A stretch of 64,000 bases of DNA from Picocystis sp. L7 (Eukaryota > Chlorophyta > Picocystophyceae > Picocystales > Picocystaceae). The notes under the pieces are model-generated. The model made no database searches. It was not told the DNA's origin and worked only from the letters and a program-made list of their open reading frames with translations. Below are positions 1 to 64,000 of this stretch, in pieces (the stretch's first letter is position 1; each line of letters starts with the position of its first letter). Made by a program: the position numbers and the translations under genes. The stretch covers positions 310,001-374,000 of the forward strand of contig QXJR01000004.1 in the NCBI GenBank assembly GCA_020975725.1, written 5' to 3'.

Positions 1-2985
1 ACCTGTTTTGCTGACCACTGCTGCGTATATCTCATCATAGTCTTCTCCAGGTTTCTGATGACAGCCAAGTGCTACCAGCCTTGCCTTGTATTTGGTGATG
101 TTGTTCATTTCATCCCTTTTTACTCTGAAGATCCATTTGGACCCCAGTGGTTTCTTGCCTGCAGGTAGGTCACAGATGTCCCATGTTCTCATCTTTGAGA
201 GGGACTCCAGTTCATTGTGGATTGCCTCAGACCAGAGATCCTTGTCCGGCCTTTTCATAGCTTTGTGGTATCCATCAAATTTGTCTGGGAGTCCTTCTGT
301 GAGGTAAGCTTTGAAATTGGTCTGTCTGTTTGGCCTCAGATTGTATCGCTGACTGTTTTCCTCTTCCGCTGGTTCAGGTTCCTCTTCTTCTTGCTCTTCA
401 TCAGAGCTCTTGCTGGATAGCTCCCACTGATCTGGAGTTTCCATTGAGTCTTCGAGATACATTGTTTGTTCATTTTCTGTTGATCTGTTGTACTGACCCA
501 TTTGCTCTTCATTGAATCGAACATTTCTGCTGGTTACCAGTCTGTTGCTTAGTAGTACACGGTAAGTCGTGGAGTTTTCATACCCAATGAAAATTCCTTT
601 TTCACTTCTGGGTTCAAATTTGCTTGTCCACTTTTCTTTGGGCTTCAGTACCCATGCTTCGCATCCAAAGGTTCTTAAGTGGCTAACTGATTGTTTTCTT
701 CCTGTTAATTTTTCCAGGGGGGATTTGGTTTCTGCTCCATGAGTGGGGGGCAGTTTGTTTCTGGTGTAGGCGTAGGTCCGTACGGCTTCTCCCCAGTATT
801 TTTGTGGTAGGTTACTCGCGTTCAGCATCGTGCTCGCGTGCTCTCTTATGTCTCGGTGGAGTCTTTCTGCGTCGTTTTGTTGGGGGGCGTAGCCAGCTGT
901 TTTTTCGTGTTCTATTCCCCGTTCTGACAGAAAATCTGCGAGTTGTTTTCCCAGGAACTCTTGTCCCAGGTCAGTTCTGATGGCTCGTACGCGTTTTTTT
1001 TCCTTCTGCCTTTTGTTCCAGCACGTTTATGGCTCTTCTTGCATATTTCCCTGTGTGACCTTTTGATTGCATCAGGTACACTAGGCATGTCTTGGTTGCA
1101 TGGTCCAGAGCAGACATGTAGTATCTGTGTCCTCCTGGTGTTTCAGGGTGTATGGGACCAACTACGTCCATGTACACTAGATCCAGTGGTTCATATTGGT
1201 AGTCTTTTGGCTTGAATTTGGTCGCTGTTTGCTTGTTTTCTGCACAGGCATTACAGTTTTCGCTCAGTTTGTATGGTAGTCCGAGCTTTTTGATTCTGCT
1301 GCTGTGTATGTGGCCCAGTCTTTGGTGCCATATACTTGCTGTTGCAGCAAAGCAGTAGTTTGCGCTCTCTGTTAGATTGGCTTTTATGGTCTTGTCTCCT
1401 TGGGTGATGAGGCAGGTTCCTTTGTTGAACCTTACTGATGCTCCGTTGTCTGTCATGCAGGTTACCGAAATCAGGTTGGCTGAGAGTCCTGGTACATATA
1501 CTACGTTCTGCAGTTCTATTTTGGTTTGGTGGTCATCCTTCAGTGTCAGTTTTACTGTTCCTATTGCTTTGGTCTCTAGGAGTGTTCCATCTGCTATTTC
1601 TATGTGACCAGTGTGAGCTCTTAGTGTGGTGGTGTCCAGAAAATCTTGGTTCCCTGTCATGTGCCAGCTGGCACCTGAGTCTATTATCCAGGTCTCATTG
1701 TTCTGTCCTTTGAGTTTTGCACTGTTGGCTACTAGGCTCATTGGTCTTTCAGTCCTTTTGGTTTGGAGAGTGTCGCTGCTTCTGTTTCTTGGTGGGTATG
1801 CAGCTTTGAAGAATCTGCATATTTCCAGCGTGTGGCCGGGTTTTTTGCAGTATTGGCATTTTTGTTTTTGTGATCCAGTTTGTGGTTTGTTTTCTGGTTC
1901 TTGGGTCATGTATGCTCTACCTTTCCTCAGATATGCTTCCTCATAGGCCAGGGATTCTCTGACACGGGCCATGGTTAGCTTCTGGTGGTAGTGCTTCAGC
2001 GTTACCACTACCATGTGGTAATTATCTGGAAGTCCATCCAATACTTGGTGGCACACTTCCTCTTCAGGTATGTCGATGTTAATTTGTCTCAGTTCATCTA
2101 CCACCTGGACGATGTTGTTCATGTATTGATCAACTGACTGGTCACTGCGTTTACGAGTTTTTGCGAGCTTTTCTTTCAGTTCTCCTTCTCTGAGGAGTCC
2201 AGTATGCTGGTACAGTTCCTTTAGTGTGGTCCATACTTGATGAGCTGTGGTACAGGTGGTTATGTGTCCACTGTACTCTTCACTTACGCAGTTCATTATG
2301 CAGCAGCGGGCTTGCTGCATTTTGTTATACATGGCTTGATGCTCCATTTTCATTTCTCCATCCTTTTCTTTTTCCACCTTTGGTTCTTCTGCAGTCACAG
2401 TCCACAGATTGTGGATTCTCAGATAATTTTCCATTCTGATGAACCATTGTCTCCAATTCTTACCATTTAGCTCAGGCACAGCAGTCGTTGCTGCTGGGTC
2501 CACCATGTTGTTGGTGTGTTGAGGCTTTCAAGGCTCTTAACCTGTTAGAAAGAACTTGATCAGGGTCCTTCTGTGTGGGACAATTTGGGTCACGTTGTGA
2601 GTCTGATCCGAGGGTTTCGTTGCTGCGAAGGTTTTCTCCTTCTCTGTGGTAGCGATCCACACGAGAGGCACGTCGTTGGCGATGCAGGCGCGTTGCTCGA
2701 AGGCAGATGGGCGGTGTTGGTTGGTAATGCAAAAACTGATTACAGGTAAAGTCGCGAGCGCTTTAAATACTGCGTTCTAGCGAGTTTGTCGAGGGGTTGG
2801 TCGCCTCGTATTCTCCGCAAGCTGATCATCCTCTTCGTCACGTGCGTTCAGGGGCTTCTGCGTCCTGAACGTCTTCGTCGGTTCTTCCGTCTCGACTTGC
2901 TGGGAAGTACTGTTTTGGCGCGTCTTCCTTTGGGCTTGGTTCAGTACGGGGCTGTGTCTTACTGGAAAGGGTATTCCTTCCAACA
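1..2985 (-). mobile_element. Second Ty1/copia copy, cut by the window edge
   Basis: Positions 1-2985 repeat 4272-7256 at a constant offset of 4271 with no difference seen by eye or in the translations. In its own direction this copy holds the 5' LTR (2543-2985), primer site, gag, protease, integrase and the first part of reverse transcriptase, and then leaves the window. It shares its LTR with the copy to the right, giving an LTR-internal-LTR-internal tandem. Such tandems arise by LTR-LTR recombination or by integration of a multimer; an assembly error is also possible. It looks as young and as nearly whole as its partner. Confidence 0.9.
2543..2985 (-). repeat. Shared copia LTR (443 bp)
   Basis: Identical by eye to 6814-7256. 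It is the 3' LTR of the right copy and the 5' LTR of the left copy. The end of the pol reading frame runs into it, as is common in compact copia elements. Confidence 0.9.
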
Positions 2986-5900
2986 CTCCCACTCAGCTCT
3001 GTATTGGTCCAGGTCATTCCGAGTTGCTGTATGCATAGCTTGAATTTTGCTGTTGGTACTTGTTTTGTCAGATAGTCAGCCCACATTTTTTCTGTTTCGC
3101 AGTAGTTCATTTCCACTTCATTTCTCATTGCTCGTTCTCGTATGAAGTGATGCTGGACATCAATATGTTTGGCCCGTGTGACAGATTGTGGGTTCTTTAG
3201 CAGTCTGAGTGTTGACTGGTTGTCGATTAGTATTGTGACTTTGACTTGTTTTGGATTCAGCAGTTGTTGGACTAGGTTTCTGATCCATAGACTTTCTTTG
3301 ATTGCAGCAGAGGCTGCCTGGTATTCGGCTTCAGTTGTGGAGGTAGCTATTGTTGGTTGGAGCTTGCTCTGCCATGATACTAGTCCACCCAATACTTGAA
3401 TGGCAAATCCAGTTCTAGACCTTCTGTTGTCTTTGTCACTTGCATAGTCTGCATCGCTGTATGCAGTGATTTGTATGGCTTGGTTTTCATCTTCAGTCGT
3501 TCCGGTATAGTTAAGCTGAAGGTCTTCAGTTCCCTTGAGATACTTCAATGTTCCTCTCATGGCGTTCCAGTGGATGCTTGTGGGGCAGGTATTGTATCTT
3601 GCGAGTACTGAGGCTGCGTGAGTAAGGTCTGGTCTGGTTGTCCCACCGAGGTACTGGAGCTGTCCCACGATTTTTTGGTATGTGGTCTGTGCCACTATTT
3701 CTCCTTTTTCTTCGCTGGTAACTGGTACTGACAAGGGTTTTGTATTTGGTTTGCATTCAGTGACTCTGTGCTGCTCCAGGTACTCCTTTACCTTTGCTGC
3801 TTGTTCCATGCTCATGATTCTGTTATTGCGATCTCTGCTGATGGTTATTCCTAGGAAATTTTTGGCTTCTCCCAGGTCAGTGGCCTTGTAGTGTTGCCTG
3901 ATTAGATCTTTAATTTGGTTTATGAGTGTTGTGTTTTTGCTGGCTAACAGGATGTCGTCTACGTAGAAACACAGGTAGCAGGTTCCTTGGTCAGTCCGGC
4001 ACTTCAGCATGTTCTCATCCACTCTTATGCACTCGAATTTCATCTTCTTGAGTGTCTTTGTTAGTTCTTGGTTCCAGACTCTAGGTGCCTGTTTGAGTCC
4101 ATACAGGCTTTTGTTCAGCTTGAGAGCTTGGTTTTCTGTCCTTTTGTTGAGTCCATCTGGTATTTTGAGGTATACCTCATCTTCCAGGTCAGCATTTAGG
4201 AATGCTGTTTCGATGTCCATCTGGTGCATTTCCAGATCCAGGTGATTGACTGCTGCGAGAAATATTCTCAGACCTGTTTTGCTGACCACTGCTGCGTATA
4301 TCTCATCATAGTCTTCTCCAGGTTTCTGATGACAGCCAAGTGCTACCAGCCTTGCCTTGTATTTGGTGATGTTGTTCATTTCATCCCTTTTTACTCTGAA
4401 GATCCATTTGGACCCCAGTGGTTTCTTGCCTGCAGGTAGGTCACAGATGTCCCATGTTCTCATCTTTGAGAGGGACTCCAGTTCATTGTGGATTGCCTCA
4501 GACCAGAGATCCTTGTCCGGCCTTTTCATAGCTTTGTGGTATCCATCAAATTTGTCTGGGAGTCCTTCTGTGAGGTAAGCTTTGAAATTGGTCTGTCTGT
4601 TTGGCCTCAGATTGTATCGCTGACTGTTTTCCTCTTCCGCTGGTTCAGGTTCCTCTTCTTCTTGCTCTTCATCAGAGCTCTTGCTGGATAGCTCCCACTG
4701 ATCTGGAGTTTCCATTGAGTCTTCGAGATACATTGTTTGTTCATTTTCTGTTGATCTGTTGTACTGACCCATTTGCTCTTCATTGAATCGAACATTTCTG
4801 CTGGTTACCAGTCTGTTGCTTAGTAGTACACGGTAAGTCGTGGAGTTTTCATACCCAATGAAAATTCCTTTTTCACTTCTGGGTTCAAATTTGCTTGTCC
4901 ACTTTTCTTTGGGCTTCAGTACCCATGCTTCGCATCCAAAGGTTCTTAAGTGGCTAACTGATTGTTTTCTTCCTGTTAATTTTTCCAGGGGGGATTTGGT
5001 TTCTGCTCCATGAGTGGGGGGCAGTTTGTTTCTGGTGTAGGCGTAGGTCCGTACGGCTTCTCCCCAGTATTTTTGTGGTAGGTTACTCGCGTTCAGCATC
5101 GTGCTCGCGTGCTCTCTTATGTCTCGGTGGAGTCTTTCTGCGTCGTTTTGTTGGGGGGCGTAGCCAGCTGTTTTTTCGTGTTCTATTCCCCGTTCTGACA
5201 GAAAATCTGCGAGTTGTTTTCCCAGGAACTCTTGTCCCAGGTCAGTTCTGATGGCTCGTACGCGTTTTTTTTCCTTCTGCCTTTTGTTCCAGCACGTTTA
5301 TGGCTCTTCTTGCATATTTCCCTGTGTGACCTTTTGATTGCATCAGGTACACTAGGCATGTCTTGGTTGCATGGTCCAGAGCAGACATGTAGTATCTGTG
5401 TCCTCCTGGTGTTTCAGGGTGTATGGGACCAACTACGTCCATGTACACTAGATCCAGTGGTTCATATTGGTAGTCTTTTGGCTTGAATTTGGTCGCTGTT
5501 TGCTTGTTTTCTGCACAGGCATTACAGTTTTCGCTCAGTTTGTATGGTAGTCCGAGCTTTTTGATTCTGCTGCTGTGTATGTGGCCCAGTCTTTGGTGCC
5601 ATATACTTGCTGTTGCAGCAAAGCAGTAGTTTGCGCTCTCTGTTAGATTGGCTTTTATGGTCTTGTCTCCTTGGGTGATGAGGCAGGTTCCTTTGTTGAA
5701 CCTTACTGATGCTCCGTTGTCTGTCATGCAGGTTACCGAAATCAGGTTGGCTGAGAGTCCTGGTACATATACTACGTTCTGCAGTTCTATTTTGGTTTGG
5801 TGGTCATCCTTCAGTGTCAGTTTTACTGTTCCTATTGCTTTGGTCTCTAGGAGTGTTCCATCTGCTATTTCTATGTGACCAGTGTGAGCTCTTAGTGTGG

Positions 5901-6777
5901 TGGTGTCCAGAAAATCTTGGTTCCCTGTCATGTGCCAGCTGGCACCTGAGTCTATTATCCAGGTCTCATTGTTCTGTCCTTTGAGTTTTGCACTGTTGGC
6001 TACTAGGCTCATTGGTCTTTCAGTCCTTTTGGTTTGGAGAGTGTCGCTGCTTCTGTTTCTTGGTGGGTATGCAGCTTTGAAGAATCTGCATATTTCCAGC
6101 GTGTGGCCGGGTTTTTTGCAGTATTGGCATTTTTGTTTTTGTGATCCAGTTTGTGGTTTGTTTTCTGGTTCTTGGGTCATGTATGCTCTACCTTTCCTCA
6201 GATATGCTTCCTCATAGGCCAGGGATTCTCTGACACGGGCCATGGTTAGCTTCTGGTGGTAGTGCTTCAGCGTTACCACTACCATGTGGTAATTATCTGG
6301 AAGTCCATCCAATACTTGGTGGCACACTTCCTCTTCAGGTATGTCGATGTTAATTTGTCTCAGTTCATCTACCACCTGGACGATGTTGTTCATGTATTGA
6401 TCAACTGACTGGTCACTGCGTTTACGAGTTTTTGCGAGCTTTTCTTTCAGTTCTCCTTCTCTGAGGAGTCCAGTATGCTGGTACAGTTCCTTTAGTGTGG
6501 TCCATACTTGATGAGCTGTGGTACAGGTGGTTATGTGTCCACTGTACTCTTCACTTACGCAGTTCATTATGCAGCAGCGGGCTTGCTGCATTTTGTTATA
6601 CATGGCTTGATGCTCCATTTTCATTTCTCCATCCTTTTCTTTTTCCACCTTTGGTTCTTCTGCAGTCACAGTCCACAGATTGTGGATTCTCAGATAATTT
6701 TCCATTCTGATGAACCATTGTCTCCAATTCTTACCATTTAGCTCAGGCACAGCAGTCGTTGCTGCTGGGTCCACCAT
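2838..6777 (-). CDS. Copia gag-pol coding region
   Basis: This region encodes the copia structural and enzymatic proteins. Visible motifs are a CCHC zinc knuckle (CQYCKKPGHTLEIC), the protease motif DSGASWHMT, the pre-integrase zinc motif starting WHQRLGHIH, an integrase core, reverse transcriptase with YVDDILLAS, and RNase H with DADYASDKDNR. Order and motifs are those of the Ty1/copia superfamily. The start is the methionine just inside the primer site. The region is treated as a fossil: nearly whole, about one interruption. Confidence 0.88.
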
Positions 6778-6813
6778 GTTGTTGGTGTGTTGAGGCTTTC
6801 AAGGCTCTTAACC

Positions 6814-7256
6814 TGTTAGAAAGAACTTGATCAGGGTCCTTCTGTGTGGGACAATTTGGGTCACGTTGTGAGTCTGATCCGAGGGTTTCGTTGCTGCGAA
6901 GGTTTTCTCCTTCTCTGTGGTAGCGATCCACACGAGAGGCACGTCGTTGGCGATGCAGGCGCGTTGCTCGAAGGCAGATGGGCGGTGTTGGTTGGTAATG
7001 CAAAAACTGATTACAGGTAAAGTCGCGAGCGCTTTAAATACTGCGTTCTAGCGAGTTTGTCGAGGGGTTGGTCGCCTCGTATTCTCCGCAAGCTGATCAT
7101 CCTCTTCGTCACGTGCGTTCAGGGGCTTCTGCGTCCTGAACGTCTTCGTCGGTTCTTCCGTCTCGACTTGCTGGGAAGTACTGTTTTGGCGCGTCTTCCT
7201 TTGGGCTTGGTTCAGTACGGGGCTGTGTCTTACTGGAAAGGGTATTCCTTCCAACA
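6814..7256 (-). repeat. Copia 5' LTR (443 bp)
   Basis: Long terminal repeat beginning TGTTGG at 7256 on the minus strand and ending AACA at 6814. It matches 2543-2985 throughout. The left edge is followed by the primer-site-like stretch; the right edge meets unique host DNA about 340 bp upstream of the SWI3-like gene. Confidence 0.9.
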
Positions 7257-7597
7257 GTTGGTTCCCGATCCGACCCGACCTCTCCCGGGTCAAATGGTCG
7301 GGTTCGTTCCCATGAACTCCACGGTGGTGGAGGTTCGGCGGGAACCACAGGTCTTCACCGATATGGCGAACGCACCTGCACCACGTGCAGTGCTGCAGGT
7401 GCGCCAACGCTCGGATCGCGTTCGGACGGGAACGGTGGAGGTTGGGACGGACGCACACGCGACCCACCACGTGCACGAACCGCAGGAGGAAAGGGAGACG
7501 GGGACGAAAAAACCGACGGGTGGTGGAGGCGGAAACGCGTGTGCGCCTGAGAAAGGAAGCAAGTGGAAGGGAACCCAACGCAGGACGAGACTGACGG
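7257..7597. other. Promoter/5' region of the SWI3-like gene
   Basis: A GC-rich stretch of about 340 bp between the copia LTR and the first exon of the SWI3-like gene. It has CACGTG cores near 7382 and 7469 and several GGTTC/GAACC-type words. Long open frames cross it on both strands, but none has recognisable protein content and they run on into the LTR. I read it as promoter and leader. Confidence 0.5.
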
Positions 7598-10500
7598 ATG
7601 GGAGGATGCGTGGGGACGTGGAAAAACGGCCATGGACGCACCGAATGCGAACAGTCCGCGTGGTACGTGGCCAAGCTCGACCGCGTGGCGCAGCGACTGG
7701 GACAAACCCTACGGGAAGACGGACCCAGGAACGGACAAGCACTCGCCATCCTGCTGGAACACGTGTTCGAAAGGATCGAACAAGTCTACGCAGACGAAAA
7801 GGTGAGATGACGTACGCGAAAACAGAGACAAAGACACGAGAGGAGAAGGGAACGTACATCGACGAAAGAGGGCCGTTTTCCGCGGACGGAATCGCGTGGC
7901 CGAGTGAACCAACCTGATACCCAAGCGCAAGGACAAGAACCATACTGACCGAAGCACGAGAAAATGACGCACGTAGGTGACACCCAAAGGATGCAAGTTC
8001 CCGATCACACTTCTACTCGACACCTCGCCAGGAGGTGTGGCCGAACGCATCGCCAAGGTGATCCTTGCGTGCAACGAAAATACCGGAAAAGAAGTGGTAG
8101 AAGTCCTACAAGACGACCAACAAGTGGTGGCACTGGTAGAAAAGCTGTTCGAAGAAGTAGAACAAGACAAGCTATGCCAAGCACCGGTGATTTATGTTTC
8201 CAAGGTGGTGGATTCGAGGGAAGACATCATGAACCTAGCGGAAACCTGTGGGGCCAAAGTCGTGGAAGACGTCAGACAGTGCACCCATCACATTATTCCA
8301 GATGTGACAAAAGAACTCCCGCCCAGCGAAGAGGAAGTCTGTGAAGTGCTGCGTGAGGATGGGGTGGCCAGGGTCCACTGGACGTTCTACCCCAGTAGCT
8401 ATGATTTCGTGAAGGAGCTGGAAGAAGAGGACAACGTTGCAGAAAAGTATACAAAGCAGAAGGAAGGCGCTGTACTTGTGCCAGTTAGGTGGTTGGTCGA
8501 CAGCCACAAGCATAAAGAATGGATGCTGGAGCAAGACTACCTCGAAGACTCCATGAAGAGGAAGTTCTCGGGAGTGGTGGATGCGGGTGGAACAGATGAC
8601 GTGGAAGAAGCCATGGAACGCAAGAGGCGAAGGCTGGAGGAACCCATCACACTTGTGAAGCTTGCTAATGTACAAGATGCTCCAGCAGAAACCGCAGCTG
8701 CCATGGCTGACGCAGCTGAAGGGAAAGGAGCAGGTGAAGCTGCCGTGGACGCTGTCAATGTCCCAGTGCAAGAAGAGGAGGAAGAAGAAGAACTCCCAGA
8801 GATGGAAAAGAAGGAACTGCGAGAACTATACGTCGTTCCAGGGCATGCAGCCTGGTTTGACTACGAAAAGATCCACGAAATAGAGAAGCGAGCGTGTCCA
8901 GACTTCTTCGATGGTAGGGACCAATCACAAACACCAAAGACTTACAAGGAGTACAGAAACTACATGATCGATAAGTTCAGGGAGGATCCAAGGAGGAGAA
9001 TCACGTTCACTGATTGTCGGAAGGCTCTCGTCGGAGAAGTGTCTTCCAGACTACGCATCTTTGAGTTCCTGGAGCACTGGGGCATTATAAACTACATTCC
9101 TGAGAGAAAGTCAGTTGTAGGTGCTGAGGGGGAAATTTTGCCAGAGAGCGCCCGAAGCGGGTTTTGCCTGGAAGGCAGCGCCAGGTCTGGCTTGCCGGTA
9201 GACAAGGAAGAGAGAGCTGCAGCTCTGGGTGAAAAGGCACTCTATCAGTTTCCAACAGTAAACGCAAAGTCCTCCTTGGAGGCAACATATACCGGTGCAA
9301 GCCTCCCGAATGGTACGTTGATTGGTACCAAAGGTGCGTTCGGGGCACCATCGGCATTGGAACCATACGTAAAAGAGGAAGACCGCTCAAGGATGGTTTT
9401 TTGCAATTCATGCGGTGGACAATGTAGTGAGCTTTGGTACAAGTGCACAACCAAACTGGATTACGACTTGTGCCCTTTTTGTTTCAGCGAGGGTAAACTG
9501 GGTGATGGTCAATCTTCTGGTGACTTTCTTCGAATGGAATCCAACGGAAGCAAAGATGAGCTTGGTTGGTCTAAGCAGGAGGTTCTGCTTCTGTTGGAAG
9601 GGCTTGAAATGTACAACGAAAATTGGCAAGAAGTCGCTGAGCATGTTGGCACAAAGAGCCAGTTCGACTGTATAAATTATTTCCTTACCATGCCCATTGA
9701 AGATCAGTTTCTGGACCAATTGGAATTTGGACAGAACGAAGACAAGGATGCAACTGAAGAAGATGATGAAATTCCTTTCGCAGACGCTGGCAATCCTGTG
9801 ATGGCACAGGTTTCTTTCCTTGCAGCTATGGTTGGCCCACGCGTGGCAGCTGCAGCTGCTCAGGCTGCATTGAATACTCTCGCTACCGAGGACCCTCTTG
9901 TTTCAGAAGATGCTCGAAAAACCGTTCATGCTGCAGTAGCCAAGGCGCCGGTTGATAGAGCACAGAATGGTTCCATGGCAACTGAGAAAAGTGCACCAGC
10001 TCCTGGGCAGCCTCGGGGCCCTGCTGAGCCTCCAACTCTCCATGCTGCCAAAGCAGAGGAAACTGGCATGCCTGCTGATTTAAAGATGAGGGCAGCTTCT
10101 GCCACTGCCCTTTCTGCCGCTGCTGTGAAAGCCAAACTGCTGGCAGATCAGGAAGAGAAAGAAATTCAAAGGCTAATGGCGAAGGTGGTGGAATTGCAAC
10201 TGAAAAAGATGGACGCAAAGTTGAAGCACTTTGAGCAGCTCGAGGAGTTGTTGATCAAAGAACGAGAACAGGTGGAGGCTCACAGGCAGAAACTCTTTGC
10301 AGAGAGAGTACAGGTCCAAGCTGCCAGAATGGCTGTGCCTTCTCGTCCACCAGCTGGAGCCGCACCGACCTCAACTTCCATACCCTCAAGCACGGCTCCT
10401 ATAAAGTCCCAGGCAACAGCACCTGCCTCTTCAGCACCGGCAAAGGCGCCCATGCCAATTAGTTTGGGCAACACTGCATCGGGTACAGTACCAAACGCCA

Positions 10501-10778
10501 CACAACCGCAAGCTTCACCCTCTCTGGCCCCTGCCCCACCTTCTTCAATGGCAGCGGCTTCCTCTTTGGCACTCTCAGGATCCTTGGCATCTATGCCTGC
10601 TACAGAGAAGACAACGGCATTACAGCCAACAGACCAAGCAGTGAAGCAGAGAGCAACAGTGCCACCCCCGTCTACTCAGCCTACATCTGATCATGGGACG
10701 GCGGATCATTCGACACGGCCACCTGGGTCTCTTCTCTCTGGAAATCCTTCAGAAATGCCTTCGCAGGATAAGCATTAA
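7598..10778 (+). CDS. SWI3: SWI3/SMARCC-like SWI/SNF core subunit
   Basis: Scaffold subunit of SWI/SNF (BAF) nucleosome-remodelling complexes in the nucleus. Two exons fit: 7598-7801 (donor GTGAGA) and 7977-10778 (acceptor ACGTAG), phase 0, 1001 aa. Exon 1 plus the start of exon 2 match the SMARCC N-terminal module. A BRCT-like region follows, then SWIRM (about 355-440, starting WFDYEKIHEIEKR), a ZZ-type zinc finger (about 541-590, FCNSCGGQC), a SANT domain (about 598-645, GWSKQEVLLLLEGLEMYNENW) and a C-terminal coiled coil (about 776-850), followed by an Ala/Pro/Ser-rich tail. The N-terminal module makes it look closer to animal SMARCC1/2 than to short plant SWI3 proteins. The start ATG is less certain than the splice site. 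A copia LTR lies 341 bp upstream, pointing away. Confidence 0.92.
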
Positions 10779-12606
10779 TGCCTACCACGTAATAAACATC
10801 TTTGAGCTCTCGCATCTGTTCTTGTTCCCCATTTCTTTGCCACTTTGCACTGCACTTTCCGGTTTTGTGGTAGAAATCACGCGCTAGGCTGTTAATACTG
10901 CGCATTCAAAATTTTCGATGGTCAATTGATATGAATGTATTTTTTCTGTTTCAGCTTCATGTTGATCACAAACTCAGAAGCATTCATCATTGTTTGACAC
11001 CTAGATTATGCCTCTACACGAAAAATTCTTTTTATCATCCAACGATTCCTTAAAGGATGGGTGCAAAGGTGCAATGACAATCGAAATGTGTGGTACTCGA
11101 TGAATGTTTTTCAATTCTACAAAGTCCTATTTGACAATAGTTATCCAAACACGGAGGATGGACAAGACACTACCTATGGACGGGTGATGTACTAAACTGA
11201 AATCTAACTAGGACGAGTTCATCATCGCTCAATAACGGCTTGGTCTTATGTTACAAGGCAACGAAACAAAAAGCATATGGCACAAGCATGCACCTGAAAC
11301 TCGTGGGACGAAGTATATTGTTAAGGAGGAGAAGCCATGGCTTTTCATAAAAAAGGGAAGAAGTGCAAGCTCGACAGTATCGTATGTCTTCATGAAATGT
11401 GTGTGAAGCCCTTCGTGTTCCAGATTTTATTTCCGTGTAAGCTTGAATGGTGCTTTGTCAACATGAGAGTGAACAATGCGTTGTAACAAATGTCTGCTTT
11501 TTCGTATGTCGTCCGCGCACAATTTTTTGTGGGATGAAAGGTCTAGAAAAGGGGTGTTGCTAAATCAAAAGGAAAAACGTGTTTACGGCACAGCATGTCC
11601 CATCAAAAATTGAAGCGTAACTCATCATCGTGGATGATGTAGTCGCCCACAAGAGTGCTTCATTATAAAGTCACTGCATGGCGAGCGGGGATAACCATTG
11701 GGTAACATGCTCTTCCTTGCAAATCCAATGCAATTAAATACATTTTGCAAGGTGCAAAGCTTCTTTTTGCTAGCAAGGCCCGTAGATTCAATAAGCCGGA
11801 GAGCAATCAATTCTACTAAATATGAAGATATCAATAAAAAATTGGATAGCTACTCAAAGTGTGCACTTGGTATGTCTAGCTCTAACGTGACAAAGAAGCG
11901 GACCACAAGAAGATGCACATTACCTTTCTACAAATAGCGAGGAACAAAAAAATCGTCCATGAGGATGAGCAAGATGCAAAAACGAACGAGTTGTGGGAAG
12001 CACTGCCACATTCTACGCCTTATCAAACAGGGGTGACTTATATTTGTAAGGAGTGACAAAATTCGAGAGACAAACGCCTTGTCCACCACAATATGGAGCC
12101 GTGAAATATGATTTCGAATAGATGAAGGGGGACCTAAGCAATATCGCAAAGCACGAAATGCACATGGGGGTCCATTAGATATACGTCTATCAACGTACAG
12201 AGTCGTTGTACACTCTTACGATGCACGTATCTTTCCTTCCAAGCATCATGACACTTCATCGGGAATCTTTACGAGGAACCGCACATTTGTTGCAAATGTG
12301 ACGAGTATCATACCGGAAAAGAGAACTAATAAGCATGTCACAACACAAGGAGAGCATTCCGAGGCGGATAAAATTGATTTGCAAATATGCTCGAGGAGTT
12401 CTACAACGAACATACTCCATCAAATCGGTTCCACCAAATTTCCCACAAGGACATGAATGCCATCCTTGAGGATCTTGCTATCAATGCCTTGATGTGCGAA
12501 GAGATCACCATCAGGTAACGCTTTGTCAAACGCGTTGAGAGGTCGACGAAGACATAGAGTTTCAAGACGATCATGTTGCAAGGAGAGGTAGAGGACGGCA
12601 TTCTAG
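10779..12606. other. AT-richer non-coding stretch left of the Ty3 insertion
   Basis: About 1.8 kb with visibly lower GC than the flanking genes. It begins with the 3' flank of the SWI3-like gene, which has an AATAAA near 10790. Only short open frames (under 80 codons) occur, with no family I recognise, no tRNA, and no tandem repeat seen. It may be old decayed repeat DNA; I cannot assign it. Confidence 0.5.
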
Positions 12607-12611
12607 ACATA
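12607..12611. repeat. Left target-site duplication ACATA
   Basis: The five bases ACATA directly precede the left LTR and recur directly after the right LTR at 20353-20357. Five bases is the usual size for Ty3/gypsy integrase. The outermost LTR bases at the 3' end are ambiguous by two, because AC is shared by the LTR junction and the duplication. Confidence 0.8.
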
Positions 12612-13323
12612 TGTAACGGCCAGCGAGGCCTCCCAGGGTCCCTACGAGACCCTGGCCTACGGGACTAGACCCCCGGGACCCCATATGGATGAAGGGCAAT
12701 GGTGTCCCCTCTCAAACAACCGCTGTACCGTTCCGGAACTGGAGTCAGTCCCCTTGGGGGTTCGTATTGAAGGAAGGTCGCCCCGGTTCAGAACGGGCTT
12801 CCTGTAAGGGACATCGGGGATTTGGACCGAAACAGACCGACTGAAGGGGACCGACCCCATCTCTACCTTTCCTTCTGGAAGGTAGGGCTGGGGTGCTGGA
12901 CGGTGTCGATGCGACTGCCAGCTCACGTTCGCCCCGGGGCGAACGCAACGGACGGTCAGATGTGACTCTAGGGAGCACGTGGGCTGCCATGACACCCCAG
13001 TTGCCCCAATTCCAACCGCCAGTGAGAGGCGGTGAGAGAGGTAGACCCTTGGTCCCTCTTTGCTTTGTGATACACTTCTTCTACTTGCCAAGCCAAGTGC
13101 GCAACACGCCTCCTCCTCCGACCCTGACCAACGCAACAGGCGAAACCACCTGGACGCTCCAGCACGTCCGTTCTCGCCTCCCACGCCGGCCGAGGCTCCT
13201 TCAACGCAAGGGAGAAGAGAGAGAGAAGAAGACCCCGGTACAAGGGGTGCGAATCCCGTCCACGAGACCCTCGTCACCAAGAGTACGTGTGTTGGGTCAT
13301 TCAACCACGGACGCAAGTCTAAT
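12612..13323 (+). repeat. Ty3 5' LTR (712 bp)
   Basis: Begins TGTAACGGCC and repeats at 19641-20352 with a constant offset of 7029. GC-rich. Several open frames cross it on both strands, but they show no recognisable protein and are duplicated with the LTR. Confidence 0.92.
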
Positions 13324-13370
13324 ACTGTCGAAGCCTACTCTTGGGAGAAGACGGCGTTTCGTTTGCAAGA

Positions 13371-14627
13371 ATGGACGATACGGACCACGCCACAAGAATG
13401 AGCACTCTCCGAAGAGAGCTTGAACAAGAACGAAGCGAAGGGCACACCCTCCGTGAAAGAGTTGCTGATCTTGAAGCCCAAGTCGAGGCTCTTCAAGCCA
13501 TACCACCTGATGATCATCAATTGGAAGCCACGAAAGACCTCCTCGATGGTGATGACTCTCCAAGTACCGAGCAAGGCGCTCTCGCCGAACCCATCAGTTT
13601 GTCCGAAGAAAAGGGGCTCCCACACCTCACAAGTTTGTATGGGACAGCATTGCAAGACTCCAAGAACATACAAAAGGTCTCCCTTGAAAAACCTACCAAG
13701 TTCACTGGGCTGGAGCTTGAGGAAGACCCCTACTCCCTCACCTATTGGTATAGGGATGTGTTGTGTTGGTGCCAGGCCTACGCCTTCGATCGACCGAAGG
13801 AACAATTGGTCCTAGCCATCAGTCAAGCACTTGGAGGAACAGCCAAGTCCATGGTCCAAAACCTCATCATGAAGGATCCTGATGCTTTGCAATCGGTGGA
13901 GGACCTGCACTCATATTTGAAAAAGACATTTCAAAACCAAGATCCAGGCCCCGAAGCGTGGCGCGAGTTCCACACCACCAGAATGAGAAGGTCAGAAAAT
14001 GTTTTGCACTTTTTGAACAGGTTGGTGCAGCTCAGCTTTGTGGTGAATGCCAGCAGCTCTCCTGTTTGCCGTACTCTGTCCGAGCATGACATATCAGCCA
14101 GGCTACAACATGGTCTGCCAACATACCTCCAAAAGGCTTTGTATAAACACCTGGAGCATCTAATTGATGTTGATAAGGTTCCGGACATGGAACCAGGCAA
14201 CCTGGCAGCCACCATATTCAAACTTGAACGCGAGGCGGCTGAACCAACAAGGAAGGATATCAAACAGCCTGATGAAAAGTGGAGAGGACGATCGCCCGTG
14301 AATCGCGAGTACCGACCGACACCGCAGCGAGCGGTGTATCGCTCTGCAGCCATAGCAGCTGCCATGCCAACTCAGCAGCAGCAAACAGCAAGAAGCGACG
14401 GATACCCCAAGCGTCAGCACAAGCGGTTCGATGATTTGGAAGAGGAACAGAAAAATGCGATCATCAAAGTCCAAACACAGCTGGCCAGCAAGCCACTTGG
14501 GGGTAAACTTACCCCAGAGGAAAAGAACCTTTGCCTTGCACATGCTCTGTGCCAGCGATGCCGTCGATATGGTCATGATCAATCAGTCTGCAAGATGGCA
14601 TCAGTGATGGGCGCGCCAAAAAACTGA
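13371..14627 (+). CDS. Ty3 Gag protein
   Basis: 418 aa from the first ATG of the frame. An N-terminal coiled coil (about 10-50, rich in RELEQERSEG-type heptads) is followed by a retrotransposon Gag domain and a C-terminal CCHC zinc knuckle (CQRCRRYGHDQSVC). It would form the particle and bind element RNA. Its stop overlaps the pol ATG as TGATG, compatible with the re-initiation or frameshift strategies known in the family. Looks whole. Confidence 0.85.
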   Translation: MDDTDHATRMSTLRRELEQERSEGHTLRERVADLEAQVEALQAIPPDDHQLEATKDLLDGDDSPSTEQGALAEPISLSEEKGLPHLTSLYGTALQDSKNIQKVSLEKPTKFTGLELEEDPYSLTYWYRDVLCWCQAYAFDRPKEQLVLAISQALGGTAKSMVQNLIMKDPDALQSVEDLHSYLKKTFQNQDPGPEAWREFHTTRMRRSENVLHFLNRLVQLSFVVNASSSPVCRTLSEHDISARLQHGLPTYLQKALYKHLEHLIDVDKVPDMEPGNLAATIFKLEREAAEPTRKDIKQPDEKWRGRSPVNREYRPTPQRAVYRSAAIAAAMPTQQQQTARSDGYPKRQHKRFDDLEEEQKNAIIKVQTQLASKPLGGKLTPEEKNLCLAHALCQRCRRYGHDQSVCKMASVMGAPKN

Positions 14628-17600
14628 TGGCTCTCCGTCCGGTAACGCAGGTTACCGCGACGGAGCCGGGAGCGAAAACTGCAGCCGCCCCGGTGAACAA
14701 CAGTAGAGATCCAGTCTGCTTACACTCATTGACTAATGTGAAACCAAGACAGGAATTTCTTGCTGCAGAAACATACTTTGGAAACAGGAAACAGAGAATT
14801 AGAACCCAGGCCTACCTGGATACTTTAGCAAGTCACTGCTTTATCAGTGAAAAGCTTTTCAAGAAACTGCAGGATGCTGACCCGTGCCGTTCATCTTGGC
14901 AGTATACGACAGACAGCGTCGATTTCACAGTGGCTGTGGGCCAAGATGTTCACACTGCACCTGTGATTGAAGCTACGTTTACGATCGATGGATTCCGCAC
15001 TCGCATGAACTTTGGAATAGCACCTCTGGAAACGTTCGATTGTATCCTGGGAGCCACCTTCTGCCATCAGCATTTGGAGGCACTGGACTGGCAGCAACAC
15101 AGAATGATCCTGCGCGGACGCAATGGAACCAAGTTTACAGTGTATGGGGATCATCAGTTCCTGTCTTCAAGGAAACTGGACCTCATCGTGCCCCGGAGCG
15201 AAGCTCGCGCAGCAGTCAAGGACCCAGGCTGCTTGTTACTCATGATACAGCCTATGGACCCCACTCCAGAAATGATAAGTGAGGAAGAAGACTTCAGCAG
15301 AGTGCGCAGCCAACTCAGCGATGCATGGGACCTGGATGACCAAGACCAGGCCCGGCTAGATGACCTGATAGAAAAGAAATATAAGCACCTGTTTCAGCCT
15401 CGTACCGAGTTACCGCCCGAACGAGTACCGGGAGAGATGTTCAAGGTTCAATTGATGGAGGGCGCTACGCCCCAATATCGTAATTACTACCGGCTGTCCC
15501 CGCAGCAGCAGACTGCACTGAAGGAACTGATCGCCGAGTACGTAGACGCAGGTAAGATGGACCTGTGTGCTGGATCCAGCTGGGGAGCCCCAGTCATACT
15601 GGTTCCCAAGAAGGACGGCGGATGGCGAGTCGTTTTTGACTACCGCCTTCTCAACAACGTTACGGTCAAGGATCGCTATCCTCTGCCGAGGATCGATGAC
15701 TATCTGCAGAACTTGAGGGGAGCCAAGTACTTTTCATCGCTTGATGCGATGGATGGCTTCCATCAGATCAGAATGGACCCAGATGATGTGGACAAGACTG
15801 CTGTGGTGACCCCCTTTGGGTCATTTGTATGGAAGGTCATGCCGATGGGGGCTGCGAACGCGCCATCGATGTTCCAGCGCATGATGAATAGAGTGTTTGG
15901 GCACCTGCTATATTTAAAAGTGTACATGGATGACATCTTAGTACACTCAGAGACAAAACAGCAGCACTTTCAGCATCTGGAGGAGTTCTTCGCCGTATGC
16001 GAACAAGCCGATATTCGGCTCAAGCGATCAAAGTGTCACTTTTTCATGAGCACCCTGGAATGGGTAGGCTTTCGCATTCGAGACGCGCAGTTGGCCTGCA
16101 CAGGCCGTCTCCTCGACAAGATCCAGCAGTTCCCGCGCCCCACATCGCAGTGCGAAAATATGGCTTTTCTGGGGTTATGTCAGTTCTACATGCGGTTTGT
16201 TCCTCACTTTGCGGAATTGGCTTCCCCACTTACAGAGTTGAACCAAGCATCACTGAAATACAACTTTGCTGCATACTGGAAAGAGCCACAGGAGAAAGCC
16301 TTCCAAAAACTGGTGACAGCTTTAAATAGCCCACCAGTACTGGCTCTCTTTGATGAGGACAAACCCATCAGGGTAGAGACAGATGCCTCAGATATTGGTA
16401 TGGGTGCGTCGCTGATGCAGCAGGATGAACAAGGCACATGGCGCCCCGTCGAGTACTGGTCGAAGAAGTTCAACAGCGCGCAACAGAATTACCACCCTGC
16501 AGAAAAGGAAACCTGCGCGATACTTTATGCATTGCAACACTGGAGACATCTTTTATTTGGGCAGAACTTTACGGTCATTACCGATAACAAGGCCAGTCAT
16601 TTTCTCAATACCAAGGCCACTGAACAACTTTCCCCCAGAGAAATGAGATGGGTGGAGAAGCTGGCTTACTTTGCTCCATTCACTGTGGAGTACAGACCTG
16701 GCTCTGAAAATATTGGACCGGACTATCTCTCTCGCCATTCAGCCCAGGTTAGGAAAGGAACAGTATATTGCATACTTGATTTGTGTGCTGGGATGGGCAC
16801 TACGCTCCGTGCACTGGAGATGGTCATACCAGAAACTGCGGAATACAGCTTGGACTACATTGCAGTTGAGAAAGACGCGGACTGCAGAAGCGTCATCCAG
16901 CGCGTGTTCAATCAAGTGCGCCTGGCTCGGCCAGGCCTGTTCGTTCGCAAGGACATCTTCCGATATGGTGACGATGTTGCTGCTCTGGCGCATCGTCGAA
17001 AGCTTCCCCCAGTTCACCTGCTCATTGCAGGTGTGCCTTGCCAGCCATTCTCGCGCGCAAACACAGATGCAAGTAAACCTCCGCTGGGCCTTTACGATGA
17101 TCGAGAACTCTTTACAGCTGTGGGAAAACTTCACAGACGGCTACGATCGCCAGACTTTGTGATAGAGTGTACCCCGTTTGCACCCCACCTGGAATCTCAC
17201 CTGGACACAATCTCCCAATGGTTTGGGGAACCCAGTACTGAAGACCTTTCTCAGTATGGAGCGCAAGCACGGACCAGGCTCTGTTGGACCTCGCTGCCAC
17301 CAGCCCCGGTATCAATGGGCACAACGAAACATACTCCCCTCACGTGGCAGGAATGTTTGGATCCAGGGGCACACGCCCCGAAAGACGCTTTCGACAGGCC
17401 TCGTCTTAAATGCCCCACCCTGATGGCCAGCGCACGGTCCCATAGTGACCGCTCGCGATCCACCTGGGTACACGGCAATGACGGGGAGCTCCGTCCGCTG
17501 ACCACCAGCGAGCGTGAGCGACTGGTAGGAGTACAGGCAGGTGACACTGCTGCAGTTGATGTCAGTGAAGCCGGTCGACAGCGCATGTGCGGCAACGCCT

Positions 17601-19612
17601 TTCCAGTAGGATGGATTGCCCACATGTTACTCCGCTGGATACACCACACACGGACGCTTCGACCGCTAGCCGGCCGCAGTCCTGATCGGACTGTGTGTGG
17701 CTCGATTGCGTCTCTTAATACCTTCAGCCCGATACCATCCGCTTCAGAAGCTGGTGGTCAAGAGATACCTCCTATACTGGATCGCATACGCATCGCAGCA
17801 AAAAGAGACCAGAGTTATCAGGACATGCTCAGCGCACCACCGCAAGACTGCACTGTCCAAGACAATCTGCTGTTCACATCAGGACCACACTCACAGCCAG
17901 TACTTGTGGTACCTGCTGATAATGGTATAAGGCAAGAGTTACTCCACCTGGTACATGACCCCAGGCATTTTGGAAAAGATCGAACCTTTACGGAAGCTGC
18001 CAGACACTTCACCTGGAAGGACATGCGCCACCACGTACGACACTTCGTTGCAAGATGCCCAGTATGCCAATTGCAGAAACCAGGTAACCGTACTCGGCAC
18101 GCGTTGTTGTGTCCAGAACTAAGGTTCCACCCGTACCCGTTCCACACTGTAGTGATGGATGTGGTGGAAAACCTGCCACTTACTGCCCAAGGTCATAATG
18201 CTGTGCTTACAGTCGTGGACAGGTTTACGAAGTTTGCGATATACGTACCAATCCACTCCACTTGGAGCGCGTACCGGCAGGCCCAGTGCCTGATGGACCA
18301 TCTGGTGTACAGGTATCACACCCCAGTGCACATTCACACTGATAATGGACCGGCGTACCGGACCCTGTTTAAGGCGTTCTGCGCAGCGTTGGGCGTGCGA
18401 CATGTGACGGGCACCCCATACCATTCACAATCCCAAGGTGGGGCAGAGAGGCAGCACAGAACCTTACTGCAGACGCTACGCTCTACCTGTTCAAACAAGC
18501 ATCAATGGGATATCTATTTACAAGCAGCAGCTCATGCCTACAATGACTCTGTGCATGCTGCTACTGGTCACTCACCATTTGAATTATTGTATGGCTGCCC
18601 ATCCAGGTTACCTTGGCATCTACAACTGCCCAACAGTGGACCGCACCAACACATGGATCAGGTCACCACTTATGACCAGAAGGTGTCAAACCTCCTGGAG
18701 CAGCACCGTGCAGTTTACAAAGCGGTCCTGAAGAATCTGAGCAGGGCTGCAGAAAGCATGGGTAATCTGAAATCCAAACGGCGCCCCAAAAGCTTCGCAG
18801 TTGGCGACAAAGTAAAAGTCCAGTACGGACTGAAGGGCCCGACCGACAAACATAAGCTGGATCCATACTATGTGGGCCCCTATGTGATCAAGCAAGTGCT
18901 ACAGAATGGTGCTTACCAATTAGATCTACCCCAAGGATCGGCCTTCTCCGATCGTATACACGTAGACAGACTGGAACCATGGATTGATTCAGATCTTACG
19001 CTCTTCCCGATGGATGAGCATCTACAGCCAGCAGCAGCACCGCTTCCGGATACTCGGGCCATGCAGGATGAGACTACAGCGTACCGCATACGCCGATATC
19101 TACTGCGGGACTATTCAGCCTTCCCTGCGCAGCCCGTACGATACTGGGTTGAGGGAAACATTGCTGATCCGTCGCAACGCTACTTCTGGGTAGATGAGAC
19201 AGCAACCTTATTGGAGGAATTCCTCCCCTTGGAGGAACAAAATGGATGCATACCAGAGCAAGGGATTTTGCCAGCGAACTTCGATGCCGTGCAGACTCAT
19301 AAGAAGACAACTTATTTGCAGTCTCCGAACCCGATCATGGCGAACACCTGGCCATATCATAAGCTACCGTACCAGACACGCCGGCGCCCGCCCTCTCCAC
19401 CAAGGACAACTCTACTGAACAGTGTGGTACAGGAGCTGTTTTATTTGGAGGGACAGGACCAACCGGCATACTTTCAGGGGATGGTGCATGCATACCAAGA
19501 CAACCAGTATGAAGTACTATGGACAGATGGGAAAAAGGATTACTATCAGGAAGAACAAATCAAGGCTATGCTGTATGACCCAGTTTCGTACATATATGAC
19601 TTCCAGCTCTAA
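14627..19612 (+). CDS. Ty3 Pol polyprotein with embedded methyltransferase
   Basis: A 1661-aa frame. In order: retropepsin-like protease (AYLDTLASHCFIS, about 65); reverse transcriptase (about 320-500, with FSSLDAMDGFHQIRMDP and YMDDILVHS); RNase H (starting VETDASDIGMGASL, about 580-705); C5 cytosine methyltransferase (about 711-1005); H2C2 zinc domain (ending CPVCQLQKPGNR); integrase core with HTDNGPAY and GGAERQHRT; and a C-terminal tail. The tail has a chromodomain-like stretch around 19080-19230 and a Tudor-like stretch ending WTDGKKDYYQEEQIKAML near 19570. The methyltransferase position between RNase H and integrase is not part of the standard Ty3 plan. Looks whole. Confidence 0.92.
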   Translation: MALRPVTQVTATEPGAKTAAAPVNNSRDPVCLHSLTNVKPRQEFLAAETYFGNRKQRIRTQAYLDTLASHCFISEKLFKKLQDADPCRSSWQYTTDSVDFTVAVGQDVHTAPVIEATFTIDGFRTRMNFGIAPLETFDCILGATFCHQHLEALDWQQHRMILRGRNGTKFTVYGDHQFLSSRKLDLIVPRSEARAAVKDPGCLLLMIQPMDPTPEMISEEEDFSRVRSQLSDAWDLDDQDQARLDDLIEKKYKHLFQPRTELPPERVPGEMFKVQLMEGATPQYRNYYRLSPQQQTALKELIAEYVDAGKMDLCAGSSWGAPVILVPKKDGGWRVVFDYRLLNNVTVKDRYPLPRIDDYLQNLRGAKYFSSLDAMDGFHQIRMDPDDVDKTAVVTPFGSFVWKVMPMGAANAPSMFQRMMNRVFGHLLYLKVYMDDILVHSETKQQHFQHLEEFFAVCEQADIRLKRSKCHFFMSTLEWVGFRIRDAQLACTGRLLDKIQQFPRPTSQCENMAFLGLCQFYMRFVPHFAELASPLTELNQASLKYNFAAYWKEPQEKAFQKLVTALNSPPVLALFDEDKPIRVETDASDIGMGASLMQQDEQGTWRPVEYWSKKFNSAQQNYHPAEKETCAILYALQHWRHLLFGQNFTVITDNKASHFLNTKATEQLSPREMRWVEKLAYFAPFTVEYRPGSENIGPDYLSRHSAQVRKGTVYCILDLCAGMGTTLRALEMVIPETAEYSLDYIAVEKDADCRSVIQRVFNQVRLARPGLFVRKDIFRYGDDVAALAHRRKLPPVHLLIAGVPCQPFSRANTDASKPPLGLYDDRELFTAVGKLHRRLRSPDFVIECTPFAPHLESHLDTISQWFGEPSTEDLSQYGAQARTRLCWTSLPPAPVSMGTTKHTPLTWQECLDPGAHAPKDAFDRPRLKCPTLMASARSHSDRSRSTWVHGNDGELRPLTTSERERLVGVQAGDTAAVDVSEAGRQRMCGNAFPVGWIAHMLLRWIHHTRTLRPLAGRSPDRTVCGSIASLNTFSPIPSASEAGGQEIPPILDRIRIAAKRDQSYQDMLSAPPQDCTVQDNLLFTSGPHSQPVLVVPADNGIRQELLHLVHDPRHFGKDRTFTEAARHFTWKDMRHHVRHFVARCPVCQLQKPGNRTRHALLCPELRFHPYPFHTVVMDVVENLPLTAQGHNAVLTVVDRFTKFAIYVPIHSTWSAYRQAQCLMDHLVYRYHTPVHIHTDNGPAYRTLFKAFCAALGVRHVTGTPYHSQSQGGAERQHRTLLQTLRSTCSNKHQWDIYLQAAAHAYNDSVHAATGHSPFELLYGCPSRLPWHLQLPNSGPHQHMDQVTTYDQKVSNLLEQHRAVYKAVLKNLSRAAESMGNLKSKRRPKSFAVGDKVKVQYGLKGPTDKHKLDPYYVGPYVIKQVLQNGAYQLDLPQGSAFSDRIHVDRLEPWIDSDLTLFPMDEHLQPAAAPLPDTRAMQDETTAYRIRRYLLRDYSAFPAQPVRYWVEGNIADPSQRYFWVDETATLLEEFLPLEEQNGCIPEQGILPANFDAVQTHKKTTYLQSPNPIMANTWPYHKLPYQTRRRPPSPPRTTLLNSVVQELFYLEGQDQPAYFQGMVHAYQDNQYEVLWTDGKKDYYQEEQIKAMLYDPVSYIYDFQL
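16756..17650 (+). other. C5 DNA cytosine methyltransferase domain inside Ty3 pol
   Basis: About 295 residues continuous with the pol frame. C5-methyltransferase motifs are visible: motif I DLCAGMGTTLRAL (cofactor site), motif IV GVPCQPFSRAN with the catalytic Cys, motif VI FVIECTPF with the conserved Glu (ECT where ENV is usual), motif VIII QARTR, motif IX RERLVGVQAG, and motif X GNAFPVGW. All catalytic motifs are present, so the domain may be active. PCQ rather than PCN makes it unlike canonical animal DNMT3. Target specificity cannot be read from the sequence. I recall methyltransferase-bearing retroelements reported from dinoflagellates and the charophyte Klebsormidium. Confidence 0.9.
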
Positions 19613-19640
19613 TTCAGATCGTCGCAGTGAGCCGGGAGAG

Positions 19641-20352
19641 TGTAACGGCCAGCGAGGCCTCCCAGGGTCCCTACGAGACCCTGGCCTACGGGACTAGACC
19701 CCCGGGACCCCATATGGATGAAGGGCAATGGTGTCCCCTCTCAAACAACCGCTGTACCGTTCCGGAACTGGAGTCAGTCCCCTTGGGGGTTCGTATTGAA
19801 GGAAGGTCGCCCCGGTTCAGAACGGGCTTCCTGTAAGGGACATCGGGGATTTGGACCGAAACAGACCGACTGAAGGGGACCGACCCCATCTCTACCTTTC
19901 CTTCTGGAAGGTAGGGCTGGGGTGCTGGACGGTGTCGATGCGACTGCCAGCTCACGTTCGCCCCGGGGCGAACGCAACGGACGGTCAGATGTGACTCTAG
20001 GGAGCACGTGGGCTGCCATGACACCCCAGTTGCCCCAATTCCAACCGCCAGTGAGAGGCGGTGAGAGAGGTAGACCCTTGGTCCCTCTTTGCTTTGTGAT
20101 ACACTTCTTCTACTTGCCAAGCCAAGTGCGCAACACGCCTCCTCCTCCGACCCTGACCAACGCAACAGGCGAAACCACCTGGACGCTCCAGCACGTCCGT
20201 TCTCGCCTCCCACGCCGGCCGAGGCTCCTTCAACGCAAGGGAGAAGAGAGAGAGAAGAAGACCCCGGTACAAGGGGTGCGAATCCCGTCCACGAGACCCT
20301 CGTCACCAAGAGTACGTGTGTTGGGTCATTCAACCACGGACGCAAGTCTAAT
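19641..20352 (+). repeat. Ty3 3' LTR (712 bp)
   Basis: Same sequence by eye as 12612-13323. It is preceded by a short purine-rich tract (GGGAGAG) suited to plus-strand priming and followed by the ACATA duplication at 20353-20357. Confidence 0.92.
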
Positions 20353-20357
20353 ACATA
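20353..20357. repeat. Right target-site duplication ACATA
   Basis: Second copy of the 5-bp duplication that brackets the Ty3 element. Confidence 0.8.
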
Positions 20358-21887
20358 GCGAGATTGATAGAAAAACATGATCAAAATGAGATAGCTTTTG
20401 TTGCAGTGATTCTCTTCAAGGATTGGCTTGAGGGATGATATTCCATACCACCGAGACGATCATATGCCATACATGGTGTACATGATAAATGGCATAGTGT
20501 CCACAGATGTCTCCGTGTGCAATGCTTTCGTATGATGATAGTCATTCTGCCAAATACGATGTGAAACACACTCAGACGACTTTGCAATCATACTACAACG
20601 AAGAGCACCTCGGCACAACGGTTGAGCTTGTGACGAAGAGAGCCTTCTCGGATGGCTAATCTGCGCAGAGGCCTTCTAAAAGGCGGAGTAATGGCGTTTC
20701 GCTACAAACCGATGCATGTTCAACAACACGGTTGAAAGGGATGGCGTGGCTTGTTGTATACTCGTACAAGGAAAGACAATGGATCCATTGGTTCGATCCA
20801 ACCATCGTTGCACCAAAAGAATGGTAGATTGGCGAGGGTAACAAGAACAAGCTCGGCTGCACAAAGGTAGTTCTTATCCACCCCTACGGGTTTGATTCTA
20901 TCATTTCTACTACTAGGAAAGGCATCAATGCGATGATTTTCGAGTGTATGCATGACCACCGCTAAGGAGAGATTTAGCATATATGGTACGAAACATTTGG
21001 GAAGGGCTCCCGCTTCTACTACGATGGATAAAGAGGCAGTCAAAGATTGGGAGGCAAAGCTTTGCACATTAAAATGGAAGATGGCATCGTTTGATTCACC
21101 CGGGAATTCTAGAATCAAATATAGATCATAGTATGTTTATTAAGGGAGAGGTTGTTTTGTATACCGGAGTGGAGCGCCTTGATGAACAAAGGAAGGTCCT
21201 GGGCTCGAACAAGCAACTCTTTCCATGGAGTCTTTGACGACCAAAGCGAGCTTGTCATCGCTTACGGATCAAGGATTGGAAGGACATGGAGCTCGGGGAG
21301 ACAAAACAGTATGGGTGGTGCAGGGCCCCTTTTTTCTGCGGCTGGTGGTCAAGTTCACTATAAAGACGAGTGCAAGCGAGCCGTAGGTGCCACCTTTGCC
21401 AATTTCAAGGTAATATTTGTAGAGAGTTCAAGGGATGTCAAAGCTCACGAATTCGGAAAAGAGGTACCACCATCCACGAATGCGAGTGTAGCACGTGCAT
21501 TTCCGCGCCACTCCATACGCGATCGATCGAGTGGAAGGTGTCGCATGTCTCCCTTGGCCGAGTGCGTATGCGAACCGGCGGTGCGTACCCTAGGATCTCG
21601 AATCTTCCCTTCGTTCCCTCCCTCCACCACCACCCCTCAACAGAAGGGGAATCCAACACCCTTCCTCCACGGACCGTCTATCTTCCGCCTCTTACTCAAT
21701 CCCATCTGTCGATCGGTCTACGATCCTCTCTCGATTGGACCGTAGGGGGTCGTTTTCCCTCTCCCTTGGGATGGGAGGGACAGCCAGGTGCACCCTGTCG
21801 TTCCATCGACCCCATCGGGGAAACCAAGGAGACGTGACACTTCGGCACCGATTGTGTATCCATGCCGACGGCGAAGCACGATCGAAG
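20358..21887. other. Non-coding stretch right of the Ty3 insertion and promoter of the DGAT2-like gene
   Basis: The first kilobase continues the AT-richer sequence on the left of the Ty3 element and has only short frames that I do not recognise. From about 21450 the sequence becomes GC-richer and looks like the promoter and leader of the acyltransferase gene. An open frame at 21152-21745 has no recognisable content and I do not call it. Confidence 0.5.
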
Positions 21888-23846
21888 ATGACCACCGTTG
21901 ACGCACTCAGCAAGCACCAACCCCTCACGGCGGTACTCGTGGCACTTGCACTCGTCGCAGCGCCTGCCACGCATGTCGTAGGCGCACAGGCCACCGACCG
22001 TCGACTGAGGAAGCTCTTCCTGCCATTCCGTGGGAAAGAGGCGGGAGAACGGTTTCTGGTGTTTCAGACTGCCTCTTGGATCTGCTGGATTGCAGCAGCA
22101 GTAGCATGCATACTCACATTTTACACAGGAGGACCTGTGGTGCTCAAATACGGGCACTACTCGGTATGTATGTCGGGGCTCCTGGCAGAGGTGCTCATGG
22201 TGTCGTCTCTCATGGCCTTCGAACCAACGACGGACAGAGCAAGCGAAAACGGCAATACTGGTGCATTTTTCAAGAGCAAGAGGGCTGGCTTCTTTGCAAC
22301 GACCACCATGTCCCTGTTCTTGGCAATTGCAGGCTTTGTCGTGGCGTACTTGGGCGAAATCAACCTGGAAGACAATGCAGAAGAAAGGCGCCTTTTCTAC
22401 ATACTCTCGGGAGCAAGTCTACTCACGGCAAGTACGGTGACGCATGGCTTGGGTGGGCGGCTACTCTTCAACATCAATTGGAAGTTTTTTCAGCCATTGC
22501 AGGGAGGGGCGCGGTTTGTTCTCTTGCAAGCCATAGGCTGGGCATTGGTGAGTATATCTTTGGCCTGCTATATCACGCAATATGTGACAGACTTACCGTG
22601 TGCATGCCACAGTATCATCGCTATATACAGACCATCCTTGCCGCAGCTTTGTGCGATTGGAGGAAGCTTAGCTGGTGTTTTCGCCCAGCTACTTTTGAGT
22701 GCTTCAATCCTGGTGTTCCGTAACAAGGCTACAGAAGTGGCACGGAAGAATACCAAAGATTTCACCGACGAAGGAGAAGTGGTGGAAAACGAGGCCGAGC
22801 TTGAGGTTTCGAGGGAGATACTCGCAAAACGTATCAGCAAGTGGCTGGAAGGGCAGCGTGCGATCGTACGAACAGCATTTGTCCTTTTGGCTTTGTATGG
22901 ACATCCACATCTAGAAGTGGTCTTTCTGACCATCCTTTTCCTCACCATTCCGTTCAAGGTGTTTATCTCTGCTCTTGCTACATGGGCCTTGATTTATTAC
23001 CTAATCCCCCTCCTTAAGCCTGGAGATCCGGCCACTGATGGAAGCCAATACTGGGATGCCTTCATCACAAGCGTTGCTGAAAACATGGAGACTGCACTGC
23101 CGATCTGGCTTGGGAAGGAGCTTCGTATCCTTGCAGATCATCCAGAGAAGATCACCACAGATGGCAAGTACATATTCGGATATCATCCGCATGGACTTTA
23201 TCCAGCTACCGCTGGATGGTTTCACCACACGAAAGCATTTAAGCGGCTCCTTCCAGACATCAGAATTGTTCCACTTTCGGCTTCTACTTTGTTCTATGTA
23301 CCAGTTTTGAGGGAGATTACCACATGGGCTGGGGTTCGCGCGGTTACGAGAAAAGCTTTCATATCTGGTCTTAAAGACAGTGGCGCTGTTTTGGTAGTAC
23401 CTGGTGGTCAAGCCGAGCTAGTTTACGCTGGTCCTGACACCCGGAGGGTAGGTCTCTGCACCAGGCACAAGGGTTTTGTTAGGCTTGCTCTGGAGCAAGG
23501 TGCTTCGCTTGTTCCTATGTTTGTGTTTGGTGAGCTTCAAGCTCAGAGGAACTTGCTTTATCTGCCTGCCCTGCAGCGATGGACGTACAAGAGACTTGGT
23601 TTTCCCCTTCCTTTCTGGGTGGCTGGGTGGAAAACCATCACGCCTTTACCAACTCCTGGGACGCCTTTATCTATTGTGATTGGAGAGCCCATTGATGTAG
23701 AGCCCACCACTCCAGGACGCCGGCCTACAGATGAAGAGGTAGATGCCCTGCATACCACCTATTTCTCCGCTTTGCAGAACCTGGTGGAGAAACACAAGGT
23801 GGAAGCTGGTTACCCGGACTTGGAGCTGGAGTTTCGGGACGACTGA
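21888..23846 (+). CDS. DGAT2-family acyltransferase with multi-pass N-terminal half
   Basis: Likely an ER-membrane acyltransferase of the diacylglycerol/monoacylglycerol type, making triacylglycerol or wax esters from acyl-CoA. 652 aa from the ATG at 21888; an in-frame ATG at 21771 is the alternative. The C-terminal half (about 390-640) is a DGAT2 domain with the HPHG signature in GYHPHGLYPATAG at about 430, then PVLREITTWAGV, VVPGGQAELVYAG and KGFVRLALEQGASLVPMFVF. The first ~380 residues have seven or eight hydrophobic segments and a cytosolic charged stretch around 285-320, unlike the two-segment N-terminus of ordinary DGAT2. The frame is continuous, so this looks like a real fusion or extension. 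Substrate cannot be told. Confidence 0.85.
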   Translation: MTTVDALSKHQPLTAVLVALALVAAPATHVVGAQATDRRLRKLFLPFRGKEAGERFLVFQTASWICWIAAAVACILTFYTGGPVVLKYGHYSVCMSGLLAEVLMVSSLMAFEPTTDRASENGNTGAFFKSKRAGFFATTTMSLFLAIAGFVVAYLGEINLEDNAEERRLFYILSGASLLTASTVTHGLGGRLLFNINWKFFQPLQGGARFVLLQAIGWALVSISLACYITQYVTDLPCACHSIIAIYRPSLPQLCAIGGSLAGVFAQLLLSASILVFRNKATEVARKNTKDFTDEGEVVENEAELEVSREILAKRISKWLEGQRAIVRTAFVLLALYGHPHLEVVFLTILFLTIPFKVFISALATWALIYYLIPLLKPGDPATDGSQYWDAFITSVAENMETALPIWLGKELRILADHPEKITTDGKYIFGYHPHGLYPATAGWFHHTKAFKRLLPDIRIVPLSASTLFYVPVLREITTWAGVRAVTRKAFISGLKDSGAVLVVPGGQAELVYAGPDTRRVGLCTRHKGFVRLALEQGASLVPMFVFGELQAQRNLLYLPALQRWTYKRLGFPLPFWVAGWKTITPLPTPGTPLSIVIGEPIDVEPTTPGRRPTDEEVDALHTTYFSALQNLVEKHKVEAGYPDLELEFRDD

Positions 23847-24086
23847 GTGGAGTCCCTTCTACCCAGACTTCCACCAGGTTCGATCGGACTTGTCCACCGG
23901 TACAGATCCGGGTCACCCCGGTCAACGGTAGATGGACCTTAGTCGCGACCGAGGCTTGGACCGACACTGGACCGCATGTCGCAGTCGCACATGTGGAAGA
24001 AAGCGTCGCGCGCGCACGAGAAGAACGGACGGGCTTGGGGTAAGAAGACTTGAAAACGATCAGGCGGGTACAGCTGCACGAGCGAG

Positions 24087-27000
24087 ATGGTTGCCGAGCG
24101 CGAATCGAAGGGGATGGAGCGTTCGGCAAGGTACTGTGCATCAGGCGGAGTTAAGGTCGCGGACTTTCTAGACATGACGAGACTGAGCACCTTCGAGGAA
24201 CAACTCGAGAATGGGGTTTTGATGGAAGCAAAGGCCATGACTGGTCAAGGTAAGTGGAAGAAATGCTTGGTCAAGTCGTTTGAGAAGGATAGCGGGTTGT
24301 ACACCATTCAGACTTCAAGAGGTGAGTATATGACGCTTCCTCGGACACATGTACTGTTCGAGGTAGAAGATCAGATGAACTTCGCGAAGGCAGTTGAGGA
24401 ATCATATAAAAAGTGCGAGGTTCACGAAAAGCTGGTATTCTATAGAATGTGCCTTGAAAGCATACCATGTGATAACCTTGACCCAGTGAATGTAGCCTGG
24501 CTTCAGGAAATTCTCAAGAAGTCTATTCATTCATTGAGTCTGAGGGACCAGCATTCTATGCTTGATATCATGGATGAAATAAATTCTGAGTATATGCGGA
24601 GCATCAACAAAGTTCTGCTTGAGACGAATCTGGACAACATATCAGAGATGTCAGAATTTTTGAATGATTTTAGAGCAAGTTACCCCTCGGAATGCATTGT
24701 ACCTGTCATCCCAGAATTAGCAGGTTCAAAGGCTGTTATTCATGAATCCACCCAGATTCTTCAGAACGACTCTTATCTCACCTCATCAGAGGCTCTGGAT
24801 ATACTGAGTGTTGAGAAATCCGAGAGTTACCAAGTTTCCGAGCTCTCTTTTTTCTCCACTGACAACTCAGACACATTCGAGGTCGGCAAGTTCCAAGATA
24901 TGCAGCTTAAGCGTTGCGCAAGTGTTTCTGAGCGACTCTTGGAGAAGTGGATTCCAGGATTGCAACTTGCGATACAAAATGCTTGCAAGGGTAGCACGAA
25001 GAGCTGGCTTTCTGTGCAAGAATGCAGGCTGTGGCTATATGAAAGTAGTAAGATGAAACGATTCCTCACTTTGCTGAGGATCCAAATGGAAGATACGGTC
25101 CGAGGCATGGTCATTACTTCCTTGCAAAGGTATGTCAGCTTTATGGAAGCTCAGATTTCTAGTACAGGCCATGCCAGCACGACTGGAAGACAGGGCTGCT
25201 TCAATGATGCTTGCAGTAATCCAGTATTTCTAGTGCACCTTGTTGCGGATAAAGGCGAACTCTCCCTCAATCCGAGTCTTCAATCTCTTGAAAGCTCCTT
25301 TGCTGATATATTTGAGACCATGGTATCCTCATCGTCAAACTTACCACAACTCGAGCCACTAGTCATGGAGAATCTTCTCTGGGAAGAACCCATGGCCCTT
25401 CGTGTTCTAGATGGAGAAGATCCTGAAGTAGTTTCTCTTAGGCAAAGACTAAGCATAAGCTCCCAGCTACTTACGAGTGGACTGCAAAGTCAGATGACAG
25501 TTCTTGATGTCCTGAATCCCATTGTCTGTTGTGATGCAAAGGCATACTTGTCAGAGATGAAGCATAATGGCAGAGTAACTGATTTGGAATATATGAAGTC
25601 TGAGCTTTACAGGCATTTGCAGGATGTCGAAGCTATCAAGCGCACCCTCAGTAACGACATCACAGCTGCCTCCTTTTGCATTAAAACTGCTGAGGCAAGG
25701 AAGGTGTTGCTAGATAAGAAAAACACCATGATTGAAGGTTGCGAGGAATTGCTATTGGCAGAGGCCCTTCGAAAGACCAGGACCCTCAACCAAGAATACG
25801 AAGAGATGTCAGCGCAGCTGACAGCACCAACATCTTGTCCCGAGGATATCCAAGAGAGGCATGCACTTATCCAGAATCTGCCCCTTACCTTGCAGGCCTT
25901 TCAAAACCAGACCAGAAAAATCGAGGCATACTATCAATTCCTTTTTGAACTGAAATGCCCTCTGTCAGATGAAAACTTTGCTGCAAAGTCTGAAAGCTAC
26001 TCGTGGCCCCTGCACATTTTCAATCAAGCTCAAGATATTTCGCAAATGTTGCGGGAGGACTTAGAGAAATATAAAGGGGACCAAAAGCAGCAGCAGGTGG
26101 AGCTAGATTTGAGAATTACAGTGTTGGGAGAAGACATTGCGTCTATTCTGGGCGGTGATTATTTGCTCGCAGAGACTGACCATTCAATTGAGATAGGAGA
26201 CATCTATGCACAACTGGTTGAGGTAGACAAGCTCTGTGAGACCATTAATAACCGAGAAGATATTTTTTCGCAGAAAGCCACGGACTACTCAAGGGTGAAG
26301 AAGCTTGTACAGGAGCTGGAACCTCATTATCTGTTTTGGAAGACTGCTGCAGATTGGACAGCTGCAAAAGCTTCTTGGCTTCAACAGCCTTTTCATGGTC
26401 TTAGCCCTGGAGAAGTTGAGGAGGGGCTGAAAGAGACATGGGAACTTGCATCTAGACTGGAGACAACCTTTGCACAAAGAAGGTTGGAGAAGTACACGCT
26501 TCTATGCATTGCTTGCAGAGAAGAAGTCGAAACTTTCCAGAGTTACTGCTCAGTTCTGTCAGCACTTCGCTCAGACGCGTTGCGAGAGCGTCACTGGGTT
26601 CGCCTTGCTCATCTGGTGGGAATCCCAATGTGCAATTCTGACCCCCTCACTCTAGAGAAGCTCATCCAGGCAGGATTCATGAGGCTCGAGGACCAGATAC
26701 TGGATATATGTAGCACAGCACTCAAAGAGTTTGCTATCGAACAAGCCCTTGACAGGATGGTGTGCGAGTGGGATGATATCCTTCTAACAGTTGTAAAATA
26801 CAGAGAGAGCGGCACTTTTGTCATCAAAGTTGAAGACAGCATTACCCAGCAGTTGGATGACCATATTGTGATGACACAAGCCATGGGATTCTCGCCGTAC
26901 AAAGGGCCGTTTGAAGCTAAAATCCAATTGTGGGAGAGAAAGCTGGCGCTGATAAGTGAGGTTCTTGATGAGTGGATGGCTCTTCAGAAGTCATGGATGT

Positions 27001-30000
27001 ATTTGGAACCTATTTTTACCAGCGATGACATTATGCAACAATTGCCTGTGGAAGGGAAAAAGTTTGCGCAGGTCAATCAGATGTGGAGAAAAACTTTGGA
27101 CGAGGCTCGTGAAAACAGCCATTTGTTGTCTGTCTGTTCGTCTGGTGACCTCCTAGAGAGCTTTAGACAGTCCAACGAGACTTTGGAGCGAGTGCAAAAG
27201 GGGCTTGCTGATTACTTGGAGACAAAACGCTTAGCGTTCTCTCGTTTCTTCTTCTTATCTAATGATGAACTGCTGCAGATATTATCACAGACAAGAAACC
27301 CACGAGCTGTTCAGCCACATCTACATAAGTGCTTTGAGGCCATTGAGAGTCTGGTGTTTGAGGACGACCAAAAAATTGTTGGAATGAGAAGCAAGGAGCA
27401 GGAAGTAGTTCCTTTTAATGAGTATATGTATCCAGAGGGAAGTGTTGAGAACTGGTTGTGTGATGTAGAAAGGATTATGCGGTCCTCAATCCGTGAGCAG
27501 ATCCTTTCTTGCCTAGATGACTTCCATCACAGAAAACGAGAAGAGTGGGTGCAATCTTGGCCAGCAATGTGCGTACTTGCAGCGAATTCGATCATTTGGA
27601 CTTCCAGGACTGAGGAAGCCATTGCAGAGGGGAGCTTAGAAGAATGGTATGCAGTGAACATCCAACAGCTTGATGACCTTGCAGACTTACTTGCAGGGGA
27701 TCTGAGCCATCTGGATAGACTCACAATAGGTGCACTGATCGTGCATGACGTGCATGCACGAGATGTGATCCAAAGGCTTATAGATGAGAATGTGTCCTCA
27801 ACGGCAGACTTTGAATGGATTTCGCAGCTCAGATACTACTGGCAAGATGGGAATGTGTACGTGAAGATGGTGCAAGCTTGTCTTGAATATGGCTATGAAT
27901 ATCTTGGAAATCAACCCAGACTCGTCATCACCCCACTTACCGATCGTTGCTACATGACGCTAATGAGTGCAATGCATCTGAACCTTGGTGGTGCTCCAGC
28001 CGGCCCGGCCGGAACAGGAAAAACTGAGACAACGAAAGATCTGGCCAAGGCCCTTGCGAAACAGTGTGTCGTATTCAATTGTTCAGATGGTTTGGATTAC
28101 ATTGCAATGGGAAAGTTTTTCAAGGGTTTGGCTGCCTCGGGAGCATGGGCTTGCTTTGATGAATTCAACAGGATTGACTTGGAAGTTCTTTCAGTCATTG
28201 CACAACAAATCTTGACCATTCAACTTGCCATACAGCAGAAAGTTGAAATTTTCACCTTCGAAGGTACACAAATCAAGTTGAACCCGTCGTGTGCAGTTTT
28301 CATAACAATGAATCCCGGGTATGCAGGACGGTCGGAATTGCCTGACAATTTGAGTGCGCTCTTTAGACCATGCGCAATGATGGTTCCAGACTATGGCCTC
28401 ATTGCTGAAATATCCTTGATGTCCTTTGGTTTCAAGAATGCCAGACACTTGGCCAAGAAGATGGTTGCCACTTTCAAACTTTGTTCCGAACAGCTGTCTA
28501 ATCAAGACCACTATGACTATGGCATGAGGGCGGTGAAAGCTGTTATCACTGCTGCTGGCAATCTGAAAAGAGAGAATCCAGCAATGGACGAAGAATCTCT
28601 CCTTTTGAGGGGGCTGCGCGATGTGAATGTCCCCAAGTTTCTTTCTCACGATATTCCATTGTTTGAGGGAATAATAAGTGATCTCTTTCCTGGCGTACGA
28701 AAGAGCGAGGTGAACTACACAGATCTGATAGAGGCAGTACGCTTTGCTTGCAAAGAAATGAACTTGCAAGCAACAGCTCATTTCATCGAAAAGGTCATAC
28801 AGCTTTATGATATGACACAAGTCCGACATGGAATGATGCTGGTAGGTCCCACTGGTGGAGGGAAGACAGCCTGCTATCGAGTTTTAGCAAGGGCCTTAAA
28901 TCACCTTTCCGAGACGATGAGGACTCACCCTGGCGTCAAAATGGTAGTACTGAACCCAAAGTCGGTGACCTTAGGCCAGCTTTACGGAGATTTTGATGAA
29001 GCCACTCACGAGTGGACCGATGGTCTTCTCGCTTGCTACATGAGAGAATTTGCCGAAGACACATCTACTGCAAAGAAATGGATCATATTTGACGGCCCAG
29101 TTGATGCTATTTGGATTGAAAATATGAACACTGTACTGGACGATAATAAGAAGCTTTGTCTAGTCTCAGGGGAGATCATCCAGCTCACCACAAGTATGTC
29201 CATGATTTTCGAGGTGGAAGACCTAGCAGTGGCTTCACCAGCTACGGTCAGTCGATGTGGTATGATCTACATGGAACCTGGTGCTTTAGGATTGGAACCG
29301 TTGTTTCAATCCTGGCTAGATACACTTCCAAAAGAGTATGCGGAACTGAAGGAGAGATTTATGGATATATTTATCAACCTTGTGCTGGGTGAAGAAGGCG
29401 TTCTGGGGCACCTCCGAAAGCACAGCAACGAAATTGTGGGCACGGTGGATTCCAGTCTTGTATCTGGTCTTTGCAAGCTAATGGGTTCCTTGATCAAGGA
29501 ACAACTTGCAAGTTGGGTCGATAACGGAGAACATAGCCATTCTTTGCAAGATAATGTGCGCGTAGACGGACTCCCACTTTTTTTGTTTTCGATGATTTGG
29601 TCCATCTGCAACACCGTGGACCAAGCATCCAGAATTGACTTGGAACGGTTTGTGCGCAAACGCATATGTGATCTGGGCCTGGAGTGCTACATGCCGCCAA
29701 CGGAAAATAGCATGTACGATTACTTCTACGGCACTTTGGAGCACCATTGGCTGTTGTGGATGGAGAAACTGCCACAGTACACTCCTAGGATGGATGGCCA
29801 GTCAGGCACAGTTCTTGTGCCCACACTTGAAACTGTGAGCAATGGCTTCCTTCTGGATAAATTACTGAAAAATAATTGCCATGCCCTGTGTGTTGGTGAC
29901 ACTGGAACGGGAAAAACAATGACGGTTACAGACAAGTTGACAAACCACATGGAAAAGGAATACAAATCTATTTTCGTTACCCTTTCGGCCCAAACGAGTG

Positions 30001-33000
30001 TTAATCAGCTACAAGACATGATAGATGCTAAATTGGAGAAGAGAAGGAAGGGTGTGTACGGCCCTCCTTCTGGCTCCAAATTTGTTGTATCTGTTGATGA
30101 TATGAATATGCCCAAGAGGGAAAAGTATCATGCACAGCCACCAATCGAGCTGATGAGGCAGTGGATGGACCATGGTGGATGGTATGAACGCAAGCCACCC
30201 TGCCATTTTAAGAGTATAGTTGATCTAGCATTTGTAGGTTGCATGGCTCCTCCGGGAGGAGGAAGGAATCCAGTGACTAACCGTTACCTCAGACATTTCA
30301 ATGTGCTTGGCTTTACGGAATTGTCTAATGGATCAGTCTGCAGAATATTTTCCACGATTATGGAGGCCAACTGGGCCATGAACTTTTCTAGGGAAATTGT
30401 TACCATGATAGGGGGGCTGGTGCAAGGTACGATCGACTTGTACAACGGTGTGAAGAAGAAGCTGCTACCCACACCAGCAAGAAGCCACTATACCTTCAAT
30501 TTGCGCGATATTGCACGTGTTGTGCAGGGCATGTTGAGGGCGGAGCCTTGTAGCATGGTGGAGCGAGAGGCAGATATTCTTGCTTTGTGGGCACACGAGA
30601 ATTTCCGTGTTTTTCAGGACCGCCTCATTAATGAAAAAGACCGTGGAAGTTTGAGAGAACTCTTGGATGCACAGGTGAATAAGCACTTTAGCAAGCGATT
30701 GAGAGACCTTGTACCTAGTAATGAGGACTTGCTGTTCACAGATTTTGGTGAACCAAAGGGAGCGTGCAGCTACAACAGGGTTGTTGACCTGCAGGGGTTG
30801 CAGGAAACTGTTACCCAAAGGTTGCAAGAATACAATTTACAACAGAATAATCCAATGCAGCTGGAAATATTTCCGTATGCCCTGCAGCATGTTTCACGTT
30901 TGACACGCATCCTTAAGCTTCCACAAGGGCATGGACTCCTCCTTGGTGTTGGTGGTAGTGGTAGACACAGCCTCACAAAACTTGCTGCTCATCTCGAAGG
31001 CCAGCACTTATATACGATCGAAATAAGTAAGAGCTACGGGACCTCCGAATGGAAGGATGACCTCAGAAAAGTTATGAAAGTGGCTGGATTGCAGGAGCAG
31101 GAAGTAACTTTCTTCATTGCAGATACTCAGATTGTCAAAGAGTCGTTCTTGGAGGACCTAAACAATATGCTGAACAGTGGCGATGTTCCTAATCTGATGA
31201 AAGGCGATGACTTGGAAGAAATCAACCAAGTTTACCAACCAAAGCTCCAGCGCATGGGGGTTGCAACTGATAAGATTGCAGTGTACAAAGCTTTCGTGAA
31301 CACTGTGAAAGAGAACCTGCACATAATAATTGCAATGTCACCAGTGGGTAGCGCTTTTAAGACTCGACTACGAATGTTCCCATCCCTTGTAAACTGTTGC
31401 ACAATAGACTGGTTTGATGAGTGGCCAATGAAAGCATTACAGTCTGTAGCAAAGTCGTACTTTCAGTCATTGGAGTTTGACACAGAGCTGTTGGGAAAGG
31501 CCATAGAATTTTGTGTCGATGTCCATGTAAGTGTTGCCAAGGTATCAAAGCGATTTATTGAAGAACGAGGAAGGTTCAACTATGTCACTCCAACCAGCTA
31601 CTTGGAGCTCCTGCAGACGTTTGCTAAACTGCTTGCACAAAAGAAGAGCGGGATACTTGACATGAGGAAGCGATTCCAAAATGGACTAGACAAGCTCAGC
31701 TCTACTTCAGCAAAGGTGGCAGATATGGAGAGAAATTTGCAAGAATTGCAGCCTAAGCTGCAGCAGTCTTCTACTGAAGTTGAAGAATTGATGAGTATTA
31801 TTGAGAAAGACACGAAGGAGGGCGAAGTCACACGGCAGGGTGTTAAAAAGCAGGAAGAAGAAGCAGAAAGGCAGGCTCAAGAAGCCCAAATTATTGCTGA
31901 AAGTGCTCGAACGGACTTAGACAAGGCACTCCCAGCGCTAGATGCAGCTGTTGCAAGCCTTAAAAAGCTTAGCAGAAATGACATTGTGGAAATCAAGGCG
32001 CTGAAGAACCCTCCTGCTGGCGTAAAACTTGTCATGGAAGCTTGCTGCAAATTCTTTCAATTGAAACCAAAAATGATTCCTGATACTCGTCGGGGAGCTA
32101 AACCTGGAGCCAAAGTTGCTGACTACTGGGAAGCATCATCAAAGATGCTTGCAGACCCTACAGCGTTCTTAGACAGTCTGATGAAGTATGACAAGGACAA
32201 CATACCTCCTCAGGTAATAACAAAGATTGAACCTTACATTCAGCGGTCAGACTTCACCCAGGAGGCAATATCCAAGGTTTCAAAGGCATGCACTTCAATC
32301 TGTTTATGGGCCCGCGCCATGTATACTTACCATCAAGTAACTGTGGAGGTGGAGCCCAAACGACAAGCTTTAAGGGAAGCCCAGGAAAAGCATTCAGTTA
32401 CACTTGGAGAGCTGGAAGAAGCGAAAGAGAAACTGCACATTGTGGAGAATAAGCTAGCAGAGCTTGACAATAAATTCACAGAGGCAGATAGGAAGAGGCA
32501 AGACCTAGAAAACCAAGCCAACACATGCAAGATCCACCTTGAAAGAGCTGGGAAGCTCATTGGCGGCCTGGGTGGGGAGAAGATCCGGTGGCAGCAATTT
32601 GTCAATAGATTGACTGAGGACCTTGAAAACGTGGTTGGAGATGTGCTTTTGAGTTCTGCTGTGGTGGCATACCAAGGTGCTTTTACCCCCTCTTACCGCA
32701 AAATACTGCTCGAGCAGTGGGAGCGGTGTTTGAACCAGGTAGGTATATTGCACTCACGAAACACCTCCATAGCAAGGACGCTTGGAGATCCAGTCACAAT
32801 CCAGTGTTGGAATGCTGGTGGGCTTCCTGCCGATGACATTTCGATCGAGAATGCAATCATTGTAGCCAATTCCAGGCGGTGGCCATTGATGATTGATCCT
32901 CAGGGGCAGGCTAGTCGGTGGATCAGAAACATGGAGAAAGACAATGGACTTGAGGTCATCAAGGTCACTGACAAGGACTTCTTGAGAAGCCTTTCTAACT

Positions 33001-35988
33001 GCATTCGCTTCGGTCGGGTTGTTCTGCTGGAAGATATACAAGAGACTTTGGACCCTTCTCTTGAGCCACTTCTCCTAAGGCAGACATTCAGGCATGGTGG
33101 AGGTGAGGCTATCAAGTTGGGAGAGGACATCATTCCTTATCACCCCAATTTTCGTCTGTATATGACCACGAAGCTCACCAATCCACATTATCCTCCAGAG
33201 CTGTGTGTCAAGGTTGCTTTGCTCAACTTTTTTGTCACCAACGAAGGTCTGGAAGAGCAACTGCTCAGTATTACGGTGGAAGGGGAAAGGGCAGAACTGG
33301 CAGAGAAAAAGAGGTTCTTGGTGCTGAACAACTCTAAAATGAAGAAGCAACTAAAAGAAATTGAGGATCGGATTCTTGTGTTACTTTCTAACTCAGAAGG
33401 AAACATTCTTGATGACGAGGAGTTGATCAATACATTGGCACAATCCAAGACGACCTCTAAGGAAATCGAGGCACGTGTTGAAGAAGCTGAGAAGGCAGAA
33501 AAAGAGATTGACTCTGCTAGAGAGCAGTATAGGCCTGTTGCAAGGAGGGCTTCCAGTCTCTTCTTTTGCATTTCGAATTTTGCTTCTATCGATCCGATGT
33601 ACCAGAACTCCCTACCATGGTTTGCAGCACTCTTCATCAAAACCATGAAGGAAGCTAAATCAGCGACAGATATTGCCGAGAGAATTTCAATCCTCCAAGA
33701 GGCATTCATGCAAAATGTTTACAGTGCAGTCTGCAGATCCCTTTTTGCAAAGCATAAGCTCCTCCTTTCGCTTCTGCTTGCAATAGAAGTATTCAAGGAG
33801 AGAGGGGTGTTTGACGCTCAGGAATGGAAGTTCTTGTTGACCGGAGCAACAGAAGCCTGCACAGTTTCTGATCGACCAGGAAGAGAATGGTGCACTGAAA
33901 AGGTTTGGGCAGAAATTCTCTGTCTTTCCAAACTTCCTCGCTTTGCAGGTTTTAGCACGGCCATGTTGGATTACATTGATATCTTTGATGAGTATTTTGA
34001 CAGCTTGGAACCCCAACATTTCTGCCTACCGGGAGGTTGGGATGAAAAGCTTTCCGCTTTCCAAAAGTTGCTGGTTCTACGATGCTTGCGACCAGACAAA
34101 ATTACGAAGGGCATCGAGGGCTTTGTGGTCTCAACTATCGGGGAACAATACGTTGAAAGTCCTACGTTCAATTTACATGACTCCTATGCTGAAAGTGCCC
34201 CCATGGTACCTCTGATATTCATTGTTTCGAGTGGAACAGATCCCATGGCTGACCTTTTTAAGCTCAGTGAGGAATTGGGAATGTCGGAGAATTTCGTTCA
34301 AGTGTCGTTGGGACAGGGCCAGGGTCCTAAAGCAGAAGCCCTCTTGAAAGAGTCCATGGAAATTGGACGGTGGATATGTCTTCAAAATTGCCATCTTGCA
34401 AAAAGTTGGATGGCTTCTTTGGAGCATTTAGTAGAATCCATGGATGTCAATGAAATCCACAAGGACTTCCGTCTTTGGCTCACGTCAATGCCAACACCAT
34501 ACTTCCCTGCATCTATCCTTCAGAAAGGAATCAAAATGGCCCTTGAGCCACCTAAAGGCTTGAGATCAAACCTCCTACGCTCATTCTCGCGTGTTGATCT
34601 AGGCAGTAAGCTGCTTGCAGATCAGGGCCACACATGGAAGCGATTGGCTTACGCAATCTGCGTGTTCCATGCTGTTATACAGGAGAGAAAGAAGTTTGGA
34701 CCACTAGGATGGAACATCCGTTACTCTTTCACAGACGGGGACCTTGAGGTATGCCAGAAGCAAATTCAACTCTTAATTCATCAATACAAGGATGTACCTT
34801 TTGAGGTGATACAATTCCTTTGTGGAGAGATCAATTATGGTGGCCGTGTCACAGATGAGAAGGACCGCAGGCTGCTAAGAAGCCTGCTGAGAAAATTTAT
34901 CAACCCCAACATTCTTGAACCAGGCTATTTTTTTGGCGATGCTGAAGTATACTCCATACCTGATTGCAATACGGAGAAGGAGTATAGAGAGCATATAAAA
35001 AGCCTACCTCCCGTGTCTTCTCCGGATATCTTTGGGCTACACGAGAATGCTGACGTAACCTGCGATCAGAATGAGACGTATTCCCTTTTTGATACTGTTC
35101 TATCGCTGCTTCCTTCCTACAAAGGCACAGAGGGCTCTAACGAATCAGATACTGTTGAAGATACTGTGTTGGACCTTCTAGCACGTTGCCCATCTCCGAT
35201 TGACATCCTCACTGTTCGAAAAACCTACCCCACAAAGTATGAAGAGAGCATGAACACTGTCCTGGTGCAAGAATGCATCCGATATAATGGGCTGATTCAA
35301 GTCATCCAGGCCAGCCTAAACGAGTGCTTGAAAGCGTTGCGTGGAAAGGTTTCCATGTCAAGTGACCTAGAGGAGTTAGTCAACTCCATTGACAAGAATC
35401 AAGTACCTGAGCTTTGGTCCACTAAATCCTACCCCAGTCTCAAGCCCTTGTCATCGTGGTTCACGGATCTAGCTGACCGATTGTCCTTCATTAGGGGGTG
35501 GATTGACAACGGGCTGCCTACTGTGGTTTGGTTCACTGGTTTTTTTTTTCCCACAAGCATTTTTAACTGGGCTGCTTCAGAACTATGCCAGAAAACATAG
35601 GGTGGCCATTGACCACGTGACTTTCGAGTATCACGTCATGGACATGATACCAAGCGATGTTGTTCCGCCAGAGGATGGGCACTATATCCGTGGGCTTTTC
35701 TTGGAGGGTGCAGGATGGGACAGTGAGTTGCACTGCTTGTGCGAACAGAAGCCCAAGGAGCTGTTCACCCCAATGCCAGTCATTTGGTTGAAGCCTACCC
35801 ACAACCCTGTGGCTGCACTTGGGGAGGTGTACGCTTGTCCAACGTACAAAATCCTGTCGCGTTCTGGGACTCTATCTACCACAGGTCATTCGACGAACTT
35901 TATCATGGACATTGCGCTTCCTACACAGGTTCCTGCAAGCCACTGGATTGATCGCGGAGTGGCCTTGTTCACCCAACTATTCTTCTGA
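24087..35988 (+). CDS. Axonemal dynein heavy chain, monomeric inner-arm type
   Basis: ATP-driven motor of the ciliary axoneme. About 3966 aa in one exon, the size of monomeric inner-arm chains (DNAH3/7/12 group), which I favour without being able to choose one. After the stem come AAA1 with P-loop GPAGTGKT (about 1306) and FNCSDGLDYIAMGKFFKGL, AAA2 GPTGGGKT (about 1586), AAA3 GDTGTGKT (about 1936), AAA4 GVGGSGRHS (about 2287), a coiled-coil stalk with the microtubule-binding tip (about 2520-2840), AAA5-AAA6 and the C-terminal domain. The frame shifts at a run of ten T at 35540-35549: nine T would give the conserved FTGFFFPQAFLTGLLQN and continue to the stop at 35988. The shift is therefore probably a sequencing error, though a real mutation is possible. 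Its last 20 coding bases overlap LipB on the other strand. Confidence 0.93.
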
Positions 35989-36868
35989 TGTCATACTCGA
36001 TCGGTGTTGCACCCATCCTCGAGCACCCAGGGAGGAGCTGCTCCTTTAAATTCAGTTCCATGTTCGTGGCGGTGTAATGAAAGTGATCTAGGAAGGACTT
36101 CACGAGCACATCTGCTGCACAAGACAGGTCTGCTTCTGGTCCCAGCTCCTGTGCAAGGCTTGTGGCCACGTTGTCCTGGAAGCCACACGCAACCAGCGAA
36201 TCGTAGGCCGAGAGGTCCGTGTCCACGTTGTAGGCCAGTCCATGGGAGCTCACACCTCGAGAGATGCGAACTCCCACCGCTCCAATCTTTCGCTCTCCTA
36301 CCCAAGCACCTGAAGCGCCTGGTTCACGTCCGTGTGCATCCACGCCAAACACCCTCGATGTTTCCACCATCGCGTCTTCGAGTCCTTCGATCCATCTCCT
36401 TGCACCGACGTGCAATGCTCGCAGCGACACCACCGGATAAAGAACGACCTGTCCAGGTCCGTGATAGGTCACTTGTCCACCTCGAGGCACTTGGAAGACC
36501 TGAATGCCACGTGCATCGAGCTCCGCATCCGACAGCTTCACGTGTTCGCGACGCGCTCGCTTGCCCATGGTGAACGTGGGTGGATGCGTGCACACCAGCA
36601 GTGCGTCTTCTACCTCTTCTGAAGCACGCATCGCAGCCATCCTTTCCATCGCCAACATGGCGTCCTGGTAAGCCACCACTCCCATCCGCCACACGTCGAT
36701 GCGACCCATTCGCTCCCACGTGTCGTGTTTCTGACCACCAGTGTCGGTCCGGATAGCCCTGCCCCCCCAACTGCTTCCATCCAAAAGGACCAAGGTGCAG
36801 TGGAAGCCCTGAACAAAGGAGCAAGCCTTGATCATGCCTCGGCAAAGACACATCCAACATGGATCCAA
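35969..36868 (-). CDS. LIP2: Octanoyltransferase LipB
   Basis: Transfers octanoyl from acyl-carrier protein to lipoyl domains, the first step of lipoate synthesis, in mitochondria or plastids. Up to 299 aa. Family motifs are PRGGQVTYHGPGQ (substrate site), ERKIGAVGVRISRGVSSHG with the catalytic Lys, and LVACGFQDNVATS with the catalytic Cys. The enzyme core begins at about residue 55 (GRIDVWRMG); what lies before it could be a targeting peptide. The start is uncertain: the ATG at 36868 is only 6 bp below the MON1 stop, and in-frame ATGs at 36853 and 36835 are alternatives. Its 3' end overlaps the dynein coding end by 20 bp, convergently. Confidence 0.9.
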   Translation of the reverse strand: MDPCWMCLCRGMIKACSFVQGFHCTLVLLDGSSWGGRAIRTDTGGQKHDTWERMGRIDVWRMGVVAYQDAMLAMERMAAMRASEEVEDALLVCTHPPTFTMGKRARREHVKLSDAELDARGIQVFQVPRGGQVTYHGPGQVVLYPVVSLRALHVGARRWIEGLEDAMVETSRVFGVDAHGREPGASGAWVGERKIGAVGVRISRGVSSHGLAYNVDTDLSAYDSLVACGFQDNVATSLAQELGPEADLSCAADVLVKSFLDHFHYTATNMELNLKEQLLPGCSRMGATPIEYDIRRIVG

Positions 36869-36874
36869 ATTGAA

Positions 36875-38176
36875 CTAACGGAAGACTTTGCGTGCACAGT
36901 ACAGGAGTGGTTCCTGAGTCTTCAACCAATTGCCCAGGAGGTTTCCTATGCGCGTTGCCATGGTCTGGTCTGTCAGAGGGTCGAAGATAAGGTACAACTC
37001 GAATTCTGCACCAAGCAAGACCAATGTCACAAAACGATCCGAAACCTGGTACTGCGGCTTCACAGAAGTTCGGACATCCCGTTGGCCATGAACATCGACG
37101 TACATGCGTTGATACTCTGCGCAGACTTCCTCCCTCTCTGACGCGGAGTACAGGGGAGGGCGATATTCACACATGACATACTGCTGGGAGGACTTGTGCA
37201 AGTGAAGAAAGTGCCAGAGAGGGGTTGATCCGATAGCCCCTCCACCTGCAAGTGCAGGGATGTCGTTTATGTGCATCGACATCTGTGCCTCGTGCGTCAG
37301 GCTGTGCGTGATTTTTGATGCGTTTAAGATTTCATCTACCTTAGGTCTCAAGGACGTGAGCCTTCCGAATATCTCGGCCATGTTTGAGACTACTACAAGG
37401 CACGTTTCTTGTCCAAAATACGTCACATACACGTACAGAAAAGAATTTGGATTGTGGGTGGGCATGCAGATAGGAGAGAAGTTTTCCAATTCCCTCAATG
37501 ATGGCCCAGACGTCACAAAGTTACTTAGTAGCAGTATATCATCTACTGGAAAGAGGCAAGGTTTGGCTTCTGCTAGCCCCACGACACGTCCTTTGTACAA
37601 CAGCATGCAGCACATTGCCCCAGGCACTGCTACTGTGAGCACGGCAGCTTCCGCGCCTCGCCTTAGTTCGCTCGGCCAAACCAGGCTTTCAATTGCTCCT
37701 ATGGCGTACCCGGGATGTTGCGAAAAGGAATCGAGTAGATTCGCGAGAATGGTTTTGGTCCCACCCAACAAAGACCTGACATCGTATCCTGGTCTCTTTT
37801 GCAATGTTCTCTCGACCCCTTTCGTGAGGATTGCCAGTAGCTGCTTGTAGAGCAGCCGCAGGTGTCTTCTGGCTGCTGCTTCTGGTACTTGTTTGGGCGA
37901 GACATTTACCAGATACAATGGCCCTTCTTTGGCGAACACGGTCCTGTTGAAGTCGGTATCGACGCATTCGAGTAGATCTCCGTCGTCTTCGGCCACGGAC
38001 AGGAGAGCGTACATGAGTGCAAAGTAGCTTCCCAACTCCGCTTCGTCTCCATGTCTGGCATAGACGGGTTTTCCAGCGTTTGTAAAGACGAAGTAATGGT
38101 GTCTTTCCTTCCTCCATCCTGGTTCGAAGTCCCATCCTCCATTGTCCTCTTCGGTCAGGTCTTCCGCCTGTTCCAT
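36875..38176 (-). CDS. MON1: MON1 vacuolar fusion protein (RAB7 GEF subunit)
   Basis: MON1 and CCZ1 together form the guanine-nucleotide exchange factor that loads RAB7 on late endosomes and vacuoles. 433 aa from the ATG at 38176. The N-terminal longin fold starts HHYFVFTNAGKPVYARHGDE, a MON1 hallmark, followed by the second and third longin-like domains ending near LLYCARKVFR. An in-frame ATG lies upstream at 38245 inside the minisatellite; I chose 38176 because upstream residues are repeat-encoded. The gene is divergent from RAB7, its functional partner, 591 bp from ATG to ATG. Shorter than animal MON1, mostly through a reduced N-terminus. Confidence 0.9.
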   Translation of the reverse strand: MEQAEDLTEEDNGGWDFEPGWRKERHHYFVFTNAGKPVYARHGDEAELGSYFALMYALLSVAEDDGDLLECVDTDFNRTVFAKEGPLYLVNVSPKQVPEAAARRHLRLLYKQLLAILTKGVERTLQKRPGYDVRSLLGGTKTILANLLDSFSQHPGYAIGAIESLVWPSELRRGAEAAVLTVAVPGAMCCMLLYKGRVVGLAEAKPCLFPVDDILLLSNFVTSGPSLRELENFSPICMPTHNPNSFLYVYVTYFGQETCLVVVSNMAEIFGRLTSLRPKVDEILNASKITHSLTHEAQMSMHINDIPALAGGGAIGSTPLWHFLHLHKSSQQYVMCEYRPPLYSASEREEVCAEYQRMYVDVHGQRDVRTSVKPQYQVSDRFVTLVLLGAEFELYLIFDPLTDQTMATRIGNLLGNWLKTQEPLLYCARKVFR

Positions 38177-38210
38177 TCCGACTCGTCGGACAGCTCCCCT
38201 TCTCCATTCC

Positions 38211-38705
38211 CATGGGTTCACCCCTTCGGGAACCCTCGATTCCAACCCGAGACCACCATGGGTTCATCCCATTGGGAATCCTCGATTCCAACCCGAAACC
38301 ACCATGGGTTCACCCCTTTGGGAACCCTCGATTCCAACCCGAAACCACCATGGGTTCATCCCATTGGGAATCCTCGATTCCAACCCGAAACCACCATGGG
38401 TTCACCCCTTCGGGAACCCTCGATTCCAACCCGAGACCACCATGGGTTCATCCCTTTGGGAACCCTCGATTCCAACCCGAAACCACCATGGGTTCATCCC
38501 ATTGGGAATCCTCGATTCCAACCCGAAACCACCATGGGTTCACCCCTTCGGGAACCCTCGATTCCAACCCGAGACCACCATGGGTTCATCCCATTGGGAA
38601 TCCTCGATTCCAACCCGAAACCACCATGGGTTCACCCCTTCGGGAACCCTCGATTCCAACCCGAGACCACCATGGGTTCATCCCATTGGGAACCCTCGAT
38701 TCCAT
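38211..38705. repeat. 46-bp minisatellite, 11 copies, between MON1 and RAB7
   Basis: Eleven head-to-tail copies of a 46-bp unit beginning CATGGGTTCA, starting at 38211 and stepping by 46; the last copy (38671) decays near 38705. Units fall into two main types, one with CCTTCGGGAACCC and GAGACC, the other with CCATTGGGAATCC and GAAACC, which largely alternate, giving a 92-bp higher-order repeat. Since 46 is not a multiple of three and units lack stops, long spurious frames run through it. It lies between the start codons of MON1 (35 bp away) and RAB7 (about 60 bp away). Confidence 0.95.
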
Positions 38706-38766
38706 TCCGACTTGGGAACAAACAAGTCGGGGAGCTCTGCACCACGTTGCGAGATTGCACGGCATC

Positions 38767-39709
<943 letters not shown>

Positions 39710-40713
39710 AAACATTGTCGAATGTTACAGGCTCAACCGTGTTCCTTCTTCTCCAGTGGCCCTGGTTAAGAGAATGCAGACTTGGGTGTAAAAACGACTC
39801 GGTTCGTTGCCTTCCATCCTCGGCGCCGTTGATGGCTCATCCTACAGCCCTCTTCTCGACGCAACCCTGCTAAAGTCTGTGCAGGTTGACGCATAGGGCA
39901 GGCACAACCCGTTTGATCCAGGGACATTCATCGCTTGTTGTCCTAGCCCAGCTTGTACGTTCAAGGTTTGCATGCCTTCCTTCGATGGCGTCCAGAACTC
40001 ACGTGATTTCAGGACAACCTCGTGGTTCCCTTCCCCGAGGCACGTGGGGTTGGGAAGACCGTCCTATCCTCACGTGGGGCGAAAAGTGGACGGTCCGCCG
40101 AGGTAACCGAAGGTCGAAACTAGTCCACCTCCAAATACGATTCATGGCGTTCGATGGTCTTGGAACGCGGCTCCGAGGTTCCTTACCTTTCCGTACCATC
40201 CTGTCGATTCCACGTGCACTGTCTTTCTTGATGGCTTTCTTGGGACCGCTTTTTCCACCGTTCGGTTTCGTCCAGGTCTCGGACCCTTCTCTGTCACGTG
40301 TTCCTTGTCTTTTCCTCCCCCTTCGTCCACCCCAACTATACGGTTCGTATCCCTTCGGTCTTCCCCTTTCCCACCCGAGACAGTAGGAACGGATGCTCGT
40401 TGTCTTCCCACACCCAACCCGGGTGGGGTCGGTATCGGGACGTTCGTCACGTGGTTCCTCCCTCCCTCGCCCACCCCAAGCAAGGGGGAAGGATCGGTCC
40501 AGGACGTAGGGTTCGTCCCGCCCCAACCACCACGTGGGGGGGGGTCATGCGAGACAGGGACAGACCAAGGGGAGGTCCACGATCCTGGATCACAAAGGGA
40601 GAAAAGCAGGGAAGAACGGTTCCTCAGACCAGAAACAGGAGAGGCGGAACACGACGCCCACACCTGATTCGCAGCAGCCGTCGAAACGATCGCCAATCGC
40701 ATCCCAACTCGAA
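39710..40713. other. RAB7 3' flank and urate oxidase promoter
   Basis: About 1 kb without a supported gene. Open frames of 120-190 codons occur on both strands from 39886 on, but overlap each other and have no family resemblance. The right half holds a cluster of CACGTG cores listed separately. Confidence 0.5.
40000..40536. promoter_or_regulatory. Cluster of seven CACGTG (G-box/E-box) cores
   Basis: CACGTG begins at 40000, 40041, 40071, 40211, 40295, 40448 and 40531, seven copies in 537 bp; a random 6-mer palindrome is expected about once per 4 kb. Four copies continue as CACGTGG. In plants this core binds bZIP and bHLH factors. It lies just upstream of the urate oxidase start at 40714. Confidence 0.6.
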
Positions 40714-41595
40714 ATGGAAGGAGAACTCACGGAGCATATGCATGGAAAGTCCCGGGTGCGCGTGGCACGGGTGTGGAGAGAGCCCTCCGGTGCCCAGTAC
40801 ATCTGTGAGTGGGAAGTCCAGGCCATCCTTCTGTCGGCGATGGAACATGCCTTCCTCCACGGAGACAATGCAGGGATGACACCCACGGATACCGTCAAAA
40901 ACACCGTTTACTACGTGGCCAAAAAGATGAAGCAACGTTGCACGGCCGAAGAGTTCGCCATCGAGATTGCCAAACAATTCGTAAAGGAGTACCCACTGGT
41001 CAGTCAAGCCACCGTGGACGTGGAGCAAAAGCCTTGGAAGAGAATGCAAGTGCTTGGAAGGCCACACAACCACGGATTTACGATGGGTGGGACAGAACTC
41101 CGTACGGCCCAAGCGGTATACAACAACAGCGGACTTGTGAAGCTCTCGGCAGGCGTGAAGGACTTCATGGTCCTGAAAACGACCCAGAGCGGATACGTGG
41201 GGTACCTCATCGACAAGTTTACCACATTGGGAGAGACGACTGAACGTTTGTTGGGGACATCAATCACCGCATCTTGGACTTACTCTACACCACCGAGGGA
41301 TACAGAGAAAGCATACAACAACGCGATGGACTCGCTGGTTGAGGTGTTCTATGGGAACCCAGCAACGGGCATCTACAGTCCATCCGTGCAGTACACACTG
41401 CACGAAATGTGTCAGGAAGCCTTGCGACGTGTCCCGGAAATGGAATCTATTACAATGAGGCTTCCTAACATTCATTTTTTGCCGTACAACCACGAAAAGT
41501 CAGGTGTCAAGTTTGAAGATGACGTGTACATTGCCACCAGCGAGCCTCATGGAACCATACAGGCCACAGTGACCCGGCGCAGGGCAAGGCTGTAG
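40714..41595 (+). CDS. UOX: Urate oxidase (uricase)
   Basis: Oxidises urate to 5-hydroxyisourate in peroxisomes, in purine breakdown and nitrogen recovery. 293 aa, near the family size. HGKSRVRVARVWRE at the N-terminus, DTVKNTVYYVAKK, AIEIAKQFVKEYP, VDVEQKPWKRM, LKTTQSGYVGYLIDKFTTL and LPNIHFLPYN match the family, including the Thr and the Gln-rich active-site positions. The C-terminus ends ARL, an accepted plant-type PTS1 peroxisomal signal. The ATG at 40714 sits just before the conserved N-terminus; the frame stays open upstream to an ATG at 40534, which I reject as unconserved. Its stop is 19 bp from the stop of the convergent LysM-M23 gene. Confidence 0.95.
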   Translation: MEGELTEHMHGKSRVRVARVWREPSGAQYICEWEVQAILLSAMEHAFLHGDNAGMTPTDTVKNTVYYVAKKMKQRCTAEEFAIEIAKQFVKEYPLVSQATVDVEQKPWKRMQVLGRPHNHGFTMGGTELRTAQAVYNNSGLVKLSAGVKDFMVLKTTQSGYVGYLIDKFTTLGETTERLLGTSITASWTYSTPPRDTEKAYNNAMDSLVEVFYGNPATGIYSPSVQYTLHEMCQEALRRVPEMESITMRLPNIHFLPYNHEKSGVKFEDDVYIATSEPHGTIQATVTRRRARL

Positions 41596-41614
41596 AGGCG
41601 ACGCTTGCAACTTG

Positions 41615-42739
41615 CTACCTTAAAAGTTGGAGAGGGTCAATAGATCTATCGTTTTGGCGGATTTCAAAGTGCAAGTGAGGACCACTTGCTCTTCCTGTTT
41701 CACCCACACTACCGATTACTTGTCCAGCATCTACACTCTGCCCTAAGAGCACAGATATCTCATTGCAGTGTGCATATCTTGTGATATACCCGTCTGCATG
41801 CACAAGCTCAACCAGATTCCCATAGCCAGGTCCGTCATATCCTGCAAACGAGACTTCTCCATTGGCAGACGCACAAATGCTGGTGCCTATATCTGCTGCA
41901 AAGTCAACACCTTGATGGAGCCTTCCCCAACGCATGCCATAACCACTGCTCACAATACGCTCCTCCAAAGGAAAGAAGAATTTGTTCCTCCTCATCCATC
42001 TGGCAATTGTACTCGACATTGACTGCCGGACTGGTGTACTTTCATGCCTGGTTTGCCTAATTGGCACAGGAGCCACCTTTCTTACCGATCGTACTCTTTT
42101 GTACATCCCCTTGTCCTGCCTTTGGGCAATGCCCTTGAGTGTCCGTTCCGAGATGTCGGGTCCACCGACTCCATTCATGGAGAGGAGATCAGCAGAGTTG
42201 TTTAACACATTTCCAAATCTACCTGGCCTGGAAACGTACAGGTGCTGACCGATACAGATGTTCGTAGAGGGAAGGTTATTGATTCGCTGAACATCTTCCA
42301 CAGAGGTCCTGGAGGGGTGAAGAGAGAAGTCAGCCACGATTTATTTCGACTCCTACGGTAGACGTTAGGTTTGGATTGCCCCGGTCGCAAGTTACCTGTA
42401 CACGTTTGCAATCCGATGCAGCGTATCTCCATGCATGACTTGTATTTTCACAAACGACGGACGTGGTTTCCACGCAACGTGTCGCACGTATGCCAAGGGG
42501 CCGTTCAAAATGCCGGGTAGGGGGTGGGTGGATCTGCACCTAGCGGACACGACCGTGGGTAGACGTAGCTCTTGTCCAGCGAATATCTTGTTTGGATCTT
42601 GTCCCAGGGATGGATTGGCAGCTAGCATCTGCCGAACGTCACTTTTGTGTTGTCTCGCGATGGAGAACAGACACTCTCCTTTGCGGACCGTGTGTCGTTC
42701 GGTTCCTTCATCCGTCCGTTTGGATCCTTTGACCTCCAT
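41615..42739 (-). CDS. LysM-domain M23 metallopeptidase
   Basis: Two exons, 42396-42739 and 41615-42308, with an 87-bp GT-AG intron, 345 aa. A LysM domain (starting HTVRKGECLFSIARQ) and a second one, split by the intron (IQVMHGDTLHRIANVYR, then TSVEDVQRINN), are followed by a linker and an M23 peptidase domain. The zinc ligands are present: HQGVDF (H-x3-D) and HLHFE (HxH). M23 enzymes cut peptidoglycan cross-links and LysM binds GlcNAc polymers; the layout resembles bacterial NlpD/EnvC-type division hydrolases. No clear transit or signal peptide is visible at the assigned start, so an upstream exon may be missing. A role in plastid-envelope peptidoglycan or in digestion of bacteria is inference. 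Confidence 0.87.
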
Positions 42740-43081
42740 GTTTCAGCACGCGACTTGCCACCTCGTGTCTCTCTCTCTCTCTTCCCTTCGACCCGCCCTT
42801 CCCGTCCCTCGCGATGGCGGCGTGTGGGCCTCCCGCGCTCGCGTCCGGTCGACTTGGGTCGACGACCGTCGATTTTTACCCTGAGCCGTTCATTTGCATC
42901 GAGGAGATCCACTGGGTCTGTAGTGAGGGGACATCCACTCGGACTGGAACTCCCAGAACTCGGTGGATTTACAGGTGATCCTCGAAAGGTCCCCATGGAA
43001 ACCATGCCCAGTGGATCACGATTGGGACACAACCAGATGGCAACTCCCCAGCTGGAAATGAAGGGACACCTTGGGTGAGGA
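42740..43081. other. Spacer between the LysM-M23 gene and DDI1
   Basis: 342 bp between two minus-strand genes, holding the promoter of the LysM-M23 gene and the 3' flank of DDI1. A pyrimidine-rich plus-strand stretch lies at 42760-42800. No gene seen. Confidence 0.5.
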
Positions 43082-44368
43082 TCAAAAGCCGCCGAACAAG
43101 AGCGAAGCAGCCTTGTCCACGTCCCCTTCGCACGCCTGGAGAGCTTCCACAGCCTGGGAGCGAGAAAATCCCAACTGCGTCAACTTCTGAATGCTAGGCT
43201 CCGATCCACCTTGCCTAGGTGCTGCAGTAGGAGGAGCCGGGATCTTCTCAGCTTTTGGCGTTCCACCGCTAGGACCTGCAGGGGGTGGACCCAAAGGACC
43301 CATTCGCAAGTGCTCCGGCAGCTGCCCTTCGGAAAGAAAAGGGACCTCGATCTGAGAGGTGCCAAACCTAAGCACGCTCCGCTTCAGATCGATCGAGCAC
43401 TCGTGCCGACGCAACATATCGAGTCCGAAAAGAAACTCCATGTCATCGTTCTCCAATATGGTGAAGGTGCATGGAAAGTAGGAACCTGCAACTTTCAACG
43501 GAGCCTGGTGCACGCGACCCACAATGCGCTGGGTCCCCACGCCTCTCGCAATGCCCGAGAACCGTGTGTCGCACAACCTCATAAGATTGCACTTTTCAGC
43601 ACACTTTTGGCTCATGATTGTGCTTTGAGCCCCACTGTCAATGAAAGCTTTCAAAGGAACACCGTTCACTTCCATGTCCACGTACAGCATCACCACGGTC
43701 CCAAATGATTCTGGCGTGTTTTCCAAGGCAGCTTCTAAATTCTCATCAACCTGCGCCTGTCGGATTGCCTCCTCGATCTTTCGCTGTGCTTCAACGTTGA
43801 AGGGATCGGCTGCAAGCAAGGCGAATTGCTCAGCCTTTAATCGTTCTGCCTCCAGCTTTTCAGCGTGAATCCTACGCAGTTCCACTTGGAGCATCTCCGT
43901 GTTTCTCTGCAAAACGGCTTCCGCAAGCTTCGGGTGGGACTTTCTGAGAAGCTCGAGGGTGCCTGGATTGCTTGATACGGCATCGAGGAATGCATTTGGG
44001 TCGAGCGCGGATCCATCCGTGCCGAGCGCGGTTGGCTGTCCACTGGATGGTTGGTTGCTGGTGCTCGCCTTCCGCAGGAGCAGAAGCAGGTCTCCTTCCT
44101 TCACCCCTTTACCGGACAGAGTATCGAGATCTTGCAGCAGCTTTCCTTCGTGCAGCAGCTTCTGCGAATTCATGGAGATCCCGGTCTCTGCTTCCAAGAT
44201 GGCCTTGACGTTCTCCACGAGTTCGGCTGGATCGACCTGTAGCGTTTTTTCGTTCGTACGTCACACGGTCAGTCGCTTCGCTCGACGGATCGGTTGCCTT
44301 GCGATCTCCCCGATCTTCACCTCCAAGTTGAACACTTGTCCTTCCTCCGTGCTCACGGTCAGCTGCAT
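43082..44368 (-). CDS. DDI1: DDI1 ubiquitin shuttle with retropepsin-like domain
   Basis: Proteasome shuttle and aspartic protease of the cytosol and nucleus. Exons 44321-44368 and 43082-44236 with an 84-bp intron give 400 aa, the usual size. The ubiquitin-like domain starts MQLTVSTEEGQVFNLE in exon 1 and continues VDPAELVENVKAIL in exon 2. The retropepsin-like domain has the catalytic FIDSGAQSTIMS and FGLDMLRRHECSIDL, and a UBA domain ends the protein (LGFSRSQAVEALQACEGD). This is a host family with a protease fold shared with retroviruses, not an element remnant. Divergent from the small gene at 44548, start codons 180 bp apart. Confidence 0.95.
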
Positions 44369-44547
44369 CCTGTCCGATCTCGGTCCTTCCACGTGTCGTG
44401 TGGTGCCGTGTTGATCCGGTTCGGGACCCAATCGATCGTCCAAGGTCGATAGCAACACCCTTCGATGGGGGCTTCACGTCTGCACTCCCCTGGCCTCCTT
44501 CTGCCTTCGTGGAGGGGGGTGGGTGTCAAGACAGCTGGGTGCGAACG

Positions 44548-45056
44548 ATGGAAGACGACAGCGTGCGCGTGCTGGACAAATGCATGCTGGATGGACACTT
44601 CGACGAGACGAAGGAGAACGTGTTGAAGAAGCTGCAGGAAGACGTGAGAAATGAGACGAGAGATGGGATGGAAGTGGGAAGAGCGAAGCAAACGAACTGA
44701 CCGATGGATTCCCGCAGGAGAAACTGCGCGCACTGTCCGAGGGGGCGATCGAAGAAGCGATGGATCGGTTGGAGAAGGAAAACCCCACCAATTGGATGGC
44801 GGACAGGAACGTGTTCGAAAAAGTCAAGCTGGATGTGGAGTGCGTGTGCGCCTGGAAAGTGCGACCCGACCTCCGCGAAGGAGGGCTAGATGCGTCGACT
44901 AACACTTGCTTGTGTGCGTCGCGGCGAAATCGCAGGGAAAGGATCATGCGGGCGGTGGACGTCGAGGTCTGGAGCACACTGGAGGCTCCCGAGCAGCGAG
45001 AAGAGATCCTCCGTCAAGTGGAGGAGGCGCTCGGCTCTTCGCTTCTCCGACGGTGA
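44548..45056 (+). CDS. Small helical protein, unrecognised
   Basis: Three exons fit: 44548-44643, 44718-44839 and 44936-45056, with GT-AG introns of 74 and 96 bp, both holding branch-site-like CTGAC/CTAAC; 112 aa. The product is acidic and almost entirely helical: MEDDSVRVLDKCMLDGHFDE at the start, a central EKENPTNWMADRNVFEKVK, and a C-terminal helix APEQREEILRQVEEALGSSL. I cannot name the family; the helix pattern recalls small ENY2-like or scaffold subunits, but no signature supports that. An AATAAA lies about 30 bp after the stop. It shares a 180-bp divergent promoter with DDI1. Confidence 0.6.
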
Positions 45057-45493
45057 CCGATCATGCACTTCAGGTATCGAACCAGTGAAAATAAACCCGC
45101 CTCGACGTGCTTTCCTACCTTCCACGACCGCACAGGTCCGCCTCCGTCGTCGTCGTCGTGATCCGAGTCGCACCGCGGTGCTACTGCACGTCGCGAGTTG
45201 GCCGACTCGCGCCCTCTGCTTTTCGAACGGTCCACGCGGTCTCCAACGAGATCGCCCCCTCCCCTCCCCTCTCGATTGGCCGTTCAGAAAGACCGTGAAG
45301 ACAGCTTCCTGCTTCGGTCCCTGGGTGGTCCCTGCCTGGGCCTCTCAACCTCTGCCTGATCGGTCGTGCTTTCGGAAAGCACGATCCAAGCAGGGAAAGG
45401 GAGCCCCTTCCATCCGAACGCGGGAAGCTTAGACGCGGCCTGCTCGACAAGCAAGCGCACGTGCAGGTCCATCCGCGTGCTTCCCTGGACGCC
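45057..45493. other. Spacer and RPA1 promoter
   Basis: 437 bp between two plus-strand genes, with an AATAAA near 45088 and otherwise GC-rich sequence. No gene seen. Confidence 0.5.
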
Positions 45494-48043
45494 ATGGCTC
45501 ATCTGCAGCTCGCACAGGGAGCGATCGCCCAAATCTTCGCCGGACAGACGGATGCGAGGCCGGCCTTGCAGGTTGTCGGTGAGGCGACCCGTCCGACGAA
45601 TGCGAGGAGCGACACGCGCGTCATCGTGACGTCGTGGAGACTGACGGAATCGCAAACGACGTGCGTCCAACCTGCAGACATCAAACAGATTGGCCAGTCC
45701 GTGAATCAAGCCGAGAGGTTCCGCCTCATCATATCGGATGGAGTGCACTACACGCAAGCCATGCTGGCCACGCAGTTGAACGAGCTGGTGAAGAACAAGC
45801 TCGTGGACAAGTGTTCCGTCGTCCGGTTGAATGAGTACCTGTGCAATGCGGTACAAGGCCGAAAAATCGTCATTATCCTTGGGCTTGAACCGCTCGGAAT
45901 GCTACCTCTTCAAGGCCAGCCCATGGACTACGAAAAGTCACTCCGAGCCGGGCAAGACAATGGGGCAGCACAGCCACCTGCAGCTGTTAGGCAAACGAAC
46001 CCCGCCCCGCAGCAGCCTGCAAATCCGAATGCATACGTGGGAGGAATGGCCCAGGCTGGTATGAACAATTCTGGGAATTATGGCAATCAAGTCCAAACGG
46101 GGTATGGCAACCCTGCTGCACAGAGTACCTATGCCCAACCTGTCCCTCCACAGTATAACATGAAAAGCAATGGCCCAGTTGTTCGAAATGAAGCTCCTGC
46201 AAAAATCATGAAGATTAGAGCGCTCAATCCCTACCAGAACAGGTGGACCATAAAGGCTAGAGTGACAAACAAGGGAGAAATACGTCGTTGGCACAACGCC
46301 CGTGGGGAGGGAAAGGTGTTCTCCTTCGATCTCGTTGATGAAGATGGAGGTGAAATTCGCGCTACAGCATTCAACGAGACAGCAGAAAAGTTCGAGGGTA
46401 TGATCGAACCTTTCAAAGTATATATGGTCTCCAAAGGAACACTTAAGCCTGCTCGGAAAGCATACAACCACTTGAACAATGAATATGAAATCACCCTGGA
46501 AAGTGCCTCGACCATAGTTCACTGTCCAGAGGAAGACCGTTCTTCTCACATTCCAATGATCCAGTACAACTTTTCGTCAATCTCAGAACTGGAACATAAG
46601 GAACCTGGAAGCATCGTTGACATACTGTGTGTTGTCACATCGGTAGATCCCTGGACTACGATCCAAAGGAAAGACGGGAGTGAGACGCAGAAGCGATCAA
46701 TGATGGTAAAGGATCAGAGCAATCGATCGATCGAGATGACGCTGTGGGGAAAATTCAGCACGAACGAAGGAAACCAGCTGGAGGAAGCGTTGGGGACTGG
46801 AAGTCACCCAGTCATTGCTGTCAAAGCAGCTCGGGTGGGAGATTACAATGGAAGATCACTGGGGTCCATCGGCACCACACAAGTTATCATCAACCCAACG
46901 GATGTCTCTGAGGCTGCAACTCTCAGGCAGTGGTTCGAAAATGGTGGTTTCAAGCTCGAATCCACACCATTGAGTGGTGCAGGAGGGATGGGCACTAGGC
47001 AAGACCGACGAATTCTCCTCAGTCAGATACATGACGAATCGCTTGGAACCCACGGGCAACCTGCATGGGTTCAAATCGCGGCAACAATCACTTTCATCAA
47101 GAGTGAAAACCTTTACTACCCTGCATGTACTTTGAAGAATGGTGAGAGGCAATGTCAGAAAAAGCTCATTGATAGTGGAGGAGGGGATTGGTATTGTGAA
47201 CGATGTCAGTTGAGATCAGAACCAGAATGGAGATACATCATGTCAATGACTGTCAATGACCACACAGGTTCTCGGTGGGTCACGGCATTTCAGGAGGCAG
47301 GGACAGAAATTTTGGGCATGACAGCCAATGAGCTTCATTCAAGAGAAGGGACTGTTGAGCATGAGCAGATATTGCAAAACAGCACTTTCCGCAAGATGAC
47401 TTTCAAACTGAAAATCGCAGAAGAAACGTATCAAGATGAAACTCGTGTCAAGCTTACAGTGATCAGAGCAGAAGAAATGAACTATGGTGCCGAGTCCAAG
47501 AAATTGCTTGGCTACATAAGCAAACTTCAAAATGGTGAACCAATACACCTTCCATTGCAGGATAACAAAATGAAGCCACCCCTAACTCATACGCCTCAGC
47601 CATTGTCTGGTGGGCGTCCAAGCCTGGGGGGCATTCAGCCTGATCATCCGCCAGCTGCGCCTTACTCCAGCGGGTTCGGCGGACCAGTTGGCAATGCCTT
47701 CAATCAACAGTCTGCTCCTGTAGGCAATGCCTTCAACCAACCACCTGCTCCAGGTGGCTATGGAGGATATGGTGCAGCACAGAATTCTGAGAAAGGTGGT
47801 TCAGGTAGCTGTTTCAAGTGTGGAGAATCTGGTCACTGGGCGCGGGACTGCCCGTCTGAGAAAGGGAATGCCCCTCGGGCCAACATGGCAGGCGGTGGCG
47901 GTGGCGGTGGCGATTGTTTCAAGTGTGGTCAGTCTGGCCACTGGGCCAGAGATTGCACTGCTGCAGGCGGCGCTGCACCAGGGTTTGCGGCAGGGGGGTA
48001 TGGCGGAGGAGGGGGTGGATATGGTGGTGGTAGACGTTACTGA
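45494..48043 (+). CDS. RPA1: Replication protein A large subunit with zinc knuckles
   Basis: Single-strand DNA binding protein for replication, repair and recombination in the nucleus. The ATG is at 45494. An internal intron at 45579-45677 (donor GTGAGG, acceptor CTGCAG) restores the conserved [20 protein letters not shown]; it is 99 bp and stop-free, so the frame stays open if it is ignored. Spliced length 816 aa. Order: N-terminal OB fold ([14 protein letters not shown]), linker rich in Gln/Asn/Pro, DNA-binding OB folds A and B ([20 protein letters not shown]), OB fold C with a zinc ribbon ([14 protein letters not shown]), and two C-terminal CCHC knuckles ([14 protein letters not shown] and [14 protein letters not shown]) in a Gly-rich tail. 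The knuckles recall plant RPA1C/E. Confidence 0.95.
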
Positions 48044-48133
48044 GAACATCCAATGTCACACATTTGCCTGTTGCCTTCCTTCTTTTTTCTCCTCCTTGAA
48101 GCCATCAGTAGAATAGGCACGATGACAGGAGCA

Positions 48134-48778
48134 TCAGCTTTCCTCTACCAAGACCCCCTGATTCGCAGACTGGGCCGTCTTCTCCTCCTGAGCATTGGAG
48201 GAAGATTTCATCTTAATGTTGTACTTCGCCTGAAATGCAGAGAGTTCCTTGTTTTTTTCTTCGATCTGTTCGCGTAGCTTCGCCAACACTTGTTCGAGAC
48301 CTTCCTTGTTTTTCTTCACCGCAGGAAGCACCTCCCCGACGGTTCTCTCCACAAGCACTCCACCAACCAGACGGAAGCACTTCCTCTCGCTCTCCATGGG
48401 CCCCATGGTCTTGATCACCAGCTCGTGTTCTTTGGCTTCGCTCTCCAACTCAGCGATCTTGCTCGTGATCTGCCGTTCTTGGCGCAACGTTCGAAGGACG
48501 ACGTTCGTGTTCGTGGTTCGAGCCAAAGAGTCGCCTACCGGTCAGCTTTCGTCCACATCGAACAAGCACCGTCCATGGGTCCGCTTCCCCGTCGAACACC
48601 AGATCGGCGTTGATTCGACCGCATCCTCTTTCGCACATCGAAGCACGCTCGATTCGCCGACGTGCGCAAGAGCGCGATCGTCTCCTTTCGATCCCCTCGT
48701 GCGCCGCACCTGCTGCACTTCTTGGCGGAGGAGGTTGAACTTTCGCACCACCTCTTCTCCGTTCTTGGGTTCCGTCAT
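48134..48778 (-). CDS. PFDN2: Prefoldin subunit 2
   Basis: Beta-class subunit of the hexameric prefoldin chaperone that hands actin and tubulin to CCT. Exons 48710-48778 and 48134-48469 with a 240-bp intron, 134 aa. Exon 1 gives MTEPKNGEEVVRKFNLLRQE and exon 2 continues ITSKIAELESEAKEHELVIK. The hallmark ERKCFRLVGGVLVERTV sits between the two coiled-coil arms, and KYNIKMK precedes the tail. The acceptor at 48470 was chosen because it avoids repeating the LRQE segment that an unspliced reading from 48526 would give. Convergent with RPA1, 90 bp between stops. Confidence 0.93.
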
Positions 48779-49462
48779 GCTTCCCGACCTCCACAAATCA
48801 GCTGTGGATCCTTCCACGTCGTGCGCGACCACAGTTGTAGGCCGCTGGTCCGTGCGACACGCCTCCACTCGCGAGTCAACTCCCGAATGGAAAGGAAGGG
48901 TAGGCACGAGGGAACCTGCCCTCTGCACAGCAGGGGAGCAAGAAAGATGAAAAGGGACGAAATCGGACCTAGTCCGACGCAATGCCAGCTGATGTGAAGT
49001 GGGAAGGAGGGTAGAAGCCATCCTCAAAGACAGGAAGGACATTGGAGAAGGGCAAGGAATGTCCAGGTGCAACCAAACACGCATGGGAAAGGCTACGCAC
49101 AAGATGGACAGAAGAGAGACAGACCAACGGCCAGCATTCGACAGCAGGCCCCGATCGTGCCGACCAGACAAACTAGCAAGGTGAGACACGGTACGCAAGC
49201 ATGGGAAGGAGCCGAGTCCCTCCGGACGCATACATCTGGCGCGTGGTATGTCCATTGAACACTCGTGTTTGTGTGACGATATGAACTTTCCCTCGTGCAA
49301 TACTAGCTCGAGGAAACCTGTGCGGGTCACTCGCTGCTCTCGGACGTTGCAAAATGGCGTGCGGAATACAGATATAAGTTCAGCAGCCAGTAGGATTGCA
49401 TGCGTCCTCTCCCTCGACGGAACATTGCTGGACGAGATGATTGAACCCACAACATTTATTCA
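48779..49462. other. Prefoldin promoter and VPS55 3' flank
   Basis: 684 bp between two minus-strand genes. A minus-strand frame stays open through the whole stretch into prefoldin exon 1, but its translation has no recognisable domain and I take it as chance openness. Confidence 0.5.
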
Positions 49463-49846
49463 CTACAGGTAATCCGAGGAAGCATAGTAATCGTACCCGA
49501 TTGCTGTCAAGGCCAACACTCCGAACGAAGACAGGGACAGCAGGAGGGCTCCACTGGTTATGATGGCCCCGTGGTACAAGATACAGGGAATGGCTACAGA
49601 TCCTACCACCGTGAACCCGGTCAAAAACTTCCCAGCATCTTCCCAAGGGGATCCACCAGACGCGCTCCAGCTCCCGTAGTCCCCATACGACGAAGACCCA
49701 AAGAATATGGTGGGCATGGGTGCCAGCACGTACATGAGCACGTTGAGCATGGGCCACCAGTTGTCATACAGGGTGCATGCGAGAAGTTGGAGCACCAGCC
49801 CGAGGGTGAACGTGCAAGCGAACAGGAGCAGCACCCTTGGGCCCAT
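49463..49846 (-). CDS. VPS55: VPS55/LEPROT-family membrane protein
   Basis: Small four-pass protein that works with VPS68 in late-endosome to vacuole traffic. 127 aa, one exon. Four hydrophobic segments are clear: LLLFACTFTLGLVLQLLAC, MLNVLMYVLAPMPTIFFG, FLTGFTVVGSVAIPCILYH and a last one ending LALTAIGYDYY. LYDNWWPMLNVLMYVLAP and FLTGFTVV are family signatures. Divergent from the VIM-like gene, start codons 615 bp apart. Confidence 0.9.
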   Translation of the reverse strand: MGPRVLLLFACTFTLGLVLQLLACTLYDNWWPMLNVLMYVLAPMPTIFFGSSSYGDYGSWSASGGSPWEDAGKFLTGFTVVGSVAIPCILYHGAIITSGALLLSLSSFGVLALTAIGYDYYASSDYL

Positions 49847-50461
49847 CTTTTCCCGTCGACGTTGTCCCCGTTTCTCTCCTGCTTTTCCTACTTTGCGGTG
49901 TTTCGGAGCGCCGCTCGACCGTGCGTCCGATCCACCTTACGACCTCTCCTGTCCACTCCCGGTCTTTTCCTCTCCTTCTTCGCGCAGTTTCGCCCTGCCG
50001 GTTCGAGGCAGTTCGCGACCACGTCCTCGGCTCGAAAGTCGCAGGTGCACGTGTACTCCTCGCTTCACTTGGGTTCAATGGGGGTTCCCAAGGAACGGGT
50101 TGAACCTTTCCCTCGGTTCAACCCGTCCCAATCGAACCCACGGACCCGAAGGTCTAGAAGGGGATCTCTCCCCTCCCCATACCCACCGGGGAGTTTCTTC
50201 TCTCTCGATCCGGAAGGAGCAGGGGAGTTTCTTCTCTCCTGTTCTGGGGAGAGGGGGAGATGGCGTCTCGATTTCACCAAGATTTCCCGCCAAGTCTGGT
50301 GCGACACAGGCGCGCCATCGCCACCGCTGGAGGGATCGGTGCAGGCGTTTCGAGACGTTGCTGGTCCACACAGAGGTGGAGAGTCTCGTAGGACAAGGCT
50401 CGGCATCGCAAGGTCGGGGGTCTGCAGCGCAGCAGACGAAGACGGAAGAACGCACGTCGCC
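49847..50461. promoter_or_regulatory. Divergent promoter between VPS55 and the VIM-like gene
   Basis: 615 bp between two start codons. It holds a perfect 11-bp inverted repeat near 50096-50126 (CGGGTTGAACC, short spacer, GGTTCAACCCG) amid other GGTTC/GAACC words. Overlapping frames on both strands lack recognisable content. Confidence 0.45.
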
Positions 50462-52530
50462 ATGGACCAAGCAGAACTACGCAACAAGATCTTGGAAATA
50501 CAGAGAGATGCGAACCTGACCGATGAAGAAAAGGCGAAGAAGAGACAAGAGTTGATGTGTGCAGGGTTCGCCAAAGCCAACCCAACCCAGGCGAAAGAGG
50601 TGCAAGAAAGGAAGGATCAAGGTGAGGGTAGAAGCAAGCAACGTAGATGCGACGCGCCGAACCGATCCGAAAGGAAGATCGGAATGGATGTTGGCTGACC
50701 AAAGGCGTCTTCCCTTTAGAGGACAACATGCTGGCGATGCTTGACGAAACACTCAAGTGTTCAATATGCTACAACCTGTGTGAACGACCAGTCACCTCCC
50801 CTTGTCAACACAACTTTTGTTTGCTTTGCTTGACCAAGTGGAGCAACCAAGGGAAACACTCCTGTCCCACGTGTCGATCGCTGATCCCGAAAAAATGGGC
50901 GACAAACCCAAGGATTAACGCAGCGCTGGCAATGGCCATACGGATGGCCAAGAGAGGCGAACGCAAGGCTGCTTCCCGGGTCATCGTAGAACGTCAGAGG
51001 AACGAGGATAGACCAGACGATGCATACACCACGGAGCGCGCAGTGAGGGCTGGAAGGGCAAATGCCGCAAGCGGACGGATATTTGTGAATGTACCCTCCG
51101 ATCACTTCGGACCCATTCCTGCAGATGCAGATCCAAGAGGACAAGGAGTCCTGGTGGGGGAGAGTTGGAGAGACAGATTGGAATGTAGACAATGGGGTGC
51201 GCACTTTCCCCACGTTGCAGGAATTGCGGGGCAGTCAAATGTTGGTTCCCAGTCTGTGGCCCTTTCTGGTGGGTACGAAGATGATGAGGACCACGGCGAG
51301 TGGTTCCTGTACACTGGCAGTGGCGGGCGTGATTTGTCCGGAAACAAGAGGACAAACAAGGAGCAAAGCTTCGATCAAAAGTTTGAGAACATGAATCAAG
51401 CGCTGAGGACAAGCTGTCTTGAAGGCTACCCGGTGAGGGTGGTACGTTCGCACAAAGAAAAGCGATCTTCCTATGCTCCAGATCAAGCTGTGGTTCGGTA
51501 TGATGGAGTGTATCGTATTGAGAAGTGTTGGAGGAAGCAAGGAAGACAAGGGCTGCTTATGTGCCGATATCTGTTCGTCAGGTGTGATAACGAGCCGGCT
51601 CCGTGGTCCTCTGAAGAGGCTGGAGACAGGCCAAGGCCCCTGCCCAATGTGCCTGAACTCAAGGGTGTTGACAAGGTATTTGAGAGGAAAAATCCACCCG
51701 CTTGGGACTGGATAGAGAGTGAACAGCGATGGGGGTGGAGCAGATCCCCACCAGTGAGCCTCAAAGCAGGAGGCGAGAGTGCACCAAAGAAGAAGCGGAG
51801 ACTCATGAGTGAGAACCAACGTCTTTTGAAAGAGTTTGGTTGCAAAGTGTGTGGGAATGTCCTTTCATCGCCGATAAGCACTCCTTGTGGGCATGTGTTT
51901 TGCAAAATGTGCTTGGAGAAAACATTTTCAGGGATTGCTGAGCACAGAGAAAGGGCAGTAAGCAGCGGGCGCACAATGCGTGCTCAGAAAATTGCGAAAC
52001 CATGTCCGGCATGCAAATATGATTTGGCAGAATTCCTGAAGACAGCCCAAGTCAACAAGGAGATGGAATCAATAATTGCTAGAGTGGTAGAGAGCGCCAA
52101 AAAGCAAGAGGAGGCCACAGAGAGCCAGGACGATGAAGTAAAGCCAGCTGACACGGGTGCAGAAGAGCCTGCAACACCCGTGGAAGTCGATGAACCTGAC
52201 ATTGAACCATCAGCAAACGGTCGATCCTGCTTGAATGAAGACTTGGATGGCCAAGACAAGGTTGTACCACAAGCTATGCCACCTTCCACAGAAGATGATG
52301 GGCACCTGCAAGAACCGGAAACAGCTAAAAAGGAAAGTATTGATTTTCAGACGCTTTGTGAACGCTATCCCGACTACGATGCTGAACTTTTGAGAGGAAT
52401 GTTGGAAGATCAAGGAGGTGATATTGAGGAGCTTGATGCAATCCTGGGTAGGATGAAGCGTCAAGCCGCTGCTGCCGAGCGGAAGGCTGCTGGTTGCTCG
52501 ACGAAGAAGAAGCGGAGAAAAAGGATGTGA
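50462..52530 (+). CDS. VIM/ORTHRUS (UHRF1-like) RING-SRA-RING E3 ligase
   Basis: Nuclear reader of hemimethylated CG sites that supports maintenance methylation and ubiquitinates chromatin proteins. Exons 50462-50621 and 50720-52530, 98-bp intron, 656 aa. After a short helical N-terminus (ELRNKILEIQRDANLTDEEK) come a first RING (CSICYNLCERPVTSPCQHNF), an SRA domain (about 210-370, with HFGPIPADADPRGQG, VALSGGYEDDEDHGEWFLYT and PVRVVRSHKEKRSSYAP), a second RING (CKVCGNVLSSPISTPCGHVF), an acidic tail, a CUE/UBA-like segment (ERYPDYDAELLRGMLEDQGG) and a basic end KKKRRKRM. The plant N-terminal PHD finger is missing and the CUE/UBA-like end is not usual for VIM proteins. Confidence 0.93.
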
Positions 52531-53738
52531 TTTAGGGCTTCTTAAAACTGGCAATCTGTTGCCGAAAGATTGCCCATACGAGTGAGTTTCTCAGCCCAAC
52601 AACTAGGTGCACAATTTTGTTATTCGCACATTTGCACGTTTGGACCTGTTCCACGAGCTGTTTCAAAGACTTTCGCCAGGTAGTCTTCAGTTGATTGTCC
52701 TGGGCTTTAATTGAAATAGTCCATTTCTGGCACACCTCTCTCCATCCCACCACTGGCTCCAAAGCATATTTTCCATTCGAAACACTAGTGCGTGAAAAGT
52801 GCAGGATTCTCCTTGATTGATGGATGATCGGCAGTGCTAGAATGCAGAGTAGAACGCCGCGTCAACACTGGCAGGCCACCGACCTAAAGGCAAAACCTTC
52901 TGAGTGCAGCATAGCACATCAGTAGCATTGGTCTATTGATATCGTACGTGATAGGCATTGCATCGTGCCTCTCAAACCATGTCAGCATGCCTTTGTAAAA
53001 AAACCATCCAGGTTGCAGGATTGTCTGATCTCTATTTTGGGAAAACTGAATGCTTCACATCTGTGCGGCAATCGCCGTGCCCGCTTGGGAAAAGCTTGAT
53101 ATTCATGGCCACAATGTGTGCAATCACGACACTTAATGTGCATGATGCAGCCGGGTCGTTCGGCACTGTTTGCGCGGTCCTCGCACGATGTCCCATCGGC
53201 TCTCGAAGGTAAGCTAGCGGCTGGTTGCACTCGCACCCAGGGTGGCTCGAACAATACAAACAGAGCTTTGCAAACCAAAAAACGAATGGTGTTGAGGGAC
53301 CTAGCGTGCGTGGTAGTAGCATGTTTCAGTCACAGTCACAGAGCCAGGCATCCTATCGCATGCAATTTTGGCAAAAGGATAGTGGCCGTCTACACCAGCA
53401 CAGGCAAGAGATTCTAAGCTGAAGATCCATGTGCGCTCTCAACAGTCCCAGCAAAAATGTTACCGATACGGGTCAGCATGCAGGAGTTGCCTGCAAGGCA
53501 TGGTATGAGCAGCATGGGTCTACCAAAGTACATCCTTGGTTCTTGTGGGCGCAACCTCACTCTCGGGATGTGATGGGTACGTTCCGGCATTCCCGTGCCC
53601 GTGTCGGATGTCCCACCTGGGAGCGCCACATATGGATTGCACTGATGCAGAAAATCGATCCACTCAATGCCCCGCTCAGGTGATCACGATAGGACTCGCC
53701 ATCTGGTCTCGCATTTTCTGGATGTACTTGTTTGGGTA
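52531..53738. other. Gene-poor spacer
   Basis: 1.2 kb between the convergent VIM-like and SRRM1-like genes, AT-richer than its neighbours. A minus-strand frame at 52532-52762 has a protein-like composition (many Lys/Gln/Trp) but no ATG start, partner exon or family match. I leave it uncalled. No RNA gene or repeat seen. Confidence 0.5.
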
Positions 53739-54566
53739 TCACGCACGATCATACGGGTCGTAGCTGGGGCTCCCGCGTTCTCCTTTTCGTCGCACAGGTG
53801 ATCGCGACGCATCCCTCTTCCATCCCGATCGTCCGTGTCGCGGCGATCGGCTGCGTGAGCGGTCCAAATGGCTTCGTCTTCTCGGTGATGGGCTCCTTCT
53901 CCTCCTGTCTCTGTCCTCTCTACCACGCCCTCTTGTTCTTTCCTCCCGTCGATTTATTTCTCGTCCGTGCACCCGCGCTCTCTCTGCTTCTCTTTCTTCT
54001 CGTATCCTTCGATCGTCCTCTTGCTTTTGTCGCATCGCCGCGATCAGTTTTTCTGCTTCCTCGCGTTCCTTCCGGCGTCGCTCGGCGTCTTCGTCCAACC
54101 ACTGCTGTGGGATGCCTGCTTCGTTCTCCTGGGCGGAGAGCAGCAGCTTCCACATTTCCTTCATGAACGGAGCGGCCTTGTCTTCCAAGAATCCGGACAG
54201 TTGGATCTGCATCTTCTTCGGATCCAATTCCTTCACGTTGCCGACGACGTTTCGCACGTGATGTGGTTCGTCGGTGGGTCAGCCTCTCGTCCACCCGCCT
54301 CGTCGCGTTTCTCTCGTCTCGGTATTCTTCCTCACCTCCTGTTCGAGCAGCGTGCGCACGTATGCGGTGAGCACTTCGTCTTCTTCTCCCAGCAGCTGCT
54401 CGAGCCGCTGGTGGACCCATCGTTCCATCCGATCCAGTTGGACGTGCGACACGTCCACCGGTTGCGCGAATTCCTTGGGGAACTTGCTTCTCTTCATCAT
54501 CCTGGACTCCTTGTCGGCGAACCTCCCGTCTCCCGCCGTCGTCGTGCCGCGCAATCCTGCGCTCAT
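53739..54566 (-). CDS. SRRM1-like PWI-domain splicing factor
   Basis: Splicing coactivator of the SRm160 type. Exons 54336-54566 and 53739-54230, 105-bp intron, 240 aa. The N-terminus MSAGLRGTTTAGDGRFADKE and the PWI domain (KFPKEFAQPVDVSHVQLDRM, then LDPKKMQIQLSGFLEDKAA and LLLSAQENEAGIP) match SRRM1. The intron cuts the PWI domain; the acceptor at GTGAAG gives the best join. A charged helix rich in Arg/Glu and an RS-rich tail (RRRRSPSPRRRSHLDRSRSR) follow. It is far shorter than animal SRRM1, about as short as simple plant and fungal versions. Confidence 0.9.
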
Positions 54567-54917
54567 GGCGATGGAAAAGGTGCGCCGAATCTGCGACGAG
54601 GCGATGGCCGTCGGCCATGCCACCTGCACCCAAAGACAGCGGTCCATCACGGTCCTTATACGGTCTTTGAACGGTCCATGAAAGACCGTGCATGGACAGC
54701 GGTCTTTACACGGTCTTCGGATGCCCAGGGATGGGAAAACCCTCCCCCCAGACCCCCCTGGTTTATCGGATCGGATCGGATCGGTCCCTTTCGTCCCTTG
54801 GGAACCCGCGGTGAACCGTCGGTTGAAAGGGCTGGGTTGAACCCGTGGACGCCCCCTTTCCCATCCATCGGATGGTGTGTGTGTCGCACACGTGGTGCTT
54901 GCAGTCCATCACGGTAC
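54567..54917. promoter_or_regulatory. Divergent promoter with a CGGTC motif cluster
   Basis: 351 bp between two start codons. At 54640-54720 the core CGGTC (or its complement GACCG) occurs about eight times, several as CGGTCTTT or CGGTCCAT, in direct and inverted order. A short TCGGA tandem follows at 54768-54784, then GGGAACCC and GGGTTGAACCC words near 54800-54845. Confidence 0.45.
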
Positions 54918-55130
54918 ATGAAGGGAACCCAAGTGCTGCTGCGTGAGACCTTGAGCATCCTGCGTGGCGTGTCCGACAAAAGGACCGGTGGACTGGTGTG
55001 GAAGACATTGGCAAGGCGCAGGCTGAGCCCAGAACAGAAAGAGAACCAAAAGAGGAGGCGAGAGAGACAACAGACCAACGCCAAGGTGTTGCGAGAAGCA
55101 GCAGCAGCAGAACCCAACGGAAAGGAGTGA
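54918..55130 (+). CDS. Possible small basic protein
   Basis: 70 aa from an ATG, ending 13 bp before the start of the RETICULATA-related gene. It begins with an amphipathic stretch (MKGTQVLLRETLSILRGVSD) lacking acidic residues at the very start, as in mitochondrial leaders, and ends in a highly charged helix (SPEQKENQKRRRERQQTNAK). I do not recognise a family. The close spacing may instead mean that this is an upstream frame in the leader of the next gene, or that the real start of that gene lies elsewhere. Confidence 0.35.
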   Translation: MKGTQVLLRETLSILRGVSDKRTGGLVWKTLARRRLSPEQKENQKRRRERQQTNAKVLREAAAAEPNGKE

Positions 55131-55143
55131 ACCCGAATACGAA

Positions 55144-56163
55144 ATGTTGCGAATGGAAGCGATCCAGATCAAGTGCAGGAAGCCGATGGATACGACGGGA
55201 GCTCGACGCGGTCGAATCCGAACGGGTGCGCAACCCCTGGAAGGGAGGCGGCCGGGAAGGAACTTTCCCAGAGAAAAAAGAAAAAACGTGGGACAGAGAC
55301 GTTCGAACCCATGGAACATCAGGACGCGTGCAGTGGAGCTCCCTTCCGGAGGAGGAGACGGAAAGGGTGGAGACGGAAAGGGTGGTGCAGGTGGCGGTGG
55401 AGGCGGTTGGGATGCCGGAGGCGAGGGTTCGGAAAATCGACCGTCCGGATTCAATCCGTTGGCTCTCTTCCTCGCTGGCGTCAAGGCGCGTACAGCTGCA
55501 GACCCCAATTTTCCCTTCAAAATCTGCTTGGAGCTCCTCAATGACGCGACCATCATCCTTACGGTGAACTTCTTGGCCAGAGGGGAGAGGTTTTTCAAGG
55601 AAATACAATTCGTACTGTGCCAAGCGGCGGTGTCCCTCCTTAACGACACGGCATTGGTGTATCTCCTTGCTCCTACAGGTGCTAAAGCTGTGAGCCAAGC
55701 AACAGGCCTGAGAGGATACATCGCGTCCTTGCCGGCCAACCTTTTCCAAGCAGGAAGGTACTCCATCGCCCAGAGGATCGGCTGCGTCCTGTACAAAGGG
55801 TGCATTTACTCGTGCATTGGTTTTGTCATGGGCTTGTTGGGGACACAGATAGTCCACACCCTGACTGACGTACAGGAACGCATGGATCCTGCATTCGAAG
55901 CCCCAACAGAGATGCAACCTGTACTGAAGTCTGGCTTCGCGTGGATGGGCTTCATGGGATTGAACAGCAACCTGCGATACCAAACCGTGAACGGATTGGA
56001 GAGAGTTGTGTATGCTGTGGCTGGTGACAAGGTTGGTTTGGCAAGAGCCGGCTCGCTGCTTGTGAGACTAAGTAACAACTTCTTGGGCAGCATGACATGG
56101 ATCTGGTGGTCATCCTTCCTGAAGTTGAACGAGCCAAGACAATCCAAAAGGCAATCGAAATGA
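55144..56163 (+). CDS. RETICULATA-related plastid protein (DUF3411)
   Basis: Chloroplast-envelope family linked to leaf-vein/mesophyll reticulation and metabolite supply in plants; molecular function unknown. 339 aa, one exon. The first ~75 residues are basic and Ser/Arg-rich, like a transit peptide, followed by a Gly-rich spacer (GGGDGKGGDGKGGAGGGGG) typical of the family. The DUF3411 core starts NPLALFLAGVKARTAADPNF and continues through FFKEIQFVLCQAAVSLLNDT, SLPANLFQAGRYSIAQRIG and LSNNFLGSMTWIWWSSFLKL, with hydrophobic segments between. Convergent with psbW, 129 bp between stops. Confidence 0.92.
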   Translation: MLRMEAIQIKCRKPMDTTGARRGRIRTGAQPLEGRRPGRNFPREKRKNVGQRRSNPWNIRTRAVELPSGGGDGKGGDGKGGAGGGGGGWDAGGEGSENRPSGFNPLALFLAGVKARTAADPNFPFKICLELLNDATIILTVNFLARGERFFKEIQFVLCQAAVSLLNDTALVYLLAPTGAKAVSQATGLRGYIASLPANLFQAGRYSIAQRIGCVLYKGCIYSCIGFVMGLLGTQIVHTLTDVQERMDPAFEAPTEMQPVLKSGFAWMGFMGLNSNLRYQTVNGLERVVYAVAGDKVGLARAGSLLVRLSNNFLGSMTWIWWSSFLKLNEPRQSKRQSK

Positions 56164-56292
56164 ACCAGGTGATGGCGTGTGATTTTCCGCAGTACGTTGA
56201 AAGCATTAGGAGACGTGTTTAGATCAGGAAGCAAACGGGAGCGTACCCACGCCTCGCGTCATTTTTTAAACATTTATAAGGTTAACGCGCTC

Positions 56293-57006
56293 TCACAGAG
56301 TCAAGCCGGAGTCATCATCTTCGTCACCTCCCAGATCCTTCTGCCCAACAAAGTACAGTGCCCAAATGGTAGTGAACACACCAAAAATCACCCAGCCTAG
56401 GACAGGGTCGTTCACTCCAAGCATGCGACCAGTGCCCTCTGTGCTCATGCGATCATCGACCTACGTGGTAAAGGCAGCATTGAGTTAGCATGCAAAGTGC
56501 ATCAGGCAGGTTCGATGTTCGTCTACCATTGATCTTGCCTTCTGCATGGCGATCGGGGAGTCCAGTCCGTCGCGCAACTTACCAAGGCGAAGGCCGGGGA
56601 TGCAGACAGAGCGACAGCTCCGGAGATCACAGCAGACTTGATAGCTGCTCCGGTGCTCTTCTCTTCCTTTGCAGCCTGGCACACCACGGGGCGCGCGGAG
56701 CTGAGGGTCCTTCCGGTGCGAGCACCTGGTCGTGTTGCAAAGCCATGCGTGCGGATACGCGTCAGCCACGATTCCAGGGCGCATCCCGGTCTATTTATCC
56801 TTTTCTATGCTTCCTTCGCGTCCTCGACATCCGCCTGGATCCGTCCTCTTCCAGAACGAAGCATCCCGTCCTTCTCGTGCTCGAAATTCTTCATCGCTAT
56901 CCACTCGCACCGAGCGGATGCTTTCGCCGCTCGTTTTCTCACCTGCGGAGGTGCGACGCAGAGCGGTCGCGGGACGGGCCGTGAGGGAGACACAGGCAGT
57001 CTGCAT
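56293..57006 (-). CDS. PSBW: Photosystem II subunit PsbW precursor
   Basis: Nuclear-encoded thylakoid subunit that stabilises PSII dimers, specific to the green lineage. Three exons: 56943-57006, 56583-56725 and 56293-56460, introns of 217 and 122 bp, 124 aa. Exon 1 and part of exon 2 form a stroma-targeting peptide ([20 protein letters not shown]... ending near RPVVCQAAK). Exon 2 ends in a thylakoid-transfer helix with an SASPAFAL cleavage site, and exon 3 is the mature protein: [20 protein letters not shown], one membrane span ([18 protein letters not shown]) and an acidic tail [10 protein letters not shown]. No long open frame marks this gene; it was found from the spliced reading. Confidence 0.95.
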
Positions 57007-57847
57007 GGTGCTGTGTTGAGGCGGTTCGAGCGCTGAAAAGCGGCTAGTTCGTGTGGCAAGAGCGGCGGCCGAGTGGTGCGCAGTGAAACGTCTGTTCAGG
57101 AGATCGTTCAGGCACGGGGTGGGACCACGGCCTCATCGACGTGGAAACCCTAGGCCTTTCTTCCCATCTACCGCAGAGGAGATGAATACGTTGAGCCTCT
57201 CCTCTGCGGGGATGACGCATTGGAAGCCCCTTTCGGTTCCTGGGATGGGAACCCGGGTGCACGCGGGTTCAAAGGGACGGATCCGTCGGAACAGACCGAG
57301 GTTGGCTTCCTTTCTCGACCGGGAGGTGTCCTGGACGCCCCACGGGATCGTTCCCATCCGGCGATCCACTTCCACCAATCAGAGTGCAGGGATTCGGGAG
57401 GCCTCATCCGAAATCCGGTCATTCGGGCCCATTCCGATCTTTCCCCGCAGAGGATTCCTCCGGATACGACCCACCCCGATCCTTCGGTCACGGGAAGATC
57501 CCGGAGGGGACGGGTCCCGAGCTGGACCCGAGCCTCGGTCCCGCCCTGGCCCTCCGAGAAGAAACTCCCATCCGTTCGTTGTGAGTCCGCATCCCCTACG
57601 TCACAACCCCGCTTTCGAAACCGTCCCACCCCGATTCTAAACCCCGGTCGATCCCCTACTGTTGGACGATCTCCTCGGTTTCGATCCCCCTTTCGCTTCG
57701 TGTGGGAGGGAGGGAATGGAATCGCCCCGGCCCAAAAAGCGCGGGAAAGGTGGGGGGAACGAAGGCAACGTTCCCCTCCGGTGCAATCGGCTCGACCACC
57801 ACCAACTCAAGGTTTGGACGGTGACAGATTGACGCGTGGAACGCAGC
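57007..57847. promoter_or_regulatory. Divergent promoter between PSBW and ORC1
   Basis: 841 bp, GC-rich. It holds a perfect 11-bp inverted repeat (CCGCAGAGGAG at 57171-57181 and CTCCTCTGCGG at 57199-57209) and a further CCGCAGAGGA at 57445-57454. Long frames on both strands overlap and lack family content. No gene called. Confidence 0.5.
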
Positions 57848-60217
57848 ATGGCGATGGGAAATGGAAGGCAAAGGCGAGAAAGGAGAGGAAAGGGTGGGAT
57901 GGAAGGAACCGTCGGATGCAAGAGGAAGAACACGCGATTGGACGAGGTGTTCCGGAAGAGGAGAAAGAGTTCACGAACCCCTGGTGCTGGACAGGTCGAT
58001 GCAGACAAGCCTGCGATGAAGACCAGGACAACGATCCAGGACGTCAGACAGGCGCGGAAAGACACCAAACGAAAGTACTTCGCATCCGTCCAAGTCGACG
58101 AAGAGACCTTCTCTGTAGGGGACAATGTATACATTATCCTCGAAGATGGCTTCGAGCTGGTGGAAGAAGGAGACGTTTGTCAGATCTGTGGGAAGCATGA
58201 GCAAGACGAGGAAGTGCTGCTGGAATGTGATCGTTGCTCCAGAGGGTTCCATCTGCATTGCCTGGATCCTCCCCTCCATTCTGTGCCAGAGGATGAGTGG
58301 TTTTGCCCAACATGCTCCAACAACGAGGAAATCGACCTAAAAGTGCAGCATTATGGCCAGAATACTGCACGGATGCACTTCCTCAACGGAAAGTTAGCAG
58401 TATGCCGCATCGAAGCGCTGTACCAGCGACAAAGTGACATGACCTTCTGGTTCACTTCCAGATGGTACTATCTGCCAGAGGACACGCACACAGGAAGGCA
58501 GAAGCACCACGGAGCGCGGGAGATCTTCATCTCGAGACATGTTGATGATAACGATGTCAGCTCGCTGGTTCGGTCATGCAAAGTGTATACACCTGAGAAA
58601 TTTCGAACGTGTTGCCATGAGGATGATGATGTGTATATGTGTGAATACGAATATGATCCTGCCTGGCAACGCTTTCGGCGGTACAGAGAGGACGAGGAGG
58701 AATGGCTTGCTGAGGAAGAGTACAAGCCCATGGCAATCATGGACATCAGTGAAGACGAGGACGAAGATTTCAAGCCCCTGCAGGAATGTCCAGGCTTGAT
58801 GGCAGCTAGAGCGAAAGGTAGACGTGCATCTAATGCAGCCAATGTGCACAGGGGTAGGCGAGAAGGGTCTAATCAGGGCATTGGGAGAAGACAGAATATA
58901 AAAGGCTTAGGCACTCTCCAGATACCTGAAGCACCAAGAAGGGCACCTAAAACCGTCCTGGAAAAGGCAAGGCACACCCTGACACTGGCAGCAGTCCCGA
59001 AGGAAATGCCATGCAGAGGCGTCGAACGCGATGCGATCAGAACGTTTATTCGTGAGTCGGTGAAGATGGGAAGTCGATGTGTAGGCAGAAGCCTCTACAT
59101 TTCTGGCGTGCCAGGAACTGGCAAGACTGCAACCGTCCTCGAAGTGATGCGATCCCTGAAAGCAGAATGCGAAGACGATGTGATTCCAAAGTTTCAATTT
59201 GTTGAGATAAACGGCTTGAAGCTCCCTTCCCCAGGCTATGCTTATACAAGGTTGTATGAGGCCCTGACAGGACAGTATCTCCCCCCAGCACAAGCTTTGG
59301 AACTCCTGGAGCAAAGGTTTAGCGTGTTGGGTTCCCGTGGCAGCAGCAATGTCACTGTCCTTCTCATTGATGAGCTCGATCAGCTTGTGACACGGAACCA
59401 AAGCGTCCTGTACAACTTGTTCGAATGGCCGCATCGTCAAGGCGCTCGTTTGTGTGTCATCAGCATTGCAAACACAATGGACCTCCCAGAAAGAATGCTT
59501 CCTCGAATCACTTCAAGGCTTGGATTCACCCGTCTTGGTTTTTCGCCATATTCTCAGCAACAAATTCAAGAGATTGTTCGATCGCGGTTGCAAGGAACAG
59601 CAGCTTTCCGTCCGGAGGGTATAGAGTATGCATCACGAAAGGTTGCTGCTGTCTCTGGAGATGTACGTCGAGCACTAGAGCTGTGTAGACGTGCTGCTGA
59701 GGTCGCTGAAACCGACCTTAGAGACCAAGATGTGCTAGCAGCAGCTCCTGCCCATCAAGGCCAGCAGGGCGGGCAAGGCAAGAAGAAGCAGAGAAAAGAT
59801 GCAGGCATTGGTTCGGTAGGGATGAAAGAAATCGACACGGCAATAAAGGAGATGTTTGATGCATCGCACATGCAGTTGATCAAGAATGCGTCCAAACAGG
59901 AGAGAATATTCTTGGCATGTGCGTGCATCGAGGCCAGGAAGACCGGTCTTCCTGAGGTGGACATGGACGGCGTGTACTCTCGTATACTGAGCATGTGCAG
60001 GTTGAACTCTGAGGAGCCTTTACCTTTCTCTCAGGTTTCTGCTGCAGCGTCTAGGCTTGGTGCAGTGAAGCTTGTGCATTGCACTGACGGTTGGAGACAC
60101 CGGAAGCGGAAAGTGTCTCTCAACATTCCCCCCGATGACCTCGTGCATGCTCTCAAGGCCGACGAGGAGATGCCGTGGATCTACCAGCAACTTTCGAGCG
60201 CAGTTGAAAAGGATTGA
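57848..60217 (+). CDS. ORC1: Origin recognition complex subunit 1, plant type
   Basis: Licenses replication origins as the AAA+ subunit of ORC. 789 aa from the ATG at 57848. A basic N-terminus is followed by a BAH region carrying a PHD finger ([20 protein letters not shown], about 115-165), the plant arrangement that reads histone H3. The remaining BAH strands follow, then an acidic linker and the AAA+ domain with Walker [16 protein letters not shown] (about 420), Walker [15 protein letters not shown] (about 505), sensor 1 [13 protein letters not shown], and the winged-helix domain at the C-terminus. One exon. The reading frame stays open for a few codons upstream without another ATG. Confidence 0.96.
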
Positions 60218-60343
60218 GTCATCTATAACAAGGTGGTGCAAACACACGGCTGTGGGTACGCCAGTCTGGGTGTCCATACTGGACACGGGTGCTCCCAGCC
60301 CGCCACCCTGGCAAGGCCGAATAAGTGCGTGTTTTCGGGGTCG

Positions 60344-60673
60344 TTAGGCACACTGTAAGGGTTCTTCCTCTCGCAGGAACTTAAGGAACCACTCGTCTTC
60401 ACTGGTGGATGTACCTAGGAGCGAGCGTTTGGACAGGAGTGCCCGTCCTTCCAGTTCCTTGAGTGCCGTATCCTCGGCCTCTTCGACGCACCAGACGGTC
60501 TCGTGAGCATATTCGCGTCGGTCTTCCATCTGGCCAGAACAGCACGGGTGAGACGTGGCACTGTCTACTTCTTCCTCTTCCCATGGTTTCCTTTGGGCAG
60601 CATTCCGTTCGGGCGTGGCTGGCACCGTCCGTTCGACCGGCACCTGGTCCAAGAACTTGAGCAGATCCAGCAT
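60344..60673 (-). CDS. Unrecognised acidic ORF, possibly a last exon
   Basis: 109 aa, acidic, beginning MLDLLKFLDQVPVERTVPAT and ending FLKFLREEEPLQCA. No family recognised. A frame directly upstream on the same strand could supply an earlier exon, but I found no convincing splice pair. Tail to tail with ORC1, 126 bp between stops, which suits a real 3' end. Confidence 0.4.
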   Translation of the reverse strand: MLDLLKFLDQVPVERTVPATPERNAAQRKPWEEEEVDSATSHPCCSGQMEDRREYAHETVWCVEEAEDTALKELEGRALLSKRSLLGTSTSEDEWFLKFLREEEPLQCA

Positions 60674-61879
60674 CGTCGACGTCTACCTTTCGGTTTCTAT
60701 CCGTTCGATCCTTCCACCGGGTCTCTTCTTCGCCGTGCAGGTGGCGATGGACGGTATCCTTCGAGCTCCAGCAAGGCGTGGGTGTCTCGTCCAGGCGTGA
60801 CCACTTGTGTCCCACATGTCGCTGACGACCGTCGGCTGTCCCCTCTGCCTGTGCGTCCGCATCAGCCCTCGTAAACCCGACCTGTCGAAATCACCGGATC
60901 GGTTGGTCCCACGACCCCCTCGGGCGATTTCGACCTCGGAAACCGGGGCCGAAGGGGGGGGAGGACCGTCCTCTGCGTGTCCTGAACGGAACCGGACCCG
61001 TTCTGTGCCAGGTCTGGGAGCAGCGTGGTCCATGACCCGTCGAGGATCGCCCACGTCCCCATTCCCTCCCCCGGTTTTCACACCCGCGGCTCCGCCGAGG
61101 CCCGGGGGCGAGGGGGACAGGACCGGACTTGTCCCTTGGGTTGCGTGTCCTTCGATCGAGGATCCTGAAACTCCCCCCGCCTCCTATGAGAACCCCTGGA
61201 AGGGAGAGGGGGAAACCGAGAACGAAGAAAGGGCGGGAATCCCACCCGGAGCACACGCCAGCTTGGCACGTTCGACCGAGGCCGACACGCGCACCGGGGA
61301 GATACGGTCACGCTGCAACGACCCATCGAGACCATCGTTCGACGAGGACGTTGGGTTCGAAGCGACGTCCTCTCCGAAACACGGGAAGATACGGTCGATC
61401 CAAACCGGGATCGTGTCCCGCAGAGGAAAGGGAAGGGTCCGGGGCGGGACCGGTCACGCACCCCGTTCCACCTCGGAGGAAACACCCACGAATCGACCGT
61501 CCTCGTTGCGTCCGGTTTCCTCTTTCCTCTGCGGCATCTTCGGCACCGTCCGGGGGGCGGGGGGGGCGGGGGGGGCGGGGACGCCCGGTCCATCCCGAAG
61601 GTCGACGTGTTCCCTTACGCCACCCCTCGGTCTGGAGGTGGGGAGGGAGAGACCGACAGGGTGGGGAACAGGCACAGGGATCACGTGCTACGGTCCCTTC
61701 CCCCGAGACCGTTCCCCCATCCCGAAATCCGGTTACGGATATCGCCCATAACGACCTCGAAATCCACGTGGTGGACGACAGGCACGAGGTCCCATGTGCG
61801 CCTGTGCGACGAACACGAACCTCGAACGTCGCCAGGACGAGGTGCACGAGGCGATGGGAGCGGGAGGAATGGATGGGGA
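60674..61879. other. GC-rich spacer with G-run tract
   Basis: 1.2 kb of GC-rich sequence 3' of the LRR-UBL gene. Overlapping open frames on both strands (for example 60807-61751) have proline/arginine-rich nonsense composition and no conserved motif. It holds CCGCAGAGGA at 61418-61427, its reverse complement at 61525-61534, and a G-run tract at 61551-61580. Confidence 0.5.
61551..61580 (+). other. G-quadruplex-type G-run tract
   Basis: Runs of 6, 8, 8 and 4 G separated by single C residues on the plus strand, an ideal intramolecular G-quadruplex pattern with one-base loops. It lies in non-coding DNA 300 bp past the LRR-UBL stop. Confidence 0.75.
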
Positions 61880-63013
61880 TTACCAACGACGCCAGAGGGC
61901 GGGATCCGCACCCTCGTCGAAACCGCCCGTGCCTCGAAACACGCGCATGTCCACCTGCTTGTCGTGTTTGGCCCGACGGCGTCGGTCGTACTGCGCGTAC
62001 CCGTCCACCGAACGAAGTTGCTCCAACGTCAACGGATTCCCGTGCACCGTCAACGTGTGCAAGCTGGTGCATCCCAGGAACAACGCAGAAGGCAACGAAG
62101 CGATGCGATTGCGATCCAAGGACAAGCACACCAAGGCTTTCAGCTCGCCGATCCCCACCGGCACTTGCTCGATCAGGTTGTGCTCCAAGTGCAACTCTTC
62201 CAAAGACGTGCAACGATCGATGCCGTGCAAATCGCGTACCTGGTTGTGGCTCAGATCGACACGCTTCAATCGAGGCATGCTCCACAGGGTGCTGTGCACG
62301 TCCGTGATGCGGTTGTGCCGAACCGAAAGGCTCGTCAACTGCACGCACCGGTGGATCGCCTCGGGAAGCTCTTGAATGCGATTCTCGTCCAACACGAGGA
62401 CGAGCAATCGAGGGAGCGAAGCGATACGAGACCAATCCAATGCGACGCCTTCGACGTCACCCAGGCGATTGCGACTCAACCGGAGGCGCTGCAACTTCGT
62501 CAAACACCCGACCTCCGGGAAATCCGCGAGTTCGTTGCGATCCAGATCCAACACGCGAGCGTCCACCACTTCCTTCACCTGCACGGGAAGTTCTTTCAGC
62601 TTGCTCTCTCGCAGACCCACGATCCCTGTGCCTTTCCACTTGTCCAACACGTGGCTGGACGATTCGACTCTCGTCACAGGCTTGCTTCCACCCGTGGAGT
62701 TGTATCCCGCTTCCTTCATCTTCTGCTGCTGCCATTGTTTCATCCGCTGTCGCTCCTGCACGACATGAAGCTGTCCGGCGGTCGGCCTGCCGCCGTCCGT
62801 GGACAGTACCAGCACCTTCGCACCGTCTCGAACTCCCTGTTCGACGAGCGAAACGCCTTCGTGCAACACCTTTCCTCTGCAAACCAGCTTCTGATAAGCA
62901 ACATGAAGGCCGCATTCCTTCTCGATCTCCCTCTTCAAGCCGTCCAAGCCGTCGCCGACGTCGAACGAGACCTGCAGGATGCCTTTCGAAGTCTGTGCGC
63001 GAACGAAAGGCAT
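61880..63013 (-). CDS. LRR protein with N-terminal ubiquitin-like domain (At2g30105 type)
   Basis: Orthologue in layout of Arabidopsis At2g30105; function unknown. 377 aa from the ATG at 63013 (MPFVRAQTSKGILQVSFDVG). An in-frame ATG at 63061 gives 16 more unconserved residues. The ubiquitin-like fold spans about 1-75 (KLVCRGKVLHEGVSLVEQGV), followed by a helical linker (QERQRMKQWQQQKMKE) and about eight leucine-rich repeats (ARVLDLDRNELADFPEVG, LQRLRLSRNRLGDVEGVA and so on). The family's end signature is present: YDRRRRAKHDKQVDMRV and FDEGAD. The upstream edge of the ubiquitin-like domain is tight, so a short first exon could be missing. Confidence 0.92.
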   Translation of the reverse strand: MPFVRAQTSKGILQVSFDVGDGLDGLKREIEKECGLHVAYQKLVCRGKVLHEGVSLVEQGVRDGAKVLVLSTDGGRPTAGQLHVVQERQRMKQWQQQKMKEAGYNSTGGSKPVTRVESSSHVLDKWKGTGIVGLRESKLKELPVQVKEVVDARVLDLDRNELADFPEVGCLTKLQRLRLSRNRLGDVEGVALDWSRIASLPRLLVLVLDENRIQELPEAIHRCVQLTSLSVRHNRITDVHSTLWSMPRLKRVDLSHNQVRDLHGIDRCTSLEELHLEHNLIEQVPVGIGELKALVCLSLDRNRIASLPSALFLGCTSLHTLTVHGNPLTLEQLRSVDGYAQYDRRRRAKHDKQVDMRVFRGTGGFDEGADPALWRRW

Positions 63014-63061
63014 GCCGGTCGGACGGCAGTTTCGTTTCGGATCTCCGCGACGTGTGCGCAA

Positions 63062-63371
63062 ACTCCACCCACTTCACGATTCGCCAAGGATCGGCATCAA
63101 CTGCGACTTCGTTGCTTTCATTCGTGTAGCCCAAGCAGCTCAAGACCGGCCACGTGGGAGCTGCAAGAGTGAAGCCAGGAGCGAATGCAGCAGGAGCGGG
63201 GGCCAGGATCCAATGACAACGAAACCATGCACGGAGCGGATGGAAAGAGGGGATACGAAAGGATGTACTAATTGCATTCTGTGGAACTTGGGAGTCAAGG
63301 AACCGCCTTTCAAGTTGCACAGGCATGGCGCCCTCGACCGGTATAACATAGCTTTGACTTCTATCATTCCT
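63062..63371. other. Spacer between LRR-UBL and glutamate decarboxylase
   Basis: 310 bp between two minus-strand genes, serving as promoter/leader of the LRR-UBL gene and 3' flank of the decarboxylase. No gene seen. Confidence 0.5.
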
Positions 63372-64000
63372 TCAGCAAACACCGGAGTGACGCTTGCGGC
63401 GAGGATTAGAATGGTGCCTGTGCTTCTCGTACTTCTTGACGTACGGCTCGCGAAACTTCGCAAATTGTTCATGGGAAAGTGCAGCAACCATGGAATCGAG
63501 CCACTCCACTGCGCGTTTCAAGTCCTCCACCAAGTGTAGAGCAGTGCCCCAGGAAAGATCTTCCCTGACTACCACTCGCAACAGCTTCACCTGTTTGGCA
63601 TTCGGAGCCATGGTGTATGCCGGTACCACCCAACCACGCTCCTTGAGTTTGTCTGAAATGAGAAACTCGTCGTATACCCTCTTTGAGCCATCCTCTTTCG
63701 GTACAAGAGAAAAGGCGACCAAAGGTAGGCAGGGCTCCAACGTGTGTACGCTGAAATACCCTGTAGATTCGATGGACTCCTTCAAAGAACTGGCCACCTT
63801 TTTCAAATTCTTCATCAATGCAGCATAGCCGCAACGACCCATGCGCAAGAATTGATAATACTGACCAATGATCTGTGATGCACCACGGGAGAAATTGAGG
63901 GTGAATGACGGTTGGTCACTTCCAAGGTAGTTGGTATGGAATACCAGCTCGTCAGGCAAATCGCTCTTCGATTTAAAGATGCACCACCCGACACCGGGGT
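63372..64000 (-). CDS. GAD: Glutamate decarboxylase, C-terminal part
   Basis: PLP enzyme that turns glutamate into GABA in the cytosol. Only the last ~209 codons lie in the window; the frame stays open to the right edge, reading GVGWCIFKSKSDLPDELVFH. FHTNYLGSDQPSFTLNFSRG, SQIIGQYYQFLRMG, PLVAFSLVPKEDG, WVVPAYTMAPNAKQVKLLRV and VVREDLSWG are family signatures of the small domain. The PLP lysine lies outside the window. The tail is basic and His-rich (KYEKHRHHSNPRRKRHS) but has no tryptophan, so the calmodulin-binding helix of land-plant enzymes is not evident. Confidence 0.95.
   Translation of the reverse strand, partial: PGVGWCIFKSKSDLPDELVFHTNYLGSDQPSFTLNFSRGASQIIGQYYQFLRMGRCGYAALMKNLKKVASSLKESIESTGYFSVHTLEPCLPLVAFSLVPKEDGSKRVYDEFLISDKLKERGWVVPAYTMAPNAKQVKLLRVVVREDLSWGTALHLVEDLKRAVEWLDSMVAALSHEQFAKFREPYVKKYEKHRHHSNPRRKRHSGVC

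Follow-up and report, generated by a model that had tools for sequence, protein, structure and literature searches.

A DNMT3-like methyltransferase domain in the Pol protein of an abundant Ty3/gypsy element of the chlorophyte Picocystis sp. L7

Cytosine methylation is a usual means of transposon silencing, and it is therefore puzzling that a transposon should carry and maintain a methyltransferase, the source of the mark that usually silences it. The Gypsy case previously documented in detail, as far as the available parts of the article go, is that of one charophyte, Klebsormidium nitens, whose KnitGypsy-Dnmt3 carries a DNMT3 domain (de Mendoza et al. 2018, PMC5890265). This domain has a Ka/Ks below 0.2 and gave no activity in yeast, a result described by its authors as inconclusive. 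The same source reports SymbioDIRS-Dnmt3 of Symbiodinium, which carries out de novo CG methylation in yeast, and SymbioLINE-Dnmt; its authors proposed cDNA methylation as a role for retrotransposon DNMT3 domains (SymbioDIRS) and pointed out that DNMT-less elements also move in the same genomes. The original prediction for the locus described here had pointed to captures in Klebsormidium and in dinoflagellates: the former is indeed a Gypsy element, but those of Symbiodinium are LINE and DIRS elements. DAM- and DCM-encoding Ty3/Gypsy and DIRS elements have been reported from green algae, charophytes and others (Morozov et al. 2019, PMC6338049), named in general terms in the available parts of that article, which do not assign the kind of methylase to particular algae and describe no individual element. 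In the parts available of a 2025 article (PMC12344493), DNMT3s occur inside retrotransposons, there termed Copia and DIRS, and PWWP-bearing ChloroDNMTs are defined; other methylase-bearing transposons are treated in PMC12477816, likewise seen in part. A literature search over titles and the openings of abstracts found no description of DNMT-carrying Gypsy elements in chlorophytes.

The element described here adds to the known DNMT-bearing retrotransposons one with ordinary LTRs and unusual abundance. It occupies positions 12612-20353 of the window, the whole 64,000-nt stretch of Picocystis sp. L7 contig QXJR01000004.1 in whose numbering all positions are given, and both direct LTRs and a target duplication are present. 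With KnitGypsy-Dnmt3, as far as the article is available, it shares the Gypsy domains, a DNMT3-related domain in Pol with its key residues kept, and purifying selection; it differs in its host and in its ordinary LTRs with a 4-bp duplication, the repeats of the charophyte element being described as DIRS-like. SymbioDIRS-Dnmt3 also has a DNMT3-related domain in Pol but is a DIRS element with a tyrosine recombinase. SymbioLINE-Dnmt is likewise a retrotransposon with a C5-methyltransferase, but it is a LINE, its DNMT is of orphan type and lies mostly in a separate ORF1 (PMC5890265, in part). Chromodomain Gypsy elements resemble the present one in having a chromatin-related domain added to pol; those with PF00385 among the best 120 of 2441 reverse transcriptase (RT) matches are at most 43% identical, and none carries PF00145. 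No match labelled Klebsormidium occurs among these best 120 or among the 18 matches to the DNMT region, most matches of both sets being without organism label. The features of the element are as follows.

12608..12611, no strand: left target duplication CATA, 4 bp (sibling-copy comparison)
12612..13324, + strand: 5' LTR, 713 bp (0 differences from the 3' LTR; end placed by siblings)
13371..14627, + strand: gag, 418 aa from the first ATG, the presumed start codon (open frame; gag models weak)
14627..19612, + strand: pol, 1661 aa, ATG overlapping the gag stop (open frame)
15602..16078, + strand: RVT_1 reverse transcriptase (E 1.7e-37)
16277..16672, + strand: RNase H (two models, E 7.3e-36 and 7.4e-35)
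16760..17656, + strand: DNMT3-like C5-cytosine methyltransferase domain, motifs I, IV, VI, VIII, IX and X (Pfam and alignment)
17924..18082, + strand: integrase zinc-binding domain, H2C2 (E 5.9e-14)
18137..18427, + strand: integrase core, rve (E 8.5e-13)
18833..18979, + strand: integrase C-terminal SH3-like domain (E 3.1e-7)
19629..19640, + strand: candidate polypurine tract, purine-rich GAGCCGGGAGAG (directly 5' of the 3' LTR)
19641..20353, + strand: 3' LTR, 713 bp (identity to the 5' LTR; siblings)
20354..20357, no strand: right target duplication CATA, 4 bp (sibling-copy comparison)

The element was inserted recently, as had been predicted, since its 5' and 3' LTRs are identical over their full length. 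Their length, first put at 712 bp, is 713 bp according to eight sibling copies; the identical run between the LTR regions measures 714, the extra base being a chance agreement of the next position. This LTR end also means that the duplication is best read as the 4-bp CATA and not as ACATA. In five of the eight siblings the target duplications match at the 713-bp end (four bases in C25b, C5, C10 and C18, five in C25a), and in C3 three of four bases match. Mismatches between the two LTRs of the eight copies number 0, 0, 0, 1, 1, 6, 9 and 15; the two copies without a duplication, C26 and C20, have 9 and 15, as expected of recombinants. The GAGCCGGGAGAG letters stand at the same place in all eight siblings. 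No TGG start of a tRNA primer site follows the 5' LTR, the best complementarity to the LTR being 9 bases, and Rfam and tRNA scans of the 64-kb window were empty. The gag and pol frames meet at TGATG (14625-14629). Gag has one CX2CX4HX4C zinc knuckle near its C-terminal end, recognised by eye, and is matched weakly by models (Retrotrans_gag, E 0.016); the protease model Asp_protease_2 scores 16.6 bits, below its cut-off of 24.3. Above their cut-offs in the stop-free pol frame (14579-19612) are RVT_1, the two RNase H models, Integrase_H2C2, rve and SH3_Tf2-1, the RT being kin to Gypsy RTs.

The methyltransferase domain stands where it had been predicted, in frame after RNase H and before the integrase zinc domain, and Pol thus reads RT, RNase H, DNMT, integrase zinc, core and SH3-like domain in a single frame. 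PF00145 matches pol with 28.1 bits (cut-off 22) over the motif IV stretch only. In a twelve-copy alignment motifs I (LCAGMGT), IV (GVPCQPFS), VI (IECTPFA), VIII (QARTR), IX and X (GNAFPV) follow in order, numbered by the standard nomenclature. All twelve sequences, three of them close kin, share the core residues of motifs I, IV, VI, VIII and X without exception, down to 34% identity. Among 27 aligned sequences of the same genome AGVPCQP is identical throughout, the Q and R of motif VIII are present in all 25 of them read at that motif, and motif X has GS instead of GN in two.

Several comparisons bear on the kinship of this domain. It matches solved DNMT3A with E 5.5e-6, and a profile of the alignment finds DNMT3B first and DNMT3A next among solved chains (E 2.7e-10 and 1.1e-9), with bacterial enzymes, DNMT2 and DRM weaker and no DNMT1 named among the best 50. 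Against a DNMT3A piece holding motifs IV-X only, 200 profile columns are colinear (E 5.4e-13, score 89), while the host DNMT1 and DNMT2 give short, weak matches. Less specific models also respond: phrog_116 (E 1.3e-21) matches host DNMT1 and DNMT3A as well, and TIGR00675 (dcm) matches all twelve aligned copies, that of the window below cut-off. On the basis of the colinear second half (motifs IV-X) the domain is here called a DNMT3-like C5-methyltransferase; it is called DNMT3-like and not DNMT3 because its motif IV reads PCQ where DNMT3A has PCN.

Among eleven viral and bacterial C5-methyltransferases, chosen as the best pattern matches, all seven viral ones outscore the DNMT3A piece (93-111) and the four bacterial ones score 70-84, in an uneven contest in which the pattern-picked enzymes mostly have motif I and the DNMT3A piece lacks it. 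Six of the seven viral enzymes align over 116-128 columns covering motifs I-VI only, and the seventh, L051, over 241 columns. A distant viral or prokaryotic source of the domain is therefore possible as judged from these alignments. No close one was found in IMG/VR, prokaryote genomes or phage records: IMG/VR yielded 14 loci of at most 33% identity, and phage records no match at E 1e-3. The prokaryote genome collection yielded five loci, four of them 35-40% identical over short stretches and the fifth (L059, 97%) on a contig of algal appearance deposited as part of a Rhodobacteraceae MAG. A DNMT tree rooted on the host's DNMT1 and DNMT2 left the deep branches unresolved, the outgroup branches being too long, and was not used for origin.

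The 20.5-Mb genome holds at least 131 matches to the domain, 53-100% identical and including the window copy (best match E 2.1e-210, in a search that includes the window's own copy). This is a lower bound, 131 of 190 first-pass candidates having been scored, and a few copies are split over two matches. No internal stop occurs in 116 of them, and 55 lie inside stop-free frames of at least 1600 aa. Such numbers rule out a single-copy or chance feature, and the recurrence of the same architecture at many loci rules out an assembly artefact. The survey of siblings that had been suggested finds the domain in many copies, with its catalytic motifs conserved in those aligned, and so not the single occurrence or the loss of motifs among siblings that would have spoken against the original prediction; related lineages whose remnant is dead or doubtful do exist, however. 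For 119 of the 150 best RVT_1 matches, a same-strand DNMT match follows 0.4-2.6 kb downstream, in a pairing that used the 131 domain matches plus 33 PF00145 matches and a distance range chosen by the analyst; 17 of the 31 DNMT-less RVT_1 matches lie in frames of at least 1750 aa, like the L043 family. Copia elements without DNMT are also present (42 matches, pieces included).

A protein search with the DNMT region, whose candidates were the 8000 sequences sharing most words at 0.55-1.75 of query length, gave 18 matches, every one a Gypsy pol that has RT, RNase H and H2C2. Within the best 120 of 2441 RT matches PF00145 occurs in 17; among the 120, the fragment P0019 is the only match with an RT identity higher than 56% to lack it, and P0024, at 56%, lacks it too. 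An RT-RNase H tree was made of 64 rows: the window, 13 of 44 genome loci, the 18 DNMT proteins and 32 of 103 other proteins. A single group of 35 with support 100/98 unites every one of the 31 carriers with both remnant-labelled rows, P0045 and P0019, the deepest joins being less sure given the long branches of L008, L043, P0045, P0024 and others, the long L042/P0018 stem, and a program warning on the joining of L041 and its kin to P0045. A single old capture followed by descent would be the simplest reading of the RT tree and is in keeping with it. Some exchange of domains between lineages is likely, because the DNMT of L042 and P0018 is nearer to that of the window (47-48% identity) than their RT is (41-42%), the reverse of what is seen in six other carrier rows compared; for L042 the dN comparison agrees. 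Two EukProt entries labelled Pavlova lutheri, a haptophyte, adjoin copies from the Picocystis genome in the same tree, so contamination or transfer is possible.

The preferred reading, held with belief and doubt in equal measure, is that of an uninterrupted young Ty3/gypsy element of an old clade, with a DNMT3-like enzyme fixed in Pol that methylates the element's own cDNA before or during integration. The anatomy, the young age, the copy number, the catalytic motifs and the selection on the domain are shown, and the action on cDNA is inferred. Pol would be packaged together with the element RNA and make cDNA, which the tethered DNMT would methylate at or before integration; a new copy would then carry 5-methylcytosine from the moment it enters the genome. 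The host, to judge by homology, has DNMT1-like, DNMT2-like, chromomethylase-like and PWWP-DNMT genes, and a UHRF/VIM-like SRA-RING gene and an RPA1-zinc-knuckle gene, both presumably plant-like, lie within the 64-kb window itself. The chromomethylase-like gene has a chromodomain between its DNMT motifs and a BAH match just below cut-off; it is 100% identical to one database protein and, next to that, 44% to Coccomyxa and 41% to Trebouxia, with land-plant chromomethylases lower. Though a single gene, it points, along with the two genes of the window, to a chlorophyte host as the most likely. The PWWP-DNMT, L004, resembles the PWWP-bearing ChloroDNMTs as defined in the available parts of PMC12344493. 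Since machinery that reads and copies the mark is thus present by homology, the DNMT1-like, chromomethylase-like and SRA-RING proteins may recognise and maintain it, and the new copy would be handled like quiet DNA already in residence, not like a foreign newcomer.

Base composition bears on how lasting such methylation could be. At codon boundaries, CpG observed/expected is 0.57-0.80 in ten DNMT carriers, 0.50-0.83 in eight host frames (that of L002 being its longest frame, neighbour of the DNMT2 gene), 0.37-0.53 in Copia without DNMT (five rows, about three subfamilies) and 0.86-0.89 in the L043 family (three near-identical copies). The host genes sampled are thus CpG-depleted as well. In the rows sampled, carriers thus have no extra CpG depletion relative to host genes or DNMT-less Copia: they are like the former and less depleted than the latter, which counts against the cDNA-methylation proposal and leaves lasting self-methylation without special support. 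The suggestion in the original prediction that the element methylates itself for silence accordingly draws no particular strength from base composition. In a related and rather unlikely scenario, the DNMT would work inside the nucleus, on copies already resident and on their LTRs, and slow transposition, the element gaining indirectly from lesser damage to a compact genome. This would suit the high copy number in 20.5 Mb, and transitions at CpG between copies are about twice those at other C/G positions in carriers (ratios 1.66-2.05 in four DNMT-carrying subfamilies), as expected of methylated DNA; one L043-family pair gives 1.36 from six CpG events, and a pairwise Copia value of 3.17, obtained with flanks untrimmed, is not relied on. 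However, with CpG depletion not above that of host genes or Copia, the signature can be explained without an enzyme encoded by the element, and several insertions in the window's subfamily are recent (LTR mismatches 0, 0, 0, 1 and 1).

The cDNA-methylation proposal must also accommodate the elements that do without the enzyme, such as the DNMT-less Copia of the same genome. These also weigh on the idea, in itself unlikely, that methylated cDNA would be shielded from host or viral nucleases or deaminases acting on unmodified DNA. In general terms only, the sharing of a polyprotein with RT places the DNMT to act on cDNA, and protection and self-recognition are discussed in the available parts of PMC5890265; yet the 42 Copia matches (pieces included) and the L043 family with its doubtful remnant are present in the same genome.

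Relatives with such remnants are a further point against the cDNA-methylation proposal. In P0024 a 240-aa stretch in the DNMT slot aligns with the DNMT profile over 227 columns (E 1.6e-11), a score reached by none of 100 shuffles, and lacks PC, the motif VI context and GN; it is a recognisable DNMT remnant, catalytically dead to judge by these losses. The slot of P0045 is suggestive of a remnant (score 34.7, against at most 33.4 in 100 shuffles and 21.0 in 28 control slots). For L043 the case is weak (22.7, equalled in 2 of 100 shuffles, controls up to 21.0), and a remnant would be proposed mainly from position and from a tblastn alignment continuing from RNase H. With a smaller profile P0024, P0045 and L043 score 75.0, 30.1 and 23.8, the highest of 60 shuffles each being 23.9, 27.7 and 21.2, and none of the three has a Pfam DNMT match. 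The L043 family, of which three copies were read (L043, L066 and L067), has frames near 2670 aa and about 200 aa in the DNMT slot; its Pol frame continues into a Dam-like adenine-methyltransferase domain inside its LTR. A slot kept at such length in L043, and over 227 columns in P0024 despite the lost motifs, would be compatible with a domain that serves mainly as a structural spacer or nucleic-acid-binding module, catalysis being secondary. This is quite unlikely for the carriers, in which the catalytic residues are among the invariant columns, and a spacer would not need them.

Selection on the domain was judged within the genome. The 27 sequences of the same genome offer, for each region, 15 pairs whose dS is 0.1-1.5; over these few and related pairs, median dN/dS is 0.092 for the DNMT (range 0.085-0.118), 0.018 for RT plus RNase H and 0.039 for the integrase. 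Seven comparisons with the window inside its subfamily give 23 nonsynonymous and 51 synonymous differences in the DNMT, a pN/pS of 0.150, against 0.099 for RT plus RNase H and 0.076 for the integrase. Between subfamilies synonymous sites are saturated in most pairs, and DNMT dN is 0.05-0.79. In both comparisons constraint is weaker on the DNMT than on the other two enzyme regions, a point against the cDNA-methylation proposal, as is the GS in 2 of 27 sequences; these substitution patterns plainly indicate that the DNMT is kept by purifying selection, less tightly than RT and integrase. Selection had been predicted from the identity of the LTRs. The conclusion holds (131 matches, dN/dS about 0.09) but not the argument, since it is the conservation of the domain among divergent copies that speaks for it. 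A passenger domain of no present use would fit the weaker constraint and nothing more; it is highly improbable given a dN/dS of about 0.09 and catalytic motifs invariant across saturated synonymous divergence.

A wider reading, doubtful but worth stating, is that the DNMT slot may mark an entire, ancient clade of Gypsy elements in green algae and plankton, with one capture, long use of cytosine methylation in the replication cycle and repeated decay to dead remnants in side lineages. In the L043 family, whose Pol frame continues into the Dam-like domain and whose CpG is little depleted, another chemistry may have taken its place. The genome of Picocystis sp. L7 holds, in 20.5 Mb, more than 100 domain copies of many ages, young insertions, and carrier and non-carrier families together. 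Gypsy elements with the DNMT, Gypsy elements with a doubtful remnant and Copia elements without it stand side by side in a host that has, by homology, the readers and maintenance enzymes of the very mark that usually silences them.

In a sibling Gypsy family typified by locus L043, a different methyltransferase domain, a Dam-like adenine methyltransferase (PF05869, E 3.7e-13) with the catalytic motif HPPC, forms the end of frames of about 2670 aa. The genome search returned 101 Dam matches, among which 23 same-strand pairs are spaced 8.0-8.25 kb apart. Because the domain of one pair, on contig C3, sits within a 645-bp repeated stretch with a single mismatch between the copies, the LTR of this family encodes the Dam-like domain. 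Dam matches without a partner may be solo LTRs. This family and several features in or near the window are as follows:

Loci L043, L064-L067 and L092 (genome G000, contigs C3, C4, C19 and C25): Dam-like Gypsy family
971-6777 and G000:C2:308729-314800: tandem pair of Copia elements
24087-35600: dynein heavy chain, 3837 aa, single frame
50647-52530: RING - SRA - RING gene

The RT parts of the tandem Copia elements are 100% identical and 4.27 kb apart, and the two elements perhaps have one LTR in common. The single-frame dynein heavy chain points to an intron-poor genome. The RING - SRA - RING gene resembles the plant VIM/UHRF methylation readers. Four methyltransferase genes of the host (L001-L004) are of the DNMT1-like, DNMT2-like, chromomethylase-like and PWWP-DNMT (ChloroDNMT-like) types. 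Among the 123 of 177 candidates scored in the PF00145 search, with the match at C20:156478 set aside, none was evident as a DNMT3 gene of the host's own.

Sequences close to the window element also occur under other organism labels. L059, a contig of 4.7 kb assigned to a Rhodobacteraceae MAG, carries a DNMT domain 97% identical to that of the element and is probably algal contamination in a bacterial bin. Two EukProt proteins labelled Pavlova lutheri (P0004, P0019) are close to the element copies of the genome studied here, through either contamination or recent transfer.

Contigs C3 and C4 hold 54 of the 131 DNMT matches scored in G000, a lower bound, together with 12 of the 15 matches with stops, and are perhaps outlier chromosomes. 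In locus L042 and database protein P0018, the DNMT domain is nearer to that of the window element than the RT is, which suggests, on sequence closeness, that the domain has been swapped between Gypsy lineages.
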